Below are positions 1 through 52,697 of a DNA stretch of 52,697 nt, one piece after another. Numbering within the stretch: position 1 is the first letter of the stretch; the number at the start of each line of letters is the position of its first letter. The position numbers were made by a program, and so were the translations under genes. The notes under the pieces were generated by a model. It searched no databases, was not told where the DNA came from, and saw only the letters and a program-made list of their open reading frames with translations. The DNA is from a virus: positions 1 to 52,697 of IMG/VR virus record IMGVR_UViG_3300026097_001084. One strand, 5' to 3'.

Positions 1-762
1 CATCAAATCTCTATATTGATTGGTTGTTCTGTTTACTCTGAGTAAGTATTTGGTTGATTTTTTTAAATTTTCAATATGCTTTTCAAAAGAGTAGTTAACA
101 TCAATTGTATTAGTAGCTCTTGTAAAAGTTTCATATTCAGTAACATTATCAAATATACATGTTGTTAATGGAGTATCATCCCCATATTGAATACGTTCTT
201 GTTCATATCCCAACATATTACTTGATAAAATAATCATAGAAGTATTTGGTAAACCATAATCTATAATAACATTATCAAACAACTCATAGTAATTTTTTAA
301 ATTACCATCTACATTATTATAATCATTATAATAAAAACTATCCGCCTCAAATCCAAAATATAAAAATAAATAAGCATTACCTAATTTCATTTCAGATAAT
401 AGTTCAGGATAATCTTTAAATAAATTATCAAAAAAGTTATTACGTATTATATTAAATGACCTACTACCTGGATGAAAATCTAATTGAATTATTACCTTTT
501 TATTTAAACTTAATGAAGTTTTTAAATCATAGTTTGGTATGTATATGTTATTATTAATATAATAATCAGTCAATTCCCGATTATGATAGAACTCAGAACT
601 ACCGGATATAGAATAAACATATTGGTTTAGTAAATCATTAAAATATTTAGATGGTCTATTTATGATATGTGAATCATCTCTAGCGGATTCTTTATATTCA
701 TCGGTAATTGTTGTAAATATAAAATTATCAATTAAATATTTTACGGATTCTAAATAATTCAT
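1..762 (-). CDS. Partial glycosyltransferase-like protein (N-terminal 254 codons)
   Basis: An open frame starts with ATG at 762 and runs without a stop to the left window edge, so the C-terminus is missing. The visible 254 residues are rich in Tyr, Asn and Asp. Near the edge comes a stretch K-x-x-x-x-L-L-R-V-N-R followed by N-x-Y-R-D-L. This resembles the 'TLISVRKQSHNRDYLF' stretch in the protein at 13904-14872, where it precedes a fucosyltransferase-like (GT10-type) C-terminal half. I therefore infer a related nucleotide-sugar glycosyltransferase whose donor-binding half lies outside the window. It starts 4 bases after the stop of the gene at 767-1660 and belongs to the glycan cluster. Existence of the gene is secure; function is tentative. 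Confidence 0.6.
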   Translation of the reverse strand, partial: MNYLESVKYLIDNFIFTTITDEYKESARDDSHIINRPSKYFNDLLNQYVYSISGSSEFYHNRELTDYYINNNIYIPNYDLKTSLSLNKKVIIQLDFHPGSRSFNIIRNNFFDNLFKDYPELLSEMKLGNAYLFLYFGFEADSFYYNDYNNVDGNLKNYYELFDNVIIDYGLPNTSMIILSSNMLGYEQERIQYGDDTPLTTCIFDNVTEYETFTRATNTIDVNYSFEKHIENLKKSTKYLLRVNRTTNQYRDLM

Positions 763-766
763 ATTA

Positions 767-1660
767 TTATATCTTTTCTAATTCTTTACCAAAGTTTGAT
801 TCGGCTATTTGTTGGAAATGTTCTTTTCTATCAAAAACTGACATATTGTTTAAATAGTGGGCGTTGTTTCTGTATTTGTAATTTTCACAAATAACTACAT
901 TTTTCATTTTGAATTGTTGAACTTTGATATCAGTAGTTTGAGTTAGTTTTTCACTTGCCCACATTAAAAAGGTATCATCATATCCATAATGTCCAAATGA
1001 TTCAGGTATACCAACTCGTTTGAGTAAGGGTTTACTGATACAAGTAAACATACCTCCTAAGAATTTATACCGAGGTTGTCTTTCTAATGTATTTTTTACT
1101 TCTACTATTTCTACCTCACCATAAATACCACTATCCACATAAGGATTACAGATACTTTGATAATTGAGTTTTTTATCTTTAAAGTTTTCATTTACTAAAT
1201 TATCCCAACTTTCATCCCACATTCTTACCATTTCAGGAGTTACGATGTGATATGGTGTAAATTCACTTGCCTGTTTTAGGGATTGTTCTAAATAAAATAA
1301 AGTTTTCTCTGGAAAAACTATATGAGTATTTAACCAAATAAAATGAGATGCGGATTTGAAATGAGTTTCAAAACTATCTCTACGATGCGAAACCTCACCT
1401 AAAATATCGGTTGAGGTTCTCATATACTTTACACACCAATCTGCGTGTGCTGATAGTTTTAGAAGTTTTTCTTCAAAGTATGGTTTGGGTATAGATGATT
1501 TTTTCCAATTGACCATATTTTCAGATAAACATAGAGTTATATCCAAAACAAGTTCAACATCATCTGATAAGTGATATGAAGATAATCGAAGTTGATGAAG
1601 TAGGATTTCCAATTCATCAATTTCATGCGGTAAAGTGAAGATTGAAACCACTATTCTCAT
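767..1660 (-). CDS. GT-A-fold glycosyltransferase-like protein with degenerate DXD
   Basis: A 297-residue protein, paralogous along its whole length to the next gene upstream (1662-2552). The pair share the N-terminal MPHE/LPHE-(I/L)-D-(E/D)-L-E element, a central 'HFIWL' strand and the late 'YDDTFLMW'/'PDDTFLMW' motif followed by E-K-L. This layout fits a GT-A nucleotide-sugar transferase. Where the paralogue has Asp-Thr-Asp (the metal-binding DXD), this copy reads Asn-Thr-His (residues 111-113), so the usual Mn2+ ligands are lost. It may be inactive, metal-independent, or a binding partner of its sister. It starts with ATG one base after the sister gene's stop, so translation is probably coupled. 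The substrate cannot be read from the sequence. Confidence 0.65.
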   Translation of the reverse strand: MRIVVSIFTLPHEIDELEILLHQLRLSSYHLSDDVELVLDITLCLSENMVNWKKSSIPKPYFEEKLLKLSAHADWCVKYMRTSTDILGEVSHRRDSFETHFKSASHFIWLNTHIVFPEKTLFYLEQSLKQASEFTPYHIVTPEMVRMWDESWDNLVNENFKDKKLNYQSICNPYVDSGIYGEVEIVEVKNTLERQPRYKFLGGMFTCISKPLLKRVGIPESFGHYGYDDTFLMWASEKLTQTTDIKVQQFKMKNVVICENYKYRNNAHYLNNMSVFDRKEHFQQIAESNFGKELEKI

Positions 1661-1661
1661 A

Positions 1662-2552
1662 TTATAATTTATCTATTTCGGAGTTGAATGCACTATGTGC
1701 TATTTGTAAAAATTCATCTTTACGATTTATTCGTTTAATTAATAAATCATATTCACTTTGATTTCTGTAATAGAAGTTTTCACAAACTACATAATTTTTT
1801 AATTTAAACTGATAGATATCCTCACCTCTTCTTTTTAACTTTTCCATTCCCCACATTAAGAAGGTATCATCGGGTCCATATGCCCCCATTGATTCTGGTA
1901 AAGGAATACTATCTAATAAGTATTTTGAAACTACCACTAACCAACCTGCTCCGAACTTAAATTGTGGTTGGCCATAAACATTGTTAGATACACTTTCGAT
2001 TGAAACATCTCCCTTAACACCACTTTCGGTGAATGGATTACATGTTTTACAATAATCTAATTCGTTATCTAAGTAATTTTCATTTACTACACAATCCCAA
2101 GTGGTATCCCAATACTTAACCACTTCAGGTGTGATGATATACTTTTGGATATTGTTAGATTCAATTGTATTGATTCCATTTTCCAAATAAGCTAGTCCCA
2201 TTTCATCAAATACAATATCAGTATCTAACCAAATGAAATGAGTTGCATGAGTAAATTCTTTATGGGTTATTCTCTTTGCTTGTAACGCACCCATGATATC
2301 TTCTCTGATTTGAAAAGTAGAATTACTTGCCCAATCTGTAAGTTTTTTGAGTTTATTAAATTTGTGAATGAAAAATTCTTTATCTATCAATGATTCTTCC
2401 CAATTGATAAGATAGTCTGAAATAGACATTGAGATAGAAAATTCATAATTCTCTCCTTTGATGTATTTAGAAGAACGATTTAATTCAATCAGAACTCTTT
2501 CTAAATCATCCAATTCGTGAGGCATTACGAATGATGTTATAACTATTTTCAT
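1662..2552 (-). CDS. GT-A-fold glycosyltransferase
   Basis: A 296-residue protein of the GT-A type. The strand 'WLDTDIVF' (DXD at residues 110-112) is the expected nucleotide-sugar/metal site, and 'GPDDTFLMW' near residue 240 supplies a second acidic pair typical of the acceptor/catalytic side. A full-length paralogue follows (767-1660) with the DXD lost. There is no signal peptide or membrane segment, so the enzyme is cytoplasmic. It overlaps the upstream gene by one base (TAATG type). In context it belongs to a set of about ten glycosyltransferases that probably builds or decorates a glycan on the virion, the host surface or the phage DNA. The target is unknown. Confidence 0.7.
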   Translation of the reverse strand: MKIVITSFVMPHELDDLERVLIELNRSSKYIKGENYEFSISMSISDYLINWEESLIDKEFFIHKFNKLKKLTDWASNSTFQIREDIMGALQAKRITHKEFTHATHFIWLDTDIVFDEMGLAYLENGINTIESNNIQKYIITPEVVKYWDTTWDCVVNENYLDNELDYCKTCNPFTESGVKGDVSIESVSNNVYGQPQFKFGAGWLVVVSKYLLDSIPLPESMGAYGPDDTFLMWGMEKLKRRGEDIYQFKLKNYVVCENFYYRNQSEYDLLIKRINRKDEFLQIAHSAFNSEIDKL

Positions 2553-3325
2553 TAATATTGGTTTGTGATTACTTCATTTAAAGATGGAATTCTATCATAC
2601 TGGTGAACTAATACATAAGGAGTATCTCCATTCATTACAATTCCATCTTTAATTTCTACTTCAGCTTTTTCAAATCTTTTTGGATTTTTTATAGAATCAA
2701 CCTGTAAAGCGAAATCTGAGTTTAGTTTTATTTTATCAGATACCAAAGAATTGTTTAATAAAAGGTTTAGTGCTGATTGGTCTGTAAAGTGAGTAGTATC
2801 GCCACCCTGAGATATCAACCAATTTACCATTAGTAAATCTTTCATTGATTGGTATTTACCTGCCATGACACCAACGTTAGCAACTACGTTTGATTTTATT
2901 GAATCCCAAAATATAGGTCCATATCCTTCGTGAATATTTTTCCTTGCCCAAGGTTCATCTTCATTTTTAATATTTTCAGATGCGACTATGATTTCTGATT
3001 GTAGATTTTTACTCAACCAATCTGATGGGTTAGTTTGCCAGACAATATCACGAACATCGGTGGTGATTATATGATTCCATTTACGAGAATCGTTTTCAAG
3101 GAAATACCACATATCAATCAATCTTCTCATATGAGGATGCCCGTGAAGTTCCATACCATAACATTCCCAACCATTTGATTTTAGATAATCAACTGTTTCT
3201 GTTGGTATATTATAACATATCATAACTTTATCACCACTAAAACCAGAATTATTTAAAGATTCAATATAAATTTTTATTTTCTCTGGTAAGTAATTTGCTA
3301 TTGCTGATATTACTAAATCTTTCAT
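2552..3325 (-). CDS. Glycosyltransferase-like protein (nucleotide-diphospho-sugar transferase type)
   Basis: A 257-residue soluble protein. The N-terminus (DLVISAIANY...) and the stretch 'IITTDVRDIVWQTNP' near residue 90 resemble glycosyltransferases in which a 'TDVRD' segment carries the acidic metal-binding residues and marks a strand end. A later 'FTDQSALNLLL' element resembles the 'D-Q-x-x-x-N' block seen in such enzymes. It overlaps both neighbours by 1-4 bases, so it is an operon member. The exact family is uncertain; I see no alternative fold. Confidence 0.6.
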   Translation of the reverse strand: MKDLVISAIANYLPEKIKIYIESLNNSGFSGDKVMICYNIPTETVDYLKSNGWECYGMELHGHPHMRRLIDMWYFLENDSRKWNHIITTDVRDIVWQTNPSDWLSKNLQSEIIVASENIKNEDEPWARKNIHEGYGPIFWDSIKSNVVANVGVMAGKYQSMKDLLMVNWLISQGGDTTHFTDQSALNLLLNNSLVSDKIKLNSDFALQVDSIKNPKRFEKAEVEIKDGIVMNGDTPYVLVHQYDRIPSLNEVITNQY

Positions 3326-3900
3326 CTTTTGAAGAATTTAAAATTAAAATAATTTATTTCTTCTTTGAATAACTCATCTACCTTTTTACGAGTTTCCTCA
3401 TCGTAATATTCACGTGCATTATAAGAAAATGTAGTTTTTTGTGATTTTCTATGAGCCGGTTTTGGAATAATTTTATTTAACTCAACTGGATTTTCAATAT
3501 TCAATTGATTACATACTTCCAAATAATCTTCTTTTATATTTTCAAAGAAACCAATAAAATCTACATCAATTTTACCTTCTTTATTTTTTAAATATATCAT
3601 CTGGTCCATTGGATTATTATCTTGCCATGAGGCAATCCAATCAACATCCCACCCAACATTACACCCACCATGAACCCATTTTCTAAATCCTTTTATTTCG
3701 TGTCCATATTGATGTCTATACCAAGAAACTAAACGAGTGTAGGTATTTCTTACAAATGCAAAAGAATAATCATAATCAATATTTTTTTCTTGAAAATATC
3801 CAAGAGTGTGGTGGCCATTTGGTGTTTTTAAAGCAGTACCAATTGATGTACTACCTGTTTTTGGTATTCTTATGAATAAAACTTTTTGTTTATTTTCCAT
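3322..3900 (-). CDS. Sulfotransferase family protein
   Basis: A 192-residue protein. Residues 10-18, 'RIPKTGSTS', match the 5'-phosphosulfate-binding loop of PAPS-dependent sulfotransferases (IPKTGST). 'FVRNTYTRLVSWY' near residue 50 matches the 3'-phosphate-binding motif (RNPYxRLVSxY). These two motifs in order define the Sulfotransfer_2-type carbohydrate sulfotransferases. The protein is short for the family but retains the core. It has no membrane anchor, unlike eukaryotic relatives, so it acts in the cytoplasm on a soluble or membrane-surface acceptor. It sits among glycosyltransferases, overlapping the upstream GT by 11 bases, so sulfation of a phage-directed glycan is the likely role. 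Confidence 0.8.
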   Translation of the reverse strand: MENKQKVLFIRIPKTGSTSIGTALKTPNGHHTLGYFQEKNIDYDYSFAFVRNTYTRLVSWYRHQYGHEIKGFRKWVHGGCNVGWDVDWIASWQDNNPMDQMIYLKNKEGKIDVDFIGFFENIKEDYLEVCNQLNIENPVELNKIIPKPAHRKSQKTTFSYNAREYYDEETRKKVDELFKEEINYFNFKFFKR

Positions 3901-4630
3901 ATTTTTTCCAATCGTTATGCTTAAACAACCCCTCTCCGTGTGCTACTTTGAAATCTTGTTTAACCCACCACTTACCAATATTACCTTCTAATGCAATACC
4001 ATCACCTGCGAAGTTCTGAACCACATCTAAGTAAAATTGTTTTTTATACATAGTAGGATTATTTGTCCAATTAGCCCAACGTGAGGTGGTTGTAAAATAT
4101 TCTCCTTCTTTTTTAATTTTATCACCAAATTCTACATCAGGTTCTAACCAATGTAATGAATCCAATAAGTGAGGTGAAGTTGCCCCTATTTCTTTATCAA
4201 AATAAGTCAATTCCTCTCCTCTATGTCTGAATGAAAAATGAGGTACACCTGGATTTCTGCGATGTCTGTATCGTACTGCAGATGTTCCATTATTCAATAA
4301 ATCAATACCACTTTGTAACCTTTCTAAAGTAGTTGGTAAATCTTCTATCAAGTTCCAATCATGTTCTAATACTAAAACATTATCAGTTTTTGCATTCTTG
4401 GTTAGTTCAATAAAAGCCTGTCCTATTCCAATATTATTCTTATAAGGTAAATATGGTATATTAAAATGTTTAGCTATTTTTAAATCAGTTTCTGAGAATT
4501 CTTGGAAAAGAATCGTAACATCATTTACATGATGTAGAAAGCTTCTATCAAAATAGGTCTGTAAAGTATCAATTAAAACTTGATTACTTTTCCATGATAA
4601 AATACCAATACTTAGTGGAAGTTTTTCCAT
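3890..4630 (-). CDS. Family 2-like glycosyltransferase
   Basis: A 246-residue protein opening with 'LSIGILSWKS', a typical first strand of GT2-like nucleotide-sugar transferases. It continues with 'NNIGIGQAF' and 'VLVLEHDW' (residues about 85-92), where E-H-D replaces the classical DXD. The middle contains an Arg/His-rich segment (YRHRRNPG) and a Trp-rich C-terminal part (SRWANWTNNP, KWWVKQDF) that may bind the acceptor. Its end overlaps the sulfotransferase start by 11 bases and it begins 2 bases after the epimerase stop. A single-sugar transferase acting in the same glycan pathway is the natural reading. Confidence 0.65.
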   Translation of the reverse strand: MEKLPLSIGILSWKSNQVLIDTLQTYFDRSFLHHVNDVTILFQEFSETDLKIAKHFNIPYLPYKNNIGIGQAFIELTKNAKTDNVLVLEHDWNLIEDLPTTLERLQSGIDLLNNGTSAVRYRHRRNPGVPHFSFRHRGEELTYFDKEIGATSPHLLDSLHWLEPDVEFGDKIKKEGEYFTTTSRWANWTNNPTMYKKQFYLDVVQNFAGDGIALEGNIGKWWVKQDFKVAHGEGLFKHNDWKKYGK

Positions 4631-4632
4631 TT

Positions 4633-5487
4633 TTATAATGAATCAATATATTCTTTTAATCTATCCTGAGGTTTCCAACCTAATCTATTTAAACTATCAT
4701 CATTTTCACGAAGAGTTTTGCGATAGTTTCCTGGCTGGTCTGGTAAATACATTGCATCAGAACCAAACTTTTCTTTAAACATACCATAAACTTCATTTAT
4801 AGAATAATTCACACCAGTACCAAGTTCCCATGCATCTTCATGTGATTCTGAACTCATACCAACCTTATATAGTGCATCTACAATATCATCTATATGAGTA
4901 AAATCTCTTCTTTGTTCACCATCACCAACTATTGTTATAGGTTGATTATCCCTAACCTGTCTCCTCCATATACCAATTACTGCAGCCCAATCACCATCTA
5001 CGATTTCATGTGGCCCATATACATTATAAAAACGAGTTATCTCAACATCCAAATTATAAACTTTTCTATATAATTTAAATATTTCCTCACCCATATGTTT
5101 AAATGCTGCATAAGGGGATTTCATCGGGTCATGCCATCTTGAGGATGAACCGGCATAGATTACTTTTACATTACCATGCCTTGCAAATTCAGCAACTGCT
5201 CTACTTCCTATTGTATTTACTCTAAAAGTTTCAGTTGGGTCATCAAAAGATGGTTGAATACGAGATAGGGCAGCTAGATGATAAACTATATCAAATGATT
5301 CACCTTTAATATATTCAATCTGCTCTATATCACCTGTGATATAATTACACCCCTCTTGTTCATTTTCTTTTAAACCACTATCGTAGTTATCCAATGAATG
5401 AACTTCATGTCCTTCTGATAATAATCGTTTGATTAAATTGGTACCAATAAATCCAGCTCCGCCAGTTACTAATATCTTTTTACTCAT
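4633..5487 (-). CDS. NAD-dependent sugar epimerase/dehydratase (extended SDR)
   Basis: A 284-residue extended short-chain dehydrogenase of the UDP-glucose 4-epimerase type. The N-terminal Rossmann motif 'GGAGFIGTNL' binds NAD. 'YHLAALSR' follows at about residue 70. The catalytic region has Ser-Ser ('YAGSSSRWHD') and the Tyr-x3-Lys pair in 'SPYAAFK'. 'RFYNVYGPHE' is the usual substrate-binding stretch and 'RRDFTHIDDIV' the usual C-terminal hallmark. It should interconvert or dehydrate an activated sugar in the cytoplasm and so supply a donor for the surrounding glycosyltransferases. The exact sugar cannot be decided. It overlaps the upstream gene by 8 bases. Confidence 0.88.
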   Translation of the reverse strand: MSKKILVTGGAGFIGTNLIKRLLSEGHEVHSLDNYDSGLKENEQEGCNYITGDIEQIEYIKGESFDIVYHLAALSRIQPSFDDPTETFRVNTIGSRAVAEFARHGNVKVIYAGSSSRWHDPMKSPYAAFKHMGEEIFKLYRKVYNLDVEITRFYNVYGPHEIVDGDWAAVIGIWRRQVRDNQPITIVGDGEQRRDFTHIDDIVDALYKVGMSSESHEDAWELGTGVNYSINEVYGMFKEKFGSDAMYLPDQPGNYRKTLRENDDSLNRLGWKPQDRLKEYIDSL

Positions 5488-6367
5488 GTGAATTCCACTT
5501 ATTAAATTTCTCTATTATAAATTCTACTCTTTGTTTTTGGGTATGATTTTCTAAAACTTTATTATAACCATTCTGAGCAATTCGTTCTCGTTCTTCTGAG
5601 TTTTCTTGGTAATAATTTAGTTTGTTTATACAATCTACGATATCATCATAAAAGATAATATCTTCACCTTCAATAAATAGTTCGTGTAATTTTTTTGATT
5701 CTTTTAATCTATCACATAATACCAACTTTTTACAAGCCATCCCTTCGAAGATTCTGCGAGTAACTTCTCCCCAACGTGAATTTTGAATTACCATTAATCC
5801 TTTGTTCAAAAATTCAGTATGTTCTTTAGGACCTAAACCATTTTTATTTCCAATCGTACCATTACCATGGTCAGTTAGTGTATTTAGAAATTGTGAATTT
5901 CCATAACCACGAGTAGTTACTCCTACAAACTCTGGTTGTATATCCAATGGAACCTGAACTTTAGTATCTGCGAAGTGTGTCCACCAATATGCATCTCTAC
6001 CACGTTTTTTATATTCTTCAGTTGAATCCGAATCAGGTGAAAGTGTAATATGAAATCGTTCTGATTTTGGAAAGTTTCTTTCGAAGTTCTGTGGGTCATC
6101 TCCACTTTCTTGTACCCAAAATGCATCCACTAAATTCTTATCTAAAAGAGGTGAATCAAACCTACCCCAGTCAAGATATATAACAATATCGGTTTGTGGT
6201 TTAGAGTATATCCATTCTTGTAAATCTCTACCATGGTATTGATTTTTTCTATTAGAACCAATAGAAACGATATCAACTTCCCAACCTAATTCCTTGAACT
6301 CATTTACAAGGGCAAGAGGAGTAGACCATTCTTCGTTTTCGTATGCATAGATAAAGGTTACTTTCAT
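5480..6367 (-). CDS. GT-B glycosyltransferase (CgeB/Glyco_trans_1_2-like)
   Basis: A 295-residue protein when started at ATG 6367. That start overlaps the upstream gene's TGA in the ATGA arrangement and leaves the first strand 'MKVTFIYAYENEEW' at the N-terminus; an in-frame start 30 bases further up would add ten residues of non-family sequence. The N-terminal half has an 'IVIYLDWGRFD' strand. The C-terminal half has 'NSRWGEVTRRIFEGMACKK' plus 'VLCDRL', the nucleotide-sugar-binding signature of GT4-like/CgeB-type enzymes (E-x7-E spacing relaxed). It is cytoplasmic and shorter than usual GT4 enzymes. Operon member within the glycan cluster. Confidence 0.7.
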   Translation of the reverse strand: MKVTFIYAYENEEWSTPLALVNEFKELGWEVDIVSIGSNRKNQYHGRDLQEWIYSKPQTDIVIYLDWGRFDSPLLDKNLVDAFWVQESGDDPQNFERNFPKSERFHITLSPDSDSTEEYKKRGRDAYWWTHFADTKVQVPLDIQPEFVGVTTRGYGNSQFLNTLTDHGNGTIGNKNGLGPKEHTEFLNKGLMVIQNSRWGEVTRRIFEGMACKKLVLCDRLKESKKLHELFIEGEDIIFYDDIVDCINKLNYYQENSEERERIAQNGYNKVLENHTQKQRVEFIIEKFNKWNSHE

Positions 6368-7179
6368 GATACTGCTCTTCCTTTCATTTCTTCCCAATCT
6401 CTATTAGTACGAACTTGAGTATTTGTTTGTTCTGCTGCACTTAGAACATTATCTATAACATTTAAGTTTTCTGCTAGGTGAATCAATGCGGCTAAATCTT
6501 TAGGGAAACAATGACCACCAAACCCAAAATCACCATCATGACCTGGTACATTCCAATGTGATTTTCCTAATCGTTCATCGTAAGTTGCATACTCAACTAC
6601 TTTATCGTAATCAACATTTAATCCTTCGCAAATTTGATATATCTCATTTGCAAATGATACCTTTACCGAAAGGAATGTATTGGTTAGATACTTCACCATC
6701 TCTGCATGAGTTGAATCGGTTTTGATGATATGTGCTTTTGGGAATACCTTAGAGAACACCCCTTTTAATTCAGTTGTTGTTGGTCTTGGTCCTCCCAAGA
6801 TAATACGAGATTGATTCTCATAATCTTTAACCGCATTTCTTTCAGTTAAAAATTCAGGGTTAAATACAATGTTTGTTTTGTATTCATCATTCCATCCTTG
6901 GGTAGTACCCGGTACAATAGTTGACTTAACCACAATACCTTTTGCTTTTCCAATATCATCTATTTGTTTGATTACATCTTCTACAATATCAGTATTACAA
7001 CTACCATCTTCGTTCATTGGAGTTGGTAAACAAGTGAATACATAATCACACTTAGCTACCTTATCGAATGTTGAGTTGCATTTAGTTTCATCTAAATCAT
7101 ATGTGAGTACCTGATAAAATTCTTTGAATTTCTGATACACTGCGTTTCCTACAAAACCTTGCCCTATTATTCCTATCAT
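6364..7179 (-). CDS. UDP-glucose/GDP-mannose dehydrogenase family protein, short form
   Basis: A 271-residue NAD-dependent sugar dehydrogenase. 'IGIIGQGFVGNAV' is the Rossmann nucleotide loop and 'CLPTPMNEDG' the second hallmark. 'STIVPGTT', 'NPEFLTERNA' and 'KYLTNTFLSVKVSFANE' form the central dehydrogenase signature with the conserved Lys and Asn. 'FGFGGHCFPKD' carries the catalytic cysteine. Typical family members are about 390-440 residues; this one stops just after the catalytic Cys region and lacks the C-terminal UDP-binding domain. It may make a sugar acid such as a uronate. It overlaps the next gene's start and abuts the small membrane protein gene at 7179, consistent with one operon. 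Confidence 0.85.
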   Translation of the reverse strand: MIGIIGQGFVGNAVYQKFKEFYQVLTYDLDETKCNSTFDKVAKCDYVFTCLPTPMNEDGSCNTDIVEDVIKQIDDIGKAKGIVVKSTIVPGTTQGWNDEYKTNIVFNPEFLTERNAVKDYENQSRIILGGPRPTTTELKGVFSKVFPKAHIIKTDSTHAEMVKYLTNTFLSVKVSFANEIYQICEGLNVDYDKVVEYATYDERLGKSHWNVPGHDGDFGFGGHCFPKDLAALIHLAENLNVIDNVLSAAEQTNTQVRTNRDWEEMKGRAVS

Positions 7180-7385
7180 TATTTAATTTCTTTTCCGTAA
7201 TTTATATTATTCCATAATCTCTCAAATCCATAAAAAAATACCAATCCACTTACATTCATTATAATCGCATTCCAAAAATTAGAATCCACTAAACTCAAAG
7301 ATAATATAGTCCAAGAGTTTGTAACCGCAACTAATCTCCATGAGATAGTTTTAAATAAAGTTCTTTTTTTGGTTTCCTTAAACAT
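7179..7385 (-). CDS. DUF2061-like small membrane protein
   Basis: A 68-residue protein when started at ATG 7385, which overlaps the upstream stop by one base (TAATG) and leaves the family-typical opening 'KKRTLFKTISWRLVAV'. An upstream in-frame ATG would add 23 residues that lie inside the previous gene. Two hydrophobic segments (about 15-35 and 38-58) make it a likely two-helix inner-membrane protein. The pattern K-T-x-S-W-R-x-x-A, then T-x-x-x-T, then a C-terminal 'FFYGFERLWN' is that of DUF2061. The family has no established function. It sits between a GT2 and a sugar dehydrogenase, so a role at the membrane step of glycan handling is possible. Confidence 0.75.
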   Translation of the reverse strand: MFKETKKRTLFKTISWRLVAVTNSWTILSLSLVDSNFWNAIIMNVSGLVFFYGFERLWNNINYGKEIK

Positions 7386-8008
7386 TATATTGTTTCGTAA
7401 AATTTGTTTTGTTTTTCTTGTCTTTGGATTTCCTTTGGGTGATATAAAGACCATTCTTCTTCTGAAGGAAAGTTTGAAAATGTATCATAACCAGTTAGAG
7501 TTTCATGTACTTTATTTTTCCACTCCACCGCTTCGGTTCTACGATATATTCTTAATTGATAATCTGGAAAGTTTACCCAACCCTTTTCATTTACATTCCA
7601 TCTCCATTTTTGAATATGTTCTTCAGTTAATCCATCAACTGTATTTACTCTTGGTACGAATACTACATCGACTGGATTATCTTCCAATACTTGAGGTAAC
7701 CAATTTACCAAATTTTCGTGTGGTAGTTCATCTGCATCAATTTGGAATACATAATCTTTGGTACAATGATTCTTTAGGTTGTTTTTAAATGTACCAAAAT
7801 CCTTATTGAGTGGAAACCCTACTATGGTGTAAGAATGCATCTTAGACATGATATCTAAGTATTCCATAACTTCTTGAGTAACAGATGTTTCATCATATTG
7901 AACTACGATTTCATCATCTTCTCTAATATTATTTTGTAAAAAATTGAGAAGTTTAGTTAACTCCTCAATCTCATTACATACGGTTATTGCGTAACTAATC
8001 GTTTTCAT
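7385..8008 (-). CDS. Family 2 glycosyltransferase
   Basis: A 207-residue GT2-type enzyme. The first strand is 'ISYAITVCNE', the nucleotide-binding Asp/Glu lies in 'DEIVVQYDE', and the metal-binding motif is 'FQIDADELPHE' near residue 92. 'LRIYRRTEAVEWKNKVHE' near residue 155 is the C-terminal acceptor block often found in LPS-type glycosyltransferases of the WaaE/KdtX kind. No membrane helix is seen. It overlaps the upstream gene by 14 bases. It probably transfers one sugar onto a lipid-linked or LPS-like acceptor. Confidence 0.8.
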   Translation of the reverse strand: MKTISYAITVCNEIEELTKLLNFLQNNIREDDEIVVQYDETSVTQEVMEYLDIMSKMHSYTIVGFPLNKDFGTFKNNLKNHCTKDYVFQIDADELPHENLVNWLPQVLEDNPVDVVFVPRVNTVDGLTEEHIQKWRWNVNEKGWVNFPDYQLRIYRRTEAVEWKNKVHETLTGYDTFSNFPSEEEWSLYHPKEIQRQEKQNKFYETI

Positions 8009-8510
8009 CTACTTCTTGTTCTATATCTGCTTGTCTTGTTGATGCGGTTGAACCTTCTTTAAATAATTCTTGTAAGAAATCTTGTTCAAAACGAATTTCA
8101 TATACATTCTGAATATTATTTAAAAAGTAAGTTCTGTAATTTCCAAGTGCTTTGGAATATATTTTAGAATTGTTTTTTACATAGGTTTCAAATAAACTTT
8201 TTCCATCTACCGAAAACTTTTTTAGAAATAACCATAACATCTGGTCTGAACCTAATGGTATTCTTTTATCTCTTAGTTTGTTAATAAAGTTGGTAAAATC
8301 AACCGGTCTAATATCATTGAGTTTCAAAGCATGCACCTTCCCATCAACGATACCAATTACAAAAATGTATCTTGCATCTTCACCACTTTTAGTAATAGGA
8401 TTACCACCTTTGTAGGTGGTAATTCTATATATGTTTCTTGGTTTGATTAGAGATTTTGCAATTCTTTTCTCTGGTTTTAAAAATTGTTTATATTGTCTTG
8501 TAAATGCCAT
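7995..8510 (-). CDS. Hypothetical protein, 171 aa
   Basis: I do not recognise this 171-residue protein. It begins with a basic segment rich in Lys/Arg, has a predicted beta-rich middle ('YIFVIGIVDGKVHALKLNDI'), then a helical part, and ends in an acidic tail (E-Q-E-V-D-E-N-D). The stretch 'NIYRITTYKGG' near residue 26 and 'YFLNNIQNVYEIRFEQDFL' near 128 look like an ordered core. There are no Cys clusters or P-loops. It lies between a GT2 and a GT4 gene with a 14-base overlap on one side and one base on the other, so it is co-translated with the glycan genes, but could be structural. Confidence 0.55.
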   Translation of the reverse strand: MAFTRQYKQFLKPEKRIAKSLIKPRNIYRITTYKGGNPITKSGEDARYIFVIGIVDGKVHALKLNDIRPVDFTNFINKLRDKRIPLGSDQMLWLFLKKFSVDGKSLFETYVKNNSKIYSKALGNYRTYFLNNIQNVYEIRFEQDFLQELFKEGSTASTRQADIEQEVDEND

Positions 8511-8511
8511 T

Positions 8512-9771
8512 CTATAATTTGTTTATAGTTGGTAGTTTTAATTCTACTTTTTTCTGAACTTTTACGTACTTATCAAGTATTCCTTTCAGAACTTCGGTTT
8601 GTTTCTCTATGGTAAAGTTCTTTTGGATATTAGTTTTTAATCCCTTAGATTTGGTTAAGTAAGTTTTGTAGTTCTTATGTACATCAAAAATCTTTTGGGC
8701 TGCTTTAGAATAATCTACTGTAAACCATTTTGCTTCTTCTAACAAAAATTTATTTGCTGCTGATTTATGAATTGGAGTCAACTGCCCTTCTAAATAAACT
8801 GTGTTTTCTTTTGGTAAGAAATCCTTGAATCCACTCCAATCTGAAACTAGAATTGGTTTACCTGTTGTTGCAAACTCTGCAAGTGGTCTACCATATCCTT
8901 CTCCTTTGGTAAACATTAAAAAGGATTTAACTTTATCATCATTGTAAAGTGAGTTTAATTCACTTTCTGATAAATCACCAAATACTAAATGAATAGGAGG
9001 ACACTTATCACCATATTCATTGGTAACTTGTTTAATCTTATCTGCAATTACTTCTCGCTCACCTACTGAAAATCCTGCAGCAGATGTTTTTAAAATAAGA
9101 CCTGGTTGTTGTTTCTTTGGTAAATCTTTGAAAACAGTACAAAATGTTTTAATCATCATTCCAACATCTTTTCTATCTTGTCCCAAATCTCCTGCTAACC
9201 AATGTCCTACAAAGAGGAAGTTGAAATCAGTATCAACTCCTTCTAAAATAGAAGAAGAAGATTTACCATTGAATACATCTAAATCCACTCCTTCAAATAA
9301 AACTTCTACGGGTGTATTTAGTTTTAATTCTCCAATTGGTTGTTTGGTATTTTTATCAACTTGATTGAATGAAGTTTTTACTAAAACATCTTTGGTAAAC
9401 TGAGATGGTGTTATAATCAAATCCATTTGATTACCTCCTTGTAAAAATTCAGAAGGTGAGATGGTAGATTCTACCCCTGCAGTTATGCCAATGTTATACT
9501 TACCAAGTTTTCTAAACTCATTGGCAACTGATATTTGAATATAAACATCAGGTTGTTGAGTTAGTTGGGTTACAATACGTTCAAGTACCATTCTACCAAA
9601 ATCAGTTTGTGGGTCTAATTGGTCTTGTGGAGTATTTCCCCATCTCGTTGGTATAATTTTAATATCATACATATCCAACTCGAAAAGTGATTTGAGAATA
9701 TCTCTACTATGGTCACCATATCCACTACGAGTTGCGATTGGTGATTGAAATACTAATGTTGGTTTACTCAT
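8512..9771 (-). CDS. GT4-type glycosyltransferase
   Basis: A 419-residue GT-B enzyme. The N-terminal domain starts with 'LVFQSPIATRSGYGDHSRDI', the glycine-rich acceptor loop of GT4 enzymes. The C-terminal domain contains 'FNFLFVGHW', a 'KDVGMMIKTF' helix and, near residue 290, 'MFTKGEGYGRPLAEFATTGKPILVSDWSG'-type sequence, i.e. the E-G-x-G-x-P-x-x-E signature that binds the sugar nucleotide. Length is normal for the family. The start is the same SKP-(T/I) opening as the small gene upstream, overlapping it by 8 bases. It is cytoplasmic. It probably adds a hexose to a growing glycan; donor and acceptor are unknown. Confidence 0.82.
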   Translation of the reverse strand: MSKPTLVFQSPIATRSGYGDHSRDILKSLFELDMYDIKIIPTRWGNTPQDQLDPQTDFGRMVLERIVTQLTQQPDVYIQISVANEFRKLGKYNIGITAGVESTISPSEFLQGGNQMDLIITPSQFTKDVLVKTSFNQVDKNTKQPIGELKLNTPVEVLFEGVDLDVFNGKSSSSILEGVDTDFNFLFVGHWLAGDLGQDRKDVGMMIKTFCTVFKDLPKKQQPGLILKTSAAGFSVGEREVIADKIKQVTNEYGDKCPPIHLVFGDLSESELNSLYNDDKVKSFLMFTKGEGYGRPLAEFATTGKPILVSDWSGFKDFLPKENTVYLEGQLTPIHKSAANKFLLEEAKWFTVDYSKAAQKIFDVHKNYKTYLTKSKGLKTNIQKNFTIEKQTEVLKGILDKYVKVQKKVELKLPTINKL

Positions 9772-10042
9772 TATCTAATTCTTTTAATCTGTTTTCTTCC
9801 TCATTTCTTAAACATCTATCGATGGATAATTGAGTGAGTTTTGTTATATTTTCTAATTTTTCTGGTTCGTGTGGGGAATTAAAACATTCAAATTTGGTAG
9901 TTTCAATTTCATTATCTTGTAAAACAATGATATGATAATCTTCATTCAAATCCTTCATACCATGAATCGCCTTACGAGATTCGTTTACTTGATTTGATGT
10001 CCAATAACCCGGTACACGAATTATGAATATTGGTTTACTCAT
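9764..10042 (-). CDS. Hypothetical protein, 92 aa
   Basis: A 92-residue protein that I do not recognise. It opens with a hydrophobic strand 'PIFIIRVPGYW', has a helix with 'ESRKAIHGMKDL', a second strand 'YHIIVLQDNE' and an acidic/basic helical C-terminus. This alternation suggests a small alpha/beta domain. Both boundaries overlap glycosyltransferase genes (8 bases and 1 base), so it is translated with them; a small accessory subunit is conceivable. Confidence 0.55.
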   Translation of the reverse strand: MSKPIFIIRVPGYWTSNQVNESRKAIHGMKDLNEDYHIIVLQDNEIETTKFECFNSPHEPEKLENITKLTQLSIDRCLRNEEENRLKELDNE

Positions 10043-11430
10043 TATCTAAGTTTATATACGTTGAACTTTTTCTTTGGTTTCCAATTCTTAAAGGTAGTTT
10101 CAATTCCTTCAACAAGTGTATCACACATGTTCTGACGATTTAATCCCATTTCTCCCATGAATTCTTTTCTACCTTCTAAACCGGCTTCTTTTCGTTCTTG
10201 TGGTGTTTTATCGTACCAATATCTAATTGCATCAGCTACTTCATAAACATCCACTTTATCATCAATGATATAAGGAGTAGGAACTGACCCAACCATAGTT
10301 TGAACTCTCGGCCATACTGGTTTTACCCAAGAACCATGGGTTACTTTATCTTCCCAATCTCTGTAATTGTGAAGTGAACCTATTTCAATATAATCGTCTG
10401 CCGTTAAATACTTACCATCTACTTTAAATCCACATTGGTCTTGTAATCCACCTGTAACATTTACAATCGATGGAGTACCTGCCATAACTGATTCTGCAGT
10501 TACTAAACCAAATCCTTCATTACCAGCGATGTTGATTGTACAATCTGATAAATTGTATAGGTAGTTTAATTGTTCTTGTGATACCCTATCTGTTGAGAAT
10601 TTGATATCACAATCAGGTGCGAGGGTTTTTTGTACTTCAATTAAATTTGTACCATTTTGGTCTACTGGTGCAGTATGCATTATCAAACATACTTTATCTT
10701 TATCTTCTTCGGGTAGAGAATCTCTAAACTTAGAGAATGCCCAAATAACATCTGATGGTTGTTTACGTTTGATATTTCGGTTCATCCAAAAAAGTACGAA
10801 CTTGTAATCTTTATCACCTAAAACCTTTTGTCTGAAATCATGTGGTACTTCAGTTGGTTTGTATAAATCTGGATTAATTCCATGTGGTACATATGATACT
10901 TGCCAATCTTCCAATGGTTTTATTGTTTCTGATTCAATCTTACCAACACGATTGACAATACCATAAGTTTGTCTTGAAATACACCCTAACCAATCACATG
11001 ACTCGTAGTAATCTCTATTATATTTTGGGTCTGGTAAATCATCCCAAATATGGTAGAAAAGGATTGGAATATTCTGTCTTAACTCGGCCTCCATTTCATA
11101 TAACCATCTCCAATATCTTGGGTCTGTAAAGTGTAGGATTGCATCAGGTTGATGTCTCATGATTAATTCACGAAGAATATTTGCATCACCATATCCACTC
11201 CAAGGAATTAGTTTAAGAGAGGCATCTTCAATACCACTAATCTTACGAGCATCATTACCTAAATCTATTTCTTTACCTTTTTCTGGATGTTCTACTGCAG
11301 CTGCTAATTGAACCCAATCATAATGTTCAAGGGTTCCGAACACTAAATCTTTAGATACTGTTGCGATACCAGATGACATACGTAAATCATCTGATAATAA
11401 AAGAATCTTTTTCTTTTTTATTTCTGACAT
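10042..11430 (-). CDS. GT4-type glycosyltransferase
   Basis: A 462-residue GT-B enzyme. The opening 'KILLLSDDLRMSSGIATVS' has the acceptor-side glycine loop. Mid-protein are 'ILHFTDPRYW' and 'LFYHIWDDLPDPKYNRDYYES'. The C-terminal domain has 'FVLFWMNRNIKRKQPSDVIWAF' and the signature 'IAGNEGFGLVTAESVMAGTPSIV' around residue 300, matching the E-G-F-G-x-x-x-x-E sugar-nucleotide site of GT4. No signal peptide. It is the most upstream glycosyltransferase of this operon, 11 bases after the RHH gene, so it is probably transcribed from the promoter near 11680. Confidence 0.85.
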   Translation of the reverse strand: MSEIKKKKILLLSDDLRMSSGIATVSKDLVFGTLEHYDWVQLAAAVEHPEKGKEIDLGNDARKISGIEDASLKLIPWSGYGDANILRELIMRHQPDAILHFTDPRYWRWLYEMEAELRQNIPILFYHIWDDLPDPKYNRDYYESCDWLGCISRQTYGIVNRVGKIESETIKPLEDWQVSYVPHGINPDLYKPTEVPHDFRQKVLGDKDYKFVLFWMNRNIKRKQPSDVIWAFSKFRDSLPEEDKDKVCLIMHTAPVDQNGTNLIEVQKTLAPDCDIKFSTDRVSQEQLNYLYNLSDCTINIAGNEGFGLVTAESVMAGTPSIVNVTGGLQDQCGFKVDGKYLTADDYIEIGSLHNYRDWEDKVTHGSWVKPVWPRVQTMVGSVPTPYIIDDKVDVYEVADAIRYWYDKTPQERKEAGLEGRKEFMGEMGLNRQNMCDTLVEGIETTFKNWKPKKKFNVYKLR

Positions 11431-11441
11431 TTAATTAAAAT

Positions 11442-11645
11442 TTAAAATTGTGAACCACTATCTTGTAGTTTATCGTAGTTATTTATCTCGTTTCTATAAT
11501 CCTCATCTTCAATATACTTAGTAACCGAACGGTTAACTAATTTCTGTAATGTGATGTTTGAATCAAACGAAATTCTTTTGAATTGTGAGTAAAGATTGTG
11601 AATAATCTTTACCGTTGTTAATTTTGTTTCGGACTTATTTGCCAT
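11442..11645 (-). CDS. Ribbon-helix-helix (CopG/MetJ-like) DNA-binding protein
   Basis: A 67-residue protein. Residues 9-45 ('TTVKIIHNLYSQFKRIS' then 'NITLQKLVNRSVTKYI') fit the ribbon-helix-helix fold: a short basic/hydrophobic strand, helix 1, a turn with N-x-T, and helix 2. An acidic/polar tail follows. RHH proteins bind inverted repeats as dimers and often autoregulate. It is the first gene after a promoter-like region and heads the glycosyltransferase operon, so it is a candidate regulator of this cluster or of the palindromic promoters described elsewhere in this annotation. Confidence 0.7.
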   Translation of the reverse strand: MANKSETKLTTVKIIHNLYSQFKRISFDSNITLQKLVNRSVTKYIEDEDYRNEINNYDKLQDSGSQF

Positions 11646-11675
11646 AACTTTCCTATTGGGTTTTTATTTTATATA

Positions 11676-11688
11676 CAAATATAAATAT
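11676..11688 (-). promoter_or_regulatory. Promoter-like region before the RHH/glycosyltransferase operon
   Basis: On the minus strand, TATATTTG (11683-11676) matches the Bacteroidota -7 consensus TAnnTTTG. It overlaps ATATTTATA (11688-11680), the motif also found before several structural-region genes. A clear TTTG at the expected -33 position is not visible. The RHH gene starts 31 bases downstream. Confidence 0.45.
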
Positions 11689-11712
11689 ATATGAATAGGA
11701 AAAACGGAAAAA

Positions 11713-12570
11713 TTATTTCCAAATAGGACAAAGTTTTCTAGTCTTGAACTCACACCAATCACATGCTTTACCTTTGTTAGTTGGAAACTCAGTTTGAATT
11801 ATCTCACCATTATCACCATAAACCGAATCTACAAATCCTTTGAAATCATTCCATGCTCGATTTATAGATGGTTTACCATTTGCAGGTACAAACTTAGAGA
11901 TTCGTGGGATTGGGAAATCAGCTCCTTCAAATATCTTTCTTTTAAGAATCTGATATTCTACTTTAATTTTATCTAATGGTATATCGTACTTATCTGAATA
12001 GAATTTCTTATACAATAACATTTGAGATAATTTAACCTTATCAGCTTTCTGATACTTACTCCACCCACGAGTAGATGTTTTTAAATCAATGATAATATAT
12101 TCGTTAGTAGATAAATCTTCTAAAAGTACATCAATAAAACCGATGAAGTGAACACCAGGTTTTATCTCAGCATTCAATCTTTGCTCAATTGCAACTAACC
12201 TATAACCAGTCTTAGAGTATAACTTATCTAATTTATTTCTGAAATATTGTAATATCAATTTACCATCTTCATAAAACTCACCAAGTTCTGCTTGAGTACA
12301 TGGTGTACCCTCATCCATCTTTTCTTGTTCTTTCTTAAAATGTTCTACGAGTTTATCGAATAACATTTGTTCGAGATTGAGTTGAAGGGCTTGTTTTTTG
12401 GTTACATTATACATCACATCTAAGAAATGTTGAATGACTTCGTGCATTGCAGAACCAAAAATGAGGTGAATGTTCGCATTAAACACTCCTAACTTATCTA
12501 TGTAATTTAATTTGAATTGTTGTTGACACGATGAATACATGCCGAATTGTGAGTAACTTACTCTTGCCAT
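11713..12570 (-). CDS. PD-(D/E)XK nuclease, Cas4/AddB-type with probable Fe-S cluster
   Basis: A 285-residue nuclease of the PD-(D/E)XK superfamily (PDDEXK_1, RecB/Cas4-like). The catalytic block is 'HFIGFIDVLLED' followed by 'YIIIDLKTS', giving the D...D-x-K arrangement. Upstream are the N-terminal 'YSQFGMYSSCQQQFKL' (S-x-x-x-x-Y-x-x-C) and the conserved His of 'MHEVIQHFL'. Cys15 plus Cys270, Cys273 and Cys281 form the split four-cysteine pattern that holds a 4Fe-4S cluster in AddB and Cas4. The length fits a stand-alone exonuclease. In T4-like phages of this kind it probably processes DNA ends in recombination or host DNA breakdown. Its start is preceded by a strong promoter-type region only for the downstream gene, so it is read from further upstream. 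Confidence 0.85.
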   Translation of the reverse strand: MARVSYSQFGMYSSCQQQFKLNYIDKLGVFNANIHLIFGSAMHEVIQHFLDVMYNVTKKQALQLNLEQMLFDKLVEHFKKEQEKMDEGTPCTQAELGEFYEDGKLILQYFRNKLDKLYSKTGYRLVAIEQRLNAEIKPGVHFIGFIDVLLEDLSTNEYIIIDLKTSTRGWSKYQKADKVKLSQMLLYKKFYSDKYDIPLDKIKVEYQILKRKIFEGADFPIPRISKFVPANGKPSINRAWNDFKGFVDSVYGDNGEIIQTEFPTNKGKACDWCEFKTRKLCPIWK

Positions 12571-12590
12571 ATTTTTTATCTTTTACTATG

Positions 12591-12623
12591 TAAAGATACA
12601 AAAAAAGTTTGGGGTATCCAAAC
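12591..12623 (-). promoter_or_regulatory. Bacteroidota-type promoter with palindrome at -33
   Basis: Minus strand TTTG (12622-12619), 20-base spacer, TATCTTTA (12598-12591). The -33 element is one arm of a perfect inverted repeat GTTTGG-N5-CCAAAC at 12607-12623. It lies just after the Zn-ribbon gene and drives the PD-(D/E)XK nuclease gene, whose ATG is 20 bases downstream. Confidence 0.75.
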
Positions 12624-12635
12624 TTTTTATAATAT

Positions 12636-12881
12636 TTATTCTTTTTTCTTTAACTCTTCTGGTAAGAGTTCTTCCACAATCTCACCACAATCTCCACATA
12701 GGAAAAGTTCTACTGGTATGATTGCATCTTTGGGTGTTCCTGTAATAATCTTTGATACCTTTAGAAATTTATTTCCGGGTATAAATACAGTTCCGCCACA
12801 TTCTTTACATGCGATTTCCGTTGCCTTTGATAAATCAATTTGTGGTTGCTTTGGTTGATTTTCTCCAATAATTTGTGCCAT
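12636..12881 (-). CDS. Small zinc-ribbon protein, 81 aa
   Basis: An 81-residue protein with two CxxC knuckles: 'CKECGG' at about residues 25-30 and 'CGDCGE' at about 64-69. They flank a beta-rich segment (KFLKVSKIITG...VELFL). This is a zinc-ribbon fold, and the spacing is typical of small phage and bacterial Zn-ribbon proteins of unknown role. A short acidic/basic tail (ELLPEELKKKE) follows. It is probably a nucleic-acid- or protein-binding adaptor. The gene ends 12 bases before the palindromic promoter of the nuclease gene. Confidence 0.7.
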   Translation of the reverse strand: MAQIIGENQPKQPQIDLSKATEIACKECGGTVFIPGNKFLKVSKIITGTPKDAIIPVELFLCGDCGEIVEELLPEELKKKE

Positions 12882-12900
12882 AACTTTTTAGTTGTTTAAT

Positions 12901-13254
12901 TTAATCGAACCATTGAGAACGATTTGTTTTTATATTCTTTATTCCCTCATCTTTATATTTGGGATTATTTTTTTCGTATTCATCTACTCTATCTTTGATA
13001 ATATCAAATGCATCTTGTTCATTCTTCTTACCAATTTTTTCAGCAGATTTTAGTTCTTCATCGGTAATTTTCTTACCACTCGATGCTGCTGCAACTGATG
13101 CGAATCTCTTTGTATGATAAGAAGATAGTGGTTTGGTAAATTTCTTTAGGTATTCAGCTTTACCATCTAAATATTCTAGCATAGAATCAAAATCTTCGTT
13201 ACCAAGATTTTCTAATTGTTCATCAGTTAATTCGTTATTTGGGTCGTATATCAT
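12901..13254 (-). CDS. Hypothetical charged helical protein, 117 aa
   Basis: I do not recognise this 117-residue protein. It is highly charged and predicted helical (acidic N-terminal third; a central 'KKFTKPLSSYHTKRFASVAAASSGKK'-like basic region; acidic/basic helix; 'NRSQWFD' end). No catalytic motif is seen. It is the first gene after a promoter at 13275-13306, and is followed by the Zn-ribbon protein and the nuclease. It could be an early regulatory or DNA-binding protein. Confidence 0.55.
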   Translation of the reverse strand: MIYDPNNELTDEQLENLGNEDFDSMLEYLDGKAEYLKKFTKPLSSYHTKRFASVAAASSGKKITDEELKSAEKIGKKNEQDAFDIIKDRVDEYEKNNPKYKDEGIKNIKTNRSQWFD

Positions 13255-13274
13255 ATCTCTTATGCTTTACTATG

Positions 13275-13306
13275 TAAATATACGAAATTAATTTTAATTA
13301 TCCAAA
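13275..13306 (-). promoter_or_regulatory. Bacteroidota-type promoter
   Basis: Minus strand TTTGGATA (13306-13299) with its TTTG exactly 20 bases from TATATTTA (13282-13275). The ATG of the 117-residue gene is 20 bases downstream. The promoter overlaps the last codons of the SGNH-hydrolase gene. Confidence 0.7.
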
Positions 13307-13911
13307 TTTTTTATAATATATTTATAAAATTCTTGGTGACCTATCCAAGACCAATGTGAATCGTTTATATCAGTATATTCATCAGATATTATTGGATACA
13401 TAACTCTACCATCATTGGTTAAGGTATGTTCATCCACATTCCATCTTATACATTTTATATTATTTGAGTCAAAATATTCTACAAAAGAGTTAAATAAATA
13501 CTCATACCTATTTGTGACCCCCTCAAAATTAGGAAATAAAATAAATTTTACATAATCTTCAATAGTTTTATAATAATCCCTCCATTCAGAATTATGCTGA
13601 TATTTTAATGTAGGTAATATATCTATGAAGTGGTTTTTGTGAGGAATTTGCAATCTTTCATCATGTGTTCTAGACAAGAATACTACATCGTTCGGTTTTA
13701 TGTTTTTTAAGTTACCAATAACCGAATCCAAAATCTTATCATTACCTATACCAGGTTTAGCATGATTCACATAATCTAATCCAATACGTTCACTAATCAA
13801 ACTTACCCAAGTTTTTTGAGTACCATCATATGTTCTATCATAGTATTCTTCACCACTATTACACCCTTGACAATATGTAAAGGAGTCACCAAAAAAATGT
13901 ATTTTACTCAT
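13294..13911 (-). CDS. SGNH/GDSL hydrolase-like protein
   Basis: A 205-residue protein with SGNH-hydrolase blocks: 'FFGDSFTYCQG' (block I, nucleophile Ser in GDS), 'AKPGIGNDKI' (block II/III Gly and Asn), 'DVVFLSRT' (block III strand) and a C-terminal 'NDSHWSWIGHQEF' (block V, D-x-x-H with His). This order is that of esterases/acetylhydrolases acting on lipids or sugar acetyl groups. There is no signal peptide, so it acts in the cytoplasm or as a virion part. Next to glycosyltransferase-like genes, a deacetylase or acetyl-editing role on a glycan is plausible. It overlaps the upstream gene by 8 bases. Confidence 0.7.
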   Translation of the reverse strand: MSKIHFFGDSFTYCQGCNSGEEYYDRTYDGTQKTWVSLISERIGLDYVNHAKPGIGNDKILDSVIGNLKNIKPNDVVFLSRTHDERLQIPHKNHFIDILPTLKYQHNSEWRDYYKTIEDYVKFILFPNFEGVTNRYEYLFNSFVEYFDSNNIKCIRWNVDEHTLTNDGRVMYPIISDEYTDINDSHWSWIGHQEFYKYIIKNLDN

Positions 13912-14872
13912 TTAAAATTAATTCAGAAATTATATCATAGTTAGATTGAATATGTTTGTAATTTTTATTCCAAATATCAATACAATCATCCATGTTTAAT
14001 TTTGATATGATATTAATACATTCGGAATAAATATCAATTTTATGTTTAGTAGACATGGTCATTACATCGGCTTCATTAAACATAAAATCATTATTGAAAA
14101 CTTTTAAACCTAAATTTTCTATATTTTTTATAAAGTTTTTAGGTCCCAATATAATTGGTAATGTACCATTCATAAAAGCCAATAAAGTTTTTTCAGAAAG
14201 TTGTGATGGTTGTATTTCATTACCGGTTTCGGTTTCTACTATGAAAGTAAAAAAACTCAAAGAGTATTCCTTTTGTAGCTCTGGCCAAGTTGGGAACTTC
14301 TTTGAATATTCAATATCACTATTTGTTTCCTTGTTAGCATCGTTTATATACTTAACATATCTCTTGATATCTAAGTCAATATTAGATATTTTTTCAAATA
14401 AATAATCTCTATTATGGCTTTGTTTTCTAACAGAAATCAATGTTTTATGTTTTCTATTATCAAGTTTCATCTGTTTACCTATGTAATAATCTCCAGATTC
14501 CCACATTGGATATGAATCATTTTGATTCCATGCAATAGTATGTCGTTGATATGCTGAACTCCAATGAATAAAAATATTAGTAAGTGGGGAATATTCAATA
14601 TTACTTTTGGATATATTACATGTGGTTATTAATATATTCAGTCCACGTAATCTCAAATCACGGACAATATAAACTATAAAATCAAAAAATATATCAGATT
14701 TTATAATTTCATGATAATATTCAAGAGTTATGTTTAAATTATCAGTCTTTTCTTTTATATATTCATAGAATTTATCAGGACTATTCATAATAGTTGTAAA
14801 TTCATGTTCATTTATTGATATTTTATAACTATTTTTATAAAACTCAATTTCAGATTTTATAACATCATTCAT
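13904..14872 (-). CDS. Fucosyltransferase-like (GT10-type) glycosyltransferase
   Basis: A 322-residue protein. The C-terminal half contains 'FFTFIVETET', then 'LSEKTLLAFMNGTLPIILGP' near residue 235. This is the pattern E-x-x-x-x-S-E-K-x-x-x-A-(x)-G-x-x-P-(I/V)-x-x-G that marks the GDP-sugar site of alpha-1,3-fucosyltransferases and related GT-B enzymes. The N-terminal half is divergent. A weaker similar segment ('FSEKTICHVLAGK') occurs in the partial gene at the right edge, and the upstream 'LISVRKQSHNRDYL' segment resembles the partial gene at the left edge. These three may be distant paralogues. It overlaps neighbours by 4-8 bases. The sugar is unknown. Confidence 0.6.
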   Translation of the reverse strand: MNDVIKSEIEFYKNSYKISINEHEFTTIMNSPDKFYEYIKEKTDNLNITLEYYHEIIKSDIFFDFIVYIVRDLRLRGLNILITTCNISKSNIEYSPLTNIFIHWSSAYQRHTIAWNQNDSYPMWESGDYYIGKQMKLDNRKHKTLISVRKQSHNRDYLFEKISNIDLDIKRYVKYINDANKETNSDIEYSKKFPTWPELQKEYSLSFFTFIVETETGNEIQPSQLSEKTLLAFMNGTLPIILGPKNFIKNIENLGLKVFNNDFMFNEADVMTMSTKHKIDIYSECINIISKLNMDDCIDIWNKNYKHIQSNYDIISELILNE

Positions 14873-15411
14873 ATCAATTTAACTATTTTTTTAACCACAC
14901 CTTTACCAACTTTAACTTTATGGTAAGGAATATTATACTTTATTAAAGTATTCTCAATTTCTCTATCTAATTTTTTAGATTCTTCTAAACTTTGGTATCG
15001 TTCTTTATCATTATGAACTCCATCATCGCTACGTTCCAATAAAATGTTGATTGAATCGTACTGATTATGGATATCTAAGACTAACTTATCAAAGTGTTCT
15101 GAATTATATAAAGTGGCTGGATATGAAGTTCCTTGATACACACTACGATACACGAGAGAAAGAATTATAGGTGAATCCAATACAATGTAATCAACTTTAC
15201 CAAAACTCTTTACAATCCCTCTATGTTGGTTTGCAAGGACATACAATTGGTCTTGAATTGCCGAATGGTTTTCATCCCATGCTAATGCTTTGGGAAACTC
15301 ATAAGGATTATCACAATTGATATGTTTCTTTTTAAGTTTGTAAGTTAGACCAGATGCAATTGATGATTTACCAATACCAGGTCCTCCAAATAAATTGATT
15401 ATCTTACTCAT
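14869..15411 (-). CDS. P-loop kinase/ATPase (AAA_28-like)
   Basis: A 180-residue P-loop protein. 'INLFGGPGIGKSS' is Walker A (GGPGIGKS), 'VDYIVLDSPI' supplies a Walker B-type strand and Asp, and 'RSDDGVHNDKERYQS' is a lid-like basic segment. This layout matches small nucleotide or metabolite kinases often found in phages. The substrate cannot be decided; a nucleotide, nicotinamide-riboside or polynucleotide kinase are all possible. It is the first gene after the strong terminator at 15424-15458, and no consensus promoter is seen before it. Confidence 0.7.
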   Translation of the reverse strand: MSKIINLFGGPGIGKSSIASGLTYKLKKKHINCDNPYEFPKALAWDENHSAIQDQLYVLANQHRGIVKSFGKVDYIVLDSPIILSLVYRSVYQGTSYPATLYNSEHFDKLVLDIHNQYDSINILLERSDDGVHNDKERYQSLEESKKLDREIENTLIKYNIPYHKVKVGKGVVKKIVKLI

Positions 15412-15423
15412 GTAACTTTGTTA

Positions 15424-15458
15424 TAAAAAAAGAGGGAGGTGTTATCCTCCCCCTCTTA
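15424..15458 (-). terminator. Rho-independent terminator after the TonB-dependent receptor gene
   Basis: On the minus strand a G/C-rich stem GAGGGGGAGG / CCTCCCTC with a loop of about six bases (ATAACA) is followed at once by a run of seven T. It begins 19 bases after the receptor's stop codon. The G+C richness stands out in this A+T-rich genome. Confidence 0.9.
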
Positions 15459-15476
15459 TATTAAATATAAATTATC

Positions 15477-18182
15477 TTAGAATCTATACTTCAATGAAGC
15501 GTTCCAAGTTCTTCCAAATCCAAACCAAACGGAATTATTTACATCAATACCATTCCAAGTTGTTGAACCTGCAGTAGCATGGATGTTAGAGTTTGATTCA
15601 GCGATGTAAACTGTATCAAATAAGTTATTGATGTTTACACGAGCACTAAACTTACCTAAGTAAAGAGTAGCACCTAAATCAGCTAAACCGAATGATGGGA
15701 GTTTAAGGGCACCATCGTTGTCTGGTTGTGTGAAAGCTGAATCTGTAATAGAGTAATCTGCGTAAAGACCATCTACGAAACGATATCCAAAGTCAAGGTT
15801 TAGTTTTCCTAAACGATATGCAATTTCACCAAATGAAGTGAATTGTGCAGCATCACCAACTTTAGCACCTTTGGTATAAAGTGTTCCAGTTCCAATAGAT
15901 TGTTGGTTCTCATCGAATAACTCTGCTTCGAAATCTTTAGTATATTCCCAATCACCGATTGATAACATACCACGAAGTGTTAAACGATTAGTTGGACGAA
16001 ATTCTCCTTCTACCTCAACTCCATTGTGTAATACATCAATGTTACGGAACTGAGCGAATCCATCAACACCTTGTTGGTTAGTTAATGAACGAGTTACGAA
16101 ACGATTACCCCAGGTTGTAGAGTAAGCATTCACTTTAACATCTAACTTACGAGATGTGTATCCATATCCAAGTTCTACTGAACGAATCTCCTCATTTTGT
16201 AAATCAGTATTGATTACGTTTGCGTAGTTAGGGAATACAGCATCGAATAAAGGTTGGCGAGAAATGATACCTGTGTTAAAGAACACATTTGATTTTTCGT
16301 TAAAGTTGTAGTTTGCACCACCTTTAACATATCCACCACCTTGGTTCTGAGTTTCAGAAATAGGATTTCCTGGTTGGTCAAAGTAATCGATTCTTTGGAA
16401 AGCTTGGTTTGATAAACCACCTTGTAATACTGCGGTTAGTTTTTCTTCATCGTTATACTCGATTAAACCATTAACACCTTGCCATCCAACTTTACCAATA
16501 TTGTAGTAATCAATCTTTGGGCCACGAATACCAGTATCGCGGAATGGATTAGCAGATACAGTTGTTTCAATGATTTGACCAGCAGAGTTCTTATTACCAG
16601 TTGAGTAATAACCATCTAAACCAAGTAAATCATTTAGAACACGATAGTGGTAACCTGTATAAGAACGAAGGTCTACACCAATCGAATACTTGAACTTACC
16701 GCTTTGGATATCTAATGATGAAATAGCACCAACCCAATCGTGTGAGTTCATTGAAGCTCTACGAACAAGAACTTCACGAGATACTCCATCTTCGCGGAAA
16801 CCATTTGAACCAATAAGTAATCCATCGTATTGACCTCTACCAATATCACCAGTGTAAGGAGAAGGTGATTGTTGGTTTGCAGCAACTACTGCATCAAAGT
16901 CAATAAATCCATTTGCTAAACGAGAACCTCTACCATTTTCTAAGTAATGTTCTGTTAAGTCTTTACGGAAAGGTAAAAGGTCAAGGGCACTGTTACGATA
17001 GTTGTTCCCACGAGGACCAGTTCCTCCACCACGACCTGCTGAACCATATAAAGAGGTTGCAAGTGTTACATTATCTGAAATTTTGTAATCCCAGTTAATA
17101 GTAGCAAGTGGTTTGTTGTAGAAGTTTCTACGAAGGTTGTATTCTTCACCATTTAGAACACCACCATTTGAGTTCCATCTTCTATCAATACCTGCTTCAC
17201 CGAAGTTTTGGTAATCACGAATAGAAACCCAAACATCTCTTTGGTGGTGCCATTGTCCAGCTCCTAAGAAAGAGAAGTTTAGTGAGTGTTTCGAATCATC
17301 AGGTGCATAACCCAATGCGAAGAAGTAAGTTAAACCTTCACCACTTGTGTTATAGATGTATCCATCACCTTGCCATCTTGATAATAAGATAGATGATGCC
17401 CATCCATTTTCATTTTTACCACTATTATAAACAACAGCAGTTTTTTGGAATCCATCGTTACCAACTGTTTGTGTAAGTGAACCACCCTCGGCCACATCAG
17501 CAGTTTTGGTAAAAATAGAAACAGTTCCCCCAACTGAAGGAACTGCAAGACGAGAAGCTCCTAAACCTCTCTGAATTTGGATACCACTAGCAACATCTGT
17601 TAAACCCTGCCAGTTAGACCAATAAACCCATCCATTTTCCATGTCGTTGACAGGTTGTCCGTTGATAAGGAATGAAGTGTTTCTTTGGTCAAATCCACGA
17701 AGTGAGATACGAGAATCACCATAACCCCCACCTTGCTTCGTTGCGTACACACCAGGAGTACGGTTCATAATCTCAGGAAACTCTTGGTTTCCTACTTTGA
17801 GTGCAATCTCACTCGCCTTAATAGATGATACTGCAATTGGAGTTACTCGTTCTTTCGCAACATCAATTACACCAGATGTGAGAATAACCTCATCTAATGT
17901 TTCTGCTGATAATACTAAGGAAACTGTAATTCCTTGTTTTGCAGTAACCTCTTGTGTCAAGTATCCAAGATACGAAATCACAAGTGTGTTTCCTGCGGTT
18001 GCTGAATCAATAGTAAAGTTACCATCAAAATCAGTTACAACTCCATCATTCGTTCCTTTAACGAGAATGGTTGCACCTGGTAATGGGTCATTACTATTGG
18101 AATCAACTACTTTCCCACTAATCTGTGCGAAAGTCATAAATGATGATAACATCATTAATCCAACTAATAATAGTCTTTTCAT
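15477..18182 (-). CDS. TonB-dependent outer-membrane receptor
   Basis: A full-length 901-residue TonB-dependent receptor. Residues 1-19 are a signal peptide ending 'FMTFA'. Residues 20-95 are a carboxypeptidase-regulatory-like domain ('ISGKVVDS', 'PLPGATILVKGT', 'TDFDGNFTI', 'VISYLGY') typical of Bacteroidota receptors. A TonB-box-like 'LDEVILTSG' follows. The plug (about 115-225) has 'NRTPGVYATKQGGGYGDSRISLRGFDQRN'-type sequence, 'FLINGQPVN' and 'GGTVSIFTK'. The rest is a beta-barrel with many Tyr/Asn/Gly turns, ending 'SLKYRF' with a terminal Phe for BAM recognition. No frameshift is visible, and the base composition is less A+T-rich than the neighbours, hinting at host origin. It has its own terminator. 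In bacteria such receptors import siderophores, vitamins or glycans; in a phage it might feed the infected cell or alter surface receptors. Confidence 0.93.
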   Translation of the reverse strand: MKRLLLVGLMMLSSFMTFAQISGKVVDSNSNDPLPGATILVKGTNDGVVTDFDGNFTIDSATAGNTLVISYLGYLTQEVTAKQGITVSLVLSAETLDEVILTSGVIDVAKERVTPIAVSSIKASEIALKVGNQEFPEIMNRTPGVYATKQGGGYGDSRISLRGFDQRNTSFLINGQPVNDMENGWVYWSNWQGLTDVASGIQIQRGLGASRLAVPSVGGTVSIFTKTADVAEGGSLTQTVGNDGFQKTAVVYNSGKNENGWASSILLSRWQGDGYIYNTSGEGLTYFFALGYAPDDSKHSLNFSFLGAGQWHHQRDVWVSIRDYQNFGEAGIDRRWNSNGGVLNGEEYNLRRNFYNKPLATINWDYKISDNVTLATSLYGSAGRGGGTGPRGNNYRNSALDLLPFRKDLTEHYLENGRGSRLANGFIDFDAVVAANQQSPSPYTGDIGRGQYDGLLIGSNGFREDGVSREVLVRRASMNSHDWVGAISSLDIQSGKFKYSIGVDLRSYTGYHYRVLNDLLGLDGYYSTGNKNSAGQIIETTVSANPFRDTGIRGPKIDYYNIGKVGWQGVNGLIEYNDEEKLTAVLQGGLSNQAFQRIDYFDQPGNPISETQNQGGGYVKGGANYNFNEKSNVFFNTGIISRQPLFDAVFPNYANVINTDLQNEEIRSVELGYGYTSRKLDVKVNAYSTTWGNRFVTRSLTNQQGVDGFAQFRNIDVLHNGVEVEGEFRPTNRLTLRGMLSIGDWEYTKDFEAELFDENQQSIGTGTLYTKGAKVGDAAQFTSFGEIAYRLGKLNLDFGYRFVDGLYADYSITDSAFTQPDNDGALKLPSFGLADLGATLYLGKFSARVNINNLFDTVYIAESNSNIHATAGSTTWNGIDVNNSVWFGFGRTWNASLKYRF

Positions 18183-18254
18183 AATAAATTTCTGTTTAAA
18201 TTAAATTAATTGTGTAATATACAATGAGCACCCCTACATGCCCAAGGTATTCGG

Positions 18255-18554
18255 TTAAAGGATACCTATCAATTCATGTTCTCTAAATAACATAAATTCT
18301 TCACCTCCTAATTTTATTGTTTCACCTCCACCATCTTTTTTAAATAAGATAGTATCACCTACTTTTACTGTCATGGGAATCTTATCACCTGTTTGAGAAA
18401 AGATACCCGCTCCTACCGAAACTACTTTTCCTTCTACGAGTTGACCTCGCATTACAGAATCATTTAAGATAATCCCACCACTTGATTTTTTTTCTGTATG
18501 TGATTCTGTTTTTACCAAAACTCTATCACCTAATGGTCTAAAATTATTCATCAT
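18255..18554 (-). CDS. groES: Co-chaperonin GroES
   Basis: A 99-residue GroES/Hsp10. 'FRPLGDRVLVK' at the N-terminus, the mobile-loop region ('EKKSSGGIILNDS'), 'GKVVSVGAGI', 'VKVGDTILFKKDGG' and the C-terminal 'EEFMLFREHELIGIL' are all present. This is the normal size for bacterial GroES, unlike T4 gp31, which only replaces GroES functionally. It should cap the GroEL ring and help fold capsid or other phage proteins. The cognate groEL lies about 4.1 kb upstream (22676-24292), with the clamp and clamp-loader genes between them. Two ATG codons are adjacent at the start (18554 and 18551). A 42-codon frame overlaps the start by 11 bases. Confidence 0.93.
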   Translation of the reverse strand: MMNNFRPLGDRVLVKTESHTEKKSSGGIILNDSVMRGQLVEGKVVSVGAGIFSQTGDKIPMTVKVGDTILFKKDGGGETIKLGGEEFMLFREHELIGIL

Positions 18555-18672
18555 TATCTAATTTATCGTTTGTACTTGTTTGTGTAAATTTCCCAAAATT
18601 GGGAGTAAGTGTAGTATTACAACTTTCGTTGTTTATATAATCGTATAGATTTTTAGTGTAAACTTTTTTCAT
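18544..18672 (-). CDS. Small hypothetical ORF, 42 aa
   Basis: An ATG at 18672 opens a 42-codon frame ending TAA at 18544, overlapping the groES start by 11 bases. The peptide starts with a basic/aromatic segment 'MKKVYTKNLYDYI' and ends acidic (DKLDNDE). The overlap arrangement is the same as in other real gene pairs here. No family is recognised. Confidence 0.4.
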   Translation of the reverse strand: MKKVYTKNLYDYINNESCNTTLTPNFGKFTQTSTNDKLDNDE

Positions 18673-18725
18673 CGTTTAATAACTATGGTATATTTTAAAA
18701 ATAAATGTTAAGAAATTGTAATTTT

Positions 18726-19046
18726 TTATTTATAAGTGTTTAGTTGACTCTCAATCTTTTTTACAAGTTCATTATCATTAATAAATGGTAAAACTTCTTC
18801 TAACAATTCTGTCATCTTTTGTTTACCTTTATATTTTGAGTATCTTTGATTTTCTCGTTCAACTTGATAAAGATGAAACGCAATTTCATCTAACCCTTTA
18901 AGTTTATCTTCGTATTTAGAAATTCTAACATCCACTACACGATTGTTATGAGATTGCTTACTTGGTGTGTATGATTTATACAACTCATCTAATCTACCTT
19001 TAAGGTATTGAATTTCCATTAACTTACGTATTTCCGAATTTGTCAT
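18726..19046 (-). CDS. Hypothetical coiled-coil protein, 106 aa
   Basis: A 106-residue, highly charged helical protein. It has a heptad-like N-terminal helix ('IRKLMEIQYLKGRLDELYKSY'), a basic middle ('HNNRVVDVRISKYEDKLK') and a C-terminal helix ('MTELLEEVLPFI...LVKKIESQL'). It overlaps the clamp-loader small-subunit gene by 4 bases (ATGA), so it is co-translated with replication genes. I do not recognise a family. A replication accessory or scaffold role is conceivable from position only. Confidence 0.55.
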   Translation of the reverse strand: MTNSEIRKLMEIQYLKGRLDELYKSYTPSKQSHNNRVVDVRISKYEDKLKGLDEIAFHLYQVERENQRYSKYKGKQKMTELLEEVLPFINDNELVKKIESQLNTYK

Positions 19047-19492
19047 AACTTTAATTTTAACTTAGTTATTTCTTTTTTATCAGTTCCATAATCTTCACAC
19101 AATTCCTTAATTCGTACTTTACCACTTCTGGTTGAATAAAGTATTTTTGTATATTCATGTGCATCGGTTAAAGAAACCTCATAATGTTTTGCAACCAATT
19201 CTACCAACCATTTTTCATATTTATCAGCAGTTGCTGGTTTCATATACTTTAAAAACTGTCTACCTTTTGGTAAAAAATCTATTAAAGCAAGATAAAGTGC
19301 TTTAGGTGGTACCTCTTGTAAAGCTGGTTGTAATGCAGCGATGGTTTCTACCCAATCTGGATTCATAGAAAGGAAACGAAATACCATATAGTTAGACCAA
19401 GTTTTCTTATCACTTTCATCTAACTTATCCCAATACTTAGGGTCTTGGGTATTGGTAATTGCCTTTATGTGGTCAAATAGGGTTGCTGCCAT
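19043..19492 (-). CDS. 62: Clamp loader small subunit (T4 gp62-like)
   Basis: A 149-residue protein resembling T4 gp62. The shared features are an N-terminal helix pair with 'YMVFRFLSMNPDW', the central 'LPKGRQFLKYMK' (T4: PRGKRYGKW) and the C-terminal 'LVELVAKHYEVSLTDAHEYTKIL' (T4: LLAKRYQVNTNDAINYKSIL). gp62 forms the 4:1 clamp-loader complex with gp44 and places the gp45 clamp on primer-template junctions. The gene overlaps gp44's stop by one base, matching the 44-62 order in T4. It is shorter than T4 gp62 (187 residues). Confidence 0.85.
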   Translation of the reverse strand: MAATLFDHIKAITNTQDPKYWDKLDESDKKTWSNYMVFRFLSMNPDWVETIAALQPALQEVPPKALYLALIDFLPKGRQFLKYMKPATADKYEKWLVELVAKHYEVSLTDAHEYTKILYSTRSGKVRIKELCEDYGTDKKEITKLKLKL

Positions 19493-20439
19493 TATATCAT
19501 TCTGTTAATTTCAGTTAAACACCCAGCCATTGCAATCTCTTTATCAATTGAATGGAAGTGGTTTGTCTGTCCTTGTGATAATGCAATTATAACATTACCA
19601 ATATTATCACCACCAAACTCATCAACTTTATCATAAAGTAGTGTAAACAAATCTGTAAAATCGGTTACTTTACTATCAATCAAAGTTTGTCTTAATTTCA
19701 TGTAACGATTTCTTGGGTCATCTTTGGATTTAAGAAGTTCCAATATCTTTACCTTATAGTCATTTTCCAATAAATCTTTGGTATCTACTTGAAGTTTGCC
19801 TTTGTTAGAATTTAATTGACAGGTATTGATTATTTTACGAATATCAGGATATCCTGCATCTATAATTGGTACCAAATCTTTAGGTTCAAATTCGATACCT
19901 TCTTTTGTAAGTATCTTGGATATCTGAACTGCTACATCTTTTTTAGTTGGAGGTACAATCTGAAATGATTGACAACGAGATTGGATTGGGTCAATTACTT
20001 TCTCAACATAGTTACAAGTTAAAATAAATCTACAATGTCCACTAAACGTTTCCATCAAGTTACGAAGGATAGCTTGTGCATTTTGAGTCATGTAATCGAA
20101 CTCATCAAGTATGATAATCTTCCATTTCTTAAATCCTTGTGATGATGCGAAGTTAGTAACTTTGTTACGAACTGTTTCTACATTGTTTTCAGATGATGCG
20201 TTTATAATCATATAATCACAATCAACCGATTTAACAATTAGTTTAGCTAATGTAGTTTTACCGGTACCTGCTCTACCATATAATAAAAGATGAGGTACAT
20301 CACCCGTTTCTAAGTAACCCTCTACTTTAGATTTTAAATGTTCGTTACCTACATAATCTTCTAACTTGGTGGGTCTGTATGATTCCACCCAAAGGGAGTT
20401 ATCCACTTTTTCTTCTTGGGTTTGTTCAAAAAATGCCAT
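19492..20439 (-). CDS. 44: Clamp loader large subunit (T4 gp44-like AAA+ ATPase)
   Basis: A 315-residue AAA+ clamp loader. 'SYRPTKLEDYVGNEHLK' is the family opening, 'LLLYGRAGTGKTTLAKLI' Walker A, 'WKIIILDEFDYMT' Walker B (DEFD rather than DEAD), 'CRFILTCNY' sensor 1 and 'IQSRCQSF' the SRC arginine-finger motif. 'GYPDIRKIINTCQ' gives the sensor 2 Arg. Domain III follows. It opens the gp45 ring using ATP. It lies directly upstream of gp62 with a one-base overlap and 1 base after the 73-residue gene. Confidence 0.95.
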   Translation of the reverse strand: MAFFEQTQEEKVDNSLWVESYRPTKLEDYVGNEHLKSKVEGYLETGDVPHLLLYGRAGTGKTTLAKLIVKSVDCDYMIINASSENNVETVRNKVTNFASSQGFKKWKIIILDEFDYMTQNAQAILRNLMETFSGHCRFILTCNYVEKVIDPIQSRCQSFQIVPPTKKDVAVQISKILTKEGIEFEPKDLVPIIDAGYPDIRKIINTCQLNSNKGKLQVDTKDLLENDYKVKILELLKSKDDPRNRYMKLRQTLIDSKVTDFTDLFTLLYDKVDEFGGDNIGNVIIALSQGQTNHFHSIDKEIAMAGCLTEINRMI

Positions 20440-20440
20440 A

Positions 20441-20662
20441 TTATACTCCTGAATTTTTTACATCTTTAAGAAAATCTACTAACTTTTCCATTTTTGTTAC
20501 GATGGATTGTTTTCTATTTTCATCAATACCACGAATTGCCGATGTATTGATTTCGTTAATTAAATCTTGAATAGATGATGCTGCCACTAATAACCCATCA
20601 TCTTTTGAATTCAGATATGCATCTGAAATTCTGTACTTTGCACATACTTCTTGTAAGTTCAT
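20441..20662 (-). CDS. Hypothetical protein, 73 aa
   Basis: A 73-residue, mostly helical protein ('LQEVCAKYRISDAYL...DGLLVAASSIQDLINEINTSAIRGI...KQSIVTKMEKLVDFLKDV'). No recognised motif. It starts 10 bases after the DUF4338-like gene and ends 1 base before gp44, so it is embedded in the replication operon. Perhaps a small replisome accessory protein. Confidence 0.5.
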   Translation of the reverse strand: MNLQEVCAKYRISDAYLNSKDDGLLVAASSIQDLINEINTSAIRGIDENRKQSIVTKMEKLVDFLKDVKNSGV

Positions 20663-20672
20663 AATTTATTGT

Positions 20673-21890
20673 TTATCTTCCTACTTCTTGTAGGTATTTT
20701 TGTTTCATTTCTTCCCAACTCATTCCAATTGCATCTATATAATACAAATGGTCTGGTTTCAACCTACCCTCATCATGTAGTTTTGAGTAACGTTTGATTG
20801 CTTGCCTCTTCCACCACTTATTGATGTAACCAGTACCTTCTTCAAACTTTTTCTTCATAACCAATTTATCTTCTTCTATTTCAGAACGAAGAAACTCTGG
20901 TCCATTTTCGTACATCATTGCAAGATATACTCCACGTTTAAATCCATGGTGATATGCGGATTGTTTAATACCACACTCTTTGAATATCTGCCCAAGGATT
21001 TTTTGTTTAATACCACTCACAGGTCCACTAGCACCTTCACCAGTACCCATACTTTTACCATTACGGATTCGTTCGTTAGTGATGGCACTTTTATACCAAT
21101 CAGCACGATTTTCTTTTAACCATTGATGCCAAGGGTCATAAAATTCATCATCTGGTTTTAATGATATTTTACCAGCGGATTCACCTAAAGTTTTGAAATG
21201 AGGAATACCATTGTACTGAGAATGAATTCCATAAAGAGAAGTTGTACCAACTGCAATTAGAGTTTGTCCATATTTCTCTTTCCAAAAGTTTCTAACTTCA
21301 GGTACAGTAGTCATCATTGCGGTAAGTTTACCACCTAAAAAGTTGTATCCCAATGGCTGGGTACATACAATTGTAGAAGCGATAGTTGTATAATTCAACT
21401 TACCCTTCTTAAATTTATCATCTTTAGTCCAACCAATGTAGTTATCTCTAACTCCCATTGATGTAACATCACTAGCAAGTGATACTAATCCTAATAATTT
21501 ACCTGATGTTCTATCCTTGATTGTAATTTTAACATTACGACCTGGGTTAGCAGTCCAACTCATTGTATGAATCATTCTACGAAGATGGGTCCACTTTGTT
21601 GATGCAGCGGCATCATCAACTATTTCAACATAGGGGTCTAACGATTCAATTTCTTGAATCGTTAACTCCTTATTGTTTATATCAGTTGGTTTCCATTGTA
21701 AATCATAAAGGGATGCAATCGTGGATTTATCACGAATCATAGAATCTTCTTGCAATTCAACCCACTTCTTATATAATGTCTGTTCTTCAACAGTCATTGT
21801 CATAAGGTAATCCATATTCTCAATGAGTTTTTTCTTCTCATTTTCGAATATAAATTCAGGTTTAGCTGATTCTGTTTCCCAAAAACTCAT
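20673..21890 (-). CDS. DUF4338/DruA-like protein
   Basis: A 405-residue protein. The central segment has 'SGKLLGLVSLASDVTS', then 'RDNYIGWTKDDKFKKGKLNY' and 'QPLGYNFLGGKLTAMM', followed by 'FWKEKYGQTLIAVGTTSLYG'. This succession (a strand ending in L-G, R-D-x-x-I-G-W, a Leu-rich helix with L-x-G, then W-x-x-x-Y-G and a strand with T-S) resembles DUF4338, the domain of the Druantia protein DruA. The C-terminus is basic with 'GFKRGVYLAMMYENG' and 'INKWWKRQAIKRYSKL'. It sits between the sliding clamp and the clamp loader, one base after the clamp gene, so a DNA-metabolism role is likely. Biochemistry of the family is not established to my knowledge. The assignment is by eye and moderate. Confidence 0.55.
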   Translation of the reverse strand: MSFWETESAKPEFIFENEKKKLIENMDYLMTMTVEEQTLYKKWVELQEDSMIRDKSTIASLYDLQWKPTDINNKELTIQEIESLDPYVEIVDDAAASTKWTHLRRMIHTMSWTANPGRNVKITIKDRTSGKLLGLVSLASDVTSMGVRDNYIGWTKDDKFKKGKLNYTTIASTIVCTQPLGYNFLGGKLTAMMTTVPEVRNFWKEKYGQTLIAVGTTSLYGIHSQYNGIPHFKTLGESAGKISLKPDDEFYDPWHQWLKENRADWYKSAITNERIRNGKSMGTGEGASGPVSGIKQKILGQIFKECGIKQSAYHHGFKRGVYLAMMYENGPEFLRSEIEEDKLVMKKKFEEGTGYINKWWKRQAIKRYSKLHDEGRLKPDHLYYIDAIGMSWEEMKQKYLQEVGR

Positions 21891-21891
21891 A

Positions 21892-22587
21892 TTACTTAAT
21901 CTCTACTAAATAATAATTAGAAACGTAATCACCTTCTGTAAATGCAAGATGTGCTAACCCTTGAGATGAAATCTTCAAGGATGAAGTATTTGAACCTTTA
22001 TTAGCAACTAAGATTGCTTTAAGGTATTTTGCTGAGAATTGAATTGGTTCAACATCACCATCACAGGTACAATCAACAGTGATTGAAATTCGGTTAGAGT
22101 TAATTGAAGAATACCCTAAAATGATTTCTCCTTTATTATCCTTACAGGTAAATGTAAATGTATCAGCATCTGCCAATGCTCCCTTAGATTTGATAAATTT
22201 GTTTATAAACTCATCATCCAATGTAACATCTACATTAAATGGTGGTAATGCTTTCAAATCAGGTACCGCTGGGATAACTGAAGGTGCTGCCAACATATAC
22301 TGCATCTTAGTTCCCTTATCCGAGAATTTAAGTGCACCTGGTGTTTCTTCTACTTTAATTGAAGTATCCAATACACTCATCAACCCTTTTAACTGAGAAG
22401 TTGTGTAAATACCGAATTCACCATTTGGGAATTCCATATCTGCAACAGATACATCACCTAAAAGTGTCTTGTCATCAGATATCATACGAACTGTAAGATT
22501 TGTACCTTCTGATTTAATCATAACCGATTCTACTTCACCACCGAGATTATATCGATTGATGAAACCATCTAATTTTTGTTTTTCCAT
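21892..22587 (-). CDS. 45: Sliding clamp (T4 gp45-like DNA polymerase processivity factor)
   Basis: A 231-residue protein with the layout of T4 gp45. It has an N-terminal half with 'GEVESVMIKSEGTNLTVRMIS' and 'FGIYTTSQLKGLMSVLD', and a C-terminal half with 'VDVTLDDEFINKFIKSKGALADADTFTF', 'ITVDCTCDGDVEPIQFSAKYLKAIL' and the terminal 'LAFTEGDYVSNYYLVEI'. T4 gp45 is 228 residues. It forms a trimeric ring tethering gp43 to DNA and also supports late transcription in T4. It lies upstream of gp44/gp62 with the DruA-like gene in between, and has its own promoter at 22626-22657. Confidence 0.9.
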   Translation of the reverse strand: MEKQKLDGFINRYNLGGEVESVMIKSEGTNLTVRMISDDKTLLGDVSVADMEFPNGEFGIYTTSQLKGLMSVLDTSIKVEETPGALKFSDKGTKMQYMLAAPSVIPAVPDLKALPPFNVDVTLDDEFINKFIKSKGALADADTFTFTCKDNKGEIILGYSSINSNRISITVDCTCDGDVEPIQFSAKYLKAILVANKGSNTSSLKISSQGLAHLAFTEGDYVSNYYLVEIK

Positions 22588-22625
22588 AATTTAAATTTAA
22601 TATAACTTTATTTATTTTGTTCATA

Positions 22626-22657
22626 CAAAGATACGAAATACTTTGTTGGGTTCCAAA
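22626..22657 (-). promoter_or_regulatory. Bacteroidota-type promoter for the clamp operon
   Basis: Minus strand TTTG (22657-22654), 20-base spacer, TATCTTTG (22633-22626), a perfect TAnnTTTG. It is followed by a leader of about 35 bases to the clamp ATG at 22587. It lies directly after groEL. Confidence 0.8.
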
Positions 22658-22675
22658 TCTTTTTAGATTTATTTA

Positions 22676-24432
<1,757 letters not shown>

Positions 24433-24510
24433 GTTATTTTTATTTATTATTATATGTTATTGTATGTTCAATATCAGTACCACAAGTGGGTAACCTGACA
24501 TATTGTCATA

Positions 24511-24543
24511 CAAAGATAAGAAATTTATTTGGATTATCCAAAT
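24511..24543 (-). promoter_or_regulatory. Bacteroidota-type promoter with palindrome at -33 (groEL operon)
   Basis: Minus strand TTTG (24542-24539), 20-base spacer, TATCTTTG (24518-24511), a perfect consensus. The -33 region is inside the inverted repeat ATTTGG-N5-CCAAAT at 24527-24543. It starts where the DNA polymerase gene ends and serves the 45-aa gene and groEL. Confidence 0.82.
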
Positions 24544-27059
24544 TAAAAGGAGAAAAACTTTTCTGCTGTCTTTTGGTCACTCATAACATCACCCCAATCC
24601 AATGCTCCATAAAAATCTTCAAGTTTCTTTAATAACTCTCGTTCAAAGATTTTATCATGATTAATATAAGTTTTAATTAAATCCATGATTTGTGGTGGGT
24701 CATTATAACCATTAAAACCAACTGCATCTAATCCAAATGGATTTTGTTTAAGATATACCCACTTAATCTTATCACCATCCTTTAAAGGTTCAAATTGATT
24801 TTCAACCCCAAAGTGTTTTAATAATTGATTATATGCGATTGATGCTTTTACGTGTGCGGGTGTACCACTAGCAAATTGGAACATTGCCGTTTGGTCTTTT
24901 TTCTTAGGCATGTACTTTGATAAGTTTTTAACTGCTCCAGCTTTTGCAATCTTAACAACATCCATGTTTACCAAATCTTTTTTGAATGCATGAACTTTAT
25001 CGGTAAGTTGTTCTTCAGTATCACCTCTTAGGATTTCAATCAGAACTTCACTCATAAACTTTCTAAAAGCGGCTGGGTATGATGAACGTACAACATCCAA
25101 TCCCTTTACATCTAACTTATCAACAGGTACACCATTATCTGAAATAATCCATTGTGCGTATCTTTTCTTTGCAATCCATATACCAGCTTTAGAAACGAAT
25201 TCCTTTTTAATCTCCAATCTATGTTTATCTATATTGAAAACTTTTTTGGCAAGAATATTATAAAAGTTATTTAGATAATCTTGCATCTCACCTGCTATAT
25301 CATTTACATAACCAGCGATAACATCTTGTTCGTTATCTTTCCAATTTGGAATTCTATGGTCTAAGAGAGGAGCTGCGGAAAAGAATACAGAATCAGTATC
25401 AATATATATGTTAGAGTCAGCATCAGGAGTACCCAACTCCTTGTTGTACTTGATGTTAGCCATATCAGCCGTGCTTTTAATAACCGTCTGACCGGTTGTG
25501 GTAACAGCGGTAGCATTATCAACATCATAGAACCGAAAGGCAGGAAGACCAAGCACCCCATATAAAGAGTTAAGAAGAATCTTTTGTACCAACTGTCTTT
25601 TTTTGTAAAAAGCGTATTTCTCTTTTTCACCACTATCCCCATATTGTTTTTCTAACTTTCTAAATTCTACCCTTTGTTTAAACCAAGTATCTAATATATC
25701 AGGAATACACCCAACTACATCGGTTCGGTATAATACACCATTTGATGCTATTGAGAATTTAGATTTATCTAAATATTCTTTTAGATTTTCTTTGGAGATT
25801 GCATCTTCTCCGATATAATAAGTATCAACTTCACCTTTAATGAATTTCTGTGCATCCCAATCTTTAATCTTACCAACTTTCGTTTCTGGTGAGATATTAA
25901 TACTCATAATAATGGATGGATATAGGGAAGTTAAATCCAAATCATATATCCATTCATACTTACCAACGATTGGTGCTTTTACATATGCTCCAATAAACTT
26001 TTCTTCGTTATTATCACGAAGTGCTTGCATTCTCTCCTGTCTATCTGCTGGTTTATTTGGTGCTACAATATTCTTACGTTTAAGATAAGTTAACATTGCT
26101 CCTTCAAGATACTTTGATGAATAAACAAAATCTTCATAAGGTACATGTCCTGCGTGACAGATACCACGAGCAGTATCAATGAATTGTAATTTTTCATCAA
26201 ACTGAACTACCAATTCAACATCCACTAAGTTATACTCAATGAATTTTTCAATATCATCTCTAAATAAGATATCCAAGTTACCATCATATTCAATCTTACC
26301 TTTACCCAATTCTCGTTGAGCAATAGAATCCAATCTATATGAATCTAATTCAGAGTAGGTAAAGTTCTTGTAAAGGGATAGGTAATCTAAATAAGATACA
26401 CCAGCCATAAAATATCTTTTACGATAAGGAGACCAGAAACATTGTCCGATTGGTGATAATCTATTTGCATGTTTCTCACCTAATAATCGTTTTATACGAT
26501 TGTATAACATAGGTGTATCGAAATAATCAATATTCCAACCCGTAACGATTGTTGGATTAATCATTTCGTAGAGTTCCAAATACTTCATCAACATATCTCG
26601 TTCATCCTTAAATGGAATTACGATTGCTTTATCAGTAGTTTTCTCTACCATTAACCCGTCTTTATCCATTACCAATACCCAGTATTGATTGGTAGCAGAA
26701 TCATGGAGTGCGATTGATGTTAATTCGTTTGTAGCTTCTTCTGGATTTGGCAATCCACTTGTCATCTCACACTCAATATCGTAAGTGAGTATAACATGTC
26801 CTTCTGAAGGTAAATCCGAATCAGTATAAATATCTACTAAAACTCTTGTAGTTTCTGGTACATCAGATTCAAACAAGTTTTTATCATCTTTACTATATCT
26901 ATGAATTTTAGTTACCTTATCCCCATATAAAGTAGTATATTCACCTCGTTCTGCTCTTTCATAGGCATATCGAGTATATGGAAATGTTCTGTAACCTTGC
27001 TTATCATCCCAAAGATGGACAAGATTCTTTTCTCGCTGGTAATATACGTTCTTGTACAA
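24543..27059 (-). CDS. 43: Family B DNA polymerase (T4 gp43-like)
   Basis: An 838-residue replicative polymerase. The 3'-5' exonuclease motifs are 'LTYDIECEM' (Exo I, D-x-E), 'TGWNIDYFDTP' (Exo II) and 'EYNLVDVELV' (Exo III). The polymerase motifs are 'DLTSLYPSII' (A), 'KILLNSLYGVLG' (B) and 'YIDTDSVFF' (C). The length is close to T4 gp43 (898). The only start before the conserved opening 'YKNVYYQREKN' is a TTG at 27059. It immediately follows, in the same frame, the TAA of the upstream glycosyltransferase gene. Loading is by the gp44/62 and gp45 proteins encoded downstream. The start codon choice is less certain than the identity. Confidence 0.95.
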   Translation of the reverse strand: MYKNVYYQREKNLVHLWDDKQGYRTFPYTRYAYERAERGEYTTLYGDKVTKIHRYSKDDKNLFESDVPETTRVLVDIYTDSDLPSEGHVILTYDIECEMTSGLPNPEEATNELTSIALHDSATNQYWVLVMDKDGLMVEKTTDKAIVIPFKDERDMLMKYLELYEMINPTIVTGWNIDYFDTPMLYNRIKRLLGEKHANRLSPIGQCFWSPYRKRYFMAGVSYLDYLSLYKNFTYSELDSYRLDSIAQRELGKGKIEYDGNLDILFRDDIEKFIEYNLVDVELVVQFDEKLQFIDTARGICHAGHVPYEDFVYSSKYLEGAMLTYLKRKNIVAPNKPADRQERMQALRDNNEEKFIGAYVKAPIVGKYEWIYDLDLTSLYPSIIMSINISPETKVGKIKDWDAQKFIKGEVDTYYIGEDAISKENLKEYLDKSKFSIASNGVLYRTDVVGCIPDILDTWFKQRVEFRKLEKQYGDSGEKEKYAFYKKRQLVQKILLNSLYGVLGLPAFRFYDVDNATAVTTTGQTVIKSTADMANIKYNKELGTPDADSNIYIDTDSVFFSAAPLLDHRIPNWKDNEQDVIAGYVNDIAGEMQDYLNNFYNILAKKVFNIDKHRLEIKKEFVSKAGIWIAKKRYAQWIISDNGVPVDKLDVKGLDVVRSSYPAAFRKFMSEVLIEILRGDTEEQLTDKVHAFKKDLVNMDVVKIAKAGAVKNLSKYMPKKKDQTAMFQFASGTPAHVKASIAYNQLLKHFGVENQFEPLKDGDKIKWVYLKQNPFGLDAVGFNGYNDPPQIMDLIKTYINHDKIFERELLKKLEDFYGALDWGDVMSDQKTAEKFFSF

Positions 27060-28205
27060 TTAACTTAATTTTTTGTGAAGTTCAACAATCATTTTATCTT
27101 CATTGGAAGATAACTCATGAGCTCTTTGAATTGCTTTAATAGATTGTTCATTTTTAAATATATCATCATCTAAAAATTTATCTAACAATTCAAAGAATTC
27201 TTTTTTCTTTGTAAAGAATAAACCATTAGGGTCTATCTCTTTATAACAATCAGATGATTGCCATAACATAGGAGTTCCATTCATCATACAATCAGTACCA
27301 CTTACTGACCAACCATGATTAGTTTGTTTCATCTGAACACCAACTGTACAATCTTGTAATCGTTTGTAATATTCATGTTTAGGTACTCGTGTATTATCAA
27401 TCCAAGAATGAGGAACCCTTCCAGTTAATTGAGGTACCCAAACCACAAAATCTTGTCGTTTAGTGTAATATTCCTCCATTAATTTAATGAATTTAGGATA
27501 TCCCTTATAAGCAGCTGGTCTATGATTGAATACAATAATCTTTCTTTTATCATTGGATGGGGTTGGTACTATCTTATCTTTTGGTAATCCTAAATTCCAG
27601 ACAGTAAGAATATCATCTAACTTATTTACAAATTCATCATTAAACATTTCCTTTGCTTCCAATAAAACTCTATTCTTTTGGTCTTGTGTATTTAGATAAC
27701 AAGTTTCCATTTGCGAAATACCCAATAACTCAATAGGTAACCACATCCATTTTGCTTTACCTTCTCGTCTATCTATCCCATTACATGGTAGGTGTTTACT
27801 ACCCTCAAACCAATGAGAATAACCAATGATTTTAGTCCCAAATTTTGCATATCTACCAACTTGTGGCCAATCAGGCAAATGGGAATATATTACATCATAT
27901 TCAGTATCCTTTAATACTTTAATTAAATCAACCGATGGGAATGCCCGTTGATTCATCATATCACCGGGTATATGAATCCCAATTTGCTTTACATTGTGTT
28001 TAGGTAGGGTATTTAATTTTTTAGTAACATTACCCTTTGGTACCAATACAGTAAAATGATATTCACCATGATTATCCAATGCCTTAATATGATTATAAAT
28101 TACATCTATAAATGAATCTTTTTCAATGTTAGATGAGTTTGTAATATTTGGTATTACCAACACTTTCCTAGCGTTTTTGTAATCTATTGCTTCCCAAAAA
28201 TTCAT
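27060..28205 (-). CDS. GT-B-type glycosyltransferase between DUF262-like and polymerase genes
   Basis: A 381-residue protein with GT-B traits. The N-terminal Rossmann-like half has 'RKVLVIPNITNSSN', 'FTVLVPKGNV' and 'EYDVIYSHLPDW'. The C-terminal half has 'KIIVFNHRPAAYKGYPKFIKLMEEYY' (a typical family 1/4 strand and loop) and 'TDCMMNGTPMLWQSSDCYKE', which corresponds to the sugar-nucleotide site region. It lies apart from the main glycan cluster. It overlaps the DUF262-like gene by one base and directly abuts the DNA polymerase gene, so glycosylation of DNA rather than of surface glycan is worth considering. The donor is unknown. Confidence 0.65.
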   Translation of the reverse strand: MNFWEAIDYKNARKVLVIPNITNSSNIEKDSFIDVIYNHIKALDNHGEYHFTVLVPKGNVTKKLNTLPKHNVKQIGIHIPGDMMNQRAFPSVDLIKVLKDTEYDVIYSHLPDWPQVGRYAKFGTKIIGYSHWFEGSKHLPCNGIDRREGKAKWMWLPIELLGISQMETCYLNTQDQKNRVLLEAKEMFNDEFVNKLDDILTVWNLGLPKDKIVPTPSNDKRKIIVFNHRPAAYKGYPKFIKLMEEYYTKRQDFVVWVPQLTGRVPHSWIDNTRVPKHEYYKRLQDCTVGVQMKQTNHGWSVSGTDCMMNGTPMLWQSSDCYKEIDPNGLFFTKKKEFFELLDKFLDDDIFKNEQSIKAIQRAHELSSNEDKMIVELHKKLS

Positions 28206-30253
28206 TATTCAGCTCTCCTTTTCCATTTAACAAAAGTATCAATAGATTCTTGATAATCAAGAACTTTGTCACGGTTATCACTTTTTTGATACTTTTTAAT
28301 CTGCGCTTCACATAACTTAATCATAACATCACAAGCATCTACAAATGTCCCACCATCATCAACTAAATTTCTATCAAATGAATCACTTATGTAGTTATTA
28401 TACTTTTTAGATAATGGAAACCAAAACTTAAATTCTTTTTGTGGATTTTTACTTCTAAATGATAGGTGATGACTTTCATAATTACCAATTTCTACCCACT
28501 CACCACTACTTGGACACAAATACAATTTAGTATCGGTGTGCTTTAATTTATCAGTAACATACTTCATTGAATCAGTCCTACTCCATAAAGAAGTATCGGT
28601 TGCTGATGCTTGTTCGTTAACTTCAGTTACAAATGCTTTAGTAGTAAACAAACCATTAAATACTTTGTATCTATTCAATGAAGTTGCTTTTTCATCTCCA
28701 ACAAACTTATCTGAATTATTTAAGAAGTATTTTTCAAAGTTATTGTTAAATACATCCATAACTGCATTAGCCCAATCGCCAACCGATTGAGAAGATGGTA
28801 GAGTATCTAATATAACATGAGATAAATTAATAAGTTGATATGGTGTGCTGAATCTCAAATCAGCTACACACCCTCTATTGTAACTTATTAACTTATATTG
28901 TTGTTTATCAACTACGTTTAGTTGTTCTGAATCAATTACATTTGCATTTTTTAACAAATTACTTAATTCATCTTTGAATTGTTGCTCCCACATTTTTCTC
29001 TTTTCATCAAATATCATCAATCTTTTAATAAAATCAACGTTAGTAAAATGATATGCAAGAGAAATTCCGTTTTGGATATATTGGATTGTGGTTTTATCAT
29101 CTTCAATTACTAATGAACTAAATAGATTTAAATATCTGTCTCTAACACTATCAACCAGTCCATAAGTTTTCCACATTTCATTTTGCCAATATGGACCAGA
29201 GCCATATCCTCTAGCAACTGATTCAATTGAATTTTTCTTTAATGGTTCTAAGTGATAACTAACAACACCATCATTATTATGCGAATGTATTCTTGAAATA
29301 AGAAGGTTGTTAATAAAAATCAAATACTGGTCATAGTTCATTTCAGTATAATCTTTACTAGTCAAATCATATGAAAATGTCTTTGGTAAGTATTTTGAGA
29401 AATTAAAACCAGTTCTATTAAATAGTGGAATATTTGGTATTAAATTGGATAGTAATCCACGCTCGTTATCTAATTCATACTCAACATCATACAATAAAGA
29501 GTTTAATTTACTACCATCTAATTCAGTTTTTACACGTTGAGTTACTGAGTGAGATGAAATGTGTTCATTCAACTTTTTCATTAAAGTACTTGCACCCTTT
29601 GATGTAGTGAAGTGAACCTTACCGGTTAATTTAGTTTTATTTGTATCAGATACATAAGTTTGAAACTTTGGGTAATATTCAATAATATCATTGATATCAA
29701 ATTCAGATTGTGTTAGATTTACGGAAAACTCTTTAAGTATAGACCATACTTTGGAATATTCAAAATCAAATCCATCAGATTCACGTCTGATAATAACATT
29801 CTCCAAATCATCCGATTTGAATTTTTTATTATTAAGAATAGTATCTGAAAATGAAAATGTTTGATGCTGACCATCGTAACAATAAATTAATCCATTAAAC
29901 TCTTTATCAATTAACACGACAATATGTGCATTTGGAGCCGTATTACCATCAAGAATATCAAATATTTGTTCTAATTGATATTCACCAGTTTGTCTTTCTG
30001 CTTTGGTTTGTTGTTTTGGTCTAACCAATCTCAATCGTTTTGTATTCAATTTCTCAGCCTCCAATGGGTTATCATAGAACTTAATAAGTTCAGATACACC
30101 AGTATCGATGAAGTTTAATGAAAATTGAAATGTTGATTTTTGTTTGGTTTCCGATGCCAATTTCCAGGTGGAATAAAATCGGTTGTAGGTTTTTTCAACA
30201 TCCGTATCGGATAAGTTGATTAATTCATTTCCGTAAAATTCGTTTTCTTTCAT
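28205..30253 (-). CDS. DUF262-like (DGQH) protein with HNH-like C-terminus
   Basis: A 682-residue protein. Residues 90-140, 'GEYQLEQIFDIL' followed by a Pro/Asn turn, strand and 'YCYDGQHQTFSF' (DGQH at 127-130), resemble the N-terminal DUF262/ParB-like NTP-using domain of GmrSD-type enzymes (Y-Q-R...DGQQR). Near the C-terminus 'LYLCPSSGEWVEIGNYESHH' (Cys580, His595-596), 'SKNP' and 'FPLSKKYNNYISD' are arranged like an HNH nuclease, although the last ligand is Asp rather than His. GmrSD-like enzymes cut modified DNA. Here the gene lies directly downstream of two Mom-like modification genes and has tandem promoters plus a 5' hairpin. Function is inferred; a regulatory or modification-sensing role is equally possible. 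Confidence 0.5.
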   Translation of the reverse strand: MKENEFYGNELINLSDTDVEKTYNRFYSTWKLASETKQKSTFQFSLNFIDTGVSELIKFYDNPLEAEKLNTKRLRLVRPKQQTKAERQTGEYQLEQIFDILDGNTAPNAHIVVLIDKEFNGLIYCYDGQHQTFSFSDTILNNKKFKSDDLENVIIRRESDGFDFEYSKVWSILKEFSVNLTQSEFDINDIIEYYPKFQTYVSDTNKTKLTGKVHFTTSKGASTLMKKLNEHISSHSVTQRVKTELDGSKLNSLLYDVEYELDNERGLLSNLIPNIPLFNRTGFNFSKYLPKTFSYDLTSKDYTEMNYDQYLIFINNLLISRIHSHNNDGVVSYHLEPLKKNSIESVARGYGSGPYWQNEMWKTYGLVDSVRDRYLNLFSSLVIEDDKTTIQYIQNGISLAYHFTNVDFIKRLMIFDEKRKMWEQQFKDELSNLLKNANVIDSEQLNVVDKQQYKLISYNRGCVADLRFSTPYQLINLSHVILDTLPSSQSVGDWANAVMDVFNNNFEKYFLNNSDKFVGDEKATSLNRYKVFNGLFTTKAFVTEVNEQASATDTSLWSRTDSMKYVTDKLKHTDTKLYLCPSSGEWVEIGNYESHHLSFRSKNPQKEFKFWFPLSKKYNNYISDSFDRNLVDDGGTFVDACDVMIKLCEAQIKKYQKSDNRDKVLDYQESIDTFVKWKRRAE

Positions 30254-30281
30254 AACTTTTCCTTTAGTTAATTAATTAATC

Positions 30282-30297
30282 GAGGTACTCAGACCTC
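30282..30297 (-). promoter_or_regulatory. Small hairpin in the leader of the DUF262-like gene
   Basis: On the minus strand GAGGT-CTGAGT-ACCTC forms a five-pair stem with a six-base loop. It lies about 10 bases downstream of the TATATTTG element at 30308-30315, i.e. at or near the transcript 5' end, and 29 bases before the ATG. It could protect the mRNA end or be an operator. Confidence 0.4.
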
Positions 30298-30307
30298 CTT
30301 TGTTATA

Positions 30308-30339
30308 CAAATATACGTAATTTATTTTAATTATCTAAA
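30308..30339 (-). promoter_or_regulatory. Bacteroidota-type promoter (proximal) for the DUF262-like gene
   Basis: Minus strand TTTA (30339-30336), 20-base spacer, TATATTTG (30315-30308). The -7 element is perfect and the -33 has one mismatch. It is the nearer of two tandem promoter-like units in the gap 30254-30467. Confidence 0.6.
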
Positions 30340-30408
30340 TATTTTTTTAAATATTTATCACTATCTAAATAAATTAATTATGTCATATCTCTCATCTTGA
30401 TTACATAG

Positions 30409-30439
30409 TAAATATACAACAATATTTGAGATATTCAAA
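30409..30439 (-). promoter_or_regulatory. Bacteroidota-type promoter (distal) for the DUF262-like gene
   Basis: Minus strand TTTG (30439-30436), 19-base spacer, TATATTTA (30416-30409). It starts just after the second Mom-like gene ends at 30468. Together with the proximal unit it gives tandem promoters about 100 bases apart. The rest of the 214-base gap is A+T-rich with no further ORF. Confidence 0.55.
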
Positions 30440-30467
30440 ATTTAAAATGTTAAAGTTTTGTTAAAAT

Positions 30468-31262
30468 TTACCAAAAATTTACTTTATTTTCTGATTCGAT
30501 AGTTTCATAGTGTTCTATCTTTGGTAAATAATCTTCTAAGTTCTTTGGATAAGGATAAACTTTGTGTTTCAATTTTGATTTCAACTTCTTAGTTTCTCCT
30601 TTAGTTTGACCTAATATCTGAATGTATCTATTCTTAGGTGCTTCTTTCTTTCTCCAAAATTCTTTATAACCATCTTTACCAACTGCCTCTTTTAGTTTTT
30701 CTATATTATGTGAACCCCACTTAGAAAATACAGTTCTTGAATGTATCCACTTATAAGGGTCTTTAGTTAATGATATACTAAAGTTTGGCATCAGTTGTAT
30801 TTGTGATGTATCTTGGAATAACCAATTTGTTGCTTGGTAAATTCCACCAAGATGTCCTTGCTCAGAATCAGAATAAGAAATCAACATCTTTATATTAGGT
30901 GCATTTTCTTTTAACCACTTAAAAGATTGTCCCATTGAGTATGATTCAATATTAGAACCATAACCATCGTGTATGAACAATCGTGTTAACTCTAAACACT
31001 CATCTTTGCCCAATCCATCAATTACCGAAGTTACTGCTGACCTACCCACTGGATATCCATAAATAAGACAACCTATGAGTTGTTCAGTATTACCCAATAC
31101 ATCTTCGGTATCGGTTTCGTAAAATATACCAAGTGCATACCTACACATTGAAAATGCGTGTGTATAATGATACTTTACAATCATATCCTTACCAGCTGCT
31201 TTACTGATTTCTCTGATTGTAATTTTGGATGTATCCACGTAATGTTTATTCTCCTCCTTCAA
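30468..31262 (-). CDS. Mom-like DNA modification protein (copy 2)
   Basis: A 264-residue protein of the phage Mu Mom type, a GNAT-like fold that adds a carbamoylmethyl group to adenine in Mu DNA. Visible family features are 'KYHYTHAF', 'LIGCLIYGYPVGRSA', 'ECLELTRLFIHDGYGSNIES', 'SFKWLKENAPNIKMLISYSDSEQGH' and 'GGIYQATNWLFQ'. The next gene upstream is a full-length paralogue. The start appears to be TTG at 31262, overlapping the first copy's stop region; its product aligns with the paralogue's 'MKE...Y-x-D-T-S-K' opening, and no ATG exists before residue 27. It probably modifies phage DNA against host restriction. Confidence 0.8.
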   Translation of the reverse strand: MKEENKHYVDTSKITIREISKAAGKDMIVKYHYTHAFSMCRYALGIFYETDTEDVLGNTEQLIGCLIYGYPVGRSAVTSVIDGLGKDECLELTRLFIHDGYGSNIESYSMGQSFKWLKENAPNIKMLISYSDSEQGHLGGIYQATNWLFQDTSQIQLMPNFSISLTKDPYKWIHSRTVFSKWGSHNIEKLKEAVGKDGYKEFWRKKEAPKNRYIQILGQTKGETKKLKSKLKHKVYPYPKNLEDYLPKIEHYETIESENKVNFW

Positions 31263-32007
31263 TTGGTTCTAATTTGCGAATTTCCATTTCTTCAATTTCA
31301 GTATTCTTTGAATATGGTAGTGATGGATGTTTTAAATTTTTCAATAACTTTCTTCTCTCACCACCCTTTGAAAGAATATAAACGTATCTATGCTTTCTTG
31401 GTTCTTTTCTAATCCAAAATGGCTTAGTTACCTGCTTCTGAATTTCTGTGGGGTTATTGGTACCATAGTATGGAAATATAGTTCTACCATGTTGCCACTC
31501 ACCATTTTCATCAAACTTAAATGACCAACTATCATTAAATCGTAAAGAGTTTCCTTGGTAAATCCAATTGGTTGCTTGATATATAGTTCCAGCGTGTCCT
31601 TCTTTCGGGTCTGAATATGATATCAATCCCTTCACTTGTGGTACATTTTCTCGTAACCAATCAAATGTCTTTCCTAAGAACCAACTTTCTATATTAGAAC
31701 CATACCCATCAAAAACAAATAATCTTACCAATTCCAAAACTTCGGTTCTATCTAACATTTCAGATATAGATTGTCCACTCAACCTACCAATTGGGTCACC
31801 ATAACATGCAACTCCAATTAATTTATCTTCAACACCACTAAAGAATGGGTGTTCTTCTATATCGGAAGTAAATAAACCAATAGCGTAAGAAACCTTTGTC
31901 CACAATCCACTATAATGATTATTGATAATGATATCTTTCGCTACCGATTTGTTTATAGCTCTTATTGATAATTTAGAAGTATCACAATATACCTTATCCT
32001 CTTTCAT
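31246..32007 (-). CDS. Mom-like DNA modification protein (copy 1)
   Basis: A 253-residue Mom-type protein. 'NNHYSGLW' (the H-Y-S near the acyl-donor site), 'LIGVACYGDPIGRLSG', 'EVLELVRLFVFDGYGSNIES', 'FDWLRENVPQVKGLISYSDPKEGH' and 'GTIYQATNWIYQGN' are the successive family blocks. It shares all blocks with the following gene but differs in residues around 'GDPIGR/GYPVGR' and in the C-terminal basic tail, so the two may use different positions, bases or partners. It overlaps the HTH gene upstream by 4 bases (ATGA). It acts in the cytoplasm on DNA. Confidence 0.82.
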   Translation of the reverse strand: MKEDKVYCDTSKLSIRAINKSVAKDIIINNHYSGLWTKVSYAIGLFTSDIEEHPFFSGVEDKLIGVACYGDPIGRLSGQSISEMLDRTEVLELVRLFVFDGYGSNIESWFLGKTFDWLRENVPQVKGLISYSDPKEGHAGTIYQATNWIYQGNSLRFNDSWSFKFDENGEWQHGRTIFPYYGTNNPTEIQKQVTKPFWIRKEPRKHRYVYILSKGGERRKLLKNLKHPSLPYSKNTEIEEMEIRKLEPIEGGE

Positions 32008-32207
32008 AAACTACCAGACCAAAATTCGTTTAGATGTTGCCATGTTTGCATCCTAACTATTTTGATAACGTTGGCAGGAGATACTCTATTATTACGAGCT
32101 ATTACAGCTACATTACGATGTCCCATCGCCCATAACTTTCTTATTTGTATAACCTGCTCATCCGTTAGTTTAGCGCTAGGATGAGACTGACCTCTTAATA
32201 TTGGCAT
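32004..32207 (-). CDS. Small helix-turn-helix protein
   Basis: A 67-residue protein with 'SAKLTDEQVIQIRKLWAMG', a spacer, then 'VAVIARNNRVSPANVIKIVRMQTWQHL'. This is the HTH module (K-L-T-x-x-x-V-x-x-I-R ... I-A-x-x-x-x-V-S-x-x-x-I-x-x-I-x-x-x-x-x-W) often fused to phage HNH endonucleases as a DNA-binding unit; here it stands alone. It is first in the operon with the two Mom-like genes and lies directly behind a palindromic promoter, so it is a candidate autoregulator. It could also be the remnant of a homing endonuclease. Confidence 0.7.
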   Translation of the reverse strand: MPILRGQSHPSAKLTDEQVIQIRKLWAMGHRNVAVIARNNRVSPANVIKIVRMQTWQHLNEFWSGSL

Positions 32208-32222
32208 TTTATTTGTTTTATG

Positions 32223-32255
32223 TAAAGATACGAAATTTATTTGGATAAACCAAAT
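32223..32255 (-). promoter_or_regulatory. Bacteroidota-type promoter with palindrome at -33 (HTH-Mom operon)
   Basis: Minus strand TTTG (32254-32251), 20-base spacer, TATCTTTA (32230-32223). The -33 is one arm of the perfect repeat ATTTGG-N5-CCAAAT at 32239-32255. The HTH gene's ATG is 15 bases downstream. Confidence 0.8.
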
Positions 32256-32258
32256 ATT

Positions 32259-32525
32259 TTATGCACTTTTTATTTCATTTAGTGCATTGGTGTAAGCCAT
32301 TTCAGATTGTAATCCAGCGAATCTCTGAACTTCCTTACCATCTACTTCTACCACTACAGTAGGTACCGAACGAATTGAATATTTTTGAGCAATTTCAAAA
32401 TCTTTATCAACATCTACATCTAAGAATGATATTTCATTGAATTTAGATTTTACATTTTCCATAACAGGTGTTAACATTTTACAAGGTCCACACCACACTG
32501 CGTAGAATTTTTTTACTTCAATCAT
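32259..32525 (-). CDS. trxA: Thioredoxin
   Basis: An 88-residue thioredoxin with the active site 'FYAVWCGPCKMLTPVM', the strand 'FLDVDVDKDFEIAQKYSIRSVPTVVV' carrying the conserved cis-Pro, and the C-terminal 'EVQRFAGLQS'. It is slightly shorter than E. coli thioredoxin (109) through a trimmed N-terminus. It follows nrdA by 25 bases and is the likely electron donor for the phage ribonucleotide reductase. Confidence 0.93.
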   Translation of the reverse strand: MIEVKKFYAVWCGPCKMLTPVMENVKSKFNEISFLDVDVDKDFEIAQKYSIRSVPTVVVEVDGKEVQRFAGLQSEMAYTNALNEIKSA

Positions 32526-32550
32526 TTTTTTCTCCTATTAAATTAATATT

Positions 32551-34332
32551 CTACCCATCACATGCTAAACAATCAGGATCCATTGCTTTGGTTGCAATAT
32601 CACCTCTTAACACAGATTCGGTTCTCATATAGTAAAGTGTTTTCACACCCTGTTTCCAAGCTTCCATCGTTACTTGATTAATCCACTTCGGAGTTGCCGT
32701 AGATGGGAATGCCAAGTTAAGTGATACTGATTGGTCTATATATTGTTGCCTAATACCAGCTTGTTTTACTAAATCTAATTGGTTAATTTCTTTGAAAGTT
32801 TTAAATACATCTTTAATGTTAAATGATTTATCATAATCCATTTCTGATATATCTTCTTTCTTTACCAACTTCCCATCCAAGTATCTAAATTCATCTAATT
32901 GTTGTAAATCTTGAATAGAACCACCATCAGCCATAATCTTATCCCAAGTTTCTTTGGTGTTGATTCCAATTTTTCTTAGAACTTTTTCTAATTCTTTATT
33001 CTTACGAATGAAAGTTCCTTTAGATGTTTGTTCAGTAAATACGTTTGCAGCCCATGGTTCAATACCAGCAGATACATCACCACTTAATTTAGAGTTAGAT
33101 ACTGTTGGTGCGATTGCACGTAGGTGAGTATTTCTCATACCACTATCTCGACACCACAAAGGTTCACCATATTCAACTGCCATATCTCTTGATGCTCTTT
33201 CTGATTCAATCTTTAATTGAGAGAAAATCTTACGAGTTTCAAATTGTGCCTCCATTCCTTCAAATGGAATACCATTTTTCTGTAAGTAAGTGTGCCATCC
33301 TAATACACCCAATCCTAATGCTCTACCTTTTTCTGCAGAACGAACTGAGTTTTCGAATCCTTTTAAGTTCTTAGCTTTTTGGATAAATTCTGAAAGAACT
33401 CCATCTAAGAACCAAGTTGCGGTATAAACTAAATCTGTATCTTTCCATTCATCATATTTTGCCAAGTTGAGTGAAGAAAGACAACATACGAATGAATGAG
33501 ATTCATCAGTATGTAAAGTGATTTCAGAACAGATGTTTGTCATATGTACCTTCAAACCATTTACTTTGTACATCTCTGGGTTTTGTTTATTAACATTCCC
33601 CTTGTACATTATGTAAGGTTCTCCTGTAGCTTTTCTCTTTTGAAGTAGTTTACCCCACTTTCTTCGTGCGGTTTCATCCCCGTTCTCCAATTTCCTCATA
33701 AACTTATCACCTACTACTGCACATTGGTGAAGGTTAAGCGATTGTCTATTTACATCTCCCTTTGGTTCTCTGATTTCTAACCACTCTTCGAAATCACCAT
33801 GTTCGATGTTTAAGTTTACTGATGCTGCACCTCTACGAACTGAACCTTGATTAGTTGCAAGAATAGTAGAATCGTAAATCTTTGCGAATGGTACTACACC
33901 ATCCGATGTTCCATTGCCAGTAATTGGTGCACCAGCTGGTCTGATTTGGTTGATACCAATACCAACCCCACCACCATGTTTTGCAAGTAACATTAGTTCT
34001 AAGTTTTTAGAACCAATATCGAAGATTGAATCTGCAACATCGATACCAAAACAAGAGATTGGTAAACCTCTATCAGTACCGGTGTTTGAAAGTACAGGTG
34101 TTGCCAAGTTTAACCAACCTTTCCAAATGTAATCAAAAAACTTTGATGCCATCTGTGGTTTGTTTAATCTTTGTGCTACCTTTGTTGCTACTCTCCAATA
34201 GGCATCTTTGGGTTTTTCTCCATTTAATAAGTAACCTTTAGATATAGTTTTCACATATATCTCAGTATTACCCCATTCTGGAAAATCAACTCCCAATTCC
34301 CAACCCAATTCTTCTCCGTAATTTTTTGCCAT
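32551..34332 (-). CDS. nrdA: Ribonucleotide reductase class I alpha subunit (NrdA)
   Basis: A 593-residue class I large subunit. 'LPISCFG' (Cys94) and Cys283/284 in 'SFVCCLSSLNL' are the candidate redox pair, 'NICSEI' (Asn266, Cys268, Glu270) is the catalytic thiyl-radical site, and 'HGGGVGIGINQIRP' and 'PSTATPKW' are substrate-binding loops. The C-terminus ends 'CLACDG', the swinging CxxC arm reduced by thioredoxin. There is no N-terminal ATP-cone, so it is shorter than E. coli NrdA (761) and probably lacks overall-activity inhibition by dATP, as is common in phages. It is encoded with NrdB, MazG-like protein and thioredoxin and supplies dNTPs for replication. Confidence 0.95.
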   Translation of the reverse strand: MAKNYGEELGWELGVDFPEWGNTEIYVKTISKGYLLNGEKPKDAYWRVATKVAQRLNKPQMASKFFDYIWKGWLNLATPVLSNTGTDRGLPISCFGIDVADSIFDIGSKNLELMLLAKHGGGVGIGINQIRPAGAPITGNGTSDGVVPFAKIYDSTILATNQGSVRRGAASVNLNIEHGDFEEWLEIREPKGDVNRQSLNLHQCAVVGDKFMRKLENGDETARRKWGKLLQKRKATGEPYIMYKGNVNKQNPEMYKVNGLKVHMTNICSEITLHTDESHSFVCCLSSLNLAKYDEWKDTDLVYTATWFLDGVLSEFIQKAKNLKGFENSVRSAEKGRALGLGVLGWHTYLQKNGIPFEGMEAQFETRKIFSQLKIESERASRDMAVEYGEPLWCRDSGMRNTHLRAIAPTVSNSKLSGDVSAGIEPWAANVFTEQTSKGTFIRKNKELEKVLRKIGINTKETWDKIMADGGSIQDLQQLDEFRYLDGKLVKKEDISEMDYDKSFNIKDVFKTFKEINQLDLVKQAGIRQQYIDQSVSLNLAFPSTATPKWINQVTMEAWKQGVKTLYYMRTESVLRGDIATKAMDPDCLACDG

Positions 34333-34342
34333 TACTATAATT

Positions 34343-34489
34343 TTATTTCTTTCGTTTAAATCTAATACAATTGTATTTTATACCTCTAATAAGCATATCC
34401 ATCAAAATAGATGTTCCACTTGGATAATGTTTAATAGAATCACCATGTGTAATTACATTTCGTTTGTAATACTCTCTTTTAGTTTTCAT
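34343..34489 (-). CDS. Small hypothetical basic protein, 48 aa
   Basis: A 48-codon frame starts at ATG 34489, overlapping the MazG-like gene's end by 11 bases, and stops 10 bases before nrdA. The peptide is basic ('MKTKREYYKRNVITHG ... CIRFKRKK') and carries no recognised motif. Overlap and spacing fit this operon, so it is probably real. Confidence 0.5.
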   Translation of the reverse strand: MKTKREYYKRNVITHGDSIKHYPSGTSILMDMLIRGIKYNCIRFKRKK

Positions 34490-34784
34490 CTTTTACAAAA
34501 ACCCCACCTTGGGTTTTGCCCCGTCGGTCTTTAATTTCGTTCCATGCAGCTTCTAAACATTCTTGTGGAGATAATCCCAATTGTTTAGAAAGGATAATTA
34601 GAGTTACAAAAGAATCACCTATCCCATCCTTGATTTCTTCCTCGTTTGACTTTAGAAGTGCTCCAGCGGTTTCACCTACTTCTTCTAACACCTTTAACAT
34701 TTGTTTTGGTGCGTTCTCTGGTTTCAATATGTCTTTATCCTCGGCCCATTGGGTTACGGATTGTATTAATTCATCAAATGTCAT
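34479..34784 (-). CDS. MazG-like nucleotide pyrophosphohydrolase
   Basis: A 101-residue all-helical NTP pyrophosphatase. 'KMLKVLEEVGETAGALLK' holds the first metal-binding E-x-x-E pair and 'EEIKDGIGDSFVTLIILSKQLG' holds the E-x-x-D pair, the arrangement of the MazG/dUTPase-2 superfamily. It is a single-domain form. It may hydrolyse non-canonical or excess NTPs, or lower (p)ppGpp as proposed for cyanophage MazG. It lies between nrdB (12 bases) and the small basic gene before nrdA, consistent with nucleotide-pool control. Confidence 0.85.
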   Translation of the reverse strand: MTFDELIQSVTQWAEDKDILKPENAPKQMLKVLEEVGETAGALLKSNEEEIKDGIGDSFVTLIILSKQLGLSPQECLEAAWNEIKDRRGKTQGGVFVKDEN

Positions 34785-34796
34785 ACTATTGTTTTT

Positions 34797-35810
34797 TTAA
34801 AATAAATCCCCCCAATCTTCACCTTCACCTGCTTTTGAATAATCAGTTGAACGAATAGCGAAGAAATCGGTATGTGTTGCTCCACCAGTTAAATGATAAA
34901 ACCAATCTAATTCTGCTGCTGAATCTTTATCAAATTTAAAGTAATCATCAGTTCCTTCAGTTGGAGAATAACCCAACTCTTGTAACTTTTCATTTACTCT
35001 TTTGATGATAAAGTTTTTTAAATCTTTCTTTTTGAGATTTTCTAAATCTCCCAATTCAAACATTTTATCAATAAAGTTGGATTCTAAATTTATGATAAGT
35101 TTTGCTGCTTCGTAGATACCTTCTTTTGCATCTTCTAATAGTTCTGGAAATTCTTCACACATATGTCTGAATAATTGACATCCCATTTTAGAGTGTAATG
35201 ATTCATCACGAACAGACCATTTCATTTGTTGTCCTATACCTTTTAGAAGATTTCTCATTTGGAATGAGTAAAGAACTGCAAAAGATGAGTATAAAGATAC
35301 TCCCTCACTAAATGCCGAGAATATTGCTAATGAACGTCCTACTTCTTTTCTTGCGATTGGATTTGTTGCCAAATCTTCATGAGTCCATTGGTTTGTAGTT
35401 TGTGTTAAGAGTTCAAACTTTTCAGCTGTTGCAGGTTCATGCAAAAATGCTGAAAAGTCATCCAACCCTAATGTTTCATTTAAATATGAATATGCAGTTG
35501 CGTGGATTGTTTCTTGGGAACCAAACATCATTGCCATCTGTCTTATTTCGTGTTTAGGAAACCAATCGGTTACCATATTTGTCCAATAATCAGAAACTGC
35601 ACATTCGGTTTGAGCAAATCCCAATAGGATATTACCAACCAAGTGTTTTTCTTCTTTGGTAAGATTCTCATTCCAATCCTTAACATCCCCTTGCATAGAG
35701 ATTTCAGTATGTAACCAAAAGGCCTGTGCTTGTTTCAACCAACCTTCGGTATAGTATATTGGATATTCAAATGGTTTGAAAGGAATTCTTTCTTGGAATA
35801 ATTTGCTCAT
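34797..35810 (-). CDS. nrdB: Ribonucleotide reductase class I beta subunit (NrdB)
   Basis: A 337-residue ferritin-like small subunit. The metal ligands are seen in 'FWLHTEISMQGD' (first acid), 'SQETIHATAYSYL' (E-x-x-H with the radical Tyr four residues after the His, as in E. coli Tyr122), 'FSEGVSLYSSF' (Glu) and 'RDESLHSKMG' (E-x-x-H). The C-terminal tail ends 'GEDWGDLF', the acidic/aromatic segment that docks on NrdA. A tyrosyl-radical class Ia-type enzyme is therefore likely. It follows the histone-H1-like gene by 13 bases. Confidence 0.95.
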   Translation of the reverse strand: MSKLFQERIPFKPFEYPIYYTEGWLKQAQAFWLHTEISMQGDVKDWNENLTKEEKHLVGNILLGFAQTECAVSDYWTNMVTDWFPKHEIRQMAMMFGSQETIHATAYSYLNETLGLDDFSAFLHEPATAEKFELLTQTTNQWTHEDLATNPIARKEVGRSLAIFSAFSEGVSLYSSFAVLYSFQMRNLLKGIGQQMKWSVRDESLHSKMGCQLFRHMCEEFPELLEDAKEGIYEAAKLIINLESNFIDKMFELGDLENLKKKDLKNFIIKRVNEKLQELGYSPTEGTDDYFKFDKDSAAELDWFYHLTGGATHTDFFAIRSTDYSKAGEGEDWGDLF

Positions 35811-35823
35811 AGTGTTATCTTTC

Positions 35824-35994
35824 TTACTTGTTTTCTTCTACTGATACTTTTCTGTAATCTGTAACAAGTTTCTTGATTTCACCAATTGCTTTTCTTGCTC
35901 TTGATTTAGCAGCTTTAGTTGTTCCATTGTGTTCTGCTTCGAACTGGATGTACAACTCTTTAATTTGTTCGAAAATTTCTTGTGAATTTGCCAT
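35824..35994 (-). CDS. Histone H1-like small basic protein, 56 aa
   Basis: A 56-codon frame (ATG 35994, TAA 35824). The first half is an acidic helix ('QEIFEQIKELYIQFEAEHNG'), the second a basic helix 'TTKAAKSRARKAIGEIKKL' followed by 'DYRKVSVEENK'. The K-A-A-x-(S/T)-R-A-R-K-(x)3-E-I-x-K-(x)4-(F/Y)-R-K-V-S pattern is that of the small histone H1-like (Hc1-like) proteins of Bacteroidota, which bind DNA non-specifically. It heads the nrdB-mazG-nrdA-trx operon and is followed by nrdB after 13 bases. In a phage it might compact DNA, protect replicating DNA or mimic a host nucleoid protein. Confidence 0.75.
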   Translation of the reverse strand: MANSQEIFEQIKELYIQFEAEHNGTTKAAKSRARKAIGEIKKLVTDYRKVSVEENK

Positions 35995-36200
35995 AAAATT
36001 TAATTTTTAATTGTTAGTATTACCCACCTTTAGTTAGTGGGGTGTTTATAATTATCATATATATCCAAAAACGAAATGGATTTTTGATAATTTTTTTTTT
36101 AGTTTTGTATTATTCTATACACTACTGATTTTTTATTGAGGGTGTGATAATTTTTTGATACACTTACCCATATTTTCTATATACTAATACCCACTAGCCT
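35995..36200 (-). other. 206-base non-coding A+T-rich region with inverted repeats
   Basis: The largest untranslated stretch in the replication block, between the helicase stop and the H1-like ATG. It holds a hairpin CCCAC-N9-GTGGG (36023-36041), an inverted repeat ATCCA-N9-TGGAT (36063-36081) and a long T-run near 36091-36100 on the plus strand. A TTTGGATA-type -33 element is present on the minus strand at about 36060-36070 but lacks a matching TAnnTTTG. It presumably contains the promoter of the H1-nrd operon; an origin role is possible but unproven. Confidence 0.4.
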
Positions 36201-37544
36201 CTACATACTTTTTTGTAAAAGTTTTTTCGTTTCTAATGCACCACTTGCGGCTTCTTTGGTTGCGATTACTCCATCTGGTGAATTTCCATCATAGATATCA
36301 ATCGTTCCAGTCCAAGTATCCATTTTACAAGGGAAAGTAATTCCATCGGGCCCAAATCTGTTTTTCATTACGTGTGCCCTAGCAGTATTATTTAATTTAT
36401 CCTTAGATTTTCTACTAAAACTCATAATGAAATCTGCATTCATTACCTTTGCATACGAATCAGCAATCTTATCAGCTTCGATAACTTCCGAATCAATTGC
36501 TGAACGGTTGGTTTGAGATGCGGTCCAAATTGGGATTCCCAATTCACCACTCATACCACGAAGGTCTATGTAAACTCCCCCCTGTTCCGCATAAGTAGAG
36601 TCAGTCTTATTAGAATGGGATAGTAAAAGGTCTGCATAATCTACAATGATAACATCGGGCTTGTTACCCATCGAGTTCATTTTCTCAATATGTTGTTGTA
36701 ACTTTTTTACTGTAACACCTTTTGGTGGAAAATACTTAATAAGTAAGTTCCCCTTGAGTCCTTTTACTTTTTGTTTAACTTCTTCGTGTTTTGATTTTAA
36801 ATCAGCGGTTGGTATATGTGAGAATAGTACATCATATCTCTGGCCCACATAGTGTTCAGATAATTCCATACTATAATGCACCACATTCAAACCTTGCCGT
36901 ACAGCAGATGCTCCCATTGCTGAGAGTATCCATGTTTTTCCTACACCAGATGGAGCAACTACTACTCCAAGTTCTCCTGGCCCTAATCCACCACCCATTA
37001 AATCATTAATGGGTTCCCAATCAGTACCAACAACTACTCGTTCTACTTCATCTGCACGTAAATCAAAATCTTCAATGTAATCATGTCCCAAGTTAGTATC
37101 ATTACCAACTTTCATTGCAGCATCTACCAAATCCTTGATTCTATCATACGAACCGGCTTTGAGTAAATCTACTGATTGGAGAATTACATTTTTAAGATTT
37201 TGGTTTTTACAGAAATCTGTAAACTCGTTTTTAACGTACTCAAAATCTACTTGTCCTACTTGGGTATAGATGTGCCGTAATTGTTCCACTACGGTAGTTT
37301 TAATCACTTCATTATCTACCTTTGTAAGAAGTGCCTTGAATACATCTAATGTAGGTGGTTTCTTATATTCTGAATGATAATCTAATATTTCACCAACAAT
37401 CCATTTATTTGCCTCGTTCTCAAAGAACTTTGTATGTGCAATATCTGATATTGTATCGAGAAATTTGTTATCAGTTAGAAGTGCAGAAACTACTTTGGAT
37501 TGAAATGACTGCCCGTATTTCGCTAAAGTATCTATTTCTTGCAT
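36201..37544 (-). CDS. 41: Replicative DNA helicase (T4 gp41/DnaB-like)
   Basis: A 447-residue RecA-fold hexameric helicase. 'GLGPGELGVVVAPSGVGKTWIL' is Walker A, 'PDVIIVDYADLL' Walker B, 'IPIWTASQTNRSA' the sensor/motif 3 (T-x-x-Q-x-N-R) and 'ADFIMSFSRK' motif 4, followed by 'KNRFGPDG' like the DnaB arginine-finger region. The N-terminal 150 residues are helical as in the gp41/DnaB N-domain. It unwinds the fork 5'-3' and should recruit primase; no primase (gp61-like) gene is visible in this window. It has its own promoter at 37571-37602. Confidence 0.92.
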   Translation of the reverse strand: MQEIDTLAKYGQSFQSKVVSALLTDNKFLDTISDIAHTKFFENEANKWIVGEILDYHSEYKKPPTLDVFKALLTKVDNEVIKTTVVEQLRHIYTQVGQVDFEYVKNEFTDFCKNQNLKNVILQSVDLLKAGSYDRIKDLVDAAMKVGNDTNLGHDYIEDFDLRADEVERVVVGTDWEPINDLMGGGLGPGELGVVVAPSGVGKTWILSAMGASAVRQGLNVVHYSMELSEHYVGQRYDVLFSHIPTADLKSKHEEVKQKVKGLKGNLLIKYFPPKGVTVKKLQQHIEKMNSMGNKPDVIIVDYADLLLSHSNKTDSTYAEQGGVYIDLRGMSGELGIPIWTASQTNRSAIDSEVIEADKIADSYAKVMNADFIMSFSRKSKDKLNNTARAHVMKNRFGPDGITFPCKMDTWTGTIDIYDGNSPDGVIATKEAASGALETKKLLQKSM

Positions 37545-37570
37545 TTATGACTCTGTTTATAACTTTGATA

Positions 37571-37602
37571 CAAAGATACGATTATTTCATCATATCTCCA
37601 AA
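37571..37602 (-). promoter_or_regulatory. Bacteroidota-type promoter for the helicase gene
   Basis: Minus strand TTTG (37602-37599), 20-base spacer, TATCTTTG (37578-37571), a perfect consensus. The helicase ATG lies 26 bases downstream. It sits immediately behind the RNase H-like gene's stop. Confidence 0.8.
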
Positions 37603-37603
37603 T

Positions 37604-38659
37604 TTAATCGGTAATAATATTTCCAAAGGTTGATTTTAACCAATCATTAATATCGCCGAAATTATTCACTACTTTGTATTTTAATAATATTTTCATGAAG
37701 TTCATTTTATTAATTGGTTTAATTGGTTCATTAAACCTATCCAATGCGTTCATTTTAACTATACCCGATATATCTACATTATCAAGTTGCATTAGTTCTC
37801 TATTTAAAAGAATTTGTTTTTTGGCTTCTATGATATCATTGTATATCTTAATCTTACCTTTGGTTTCTTCTTTCTTTTGTTCTGCTAATTGTAATAAATC
37901 ATCTACCGAAAGTTTAACATCTTCGGTAAGTTCTGGAAATCGTTTGATTACAGTCTTAATACCACACCCATAAACGCCAGGTATATTATCTGATTTATCA
38001 CCATCCAAAACTCTGTAAAGAAGTAAGTTTTTGGATTCGATACCAAATTCTTCCTTTACCACTTTTTTATTATACATCTTCTTTTTGGTAGGTGACCAGA
38101 CGATGGTTTTATCATCAACCAATTGTAAGAAATCCTTATCAGTTGACATAATCACCGCCTGTTCATCTTCCTTTAAGATGTTGGTGGTGATATAAGCCAT
38201 GATATCATCGGCTTCAACACCATCGTATATCATAGTTGTTAAAGGTAATCCATCCAACAGTTCGTTTAACCAAACGAACTGTCTTTTCATAGATTCTCTT
38301 TCATCCTCATCGTTCATCAAATCTGCATATTGTCTATTGACCCTAAGTTTATTTGAATCACGTTGGGCTTTATATCCACCAAACTTCTTTTTACGAGAGG
38401 TAGAACCTCCCTTACCATCGAACACTACAACAACACGAGTCGGTTGAGTTTGTCTGATTGCATACCCTATTGATTTTAACACACCGGTTACTCCACCAAC
38501 ATGGTCACCATCATCATTCATCGTTGGTATTGATGACCAACATCTGATAAAGGTATTTAACCCATCGATAATCAACACACGAGAATTCTTGTGTTTATCG
38601 ATATTATAGGTTCTTTCAGTTTTAACTGACTCTAAAATGTTCTTGTATAGTTCTTTCAT
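37604..38659 (-). CDS. rnh: 5'-3' exonuclease/RNase H (T4 rnh-like FEN-1 family)
   Basis: A 351-residue flap-endonuclease family protein. 'RVLIIDGLNTFIRCW' gives the first metal-binding Asp, 'RVVVVFDGKGGSTSRKKKFGGYKAQRD' the second Asp and the basic helical arch, and 'DGVEADDIMAYI' plus 'VIMSTDKDFLQLVD' the E-A-D-D and D-x-D clusters. 'GDKSDNIPGVYGCGIKT' is the helix-hairpin-helix. T4 RNase H (305 residues), which removes RNA primers, is the closest model. The first 15 codons are duplicated at 38925-38972 as part of a 102-base direct repeat. Confidence 0.9.
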   Translation of the reverse strand: MKELYKNILESVKTERTYNIDKHKNSRVLIIDGLNTFIRCWSSIPTMNDDGDHVGGVTGVLKSIGYAIRQTQPTRVVVVFDGKGGSTSRKKKFGGYKAQRDSNKLRVNRQYADLMNDEDERESMKRQFVWLNELLDGLPLTTMIYDGVEADDIMAYITTNILKEDEQAVIMSTDKDFLQLVDDKTIVWSPTKKKMYNKKVVKEEFGIESKNLLLYRVLDGDKSDNIPGVYGCGIKTVIKRFPELTEDVKLSVDDLLQLAEQKKEETKGKIKIYNDIIEAKKQILLNRELMQLDNVDISGIVKMNALDRFNEPIKPINKMNFMKILLKYKVVNNFGDINDWLKSTFGNIITD

Positions 38660-38720
38660 TATAACCTGTGTTTTTCTGTTGGGAAGTATTTATCTAATAC
38701 ATCAATCTGGTCTTGGTATT
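38619..38720 (-). repeat. 102-base perfect direct repeat, copy A
   Basis: Identical over 102 bases to 38932-39033 (offset 313). It spans the last 19 codons of the 87-residue gene, the TAATG junction and the first 14 codons of the RNase H-like gene. Confidence 0.95.
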
Positions 38721-38922
38721 GTTCGCGATGCCAGAGGTCATATTCAACACTAAACTCACCAACTGCTTTTTGAAATGGTATCACATCCTCATTACCACAA
38801 GAGTTATATTGCCAACATTCAGCTTCATTAATACCTTTACCAAACCATTCCCATGCTTGGAATTTCTCAGGATTGTTCTCTTTCCAATCCACTACTGCTT
38901 CTAGTGCTTGTGTGTAAGTCAT
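38659..38922 (-). CDS. Chimeric small protein, 87 aa
   Basis: An 87-residue protein whose last 19 residues ('YQDQIDVLDKYFPTEKHRL') are identical to those of the 72-residue gene upstream because of the 102-base repeat. The first 68 residues ('MTYTQALEAVVDWKENNPEKFQAW...') are unrelated to that gene, with an aromatic/acidic composition and a 'WEWFGKG' motif. The gene is therefore best read as a fusion of a new N-terminal part to a copied C-terminus. It overlaps the RNase H-like start by one base. Function unknown. Confidence 0.6.
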   Translation of the reverse strand: MTYTQALEAVVDWKENNPEKFQAWEWFGKGINEAECWQYNSCGNEDVIPFQKAVGEFSVEYDLWHREQYQDQIDVLDKYFPTEKHRL

Positions 38923-38924
38923 CT

Positions 38925-38972
38925 CTATTTGGTTTTAACTGACTCTAAAATGTTCTTGTATAGTTCTTTCAT
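38925..38972 (-). pseudogene. Truncated copy of the RNase H-like gene start
   Basis: ATG at 38972 opens a frame whose first 14 codons are identical to the start of the RNase H-like gene ('MKELYKNILESVKT'). It then leaves the repeat, reads one more codon and stops at 38925. It overlaps the 72-residue gene's stop by one base exactly as the true gene overlaps the 87-residue gene. It is a by-product of the 102-base duplication. Confidence 0.8.
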
Positions 38973-39033
38973 TATAACCTGTGTTTTTCTGTTGGGAAGT
39001 ATTTATCTAATACATCAATCTGGTCTTGGTATT
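38932..39033 (-). repeat. 102-base perfect direct repeat, copy B
   Basis: Second copy of the repeat, covering the last 19 codons of the 72-residue gene, its stop and the truncated RNase H-like start. The 211 bases between the copies encode the rest of the 87-residue chimera. Confidence 0.95.
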
Positions 39034-39190
39034 TAGCGATGTGTTCTAATTCTAATTCGATTGCCTCGATTATATCAGAATGTTCACCAATACCAACTGA
39101 TTGATTTAAATACACCTCAACATTTGCCACATGTTTTGCAACGTGCCCTTCGGCATGTTTTTTCGTTGCCTCTAATAAAGTATTTCTCAT
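38972..39190 (-). CDS. Hypothetical small protein, 72 aa
   Basis: A 72-residue protein, mainly helical, with several His ('KKHAEGHVAKHVANVEVYL') and an acidic middle ('GEHSDIIEAIELELEHIAKY'). The C-terminal 19 residues are shared with the next gene through the repeat. In this protein they continue the helical pattern naturally, so this is probably the parental copy. It lies 10 bases downstream of the UvsX-like gene. Function unknown; a small recombination or replication accessory protein is possible from position only. Confidence 0.6.
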   Translation of the reverse strand: MRNTLLEATKKHAEGHVAKHVANVEVYLNQSVGIGEHSDIIEAIELELEHIAKYQDQIDVLDKYFPTEKHRL

Positions 39191-39200
39191 TGTTTAAGTT

Positions 39201-40331
39201 TTAATCATCCATACCAGCACCACTGGTAGAGACTTCCATGTTATCTATATCAAGAGTATCTGATTTATATTGTAAGATTTGTGATTCACATATCTTTTTA
39301 TAAATCTGGTCTCTCAATTCTTCGTTTTCATCCATCATTGTGATGAAATCCTTAGATTGGAATTTGTGTTCTTCACCAGTTTCGGTATCTACATAGGTAT
39401 ACCATGCACCGGCTTGTTTAACAAGTTTCTCATCTTTCATTACCTTTAACCATGAACCATAATTATCGATTCCTCTATCAAAGAATATTTCAAAATCAGT
39501 AGAACGTAATGGTGGTCCCATTCTATTCTTTACAACTTGTGCACGAACTTTCATTCCTACAATCTTATCGTTTCCACCAACCTTCATTTTGATTTGTCCA
39601 GTACCTTTTAATCTTAATCGTACAGATGCATGGAAAGCCAGAGCTTTACCACCACTTGTAGTCCAAGGGTCACCGAACGGCATCGCGTTCATCTTCTGAC
39701 GAAGTTGGTTTGTGTAAACTAATAAGATTTTCTGTCTACCAATCATGTTGGTAATTTTTCTCATCGCTTTCGAGATGATGATTGCTTTGTCAGTAGCATA
39801 TCCATCTTTACCATAATCAGATGCAAGTTCAGCTTTGGTTGAGGCAGCTGCAACTGAATCGGTTACAATAGTTACTAACTTGTCTTTTGATGTTTCTCGA
39901 ACTTTCTCTATAATAGATTCTGTTATATCGAAAATCTGTTCTACTGAATCTGCTGATACATAAAGTAATTTAGAAACGTCCACACCGATTGCTTCTAAAA
40001 ATTCTCTACTTACCGCAGTTTCTGTATCTATGAGTACCGCAACTCCTCCTAGCTTTTGTGTTTCAGCTAAGAGGTGTGCTGATACTAATGATTTTCCACT
40101 TTGTTCAAGTCCCGTTAATTCAACGATTCTACCAACAGGCAATCCACCATACGGGCGGTTAGAAATTGCAACATCTAACATTGCACATCCAGTCGATACC
40201 CAACCATCCACATTCGTAGGTGCAGTATCATCATCCAAGAAGAATGCAACTTTGTTTTCTTTGGATTCTTTGTTCAAAGTATTCGCTAGAATACTTGCCA
40301 AGTCCAAATCTTGTTCTTTTTTCTTTGCCAT
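39201..40331 (-). CDS. uvsX: Recombinase UvsX/RecA-like
   Basis: A 376-residue RecA-family recombinase. 'GRIVELTGLEQSGKSLVSAHLL' is Walker A (GLEQSGKS), 'GGVAVLIDTETAVSREFLEAIGVD' the following acidic strand, 'LVTIVTDSVAAAS' Walker B and 'ILLVYTNQLRQKMNAMPFGDPWTTSGGKAL' the L1/L2 region with the conserved Q. T4 UvsX is 391 residues. It catalyses strand exchange and recombination-dependent replication on gp32-coated ssDNA. It follows the SSB gene by 13 bases, forming a recombination/replication operon. Confidence 0.93.
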   Translation of the reverse strand: MAKKKEQDLDLASILANTLNKESKENKVAFFLDDDTAPTNVDGWVSTGCAMLDVAISNRPYGGLPVGRIVELTGLEQSGKSLVSAHLLAETQKLGGVAVLIDTETAVSREFLEAIGVDVSKLLYVSADSVEQIFDITESIIEKVRETSKDKLVTIVTDSVAAASTKAELASDYGKDGYATDKAIIISKAMRKITNMIGRQKILLVYTNQLRQKMNAMPFGDPWTTSGGKALAFHASVRLRLKGTGQIKMKVGGNDKIVGMKVRAQVVKNRMGPPLRSTDFEIFFDRGIDNYGSWLKVMKDEKLVKQAGAWYTYVDTETGEEHKFQSKDFITMMDENEELRDQIYKKICESQILQYKSDTLDIDNMEVSTSGAGMDD

Positions 40332-40344
40332 AAGTTTGGTCTAT

Positions 40345-41169
40345 TTACGAGTTGAATAAGTCATCAAATGCAGCAGCTACATCATCTGTTTTCTTTTCTG
40401 ATACTTGTTGAGAAACAGATTGAGAACCACCCATATCTTCAGATACAGCTTCAGTTGATTCTGCTTTTTGATTAAAGATAGGTTCTGAGTTTGATACTTG
40501 TCCAGCTCCTTCATCTGTTGGATTCAACCATCCCTCTAATACACCTTTTAATTCATCGTAAGATAACTCTGAATATAAATCGGTAATTTCAGTTTGATTT
40601 TCAATGAAATCTTTTGCACGAGTTGCATCTTCTGAAATTGGAGATTCTTTTGGTTTTACTCTAATAGTAGTTGTTGGATAAGAAGTACCCGCATCTTCTG
40701 CTGATGTGTACTCGATAGTTAAATCTCTACCACTTGTTGGGTCAGTAATATCACCATAGTCTGGATCCGCAATATAACCAAGAATTTCTTGATATACAGT
40801 TTTACCGAATCCCCAAAAACGAACTCCTTCTCCTTCTTCACCTCTTACGATAACAGGTACGAAAGTTCTCAACTTTGGCTCCATCGCTTTTGCGGCTTTC
40901 CAATCCTCTTTATCACCCATTCTTTTAAGTTTTTCAGCAAACTCAACAATAGGGTCAGGTCTACCGAAAGACATCGGAGAAAGATAAGTTTTGTTGTTAA
41001 TGTTGTAGTGGAAATAAAGTTCGATGAAAGGGTTATCTTTGTTGAACTTGTAAGGTGCAATCCTAACTTGGTGTTTACCTGGAGTTGGTTTCCAGAGGTT
41101 ATCGGATTTGCGTTGTGTGTTTTGTAGTTTGTTCAGTCTACCTCTGATTGCGTTAATGTCTAAAGCCAT
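40345..41169 (-). CDS. 32: Single-stranded DNA-binding protein (T4 gp32-like)
   Basis: A 274-residue ssDNA-binding protein. An N-terminal basic helix ('DINAIRGRLNKLQNTQRKSDNLW') corresponds to the cooperativity domain. 'PTPGKHQVRIAPY', 'FIELYFHYNI' and 'FVPVIVRGEEGEGVRFWGFGKTVYQEIL' form the OB-fold core, and the C-terminus is strongly acidic (ending 'KTDDVAAAFDDLFNS'), which recruits partners as in T4. The zinc-binding His/Cys of T4 gp32 are absent; no Cys is seen at all. It precedes uvsX. A promoter lies 146 bases upstream and the long leader may be regulatory. Confidence 0.9.
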   Translation of the reverse strand: MALDINAIRGRLNKLQNTQRKSDNLWKPTPGKHQVRIAPYKFNKDNPFIELYFHYNINNKTYLSPMSFGRPDPIVEFAEKLKRMGDKEDWKAAKAMEPKLRTFVPVIVRGEEGEGVRFWGFGKTVYQEILGYIADPDYGDITDPTSGRDLTIEYTSAEDAGTSYPTTTIRVKPKESPISEDATRAKDFIENQTEITDLYSELSYDELKGVLEGWLNPTDEGAGQVSNSEPIFNQKAESTEAVSEDMGGSQSVSQQVSEKKTDDVAAAFDDLFNS

Positions 41170-41314
41170 CTTGTTTAAATTTAAATGTTAATTATTAAGT
41201 GTTTTACGGTTTTATTTACGAGTCTTTTCCTACTCGCGGTGTGTACATATAAGTATAAGATTTACCGATTTTCTTACACTTTTTTTGTTAAAGTTATTAA
41301 CTATTTTATTGATA
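41170..41314 (-). promoter_or_regulatory. Structured 5' leader of the gp32-like gene
   Basis: About 145 untranslated bases separate the promoter's -7 from the gp32 ATG, far more than for other genes here. On the minus strand a seven-pair stem GTGTAAG / CTTATAC (41279-41273 with 41259-41253, one G-U) closes a 13-base loop containing CGGT. Downstream ACCG (41240-41237) could pair with that loop, giving a minimal pseudoknot. A second hairpin CGAGT-N8-ACTCG lies at 41236-41219. T4 gene 32 mRNA is autoregulated through a leader pseudoknot; a similar role here is inference only. Confidence 0.4.
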
Positions 41315-41346
41315 CAAAGATACGAAAGTTTATTCAAACTTCCTAA
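41315..41346 (-). promoter_or_regulatory. Bacteroidota-type promoter for the gp32-uvsX operon
   Basis: Minus strand TATCTTTG (41322-41315), a perfect -7. At the -33 position 20 bases upstream the sequence is TTAG (41346-41343), a weak match to TTTG; a TTTG 12 bases upstream is too close. Confidence 0.6.
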
Positions 41347-41357
41347 TATTTTTTGAA

Positions 41358-41801
41358 TTATTTTCCCCACTTACCACTCTTGACAATTTGGGCAATGATT
41401 CCATATACTGAAAGGTCTTGATAAGTATCATTTATAGATTCTCCTACATTATCTTTACCACCTAAAACTACGAGTTGTTTTAATCTCATAATTTTATCGT
41501 TCATTCTGAACCAAAGACCGGTGAGTGATACTTTCTGTTCTTCATCAGTTTCTAATTTAGAACCCAACGAAATATTTTCTGGACCGTAATTACTTTGTTT
41601 TTTACAGAACAGCTCATATTGGTCGAATAGAATTCGTTTGAATTCCATTGTCATTTCAGGATAAAGTTTTTCCACCTCATCCACTATTTCAGGATTATCA
41701 TATCTGATAACCTCATATTCTTGTTCACCAATAGGTTTGATGTTTAATTTATGTTCCCTCTTATTTGTTACAGTTGGGGAGGGGGTAGTTTTTTTAGCCA
41801 T
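41358..41801 (-). CDS. DUF1599/Nmad1-like protein
   Basis: A 147-residue protein. Its C-terminal 95 residues ('LFCKKQSNYGPENISLG', 'GLWFRMNDKIMRLKQLVVLGG', 'VGESINDTYQDLSVYGIIAQIV') match the pattern of DUF1599, also named nucleotide modification associated domain 1: F-x-K-K-x-x-x-Y-G, R-x-x-D-K-x-x-R-L, E-S-x-x-D-x-x-x-D-(L/I)-x-x-Y. This is an all-alpha domain related to MazG-type NTP pyrophosphatases and is linked to modified-base phages. The N-terminal tail is basic and Thr/Pro-rich. It is read from its own promoter just upstream and is followed by the gp32 operon. Function is inferred from family context. Confidence 0.7.
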   Translation of the reverse strand: MAKKTTPSPTVTNKREHKLNIKPIGEQEYEVIRYDNPEIVDEVEKLYPEMTMEFKRILFDQYELFCKKQSNYGPENISLGSKLETDEEQKVSLTGLWFRMNDKIMRLKQLVVLGGKDNVGESINDTYQDLSVYGIIAQIVKSGKWGK

Positions 41802-41825
41802 ATATAACTTATTTATTTTGTTTTA

Positions 41826-41857
41826 CAAAGATACGATATTTTTTTGAAGTATCCAAA
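41826..41857 (-). promoter_or_regulatory. Bacteroidota-type promoter for the Nmad1-like gene
   Basis: Minus strand TTTG (41857-41854), 20-base spacer, TATCTTTG (41833-41826), a perfect consensus with a TTTGGATA-type -33. A partial mirror half (TTTTGA) lies at the same position as the palindromes of other promoters. ATG is 24 bases downstream. Confidence 0.8.
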
Positions 41858-41862
41858 TATAA

Positions 41863-42525
41863 TTACATTAAAGTATTGATTATTTTTACTTCATAATCCG
41901 ATTTATGATAAAAATTACCTGAAAATGATATACGTTCTTCATCGGATGTGTAAAATGGATACACACAATGTCCTAAATTTGCTGGAAAAATTAATAAGGT
42001 ACCCTCCATGGTAGTATCACCTGGTATTATTTTCGTATCAACTTTACCTGGTGCAATATCATAAATAAATGCAAAGCTACCATTAGTTTTTAAGTTATCA
42101 TTTTTTCCTGGTCCTATTTTATCTTCATTTTCTTTCTTATATGGAATTTTATACCAGATAACAAATGAAAAATCTCCACTATGATGGTGTATTGGATTAT
42201 ATTCTAATTTCTTTTGAAAGTTTACCCAAGAATCTTCCCTAAATCTAAATTCAAAATTAGTATATGATTTTGGGGTTGTGTAAGTGGATTCTATATTAGT
42301 AATCTGAGGTTTATATTTTCTCAACGTATCAAACAAAAAATCTTTTATTTCTTGTGGATATTCTATATTATACTCATCATCTATTTGACCAGCTAGTTTA
42401 TGATTTAAATCTAACGATGAATCATCTCTATTTAATTTACTTAAAACATCACCCAACATCTCCATTTGAGATTCAGATAATTTTTCCATAATTGCCCAAT
42501 CGGTAGGCGATAATTGTTTTATCAT
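41863..42525 (-). CDS. 2OG-Fe(II) oxygenase-like protein
   Basis: A 220-residue protein when started at ATG 42525; a TTG five codons upstream lies inside the previous gene and is less likely. The C-terminal half has 'EYNPIHHHSGDFSFVIWYKIP' (candidate metal His cluster and D), 'TMEGTLLIFPANLGHCVYPF' (second His) and 'EERISFSGNFY' (the Arg that binds 2-oxoglutarate). That is the jelly-roll pattern seen in the many 2OG-Fe(II) oxygenase-like proteins of marine T4-like phages. The N-terminal 80 residues are helical. The substrate could be protein or nucleic acid; unknown. It is followed by the Nmad1-like promoter. Confidence 0.65.
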   Translation of the reverse strand: MIKQLSPTDWAIMEKLSESQMEMLGDVLSKLNRDDSSLDLNHKLAGQIDDEYNIEYPQEIKDFLFDTLRKYKPQITNIESTYTTPKSYTNFEFRFREDSWVNFQKKLEYNPIHHHSGDFSFVIWYKIPYKKENEDKIGPGKNDNLKTNGSFAFIYDIAPGKVDTKIIPGDTTMEGTLLIFPANLGHCVYPFYTSDEERISFSGNFYHKSDYEVKIINTLM

Positions 42526-42526
42526 A

Positions 42527-42661
42527 TTACTCTTCTTCAAAAATTGAATCTAAAGATTGTTGTAGTTTTTGGATTTTTAATTTGTCATCCACCGAAGGAG
42601 TTTTTATAGTCTTTAACTTTAAAAGTTCTTCTGTCATTTGTTTTAATTGGTCTGATAACAT
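42527..42661 (-). CDS. Small coiled-coil ORF, 44 aa
   Basis: A 44-codon frame (ATG 42661, TAA 42527) fills the gap between the metallopeptidase-like and oxygenase-like genes. The next gene's ATG follows one base after the stop. The peptide is a charged amphipathic helix ('LSDQLKQMTEELLKLKTIK ... KLQQSLDSIFEEE'). Tight spacing supports a real gene. No family known. Confidence 0.5.
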   Translation of the reverse strand: MLSDQLKQMTEELLKLKTIKTPSVDDKLKIQKLQQSLDSIFEEE

Positions 42662-42672
42662 ATAGATAATTT

Positions 42673-43038
42673 TTAAATAAATGATTTCCAATTTTCTTCT
42701 TCGTTGAAAGCAGCTACTTCATATGGGTGGTCATTATAATTATAACCCATGTTATAATATCGTTTCATCCAAGAAGGAGATTGTAAGTAATGCTGATACT
42801 CGTGAACTAAGGTACGAATAAGGACTTCTAAGGAAGGAATGTTCTTCCAATATAAAGTTACCTCGTTCATCATAGAACAATACTCCCCATAGAGGTCTTT
42901 CGGTACTTCCTCATCAGAAAAGGGAGTATCTTCGATTGCAATATAAGGTGGGGTTTGATGATGTTTAGATTCACCATAGTGATTTATAACTTTGTTATAA
43001 ACATCTTCTGTAACTTGTTGAATTTCTTTACGGGTCAT
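42673..43038 (-). CDS. Zinc metallopeptidase-like protein, 121 aa
   Basis: A 121-residue protein with 'IRTLVHEYQHYLQS' at about residues 76-89, the H-E-x-x-H zinc motif within a hydrophobic helix. It is followed by 'YNDHPYEVAAFNEEENW', in which the E-x-x-A-x-x-x-E segment supplies a likely third ligand (gluzincin-like or SprT-like arrangement). Small stand-alone proteins of this kind occur in many phages; their targets are not known to me. It is the first gene of the leftward block after the terminator at 43098-43131 and has a promoter at 43057-43088. Confidence 0.7.
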   Translation of the reverse strand: MTRKEIQQVTEDVYNKVINHYGESKHHQTPPYIAIEDTPFSDEEVPKDLYGEYCSMMNEVTLYWKNIPSLEVLIRTLVHEYQHYLQSPSWMKRYYNMGYNYNDHPYEVAAFNEEENWKSFI

Positions 43039-43056
43039 ATCTTATCTTTTACCATG

Positions 43057-43088
43057 TAAAGATAGTAAAAAGATTTCAGATATCCAAA
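43057..43088 (-). promoter_or_regulatory. Bacteroidota-type promoter for the metallopeptidase-like gene
   Basis: Minus strand TTTG (43088-43085), 20-base spacer, TATCTTTA (43064-43057). The TTTGGATA element is flanked by an imperfect inverted repeat AGATTT...AAATCT (43071-43091). ATG is 18 bases downstream. Confidence 0.78.
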
Positions 43089-43097
43089 TCTTTTTAA

Positions 43098-43131
43098 ATA
43101 AAAACCCATATAAATTATTACATGGGTTTTT
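43098..43131 (-). terminator. Hairpin terminator between structural and replication blocks
   Basis: A nine-pair stem AAAACCCAT / ATGGGTTTT with a 12-base loop, followed on the minus strand by a T-rich stretch. It lies 19 bases after the 45-codon gene and 10 bases before the next promoter. It could also act on the plus strand, where T-rich sequence follows too. Confidence 0.8.
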
Positions 43132-43149
43132 GTTTGTATTTGTGTTTGA

Positions 43150-43287
43150 TTAAGATAAATGCTTTTCCTTAATTCTATCCACCACTTCAGCAAAAGCAGT
43201 ATTTAATTTTAAATTTAACTCAGCTGAAACTGGAGTTATTCTTGATTTAATTAATTCGTCTGTTCTACTTTCTCTTGTATTTTCCAT
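43150..43287 (-). CDS. Small hypothetical ORF, 45 aa
   Basis: A 45-codon frame (ATG 43287, TAA 43150) directly follows the Hint-domain protein gene (20-base gap) and precedes the terminator. The peptide is a charged helix: 'MENTRESRTDELIKSRITPV', then 'SAELNLKLNTAFAEVV'. As the last gene of the oxygenase-halogenase operon it may be a small partner protein. No family recognised. Confidence 0.5.
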   Translation of the reverse strand: MENTRESRTDELIKSRITPVSAELNLKLNTAFAEVVDRIKEKHLS

Positions 43288-43307
43288 TATAATATACCTT
43301 TTTTAAA

Positions 43308-44813
43308 TTATTTTTGTCCACCACTACCAAATCCACATCCGATACATGAGGAATCACACCAATAGTTACCACATGCTGACCAAGAACACCCCGTACATAC
43401 GTTGTGCATGATAGTAAAATCATCATTATCAATATCAACTAAGAAATAATCGAATGGTTCAAAATCTAAGTTATAGATACTTTGATTTTCACTATATACA
43501 ATATCTAATGAAGTGATTTCTTTTTTAGAAAGTTCACCATTTGTTTTGTTGTATGTTAAAATTTTATCACCAACTACAAATTTATTAACCGCCTCAAAGT
43601 AAGTCATATCAGAACCAGAAGCCTCAATATAATACATACACGTGGCAGTATCTAACCATTTTTGACCAGTCTCTAATCCAACTTCAATCATAAGTACATC
43701 TGTTACCTGTGATTGTGTTGAAATCAATTCAGAGTTAACTTCTTGTAAAGATGAACTCGTAAAGTCAATGGAGCCATAGTGAGTTTCAAACTCTTCGGTT
43801 ATTTTAGAACCTGATTCAGGTCCACCTGCAATAAAATCAAAAGTTAGTGTTCTGATATTATCACCGATATTCAAATCAACTACATTACTAATTGTACCAT
43901 CTGCCATCAATATATCACTCTCAATATCCGTGTGATATGTCATTTTAATAGACCTTACAACATTTTTAGTAATATACTTTGCTCTTGTTTTGTTATTATA
44001 TTCTTTGGTAGCTTCCAAGAGTGTACTTGGTGTAAAATCCATATCAACTACACTTGATATTTTATATGCACCCAAATTAAGTATATCCAATGTAGAACCA
44101 AATATTACATCATAACTACGAATAGTTGAATAGTAATTATTAATAACATTAGCATCATCATAAATAAATTCTTGAAGTAAGTTATCTTGACTATCTAGTA
44201 ATTCTTTTTGAGTAGATACTTCTTCATCACTATTCACTTTAAATATCTTAGGTAATGAATTTAAATCATAGTTTGGATATCTACTTTTTTCCAATAAGTT
44301 AGGATGATTTCCTAAAGTATAATCAACATCAGATAATTCATCTAAAAATAACTCATCATCCGATGATGAAAAATATGTTTTAGGTATATGAGATGAACCA
44401 CTCATTAAACTAAAAAATTCAAATTTATCTGCGGTGTATAATGAATCTACAATTGCAGAAGTATCAAATGCTTGTCTTAAAATAAATTTATTATCAGAAT
44501 CTTCAATTACAGGAACTGTAATTGAATTTTTTGGAACTATATATTCGTTATATGAAATATTATTATCGTTACATAGTTGTTTCAATTTACTAACAACACT
44601 ATTTTCCGTTTTTCCAGATGGTGCAACTGATGTTAATTCAGTATATATGTAATGAAATTCGGTAATGTTATTTGATACCATAGTATCAAATAGTGGTTGA
44701 AAATTTAAATAATCTACACCATCATGATATATAGCAGTGTTAGTATTTATTTCTAATATTTTTACCGAATCCCCTTGTTCGAGGTAATCGGTTCCAATTA
44801 GTGTTCCTTTCAT
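43308..44813 (-). CDS. Hint-domain protein with Cys/Trp-rich C-terminal tail
   Basis: A 501-residue protein with three parts. Residues 1-290 have 'KILEINTNTAI' and 'KFILRQAFDTSAIVDSLYTADKFEFF', faintly ATP-grasp-like. Residues 293-475 look like a Hint (intein/hedgehog) domain: 'ESDILMADGTISNVVDLNIGDNI' is the N-terminal block, and 'VGDKILTYNKTNGELSKKEI' with 'IYNLDFEPFDYFLV' ending 'MHNVC' (His470, Asn471, Cys473) is the C-terminal block. The usual first Cys is not seen, so splicing competence is doubtful. Residues 473-501 hold six Cys (473, 476, 481, 486, 490, 493), Trp478, Trp485 and a Gly-rich end. It follows a tryptophan halogenase and two oxygenase-type genes, so the tail is a candidate target for them. 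Confidence 0.6.
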   Translation of the reverse strand: MKGTLIGTDYLEQGDSVKILEINTNTAIYHDGVDYLNFQPLFDTMVSNNITEFHYIYTELTSVAPSGKTENSVVSKLKQLCNDNNISYNEYIVPKNSITVPVIEDSDNKFILRQAFDTSAIVDSLYTADKFEFFSLMSGSSHIPKTYFSSSDDELFLDELSDVDYTLGNHPNLLEKSRYPNYDLNSLPKIFKVNSDEEVSTQKELLDSQDNLLQEFIYDDANVINNYYSTIRSYDVIFGSTLDILNLGAYKISSVVDMDFTPSTLLEATKEYNNKTRAKYITKNVVRSIKMTYHTDIESDILMADGTISNVVDLNIGDNIRTLTFDFIAGGPESGSKITEEFETHYGSIDFTSSSLQEVNSELISTQSQVTDVLMIEVGLETGQKWLDTATCMYYIEASGSDMTYFEAVNKFVVGDKILTYNKTNGELSKKEITSLDIVYSENQSIYNLDFEPFDYFLVDIDNDDFTIMHNVCTGCSWSACGNYWCDSSCIGCGFGSGGQK

Positions 44814-44841
44814 ATCGTAAAAATTCCCTTTTTGTTATGTT

Positions 44842-44850
44842 TATAAATAT
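44842..44850 (-). promoter_or_regulatory. Late-promoter-like motif ATATTTATA
   Basis: Minus strand ATATTTATA, 28 bases before the Hint-protein ATG. The same nine bases precede the genes starting at 47601, 48049 and 51955 at 15-29 bases. No -33 TTTG is present at the right distance. Confidence 0.4.
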
Positions 44851-44858
44851 ATAGTTTC

Positions 44859-45146
44859 TTAAAATAAAGTACTTGTATTTTTTTTAGATGGGTTTAAACC
44901 ATGAGTTTTATCTATATTTTTCCATTTTTCTTTTGGACATGGGTTAGTTGCGGTTGAATATATTTTCTTTTTTAAAGGACACCCACATGCACCACATACC
45001 AAAGACCAATCTTTACTGGATATGGTTTCTCTCTTAAATTCACATTGTAAACAAACTTCAAATCTAGCATTTGCAAGAGATAATTGTTCATCCGTTGGAT
45101 TAATGGAACGAACCCATGAATTAAATATATCCTTTACATCTATCAT
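44859..45146 (-). CDS. Zinc-ribbon protein, 95 aa
   Basis: A 95-residue protein with 'FEVCLQCEFKR' (C-x2-C), then 'LVCGACGCPLKKK' (C-x2-C-x-C) and 'NPCPKEKW'. This Cys arrangement, ending in C-P-x-x-K-W, is that of small DUF6171-type zinc-binding proteins common in phages and Bacteroidota. The N-terminus is helical. It lies between the second oxygenase-like gene (4-base overlap) and the Cys-rich Hint protein, so it may bind or present the latter. Function unknown. Confidence 0.65.
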   Translation of the reverse strand: MIDVKDIFNSWVRSINPTDEQLSLANARFEVCLQCEFKRETISSKDWSLVCGACGCPLKKKIYSTATNPCPKEKWKNIDKTHGLNPSKKNTSTLF

Positions 45147-45766
45147 ATTAGTATTTTCTTTTCAGAATATTCAGATAAGTTTATGGTTAAATTAGAACAA
45201 ACCGCAATTCTTTCTTCTTTTGAATGATGAATAAAGTTTGGTTTATGTAAATAAGTAGGATTAAAAAATAAAATATCACCAGTTCTTGGCAAAATGGATA
45301 CTTCTTCTCCGTTTTTATCTTTAAAAACCAATTTACCATCTTCACCATTTAAATCACTTGGTACATTTAAATAAACACAATAAGATATATCTGTTTTTAT
45401 ATTAGGAATTGGTACTGAATTAGATGTTGTTATTGTAATTAGATGATTATGAAATATTTCCGCTTCACCTAAATTTATATTAGTATTTCTATTAGAAGCA
45501 TATATCCAATGTTGTTCTACATAATTTGATAATGAATCAAATGTATGACCGAGAACTTGAATAGCTAAATCTCTACAATATGATTTTAATGAATTAATTT
45601 CCTTACTTTGAATTACAAAGTTACTTGTAGTAAAATCCGATAAAGAAGCATGTGATAGATTTTGCTTAACTCGATTTATCAGTATATCTTTTGGATATCT
45701 CCAATTGTATTGAGAACGATGTATTGTTATGTTATCGTTAAGTTTTATTTCTTCTATATTACTCAT
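45143..45766 (-). CDS. 2OG-Fe(II) oxygenase-like protein
   Basis: A 207-residue protein. 'EIFHNHLITITT' near residue 108 may supply the first His, 'ISYCVYLNVP' is a central strand, and 'LPRTGDILFFNPTYLHKPNFIHHSKEERIAVCSNL' carries the second His (LH-K-P) and the Arg of the 2-oxoglutarate site. The layout is that of the double-stranded beta-helix oxygenases abundant in T4-like marine phages, although a classical H-x-D is not obvious. It starts one base after the tryptophan halogenase and overlaps the Zn-ribbon gene, so it belongs to the same modification operon. The substrate is unknown. Confidence 0.6.
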   Translation of the reverse strand: MSNIEEIKLNDNITIHRSQYNWRYPKDILINRVKQNLSHASLSDFTTSNFVIQSKEINSLKSYCRDLAIQVLGHTFDSLSNYVEQHWIYASNRNTNINLGEAEIFHNHLITITTSNSVPIPNIKTDISYCVYLNVPSDLNGEDGKLVFKDKNGEEVSILPRTGDILFFNPTYLHKPNFIHHSKEERIAVCSNLTINLSEYSEKKILI

Positions 45767-45767
45767 A

Positions 45768-46991
45768 TTAAAATAATTGATTTTTTATTCTTTTAAAATT
45801 TCCCTTACTTAAAATCAGATAACTTGGAACCGAAAATACATTATCGATTACAGGTATTTCTAATATTTTTCTTAATTTATTTTCATCCAACACTTTCAAT
45901 CTATTATTAGAATCTAATAAATTCTGTAATTTAAGTGGTAAATCATGTGTTTTGTAATCTTGCCAAAATTTAGTATCGTTTCTATCACATACATAATGAT
46001 ATTTGATAAAGTTTAAAACTTGTTCATTTACATTTCTAATATGAGTGTTATAAAAATCCCTCTCATCATTTATCAATTGTTTACCATACAAAGCCTCTAA
46101 TTGAATTATAATTGTCATAATTGAAGTTGCCTCTAATGGTTCAAAGAACCCCCCACTTAATCCAATTGAAATACAATTTCCTTTCCACACTTCTTTAAAG
46201 TAACCAGATTCAAATGATATACGTTTTTTAAAATCAATTGATTTACCCAAGTATTCTTCAACTTCTTTTTTTGCATCATCATCTGATACATAATTTGAAT
46301 CAAATACATATCCACATCCCATTCTATCTTGTAATGGTATTCTCCACAACCACCCATATTTCATGGTTATTGCATCGGTTCGTGTATTTGAATTTGAAAA
46401 TAATGGAGTATCGTTTGGTAAATAAAATGGTAGTGCGGAATTAAGAGTAAGATATTGTTTAACTGATATCCATTCTGATTTCATTTGTTTATCCAATACT
46501 AAACGAGAAAACCCACTACAATCAAATATAAAATCAGTATCAACTACACCATTATCTTTTAAATATATTTGGTGAATATTTTCTCCTTTAAATTTAAAAT
46601 CAATAACATCATCTTGAATATAGTTTATACCACGTTCTTTAGCTATATTTTTAAAGTACTCACCCAATGTGTAGGTATCAAAGTGATATGCATAATTTGA
46701 ACTATTGGTGGTGTAGAAATCATGGTTAAAGAAATTATCATCTCCACACCAATTTTTAAAGTGAATACCCACTTTTCTAGTTGAATTAGTATTTTTCTGA
46801 AAATCTTGTTCGTTAATTCCCAATCTATCAAAAAATCTACGAATTACAGGAGTGGTTCCCTCACCAACACCTACAATTCCGACTGATTTACTTTCAACTA
46901 AAGTTACATTGGATTTAGAATGGAATTTGCTCAAAAATATAGCAGTTAACCAACCCGCGGTACCTCCTCCTATTATATAAATATTTTTCAT
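45768..46991 (-). CDS. Flavin-dependent tryptophan halogenase
   Basis: A 407-residue protein of the PrnA/RebH family (Trp_halogenase). 'IYIIGGGTAGWLTAIFL' (residues 4-20) is the FAD-binding G-x-G-T-A-G-W motif, 'GVGEGTTP' the second flavin motif, Lys73 in 'STRKVGIHF' the likely catalytic lysine, and 'WLWRIP' (214-219) the W-x-W-x-I-P signature that separates halogenases from monooxygenases. 'GLSGGFFEPLEATSI' matches the C-terminal flavin block with the E used for catalysis. It is shorter than free-Trp halogenases (about 530), so a peptide or protein substrate is possible. It is flanked by 2OG-Fe(II) oxygenase-type genes (1-base spacings). Confidence 0.88.
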   Translation of the reverse strand: MKNIYIIGGGTAGWLTAIFLSKFHSKSNVTLVESKSVGIVGVGEGTTPVIRRFFDRLGINEQDFQKNTNSTRKVGIHFKNWCGDDNFFNHDFYTTNSSNYAYHFDTYTLGEYFKNIAKERGINYIQDDVIDFKFKGENIHQIYLKDNGVVDTDFIFDCSGFSRLVLDKQMKSEWISVKQYLTLNSALPFYLPNDTPLFSNSNTRTDAITMKYGWLWRIPLQDRMGCGYVFDSNYVSDDDAKKEVEEYLGKSIDFKKRISFESGYFKEVWKGNCISIGLSGGFFEPLEATSIMTIIIQLEALYGKQLINDERDFYNTHIRNVNEQVLNFIKYHYVCDRNDTKFWQDYKTHDLPLKLQNLLDSNNRLKVLDENKLRKILEIPVIDNVFSVPSYLILSKGNFKRIKNQLF

Positions 46992-46992
46992 A

Positions 46993-47601
46993 TTAAAATA
47001 ACCCTTTGGGGTTTGTCTTTATTACACTATTAAAGTTTACCACATATCTATCTTGTTGAGTTGGATAAGATGAATGATGAAAAATAGAACCATCAAATAC
47101 AACAACTCTACCTTTTTTTGGGGAACATGATTTTTTATGTTGAAACCTATGATATTCATTATTCTTTATATAATTCATCCATTGAAATGTATCGCCATTG
47201 ATTAAATCATAAAAATGAGTATCACCATCGGTATCATTTATATAATAGACAATAGATATATGCGGTTCATACCTATCAATATGCATTACTTTCTTATTAT
47301 CAAAGTTTTCAGGAGTATCTGAAACTCTTAACCAATTTACTTTATATCTGTAATTAGTTAAAATATCTGTATCTAATTTAGATAATGTATTATTTTGAAT
47401 TTCATTTATTAAATTATCAATACTATCATTACCAATGTTTTCAGGCCTTAGAACAGATTGTGGAGATTTTTCCGATGTTTTTAAATATTCTAAATTATTA
47501 CCATAATCCCACTTGAGATTGGTATTTTTTAAATACTTTTCTAAAAAATTTTGGTTATCTTTTGATATTATATCATCAAAAATATGAATACTATCTAACA
47601 T
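46993..47601 (-). CDS. 2OG-Fe(II) oxygenase (prolyl 4-hydroxylase-like)
   Basis: A 202-residue oxygenase. 'VMHIDRYEPHISIVYYIND' contains H-x-D (metal ligands) and the following strand. 'GDTHFYD' is a mid-barrel element, and 'GRVVVFDGSIFHHSSYPTQQDRYVVNFN' contains the distal His and the Arg that holds 2-oxoglutarate. All three metal ligands are present, so it should be active. Such proteins in phages resemble P4H-type hydroxylases of protein side chains. It is the first gene of the halogenase operon, preceded by the ATATTTATA motif (47617-47625), and followed by the halogenase after one base. Confidence 0.8.
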   Translation of the reverse strand: MLDSIHIFDDIISKDNQNFLEKYLKNTNLKWDYGNNLEYLKTSEKSPQSVLRPENIGNDSIDNLINEIQNNTLSKLDTDILTNYRYKVNWLRVSDTPENFDNKKVMHIDRYEPHISIVYYINDTDGDTHFYDLINGDTFQWMNYIKNNEYHRFQHKKSCSPKKGRVVVFDGSIFHHSSYPTQQDRYVVNFNSVIKTNPKGLF

Positions 47602-47616
47602 ACAATATTATTTATA

Positions 47617-47625
47617 TATAAATAT
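47617..47625 (-). promoter_or_regulatory. Late-promoter-like motif ATATTTATA
   Basis: Minus strand ATATTTATA, 15 bases before the oxygenase ATG; it is followed by TATAAATA at 47616-47609, the T4 late-promoter consensus, 8 bases before the ATG. No -33 TTTG is seen. Confidence 0.4.
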
Positions 47626-47647
47626 ATAGATATTAAAAAGATTATAT

Positions 47648-48049
47648 TTATTTTGAATTAAATTCTATCACTTCGAAAATTCTGGTAGATATTTTCTTTG
47701 TTCCTTCGGTATTGGTTACGATGATAGAATTTTTAAATTTTTTCCAATCAATAGAAAAGGTTTTATCTAATACACCCCCATTTTCTTCCTTAACTAATTC
47801 ATTAAGGGCATTGATAGTGTATAGAGTATTACTTTCTTTTTTTCTATGAACCAAAATCGTATCACGAAGTGGGTAAGTTGGCTTATATGATGTATCTATA
47901 TTATAAGTTACAAAAAGTTCATCCAAATTACCCTTATTCTGTAAGACGTAAATATAGTTATATACTATATGATAATTTTCACGAATATTTTGGAGGGTAT
48001 TTTGTAACTCTTCTTTTGTGGTAAATGTACAAAGTAGTTGAGTACGCAT
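47648..48049 (-). CDS. Hypothetical protein, 133 aa
   Basis: A 133-residue protein. 'RTQLLCTFTTKEELQNTLQNI' opens a strand-helix unit. 'YIYVLQNKGNLDELFVTYNID', 'DTILVHRKKESNTLYTINALNELVKEENGG' and 'SIDWKKFKNSIIVTN' follow in an alternating pattern. I believe relatives are frequent in marine T4-like phages, but no function is known to me. A position among structural and modification genes and a late-type motif upstream suggest a virion or assembly role. Confidence 0.6.
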   Translation of the reverse strand: MRTQLLCTFTTKEELQNTLQNIRENYHIVYNYIYVLQNKGNLDELFVTYNIDTSYKPTYPLRDTILVHRKKESNTLYTINALNELVKEENGGVLDKTFSIDWKKFKNSIIVTNTEGTKKISTRIFEVIEFNSK

Positions 48050-48078
48050 TTATATAGTCCTATTCTATTTAGTTCCTA

Positions 48079-48087
48079 TATAAATAT
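48079..48087 (-). promoter_or_regulatory. Late-promoter-like motif ATATTTATA
   Basis: Minus strand ATATTTATA 29 bases before the ATG at 48049. It also reads as TATATTTA (host-type -7), with TTTA 21 bases upstream as a weak -33. Confidence 0.4.
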
Positions 48088-48142
48088 AATATACCTTTTT
48101 GTAAAACTATAAAATTACACTATATTCAAAAATATAGGAATG

Positions 48143-48166
48143 ATAGTATTAATACATTAATAGTAT
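48143..48166. repeat. A+T-rich inverted repeat
   Basis: ATAGTATTAAT and ATTAATAGTAT form an 11-base near-perfect inverted repeat (one mismatch) with a two-base centre. It lies 8 bases after the 739-residue gene on the minus strand. No T-run follows on that strand, so termination is uncertain. Confidence 0.4.
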
Positions 48167-48173
48167 TTAGTTT

Positions 48174-50393
48174 TTATTTAGAATCAAAACAGGTCTGCAT
48201 CTCTTTAGACCATTGTATTGTATTTGATGTTTTACCTGTTGGTCCTTGTTTTGAACGATATCGTTTTTCCCCTATAAATTTACGTTTACCTCCCTTAGAT
48301 ATAGCGTATATATAAACTACTTTTCCTGTGGTATATTTCTGTGTTTCTTTATCTTTAATTACTTGTTCATCAGTAACTACTTCAAAATTATCCTCATAAT
48401 CAGATAAGTCATCTACACCCAAGCAATCTTGTATATTGCTTGGTGGTATATCCACACCACCCATTACTAAATGCGTATTTCTTTTTAATATGGATTCAAA
48501 GTCGTTTTCGTTTTTTGGTTTATTTATTTTATCCAAATGTAAAAAATCTACCGTTTCTTGAAATCCTATCAAATCACCCAATCTTTTTGCTTTACCTGAT
48601 TTTGTTTTTCCTTCCAACTGATTGAGTTGTTCTATTGTATCTTTTTGTAATTTTAATGCAGAATCCCTAGCATTTGATAAAATAAGTTGAGTATCCAATC
48701 CCGGTGGTAATATCTCCTCATTAGATTGAATATAAACTTTTTCCATTTCAGCTACCCTAGTAATAATCTTAGCTCTATCGTTTGATAACTTACCGGAATC
48801 AGCTTCTTCGAATAATCTATCCAATAATTCATCATAATTGTTAACATTATATAGTTTCATAGCAGTTTGAATATGATTGGTTGTACCAGCTTTATCATAT
48901 CCTTCATCTTGTTTTTTAACAAAATCAACTAATCTCTCTCTACTACTACCTTTATATGTTTTTAAATAAGATGCCTCTTTTAAAGGTGCTTTCTTATAAT
49001 TAGATTCAATCTCATCACTTTTTTTCTTAGCATCTGATATAATAACCTTTGCCGAATCCGCAACTGAACTACTCAATTTACCATCAGATACCATTTCATC
49101 TACTCTTTGATTTGATTTTGTATAATCATCATTTAATGTAGAATTTCCTTGTATATCATTAAATCCCTTTTTATCGGACCAACCATCATAAATAAGATTA
49201 CCATTTTCATCTTTCGTAATTACTGCGGTATCTGCTGCATTTTCACCACCACCTGAACTTTGTACCCACTTACTCATAATATCTTTTGGAACTTCATATA
49301 AAGTATCTGTACCAATATCATAAGTGAATATTTTATTAGCTGATTCTATTTCTGATTTTAGATTAGATAAATCCGATGTAGTTCCACCATATACCTTACG
49401 TTCGGTGTTATTTCCAAAATTTACCTCCTCTTGAGCTCTCCGAGTCCCCTTAGTAGCTCTATCATTTTTAGTTTTTCCAGAACGAGCTGATATTATACAT
49501 GAACGGTATATATCTTTTTGATTGGAGGGGATTCCTTTGGGAACCATTCCTCTATCTTTTTTAGATGGAGATTCAATCGTAGTACCTTTTTGCTGTTTTC
49601 CTAATTTTGTATTTTTAACTTTTTCAAAAAGTATTGCTGCTAATTCATTTTCAGATAAATCAGGATATTTTTCTAATATCAATGAGGCTTCATTTGAAAT
49701 ATTTTCATTAAAATTAGAACCAGCGTTTCCAGGAGCAACATAATCTTTACCTTTTACATATCCATTTTTCAATGCAGCATCGGAAGTTTCTGAATTTTGT
49801 AATAATTTATCTGAACCATTTTCTCCATATAGTTCTGTACTAATAGTTTTTACTTTTTCAATATCATACCCATCCACATCATCGGATTTACCATCAAGTT
49901 TTTTACGAGTTTCCGTTTCCTTCTTAACTTGCTGTTTAACCGCTGGGTCAGAAGCAAATTTCTTATCTTGTTGTTTTTTAACTTCTTCCGGCGATATTCC
50001 ATTATCCCCACCTTGTTGATTTTGAGTAGTATTTGCTGCTGCTTTCTCACCAGCATCACCTTGAGCATTTTTTATTTTATTGGCTTCATCATCCGATATT
50101 GCTCGTAATGAACCACCATCATCTTTCTTATATTTCTGAGCGGTTTCTTTATCTTCATCACCTCTACGAACATAAATACCAGCACCCTTGTGTACATAAT
50201 CTTTATCATCACCCTCAGTATCATTTGGATTTTCAGTTAAAAATTCCATAATGATTTTCTTAGCCTCGTATTCATTCCATTCGGAAAGAATTTCGGATAT
50301 AATAGAATGTTGGTTCTTGTTTTTTAAATCAACAATACCAACTCTATAAGAAAGTTCTCGTAATAATTTATCTATAAGTTCTGAATGATTCAT
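48174..50393 (-). CDS. Large hypothetical phage protein, 739 aa
   Basis: I do not recognise a family for this 739-residue protein. The N-terminal 45 residues form a helical segment ('HSELIDKLLRELSYRVGIVD'). Residues 60-230 are low-complexity, rich in Lys, Asp, Gln and Gly. A middle domain (about 260-420) contains 'IYRSCIISARSGKTKNDRA' and a strand-rich unit with 'AVITKDENGNLIYDGWSDKKG'. A long coiled-coil-like region follows, then a C-terminal domain with 'VVYIYAISKGGKRKFIGEKRYR'. The middle unit could be a nuclease-like fold, but I cannot name catalytic residues. It lies between tail-fibre-like and operon genes, so it is probably a virion-associated protein. Confidence 0.6.
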   Translation of the reverse strand: MNHSELIDKLLRELSYRVGIVDLKNKNQHSIISEILSEWNEYEAKKIIMEFLTENPNDTEGDDKDYVHKGAGIYVRRGDEDKETAQKYKKDDGGSLRAISDDEANKIKNAQGDAGEKAAANTTQNQQGGDNGISPEEVKKQQDKKFASDPAVKQQVKKETETRKKLDGKSDDVDGYDIEKVKTISTELYGENGSDKLLQNSETSDAALKNGYVKGKDYVAPGNAGSNFNENISNEASLILEKYPDLSENELAAILFEKVKNTKLGKQQKGTTIESPSKKDRGMVPKGIPSNQKDIYRSCIISARSGKTKNDRATKGTRRAQEEVNFGNNTERKVYGGTTSDLSNLKSEIESANKIFTYDIGTDTLYEVPKDIMSKWVQSSGGGENAADTAVITKDENGNLIYDGWSDKKGFNDIQGNSTLNDDYTKSNQRVDEMVSDGKLSSSVADSAKVIISDAKKKSDEIESNYKKAPLKEASYLKTYKGSSRERLVDFVKKQDEGYDKAGTTNHIQTAMKLYNVNNYDELLDRLFEEADSGKLSNDRAKIITRVAEMEKVYIQSNEEILPPGLDTQLILSNARDSALKLQKDTIEQLNQLEGKTKSGKAKRLGDLIGFQETVDFLHLDKINKPKNENDFESILKRNTHLVMGGVDIPPSNIQDCLGVDDLSDYEDNFEVVTDEQVIKDKETQKYTTGKVVYIYAISKGGKRKFIGEKRYRSKQGPTGKTSNTIQWSKEMQTCFDSK

Positions 50394-50394
50394 A

Positions 50395-51084
50395 TTATCC
50401 TATTCTTACTATGTTTGCGATTATTGAAGGAGTTTCAGGCACCACACCATTTGTAGGTGTTTCTTCTAACTGAATAGTATTACTATCTCCTGTCCAATAT
50501 AATTCTATATAATCACCATCATTTTGAGCAACACCCACTATACTTGTAACCATTAGTTGAGCAGATGATTGACCTGATGATTTTCGTGGTAGTAATGTCA
50601 TTTCGGTTGTTGAATTTGGAAAATTATTTCCATTATATTTTACCCAAAAATACGATGAATGTGTTTCATTATCTGGATTTGTAACTTGAGCTGCAAAGTT
50701 AAATTTATAAACTCCGGCAGATTCCATTACAAGTTGAGAACCTGATACTAAATTTACTCCACGATTTGTCCAAAGACTTGAAAAGATAACAGGTTGTTCA
50801 GAGCCAGATGTAGTTAGTTGTTGTGATGAAGTAGAATAACATGAAATATATGCAGGTTCTACAAAAGTACCACCCAACTCAATATCAAAAGTAGATGAAT
50901 CTCCTTTGGTAAACGTTAAAGTACTATCGTTTAAGGAACCACTTACCACTACATCATCTTGGATTTTTTGTTTTAAACTACCATATGAAACTTTTTTGGT
51001 TTCATTATCATTAACAATAGGTAAAACATCACTCAATTCAGGTGATGTATGTAAGTTTAATTCGGTGATTCTTTTATTTGCCAT
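50395..51084 (-). CDS. Tail-fibre-like structural protein
   Basis: A 229-residue protein. The N-terminal 'ANKRITELNLHTSPELSDVLPIVNDNETKKVSYGSLKQ' is the typical start of phage tail and appendage proteins (K-x-I-x-x-L ... D-x-L-P-I-V ... T-x-K-(V/I)-x-x-x-x-L). The rest is Ser/Thr/Gly-rich beta sequence ('VMESAGVYKFNFAAQV', 'YIELYWTGDSNTIQLEE') similar to TNF/C1q-like fibre heads. It probably forms a trimeric appendage, perhaps a receptor-binding tip. It abuts the 739-residue gene (1 base). Confidence 0.65.
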   Translation of the reverse strand: MANKRITELNLHTSPELSDVLPIVNDNETKKVSYGSLKQKIQDDVVVSGSLNDSTLTFTKGDSSTFDIELGGTFVEPAYISCYSTSSQQLTTSGSEQPVIFSSLWTNRGVNLVSGSQLVMESAGVYKFNFAAQVTNPDNETHSSYFWVKYNGNNFPNSTTEMTLLPRKSSGQSSAQLMVTSIVGVAQNDGDYIELYWTGDSNTIQLEETPTNGVVPETPSIIANIVRIG

Positions 51085-51090
51085 GACTAC

Positions 51091-51354
51091 CTATAAGTAT
51101 ATCTTATCTCCATTCTCTTGTAAAATATAATCTCCGTTTTCTTGTAAAAGAAATCCACTATATGGTTTGGTAATGGATTCTACTATACCACCATTCTTAT
51201 GATTTTGTAAAAAAAAGTTTAATAAAAAACTATAAGAATATTGAGGTAGTTGTTCGGTCTGAAGTTGGTATAATTCATAATCACGTACTAACTCTTGTAA
51301 AGGTTTAGTACCTTCGTTAATTGATAAATATTCTTGCCAACTTAATTGTTTCAT
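51091..51354 (-). CDS. Small hypothetical protein with QENGD repeat, 87 aa
   Basis: An 87-residue protein. The first 60 residues are helical/aromatic ('WQEYLSINEG', 'SYSFLLNFFLQNHKNGG'). The C-terminus has the tandem repeat 'LLQENGDYILQENGDKIYL', in which L-x-x-E-N-G-D recurs every nine residues. Such repeats end many phage appendage and baseplate-associated proteins. It lies 6 bases upstream of the fibre-like gene, so a structural role is likely. Confidence 0.5.
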   Translation of the reverse strand: MKQLSWQEYLSINEGTKPLQELVRDYELYQLQTEQLPQYSYSFLLNFFLQNHKNGGIVESITKPYSGFLLQENGDYILQENGDKIYL

Positions 51355-51355
51355 T

Positions 51356-51955
51356 TTATTTTACCAAATAATCAATCCAATCAGTTCCTTTAGTATTAGA
51401 ATTAGGAAAATTGAATTTTACAGTTTTATCACCCCATTGAATTATTTTTATAAACCCTTTAGGAATTGCAGCACCACCACTTACTCTTTCAGGTTCATCA
51501 TCGAATAAAACTTCAATTCTAACTTTAACTTCGTAGAAGTTTGCTAAATTTCTTTCAAACTCCTCTAAACGATTCCAAATACCACGATTTAAAGATTCAT
51601 GTTGTAATGCAGAGTTTAGGAAACTAAAAGTTTTTTTAAGAGTTTCTTTATCACAATTAAAGGCTGCTGCAGGAGCTAAATGTCCTTTATCCCACACATT
51701 ATTTTTATAATCACCATCATCAGAAGTTTTTACTCCTTCTGGTTTCCAAAAATCCATTGAACCCCTATCAGCATCACCATCAGGACATAAAACCGTATAT
51801 TCAACCCAAAGAGGTTGTTCAAGTGTTTCTGAGTATTCTACTTTAAAGATATCTGTTTGAACGATTACCGATTCTCTTAATTGTTGTGAGAATGTCGGTT
51901 CGGTTGTGCAACTCCAAAAAATGAGTGCAAGAGCAAAAATGTTAACGTATTTCAT
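51356..51955 (-). CDS. Lipoprotein DNA/RNA non-specific endonuclease
   Basis: A 199-residue nuclease of the NUC1/Endonuclease_NS family. 'VWDKGHLAPAAAFN' is the catalytic motif (D-R-G-H with K for R; His is the general base), 'FSFLNSALQHESLNRGIWNRLEEFERNLA' carries the metal-binding Asn and the N-x-G-x-W...E...R block. The N-terminus 'KYVNIFALALIFWSC' is a short hydrophobic signal with Cys at residue 16, i.e. a lipoprotein-type signal. The mature enzyme would sit in the periplasm or outer membrane, where it could degrade incoming DNA of rival phages or host/environmental DNA. It starts 27 bases after an ATATTTATA motif. Confidence 0.82.
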   Translation of the reverse strand: MKYVNIFALALIFWSCTTEPTFSQQLRESVIVQTDIFKVEYSETLEQPLWVEYTVLCPDGDADRGSMDFWKPEGVKTSDDGDYKNNVWDKGHLAPAAAFNCDKETLKKTFSFLNSALQHESLNRGIWNRLEEFERNLANFYEVKVRIEVLFDDEPERVSGGAAIPKGFIKIIQWGDKTVKFNFPNSNTKGTDWIDYLVK

Positions 51956-51982
51956 TATATTCCTTTATTAATTGTATTAGTA

Positions 51983-51991
51983 TATAAATAT
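51983..51991 (-). promoter_or_regulatory. Late-promoter-like motif ATATTTATA
   Basis: Minus strand ATATTTATA, 27 bases before the nuclease ATG and overlapping the last base of the upstream gene's stop. A TTTG/TTGG-type -33 is not at the consensus distance. Confidence 0.4.
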
Positions 51992-52697
51992 TAAATAATA
52001 TTATTTGGAAGTTTTATCAACTCATCTAATAAACTATTTCGTGTATTAACGGATTCTAAAAAACATTTCCTAATATACTCCAACCACTCTCTTAATTTAA
52101 ATTTTAAATCACTCCACTTTACATCATCATCCATCTGCTCTCGTAACCATGGAAATATATTTGTAATGTCATCATACTCAGGTAAAGGATATTCGGGAAC
52201 TTCATATCCAAGTAATTCAATAACTTTGTGTATTTTTTGAATAGTTCTATAATGTACATCTATAAAGAGTTTACCTGCTAAAACATGACATATAGTTTTT
52301 TCTGAGAAACACTGTACCATTGGATTTTCATGAATAAGATTTACTTCAGCTATACCAAACATCTTCCACATACCCTCTTCCATATTATTTGGCATCCACT
52401 CTCCACCAAAATCTTCTATGTTATAACCACGTTTATTTATTTTTTTTAAATTAGGTAGTTTTAAAAATTCATTATAATTATCTTCATACTGATGTTTCCA
52501 TATATAATGGTCGGATTCGGTAAAAGATGAGTAAGTAATTACTACATCATCTTCGTTCAATTCTTTTTTAATAGCCTTGGAAACATATAATTTAGAATCA
52601 TATATACGTCTTGCAGGATATAATAATTTAGAATCATACTCAGTTTTTAATTTTAACCAATCATAAAAAAAGTAATATTCACGAGTTGCTGTTGTAT
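51991..52697 (-). CDS. Partial glycosyltransferase-like protein (C-terminal part)
   Basis: The frame ends at TAA 51991 and is open without a stop to the right window edge, so the N-terminus is missing. A TTG at 52560 is not the true start because coding continues upstream ('YDWLKLKTEYDSKLLYPARR'). Near the middle is 'EVNLIHENPMVQCFSEKTICHVLAGKLFI', with E-x-(x)n-S-E-K-T-x-x-x-x-x-A-G, the donor-site pattern seen in the GT10-like protein at 13904-14872. The rest is aromatic and acidic. I infer a related nucleotide-sugar transferase. It lies just upstream of the lipoprotein nuclease, near structural genes. Confidence 0.5.
   Translation of the reverse strand, partial: TTATREYYFFYDWLKLKTEYDSKLLYPARRIYDSKLYVSKAIKKELNEDDVVITYSSFTESDHYIWKHQYEDNYNEFLKLPNLKKINKRGYNIEDFGGEWMPNNMEEGMWKMFGIAEVNLIHENPMVQCFSEKTICHVLAGKLFIDVHYRTIQKIHKVIELLGYEVPEYPLPEYDDITNIFPWLREQMDDDVKWSDLKFKLREWLEYIRKCFLESVNTRNSLLDELIKLPNNII

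What the first reader, a model, noticed from the sequence alone, without database searches (positions are those of the whole stretch)
15424..18182. Complete TonB-dependent receptor inside a T4-like phage replication region
A 901-residue outer-membrane receptor with signal peptide, regulatory-like domain, plug and barrel lies next to groES and the clamp-loader genes, with its own strong terminator. It is intact and less A+T-rich than its surroundings, which suggests acquisition from a Bacteroidota host. Two roles are plausible: feeding the infected cell with iron, vitamins or glycans, or replacing/masking the receptor the phage uses. A TonB-dependent receptor as a phage-carried gene is, as far as I know, rarely or not described.
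Basis: partly seen in the sequence, partly recalled or inferred. Interest (0 to 1): 0.85.

Follow-up and report, generated by a model that had tools for sequence, protein, structure and literature searches.

The report
Phage-carried outer-membrane nutrient importer
Marine phages that infect Bacteroidota repeatedly carry their own copy of one particular host outer-membrane importer, often in one run of genes with secreted DNA/RNA-cutting enzymes and a nucleotide kinase, which suggests that they feed infected cells with nucleic-acid fragments from outside.

Summary
In detail: an intact 901-aa TonB-dependent receptor (TBDR), with its own terminator, lies in a T4-like replication region. It is not a one-off or a chimera. 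Hundreds of viral-contig stretches encode relatives (best 80: 65-100% identity), in the same gene order in independent assemblies, under purifying selection (dN/dS 0.03-0.21). The composition argument for recent acquisition fails, since third-position GC matches the phage.

New here: (1) all phage copies belong to one orthologous group that is single-copy among the 11-72 TBDR-like hits of each of 12 host genomes checked. Phage and host alleles interleave on the tree (at least 13 changes forced by well-supported branches), the plug-barrel being exchanged under different N-termini. (2) The gene is often part of a cassette: secreted Endonuclease_NS, TBDR, secreted S1/P1 nuclease, dNMP-kinase-like protein. 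Of 36 testable S1/P1 loci (34 on viral or phage contigs), 29 have this TBDR just upstream and 2 have a different TBDR. One host contig has TBDR, S1/P1, nucleoside transporter and Endonuclease_NS together.

Best reading: a working importer feeding phage nucleotide salvage from extracellular nucleic acids (0.5). Import of another nutrient and receptor masking are rivals. One phage TBDR was reported before (Mar_Mega_1, called SusC); this family and cassette I found undescribed.

The parts
15477..18182 (-). TonB-dependent receptor, 901 aa (complete ORF)
   Evidence: 1:1 relatives in 80 viral contigs
18126..18182 (-). signal-peptide-like N-terminus, residues 1-19 (MKRLLLVGLMMLSSFMTFA)
   Evidence: read from sequence; same kind of start in phage homologues; no signal-peptide program was run
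17883..18122 (-). CarboxypepD_reg-like domain, residues 21-100; absent in several phage homologues
17877..17897 (-). TonB-box-like segment LDEVILT (residues 96-102), conserved in most phage and host copies
   Evidence: alignment; assignment as TonB box is inference
17526..17849 (-). plug domain, residues 112-219, nearly invariant (151-210)
15480..17486 (-). 22-strand beta-barrel, residues 233-901, C-terminal Phe
15423..15457 (-). intrinsic terminator downstream of the TBDR
   Evidence: -18.6 kcal/mol, z -4.0, followed by T7; similar hairpins follow most phage homologues
14869..15411 (-). dNMP (thymidylate)-kinase-like AAA protein, the gene after the TBDR here; after the S1/P1 nuclease in other phages
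18255..18554 (-). GroES, gene before the TBDR
   Evidence: the same neighbour in L014-L016, L021, L022, L030, L051, L163
51356..51955 (-). secreted Endonuclease_NS (PF01223), lipoprotein-like start; homologues sit directly upstream of the TBDR in about ten other phage loci, not in this window

Best explanation
The gene encodes a working TonB-dependent outer-membrane importer that these phages keep as an auxiliary gene. It is the phage version of one particular single-copy Bacteroidota TBDR. During infection it would be exported to the outer membrane, powered by the host's TonB-ExbBD, and most likely import small products of nucleic-acid breakdown. In the fullest cassettes a secreted Endonuclease_NS cuts DNA/RNA outside or at the surface, the TBDR brings fragments into the periplasm, a secreted S1/P1 nuclease finishes them there, a host nucleoside carrier takes nucleosides inward, and phage kinase, RNR and often IMP dehydrogenase turn them into dNTPs. 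Shown: the protein family, phage context, conservation, purifying selection, exchange with host alleles, gene linkage. Inferred: expression, export, transport, substrate.
For: Intact plug, TonB-box-like segment and barrel with strong constraint, as expected of an active importer. Of 36 distinct S1/P1 loci with enough upstream sequence, 29 have this TBDR just upstream on the same strand (mostly 49-454 bp) and 26 have the kinase next. Two S1/P1 loci without it (L280, L281) have an unrelated TBDR in the same position, i.e. the function is replaced, not lost. Endonuclease_NS sits directly upstream of the TBDR in about ten phage loci. Bacterial contig L102 joins TBDR, S1/P1, a CNT nucleoside transporter and Endonuclease_NS. 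IMPDH is the gene just upstream of the TBDR in 18 viral loci (16 different contigs). The S1/P1 link changed at least 9 times on the TBDR tree. Marine Bacteroidota are known DNA degraders with extracellular and periplasmic nucleases (PMC8289736).
Against: No direct substrate evidence. The window has no S1/P1 gene and its Endonuclease_NS is 33 kb away (the record is a fragment). 46 labelled TBDR rows, nearly all phage, have no S1/P1 within 2.5 kb. In most hosts the orthologue lies beside pgi or recA, not nucleases, and host S1/P1 genes are unlinked. Host co-occurrence is uninformative: 10/13 TBDR-positive against 22/37 TBDR-negative genomes. Nearest solved folds import PQQ or iron chelates. Endonuclease_NS is common in phages without the TBDR.
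Confidence: 0.5

Rival explanations
1. A working nutrient importer, but for something else (iron chelate, vitamin or cofactor, glycan), maintained because host protein synthesis is shut off in long infections. The nuclease genes are neighbours only because phages group host-derived metabolic genes.
For: Transporter features and constraint as above; structural neighbours are PqqU (PQQ), FhuA, FecA; phage RNR is an iron enzyme; many copies have no nuclease neighbour.
Against: S1/P1 linkage is far tighter than general grouping predicts (29 of 36, plus 2 with another TBDR) and recurs at different genome sites and on a bacterial contig with a nucleoside carrier.
Confidence: 0.28
2. Receptor management: the TBDR (or its host orthologue) is a phage receptor, and the phage copy changes surface receptors to hinder superinfection or loss of progeny to debris.
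For: TBDRs such as FhuA are classic phage receptors (established knowledge; PDB entries of FhuA with T5 pb5 or Llp among the matches). Host alleles at one chromosomal site differ far more than their flanks (L084/L161: TBDR 54%, flanks 82%; L129/L135: 72% against 96%), with exchange of plug-barrel under a conserved N-terminus, as expected of an arms-race locus.
Against: Making a second importer does not remove the first. Plug and TonB-box-like segment are kept nearly invariant, which masking does not need. Phage copies are less variable than host copies in every 30-residue block. No phage of this group has been tied to a receptor.
Confidence: 0.15
3. Passenger or artefact: bacterial contamination, chimeric assembly or a recently captured host gene without function in the phage.
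For: IMG/VR contains fragments; phage and host copies interleave on the tree.
Against: Phage flanking genes in independent contigs, T4-like capsid and/or terminase genes on long records that carry the TBDR (L020, L059, L065, L073), dN/dS 0.03-0.21 in phage pairs, phage-like GC3, a purely phage clade of 26 rows.
Confidence: 0.03

Closest known systems
TonB-dependent receptor (SusC) of marine megaphage Mar_Mega_1 (PMC9723777; probably BFVD A0A8D9FQQ5)
   Same: Full TBDR on a marine phage; the only other TBDR found among viral predicted structures (listed as 'uncultured marine phage'); its authors also proposed nutrient uptake.
   Different: 14% identity in the structural alignment; one genome lineage; called SusC and read as carbohydrate uptake; no linked nuclease cassette mentioned in the passages read.
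Bacteroidota chromosomal orthologue (single copy, e.g. Polaribacter MAG L084, Yeosuana marina L114, Ekhidna lutea L100)
   Same: 50-84% identity over full length, same domains; one per genome among 11-72 TBDR-like hits.
   Different: Chromosomal, usually beside pgi or recA, not linked to nucleases except in Ca. Arcticimaribacter (L102, L103).
SusC/RagA family (TIGR04056)
   Same: CarboxypepD_reg-like domain followed by plug; 100-bit partial match to residues 20-177.
   Different: Far below the family cut-off (368 bits), and no SusD gene recognised nearby.
DNA-degradation loci of marine bacteria (Ca. Izemoplasmatales, Lutibacter; PMC8289736)
   Same: Co-located secreted nucleases, nucleotidases and transporters for nucleic-acid breakdown.
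   Different: Cellular, not viral; no TonB or outer-membrane importer mentioned in that paper's text.
Phage auxiliary nutrient-uptake and nucleotide-salvage genes
   Same: Supply of building blocks to the infected cell.
   Different: Here an energy-coupled outer-membrane importer plus secreted nucleases.

Membership tests
TonB-dependent transporter superfamily | Plug (PF07715) plus TonB_dep_Rec barrel (PF00593) above curated cut-offs | tested here: met
   47 and 32 bits against cut-offs 23.9 and 27
TonB-dependent transporter superfamily | 22-strand barrel fold similar to solved TBDRs | tested here: met
   pLDDT 83.6; PqqU TM (by target) 0.79, FecA 0.80, FhuA 0.75
TonB-dependent transporter superfamily | Signal peptide and TonB box | tested here: inconclusive
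   Both look present and conserved in sequence; no dedicated predictor was available
TonB-dependent transporter superfamily | TonB-dependent uptake of a substrate | not testable with these tools
   needs experiment
SusC/RagA (TIGR04056) | Score above the NCBIfam cut-off | tested here: not met
   100 bits against 368
SusC/RagA (TIGR04056) | Adjacent SusD lipoprotein | tested here: not met
   none recognised among immediate neighbours by reading and by the families searched; not every neighbour was scanned with Pfam
Phage auxiliary metabolic gene | Host-derived gene carried on a genuine phage genome | tested here: met
Phage auxiliary metabolic gene | Expressed during infection and useful to the phage | not testable with these tools
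   purifying selection is indirect support
Nucleic-acid-foraging cassette (as in bacterial DNA-degradation loci) | Importer co-located with secreted nucleases and nucleotide-salvage genes | tested here: met
   for relatives; in the window itself only TBDR + kinase are adjacent
Nucleic-acid-foraging cassette (as in bacterial DNA-degradation loci) | Nucleic-acid products are the transported substrate | not testable with these tools
   needs binding or uptake assay

The most novel reading that the evidence does not exclude
Jumbo T4-like and related marine phages carry a horizontally exchanged nucleic-acid-foraging operon (secreted endonuclease, TonB-dependent importer, S1/P1 nuclease, dNMP kinase) that turns the infected cell into a scavenger of extracellular DNA/RNA, for instance from neighbouring lysed cells, to feed phage replication; the TBDR family would be an outer-membrane importer for nucleic-acid fragments, in phage and host alike.
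Probability: 0.42. Interest if true: 0.88.

Novelty: new variant of a known kind. Interest (0 to 1): 0.76.

Why it matters
Phages are known to steer host metabolism, but mostly through enzymes inside the cell. A phage that installs its own energy-coupled outer-membrane importer, linked to secreted nucleases, would act on what the cell takes in from its surroundings and would tie phage replication to dissolved DNA, a phosphorus and nitrogen source. It also points to a candidate outer-membrane importer for DNA products in Bacteroidota, a step the sediment DNA-degrader study read here does not mention, and to phages as a pool of alleles for a host surface protein.

Tried and rejected
Chimeric contig or contamination: rejected (independent contigs with the same junctions, capsid and terminase on long records). 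Recent acquisition by composition: rejected (GC3). SusC/RagA membership: rejected (score, no SusD recognised). A phage promoter motif upstream of the TBDR (TATRTTTAATTTAA, seen in many relatives): not enriched in the window, left open. Functional inference from the host neighbourhood (pgi, recA): contexts differ between host groups, dropped. Host co-occurrence of TBDR and S1/P1: not informative. Endonuclease_NS alone as a linked gene: weak, common elsewhere. First structure model (22 rows, pLDDT 60.5) was too poor and was replaced. Obligate TBDR in this phage group: rejected, 10 of the 50 DNA-polymerase-related records searched carry it (records may be fragments).

Full report
What is there. 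The window is a 52,697-base viral record with no end repeats. ORF 15477-18182 (-) encodes 901 residues with a signal-peptide-like start, a CarboxypepD_reg-like domain (21-100), a plug (112-219) and a TonB-dependent barrel (353-854), all above Pfam cut-offs. A model built on an 85-row alignment (pLDDT 83.6) has about 22 barrel strands and matches PqqU, FhuA and FecA. A strong hairpin with a T-run follows the gene. The gene lies between GroES and a dNMP-kinase-like gene, inside a T4-like replication region.

It is a real and old phage gene. A scan of viral contigs found 432 stretches encoding relatives; the best 80 are 65-100% identical. Most of these loci share other genes with the window or with each other and not with bacterial loci. 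Long records that carry the TBDR also carry a T4-type Gp23 capsid protein (L020, L059, L065, L073) and three of them terminase; two of those records exceed 250 kb. The same junctions recur in different metagenomes, for example GroES-TBDR-kinase in L014-L016. The TBDR sits at many different places: after GroES, gp44, gp62, NrdA or thioredoxin, IMPDH or a nuclease. It is accessory: 10 of 50 records with a related DNA polymerase have it. Phage pairs show dN/dS 0.03-0.21. GC3 is 0.239 against 0.213 +/- 0.034 for other window genes, and across 79 phage loci it tracks the flanks (r = 0.83), so the higher overall GC is an amino-acid effect.

Relation to hosts. The scan of one genome per species found the same family in Flavobacteriaceae, Schleiferiaceae, Crocinitomicaceae, Roseivirga, Balneolaceae, Saprospiraceae and others, 50-79% identical to the window protein. 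Twelve genomes searched whole each hold exactly one orthologue (1100-1700 bits) beside 10-71 weaker TBDR-like hits (at most 153 bits). So phages took, again and again, the same one of many TBDRs. The tree of 155 rows mixes phage and host copies with 16 changes, at least 13 forced by well-supported branches, and holds a purely phage clade of 26 rows (quick search, LG+G4). At one conserved host site the TBDR differs much more than its neighbours (L084/L161: TBDR 54%, flanks 82%; L129/L135: 72% against 96%), while L084's plug-barrel is mostly about 80-96% identical to that of phage L009, with an unlike N-terminus (38-42%). N-terminal module and plug-barrel are therefore exchanged separately, with a switch near residue 100. 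Direction of transfer was not determined. Bins matter: L093 and L109, filed as bacterial MAG contigs, carry phage genes.

What the neighbours say. In other phages the genes around this TBDR are secreted S1/P1 nuclease (PF02265), secreted Endonuclease_NS (PF01223), IMP dehydrogenase (PF00478), a dNMP-kinase-like AAA protein, phosphoribosyltransferase and NAD synthase. To test the link from the other side I searched viral contigs for S1/P1 itself. After removing duplicates, and counting the MAG contigs L093, L102 and L103, 39 S1/P1 loci remain; 36 have more than 1.5 kb upstream; 29 of these have this TBDR just upstream on the same strand and 26 have the kinase next. Two more (L280, L281) have an unrelated TBDR there. 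The five without are four distant homologues (28-39% identity) and L309. The fullest order, Endonuclease_NS-TBDR-S1/P1-kinase, is seen in L056, L286, L289, L290, L292 and L296. On the TBDR tree the S1/P1 label needs at least 9 changes on supported branches, so the link was made or lost repeatedly. One host contig (L102, Candidatus Arcticimaribacter) has TBDR, S1/P1, an opposite-strand CNT nucleoside transporter and Endonuclease_NS. No S1/P1 relative was found in the annotated phage collection.

Mechanism. I take the protein to be an active importer: plug and TonB-box-like segment are kept, and phage copies are less variable than host copies in every block (the two sets are not equally diverse). 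The linked nucleases and salvage enzymes make nucleic-acid fragments the most likely cargo. Steps shown: family, context, constraint, exchange, linkage. Steps inferred: expression, export, use of host TonB, substrate, passage across the inner membrane by a host nucleoside carrier. In the window itself only the TBDR and the kinase are adjacent; an Endonuclease_NS gene is present at 51356-51955 and no S1/P1 was found in this fragment.

Known work. A putative TBDR (SusC) was reported in megaphage Mar_Mega_1, with carbohydrate uptake suggested (PMC9723777); a 'TonB-dependent receptor SusC' of an uncultured marine phage, probably the same one, is the only other TBDR among viral predicted structures here. 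Lak and other huge phages hold weak plug-like matches. Marine Bacteroidota are reported DNA degraders with extracellular and periplasmic nucleases, but the text of that study does not mention TonB or the outer membrane (PMC8289736). My literature searches cover open-licence papers only, so absence of a report is not proof.

Limits.

Noticed in passing
window 45768-46991: Tryptophan-halogenase-like gene (phrog_2928, 340 bits) on the phage fragment.
   Followed up: no
window 30468-31262 and 31246-32007: Two tandem Mom-like DNA modification genes (phrog_1384).
   Followed up: no
window 3322-11430: Cluster of sugar genes: sulfotransferase-like, nucleotide-sugar epimerase, UDP-glucose-dehydrogenase-like, two glycosyltransferases.
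   Followed up: no
window 22676-24292 and 18255-18554: Phage carries both GroEL and GroES, 4 kb apart; among DNA-polymerase loci GroEL was found almost only where the TBDR is present.
   Followed up: partly
L281:892-2865, L280: A different, shorter TBDR (658 aa) takes the place of this one upstream of S1/P1 and kinase.
   Followed up: partly
L084, L091, L161; L144, L150; L129, L135: Host chromosomal TBDR alleles diverge far more than their flanking genes, with conserved N-termini in some pairs.
   Followed up: partly
L093, L109: Contigs filed under Flavobacteriaceae and Crocinitomicaceae MAGs look like phage contigs.
   Followed up: yes
L032:12757-12999 and homologues: Conserved 81-residue membrane-protein-like ORF between TBDR and S1/P1 in ten loci; no Pfam match.
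   Followed up: no
upstream of TBDR in many phage loci (e.g. L003, L005, L011): Recurrent TATGTTTAATTTAA-like segment 15-25 bases before the start codon; not enriched in the window.
   Followed up: partly
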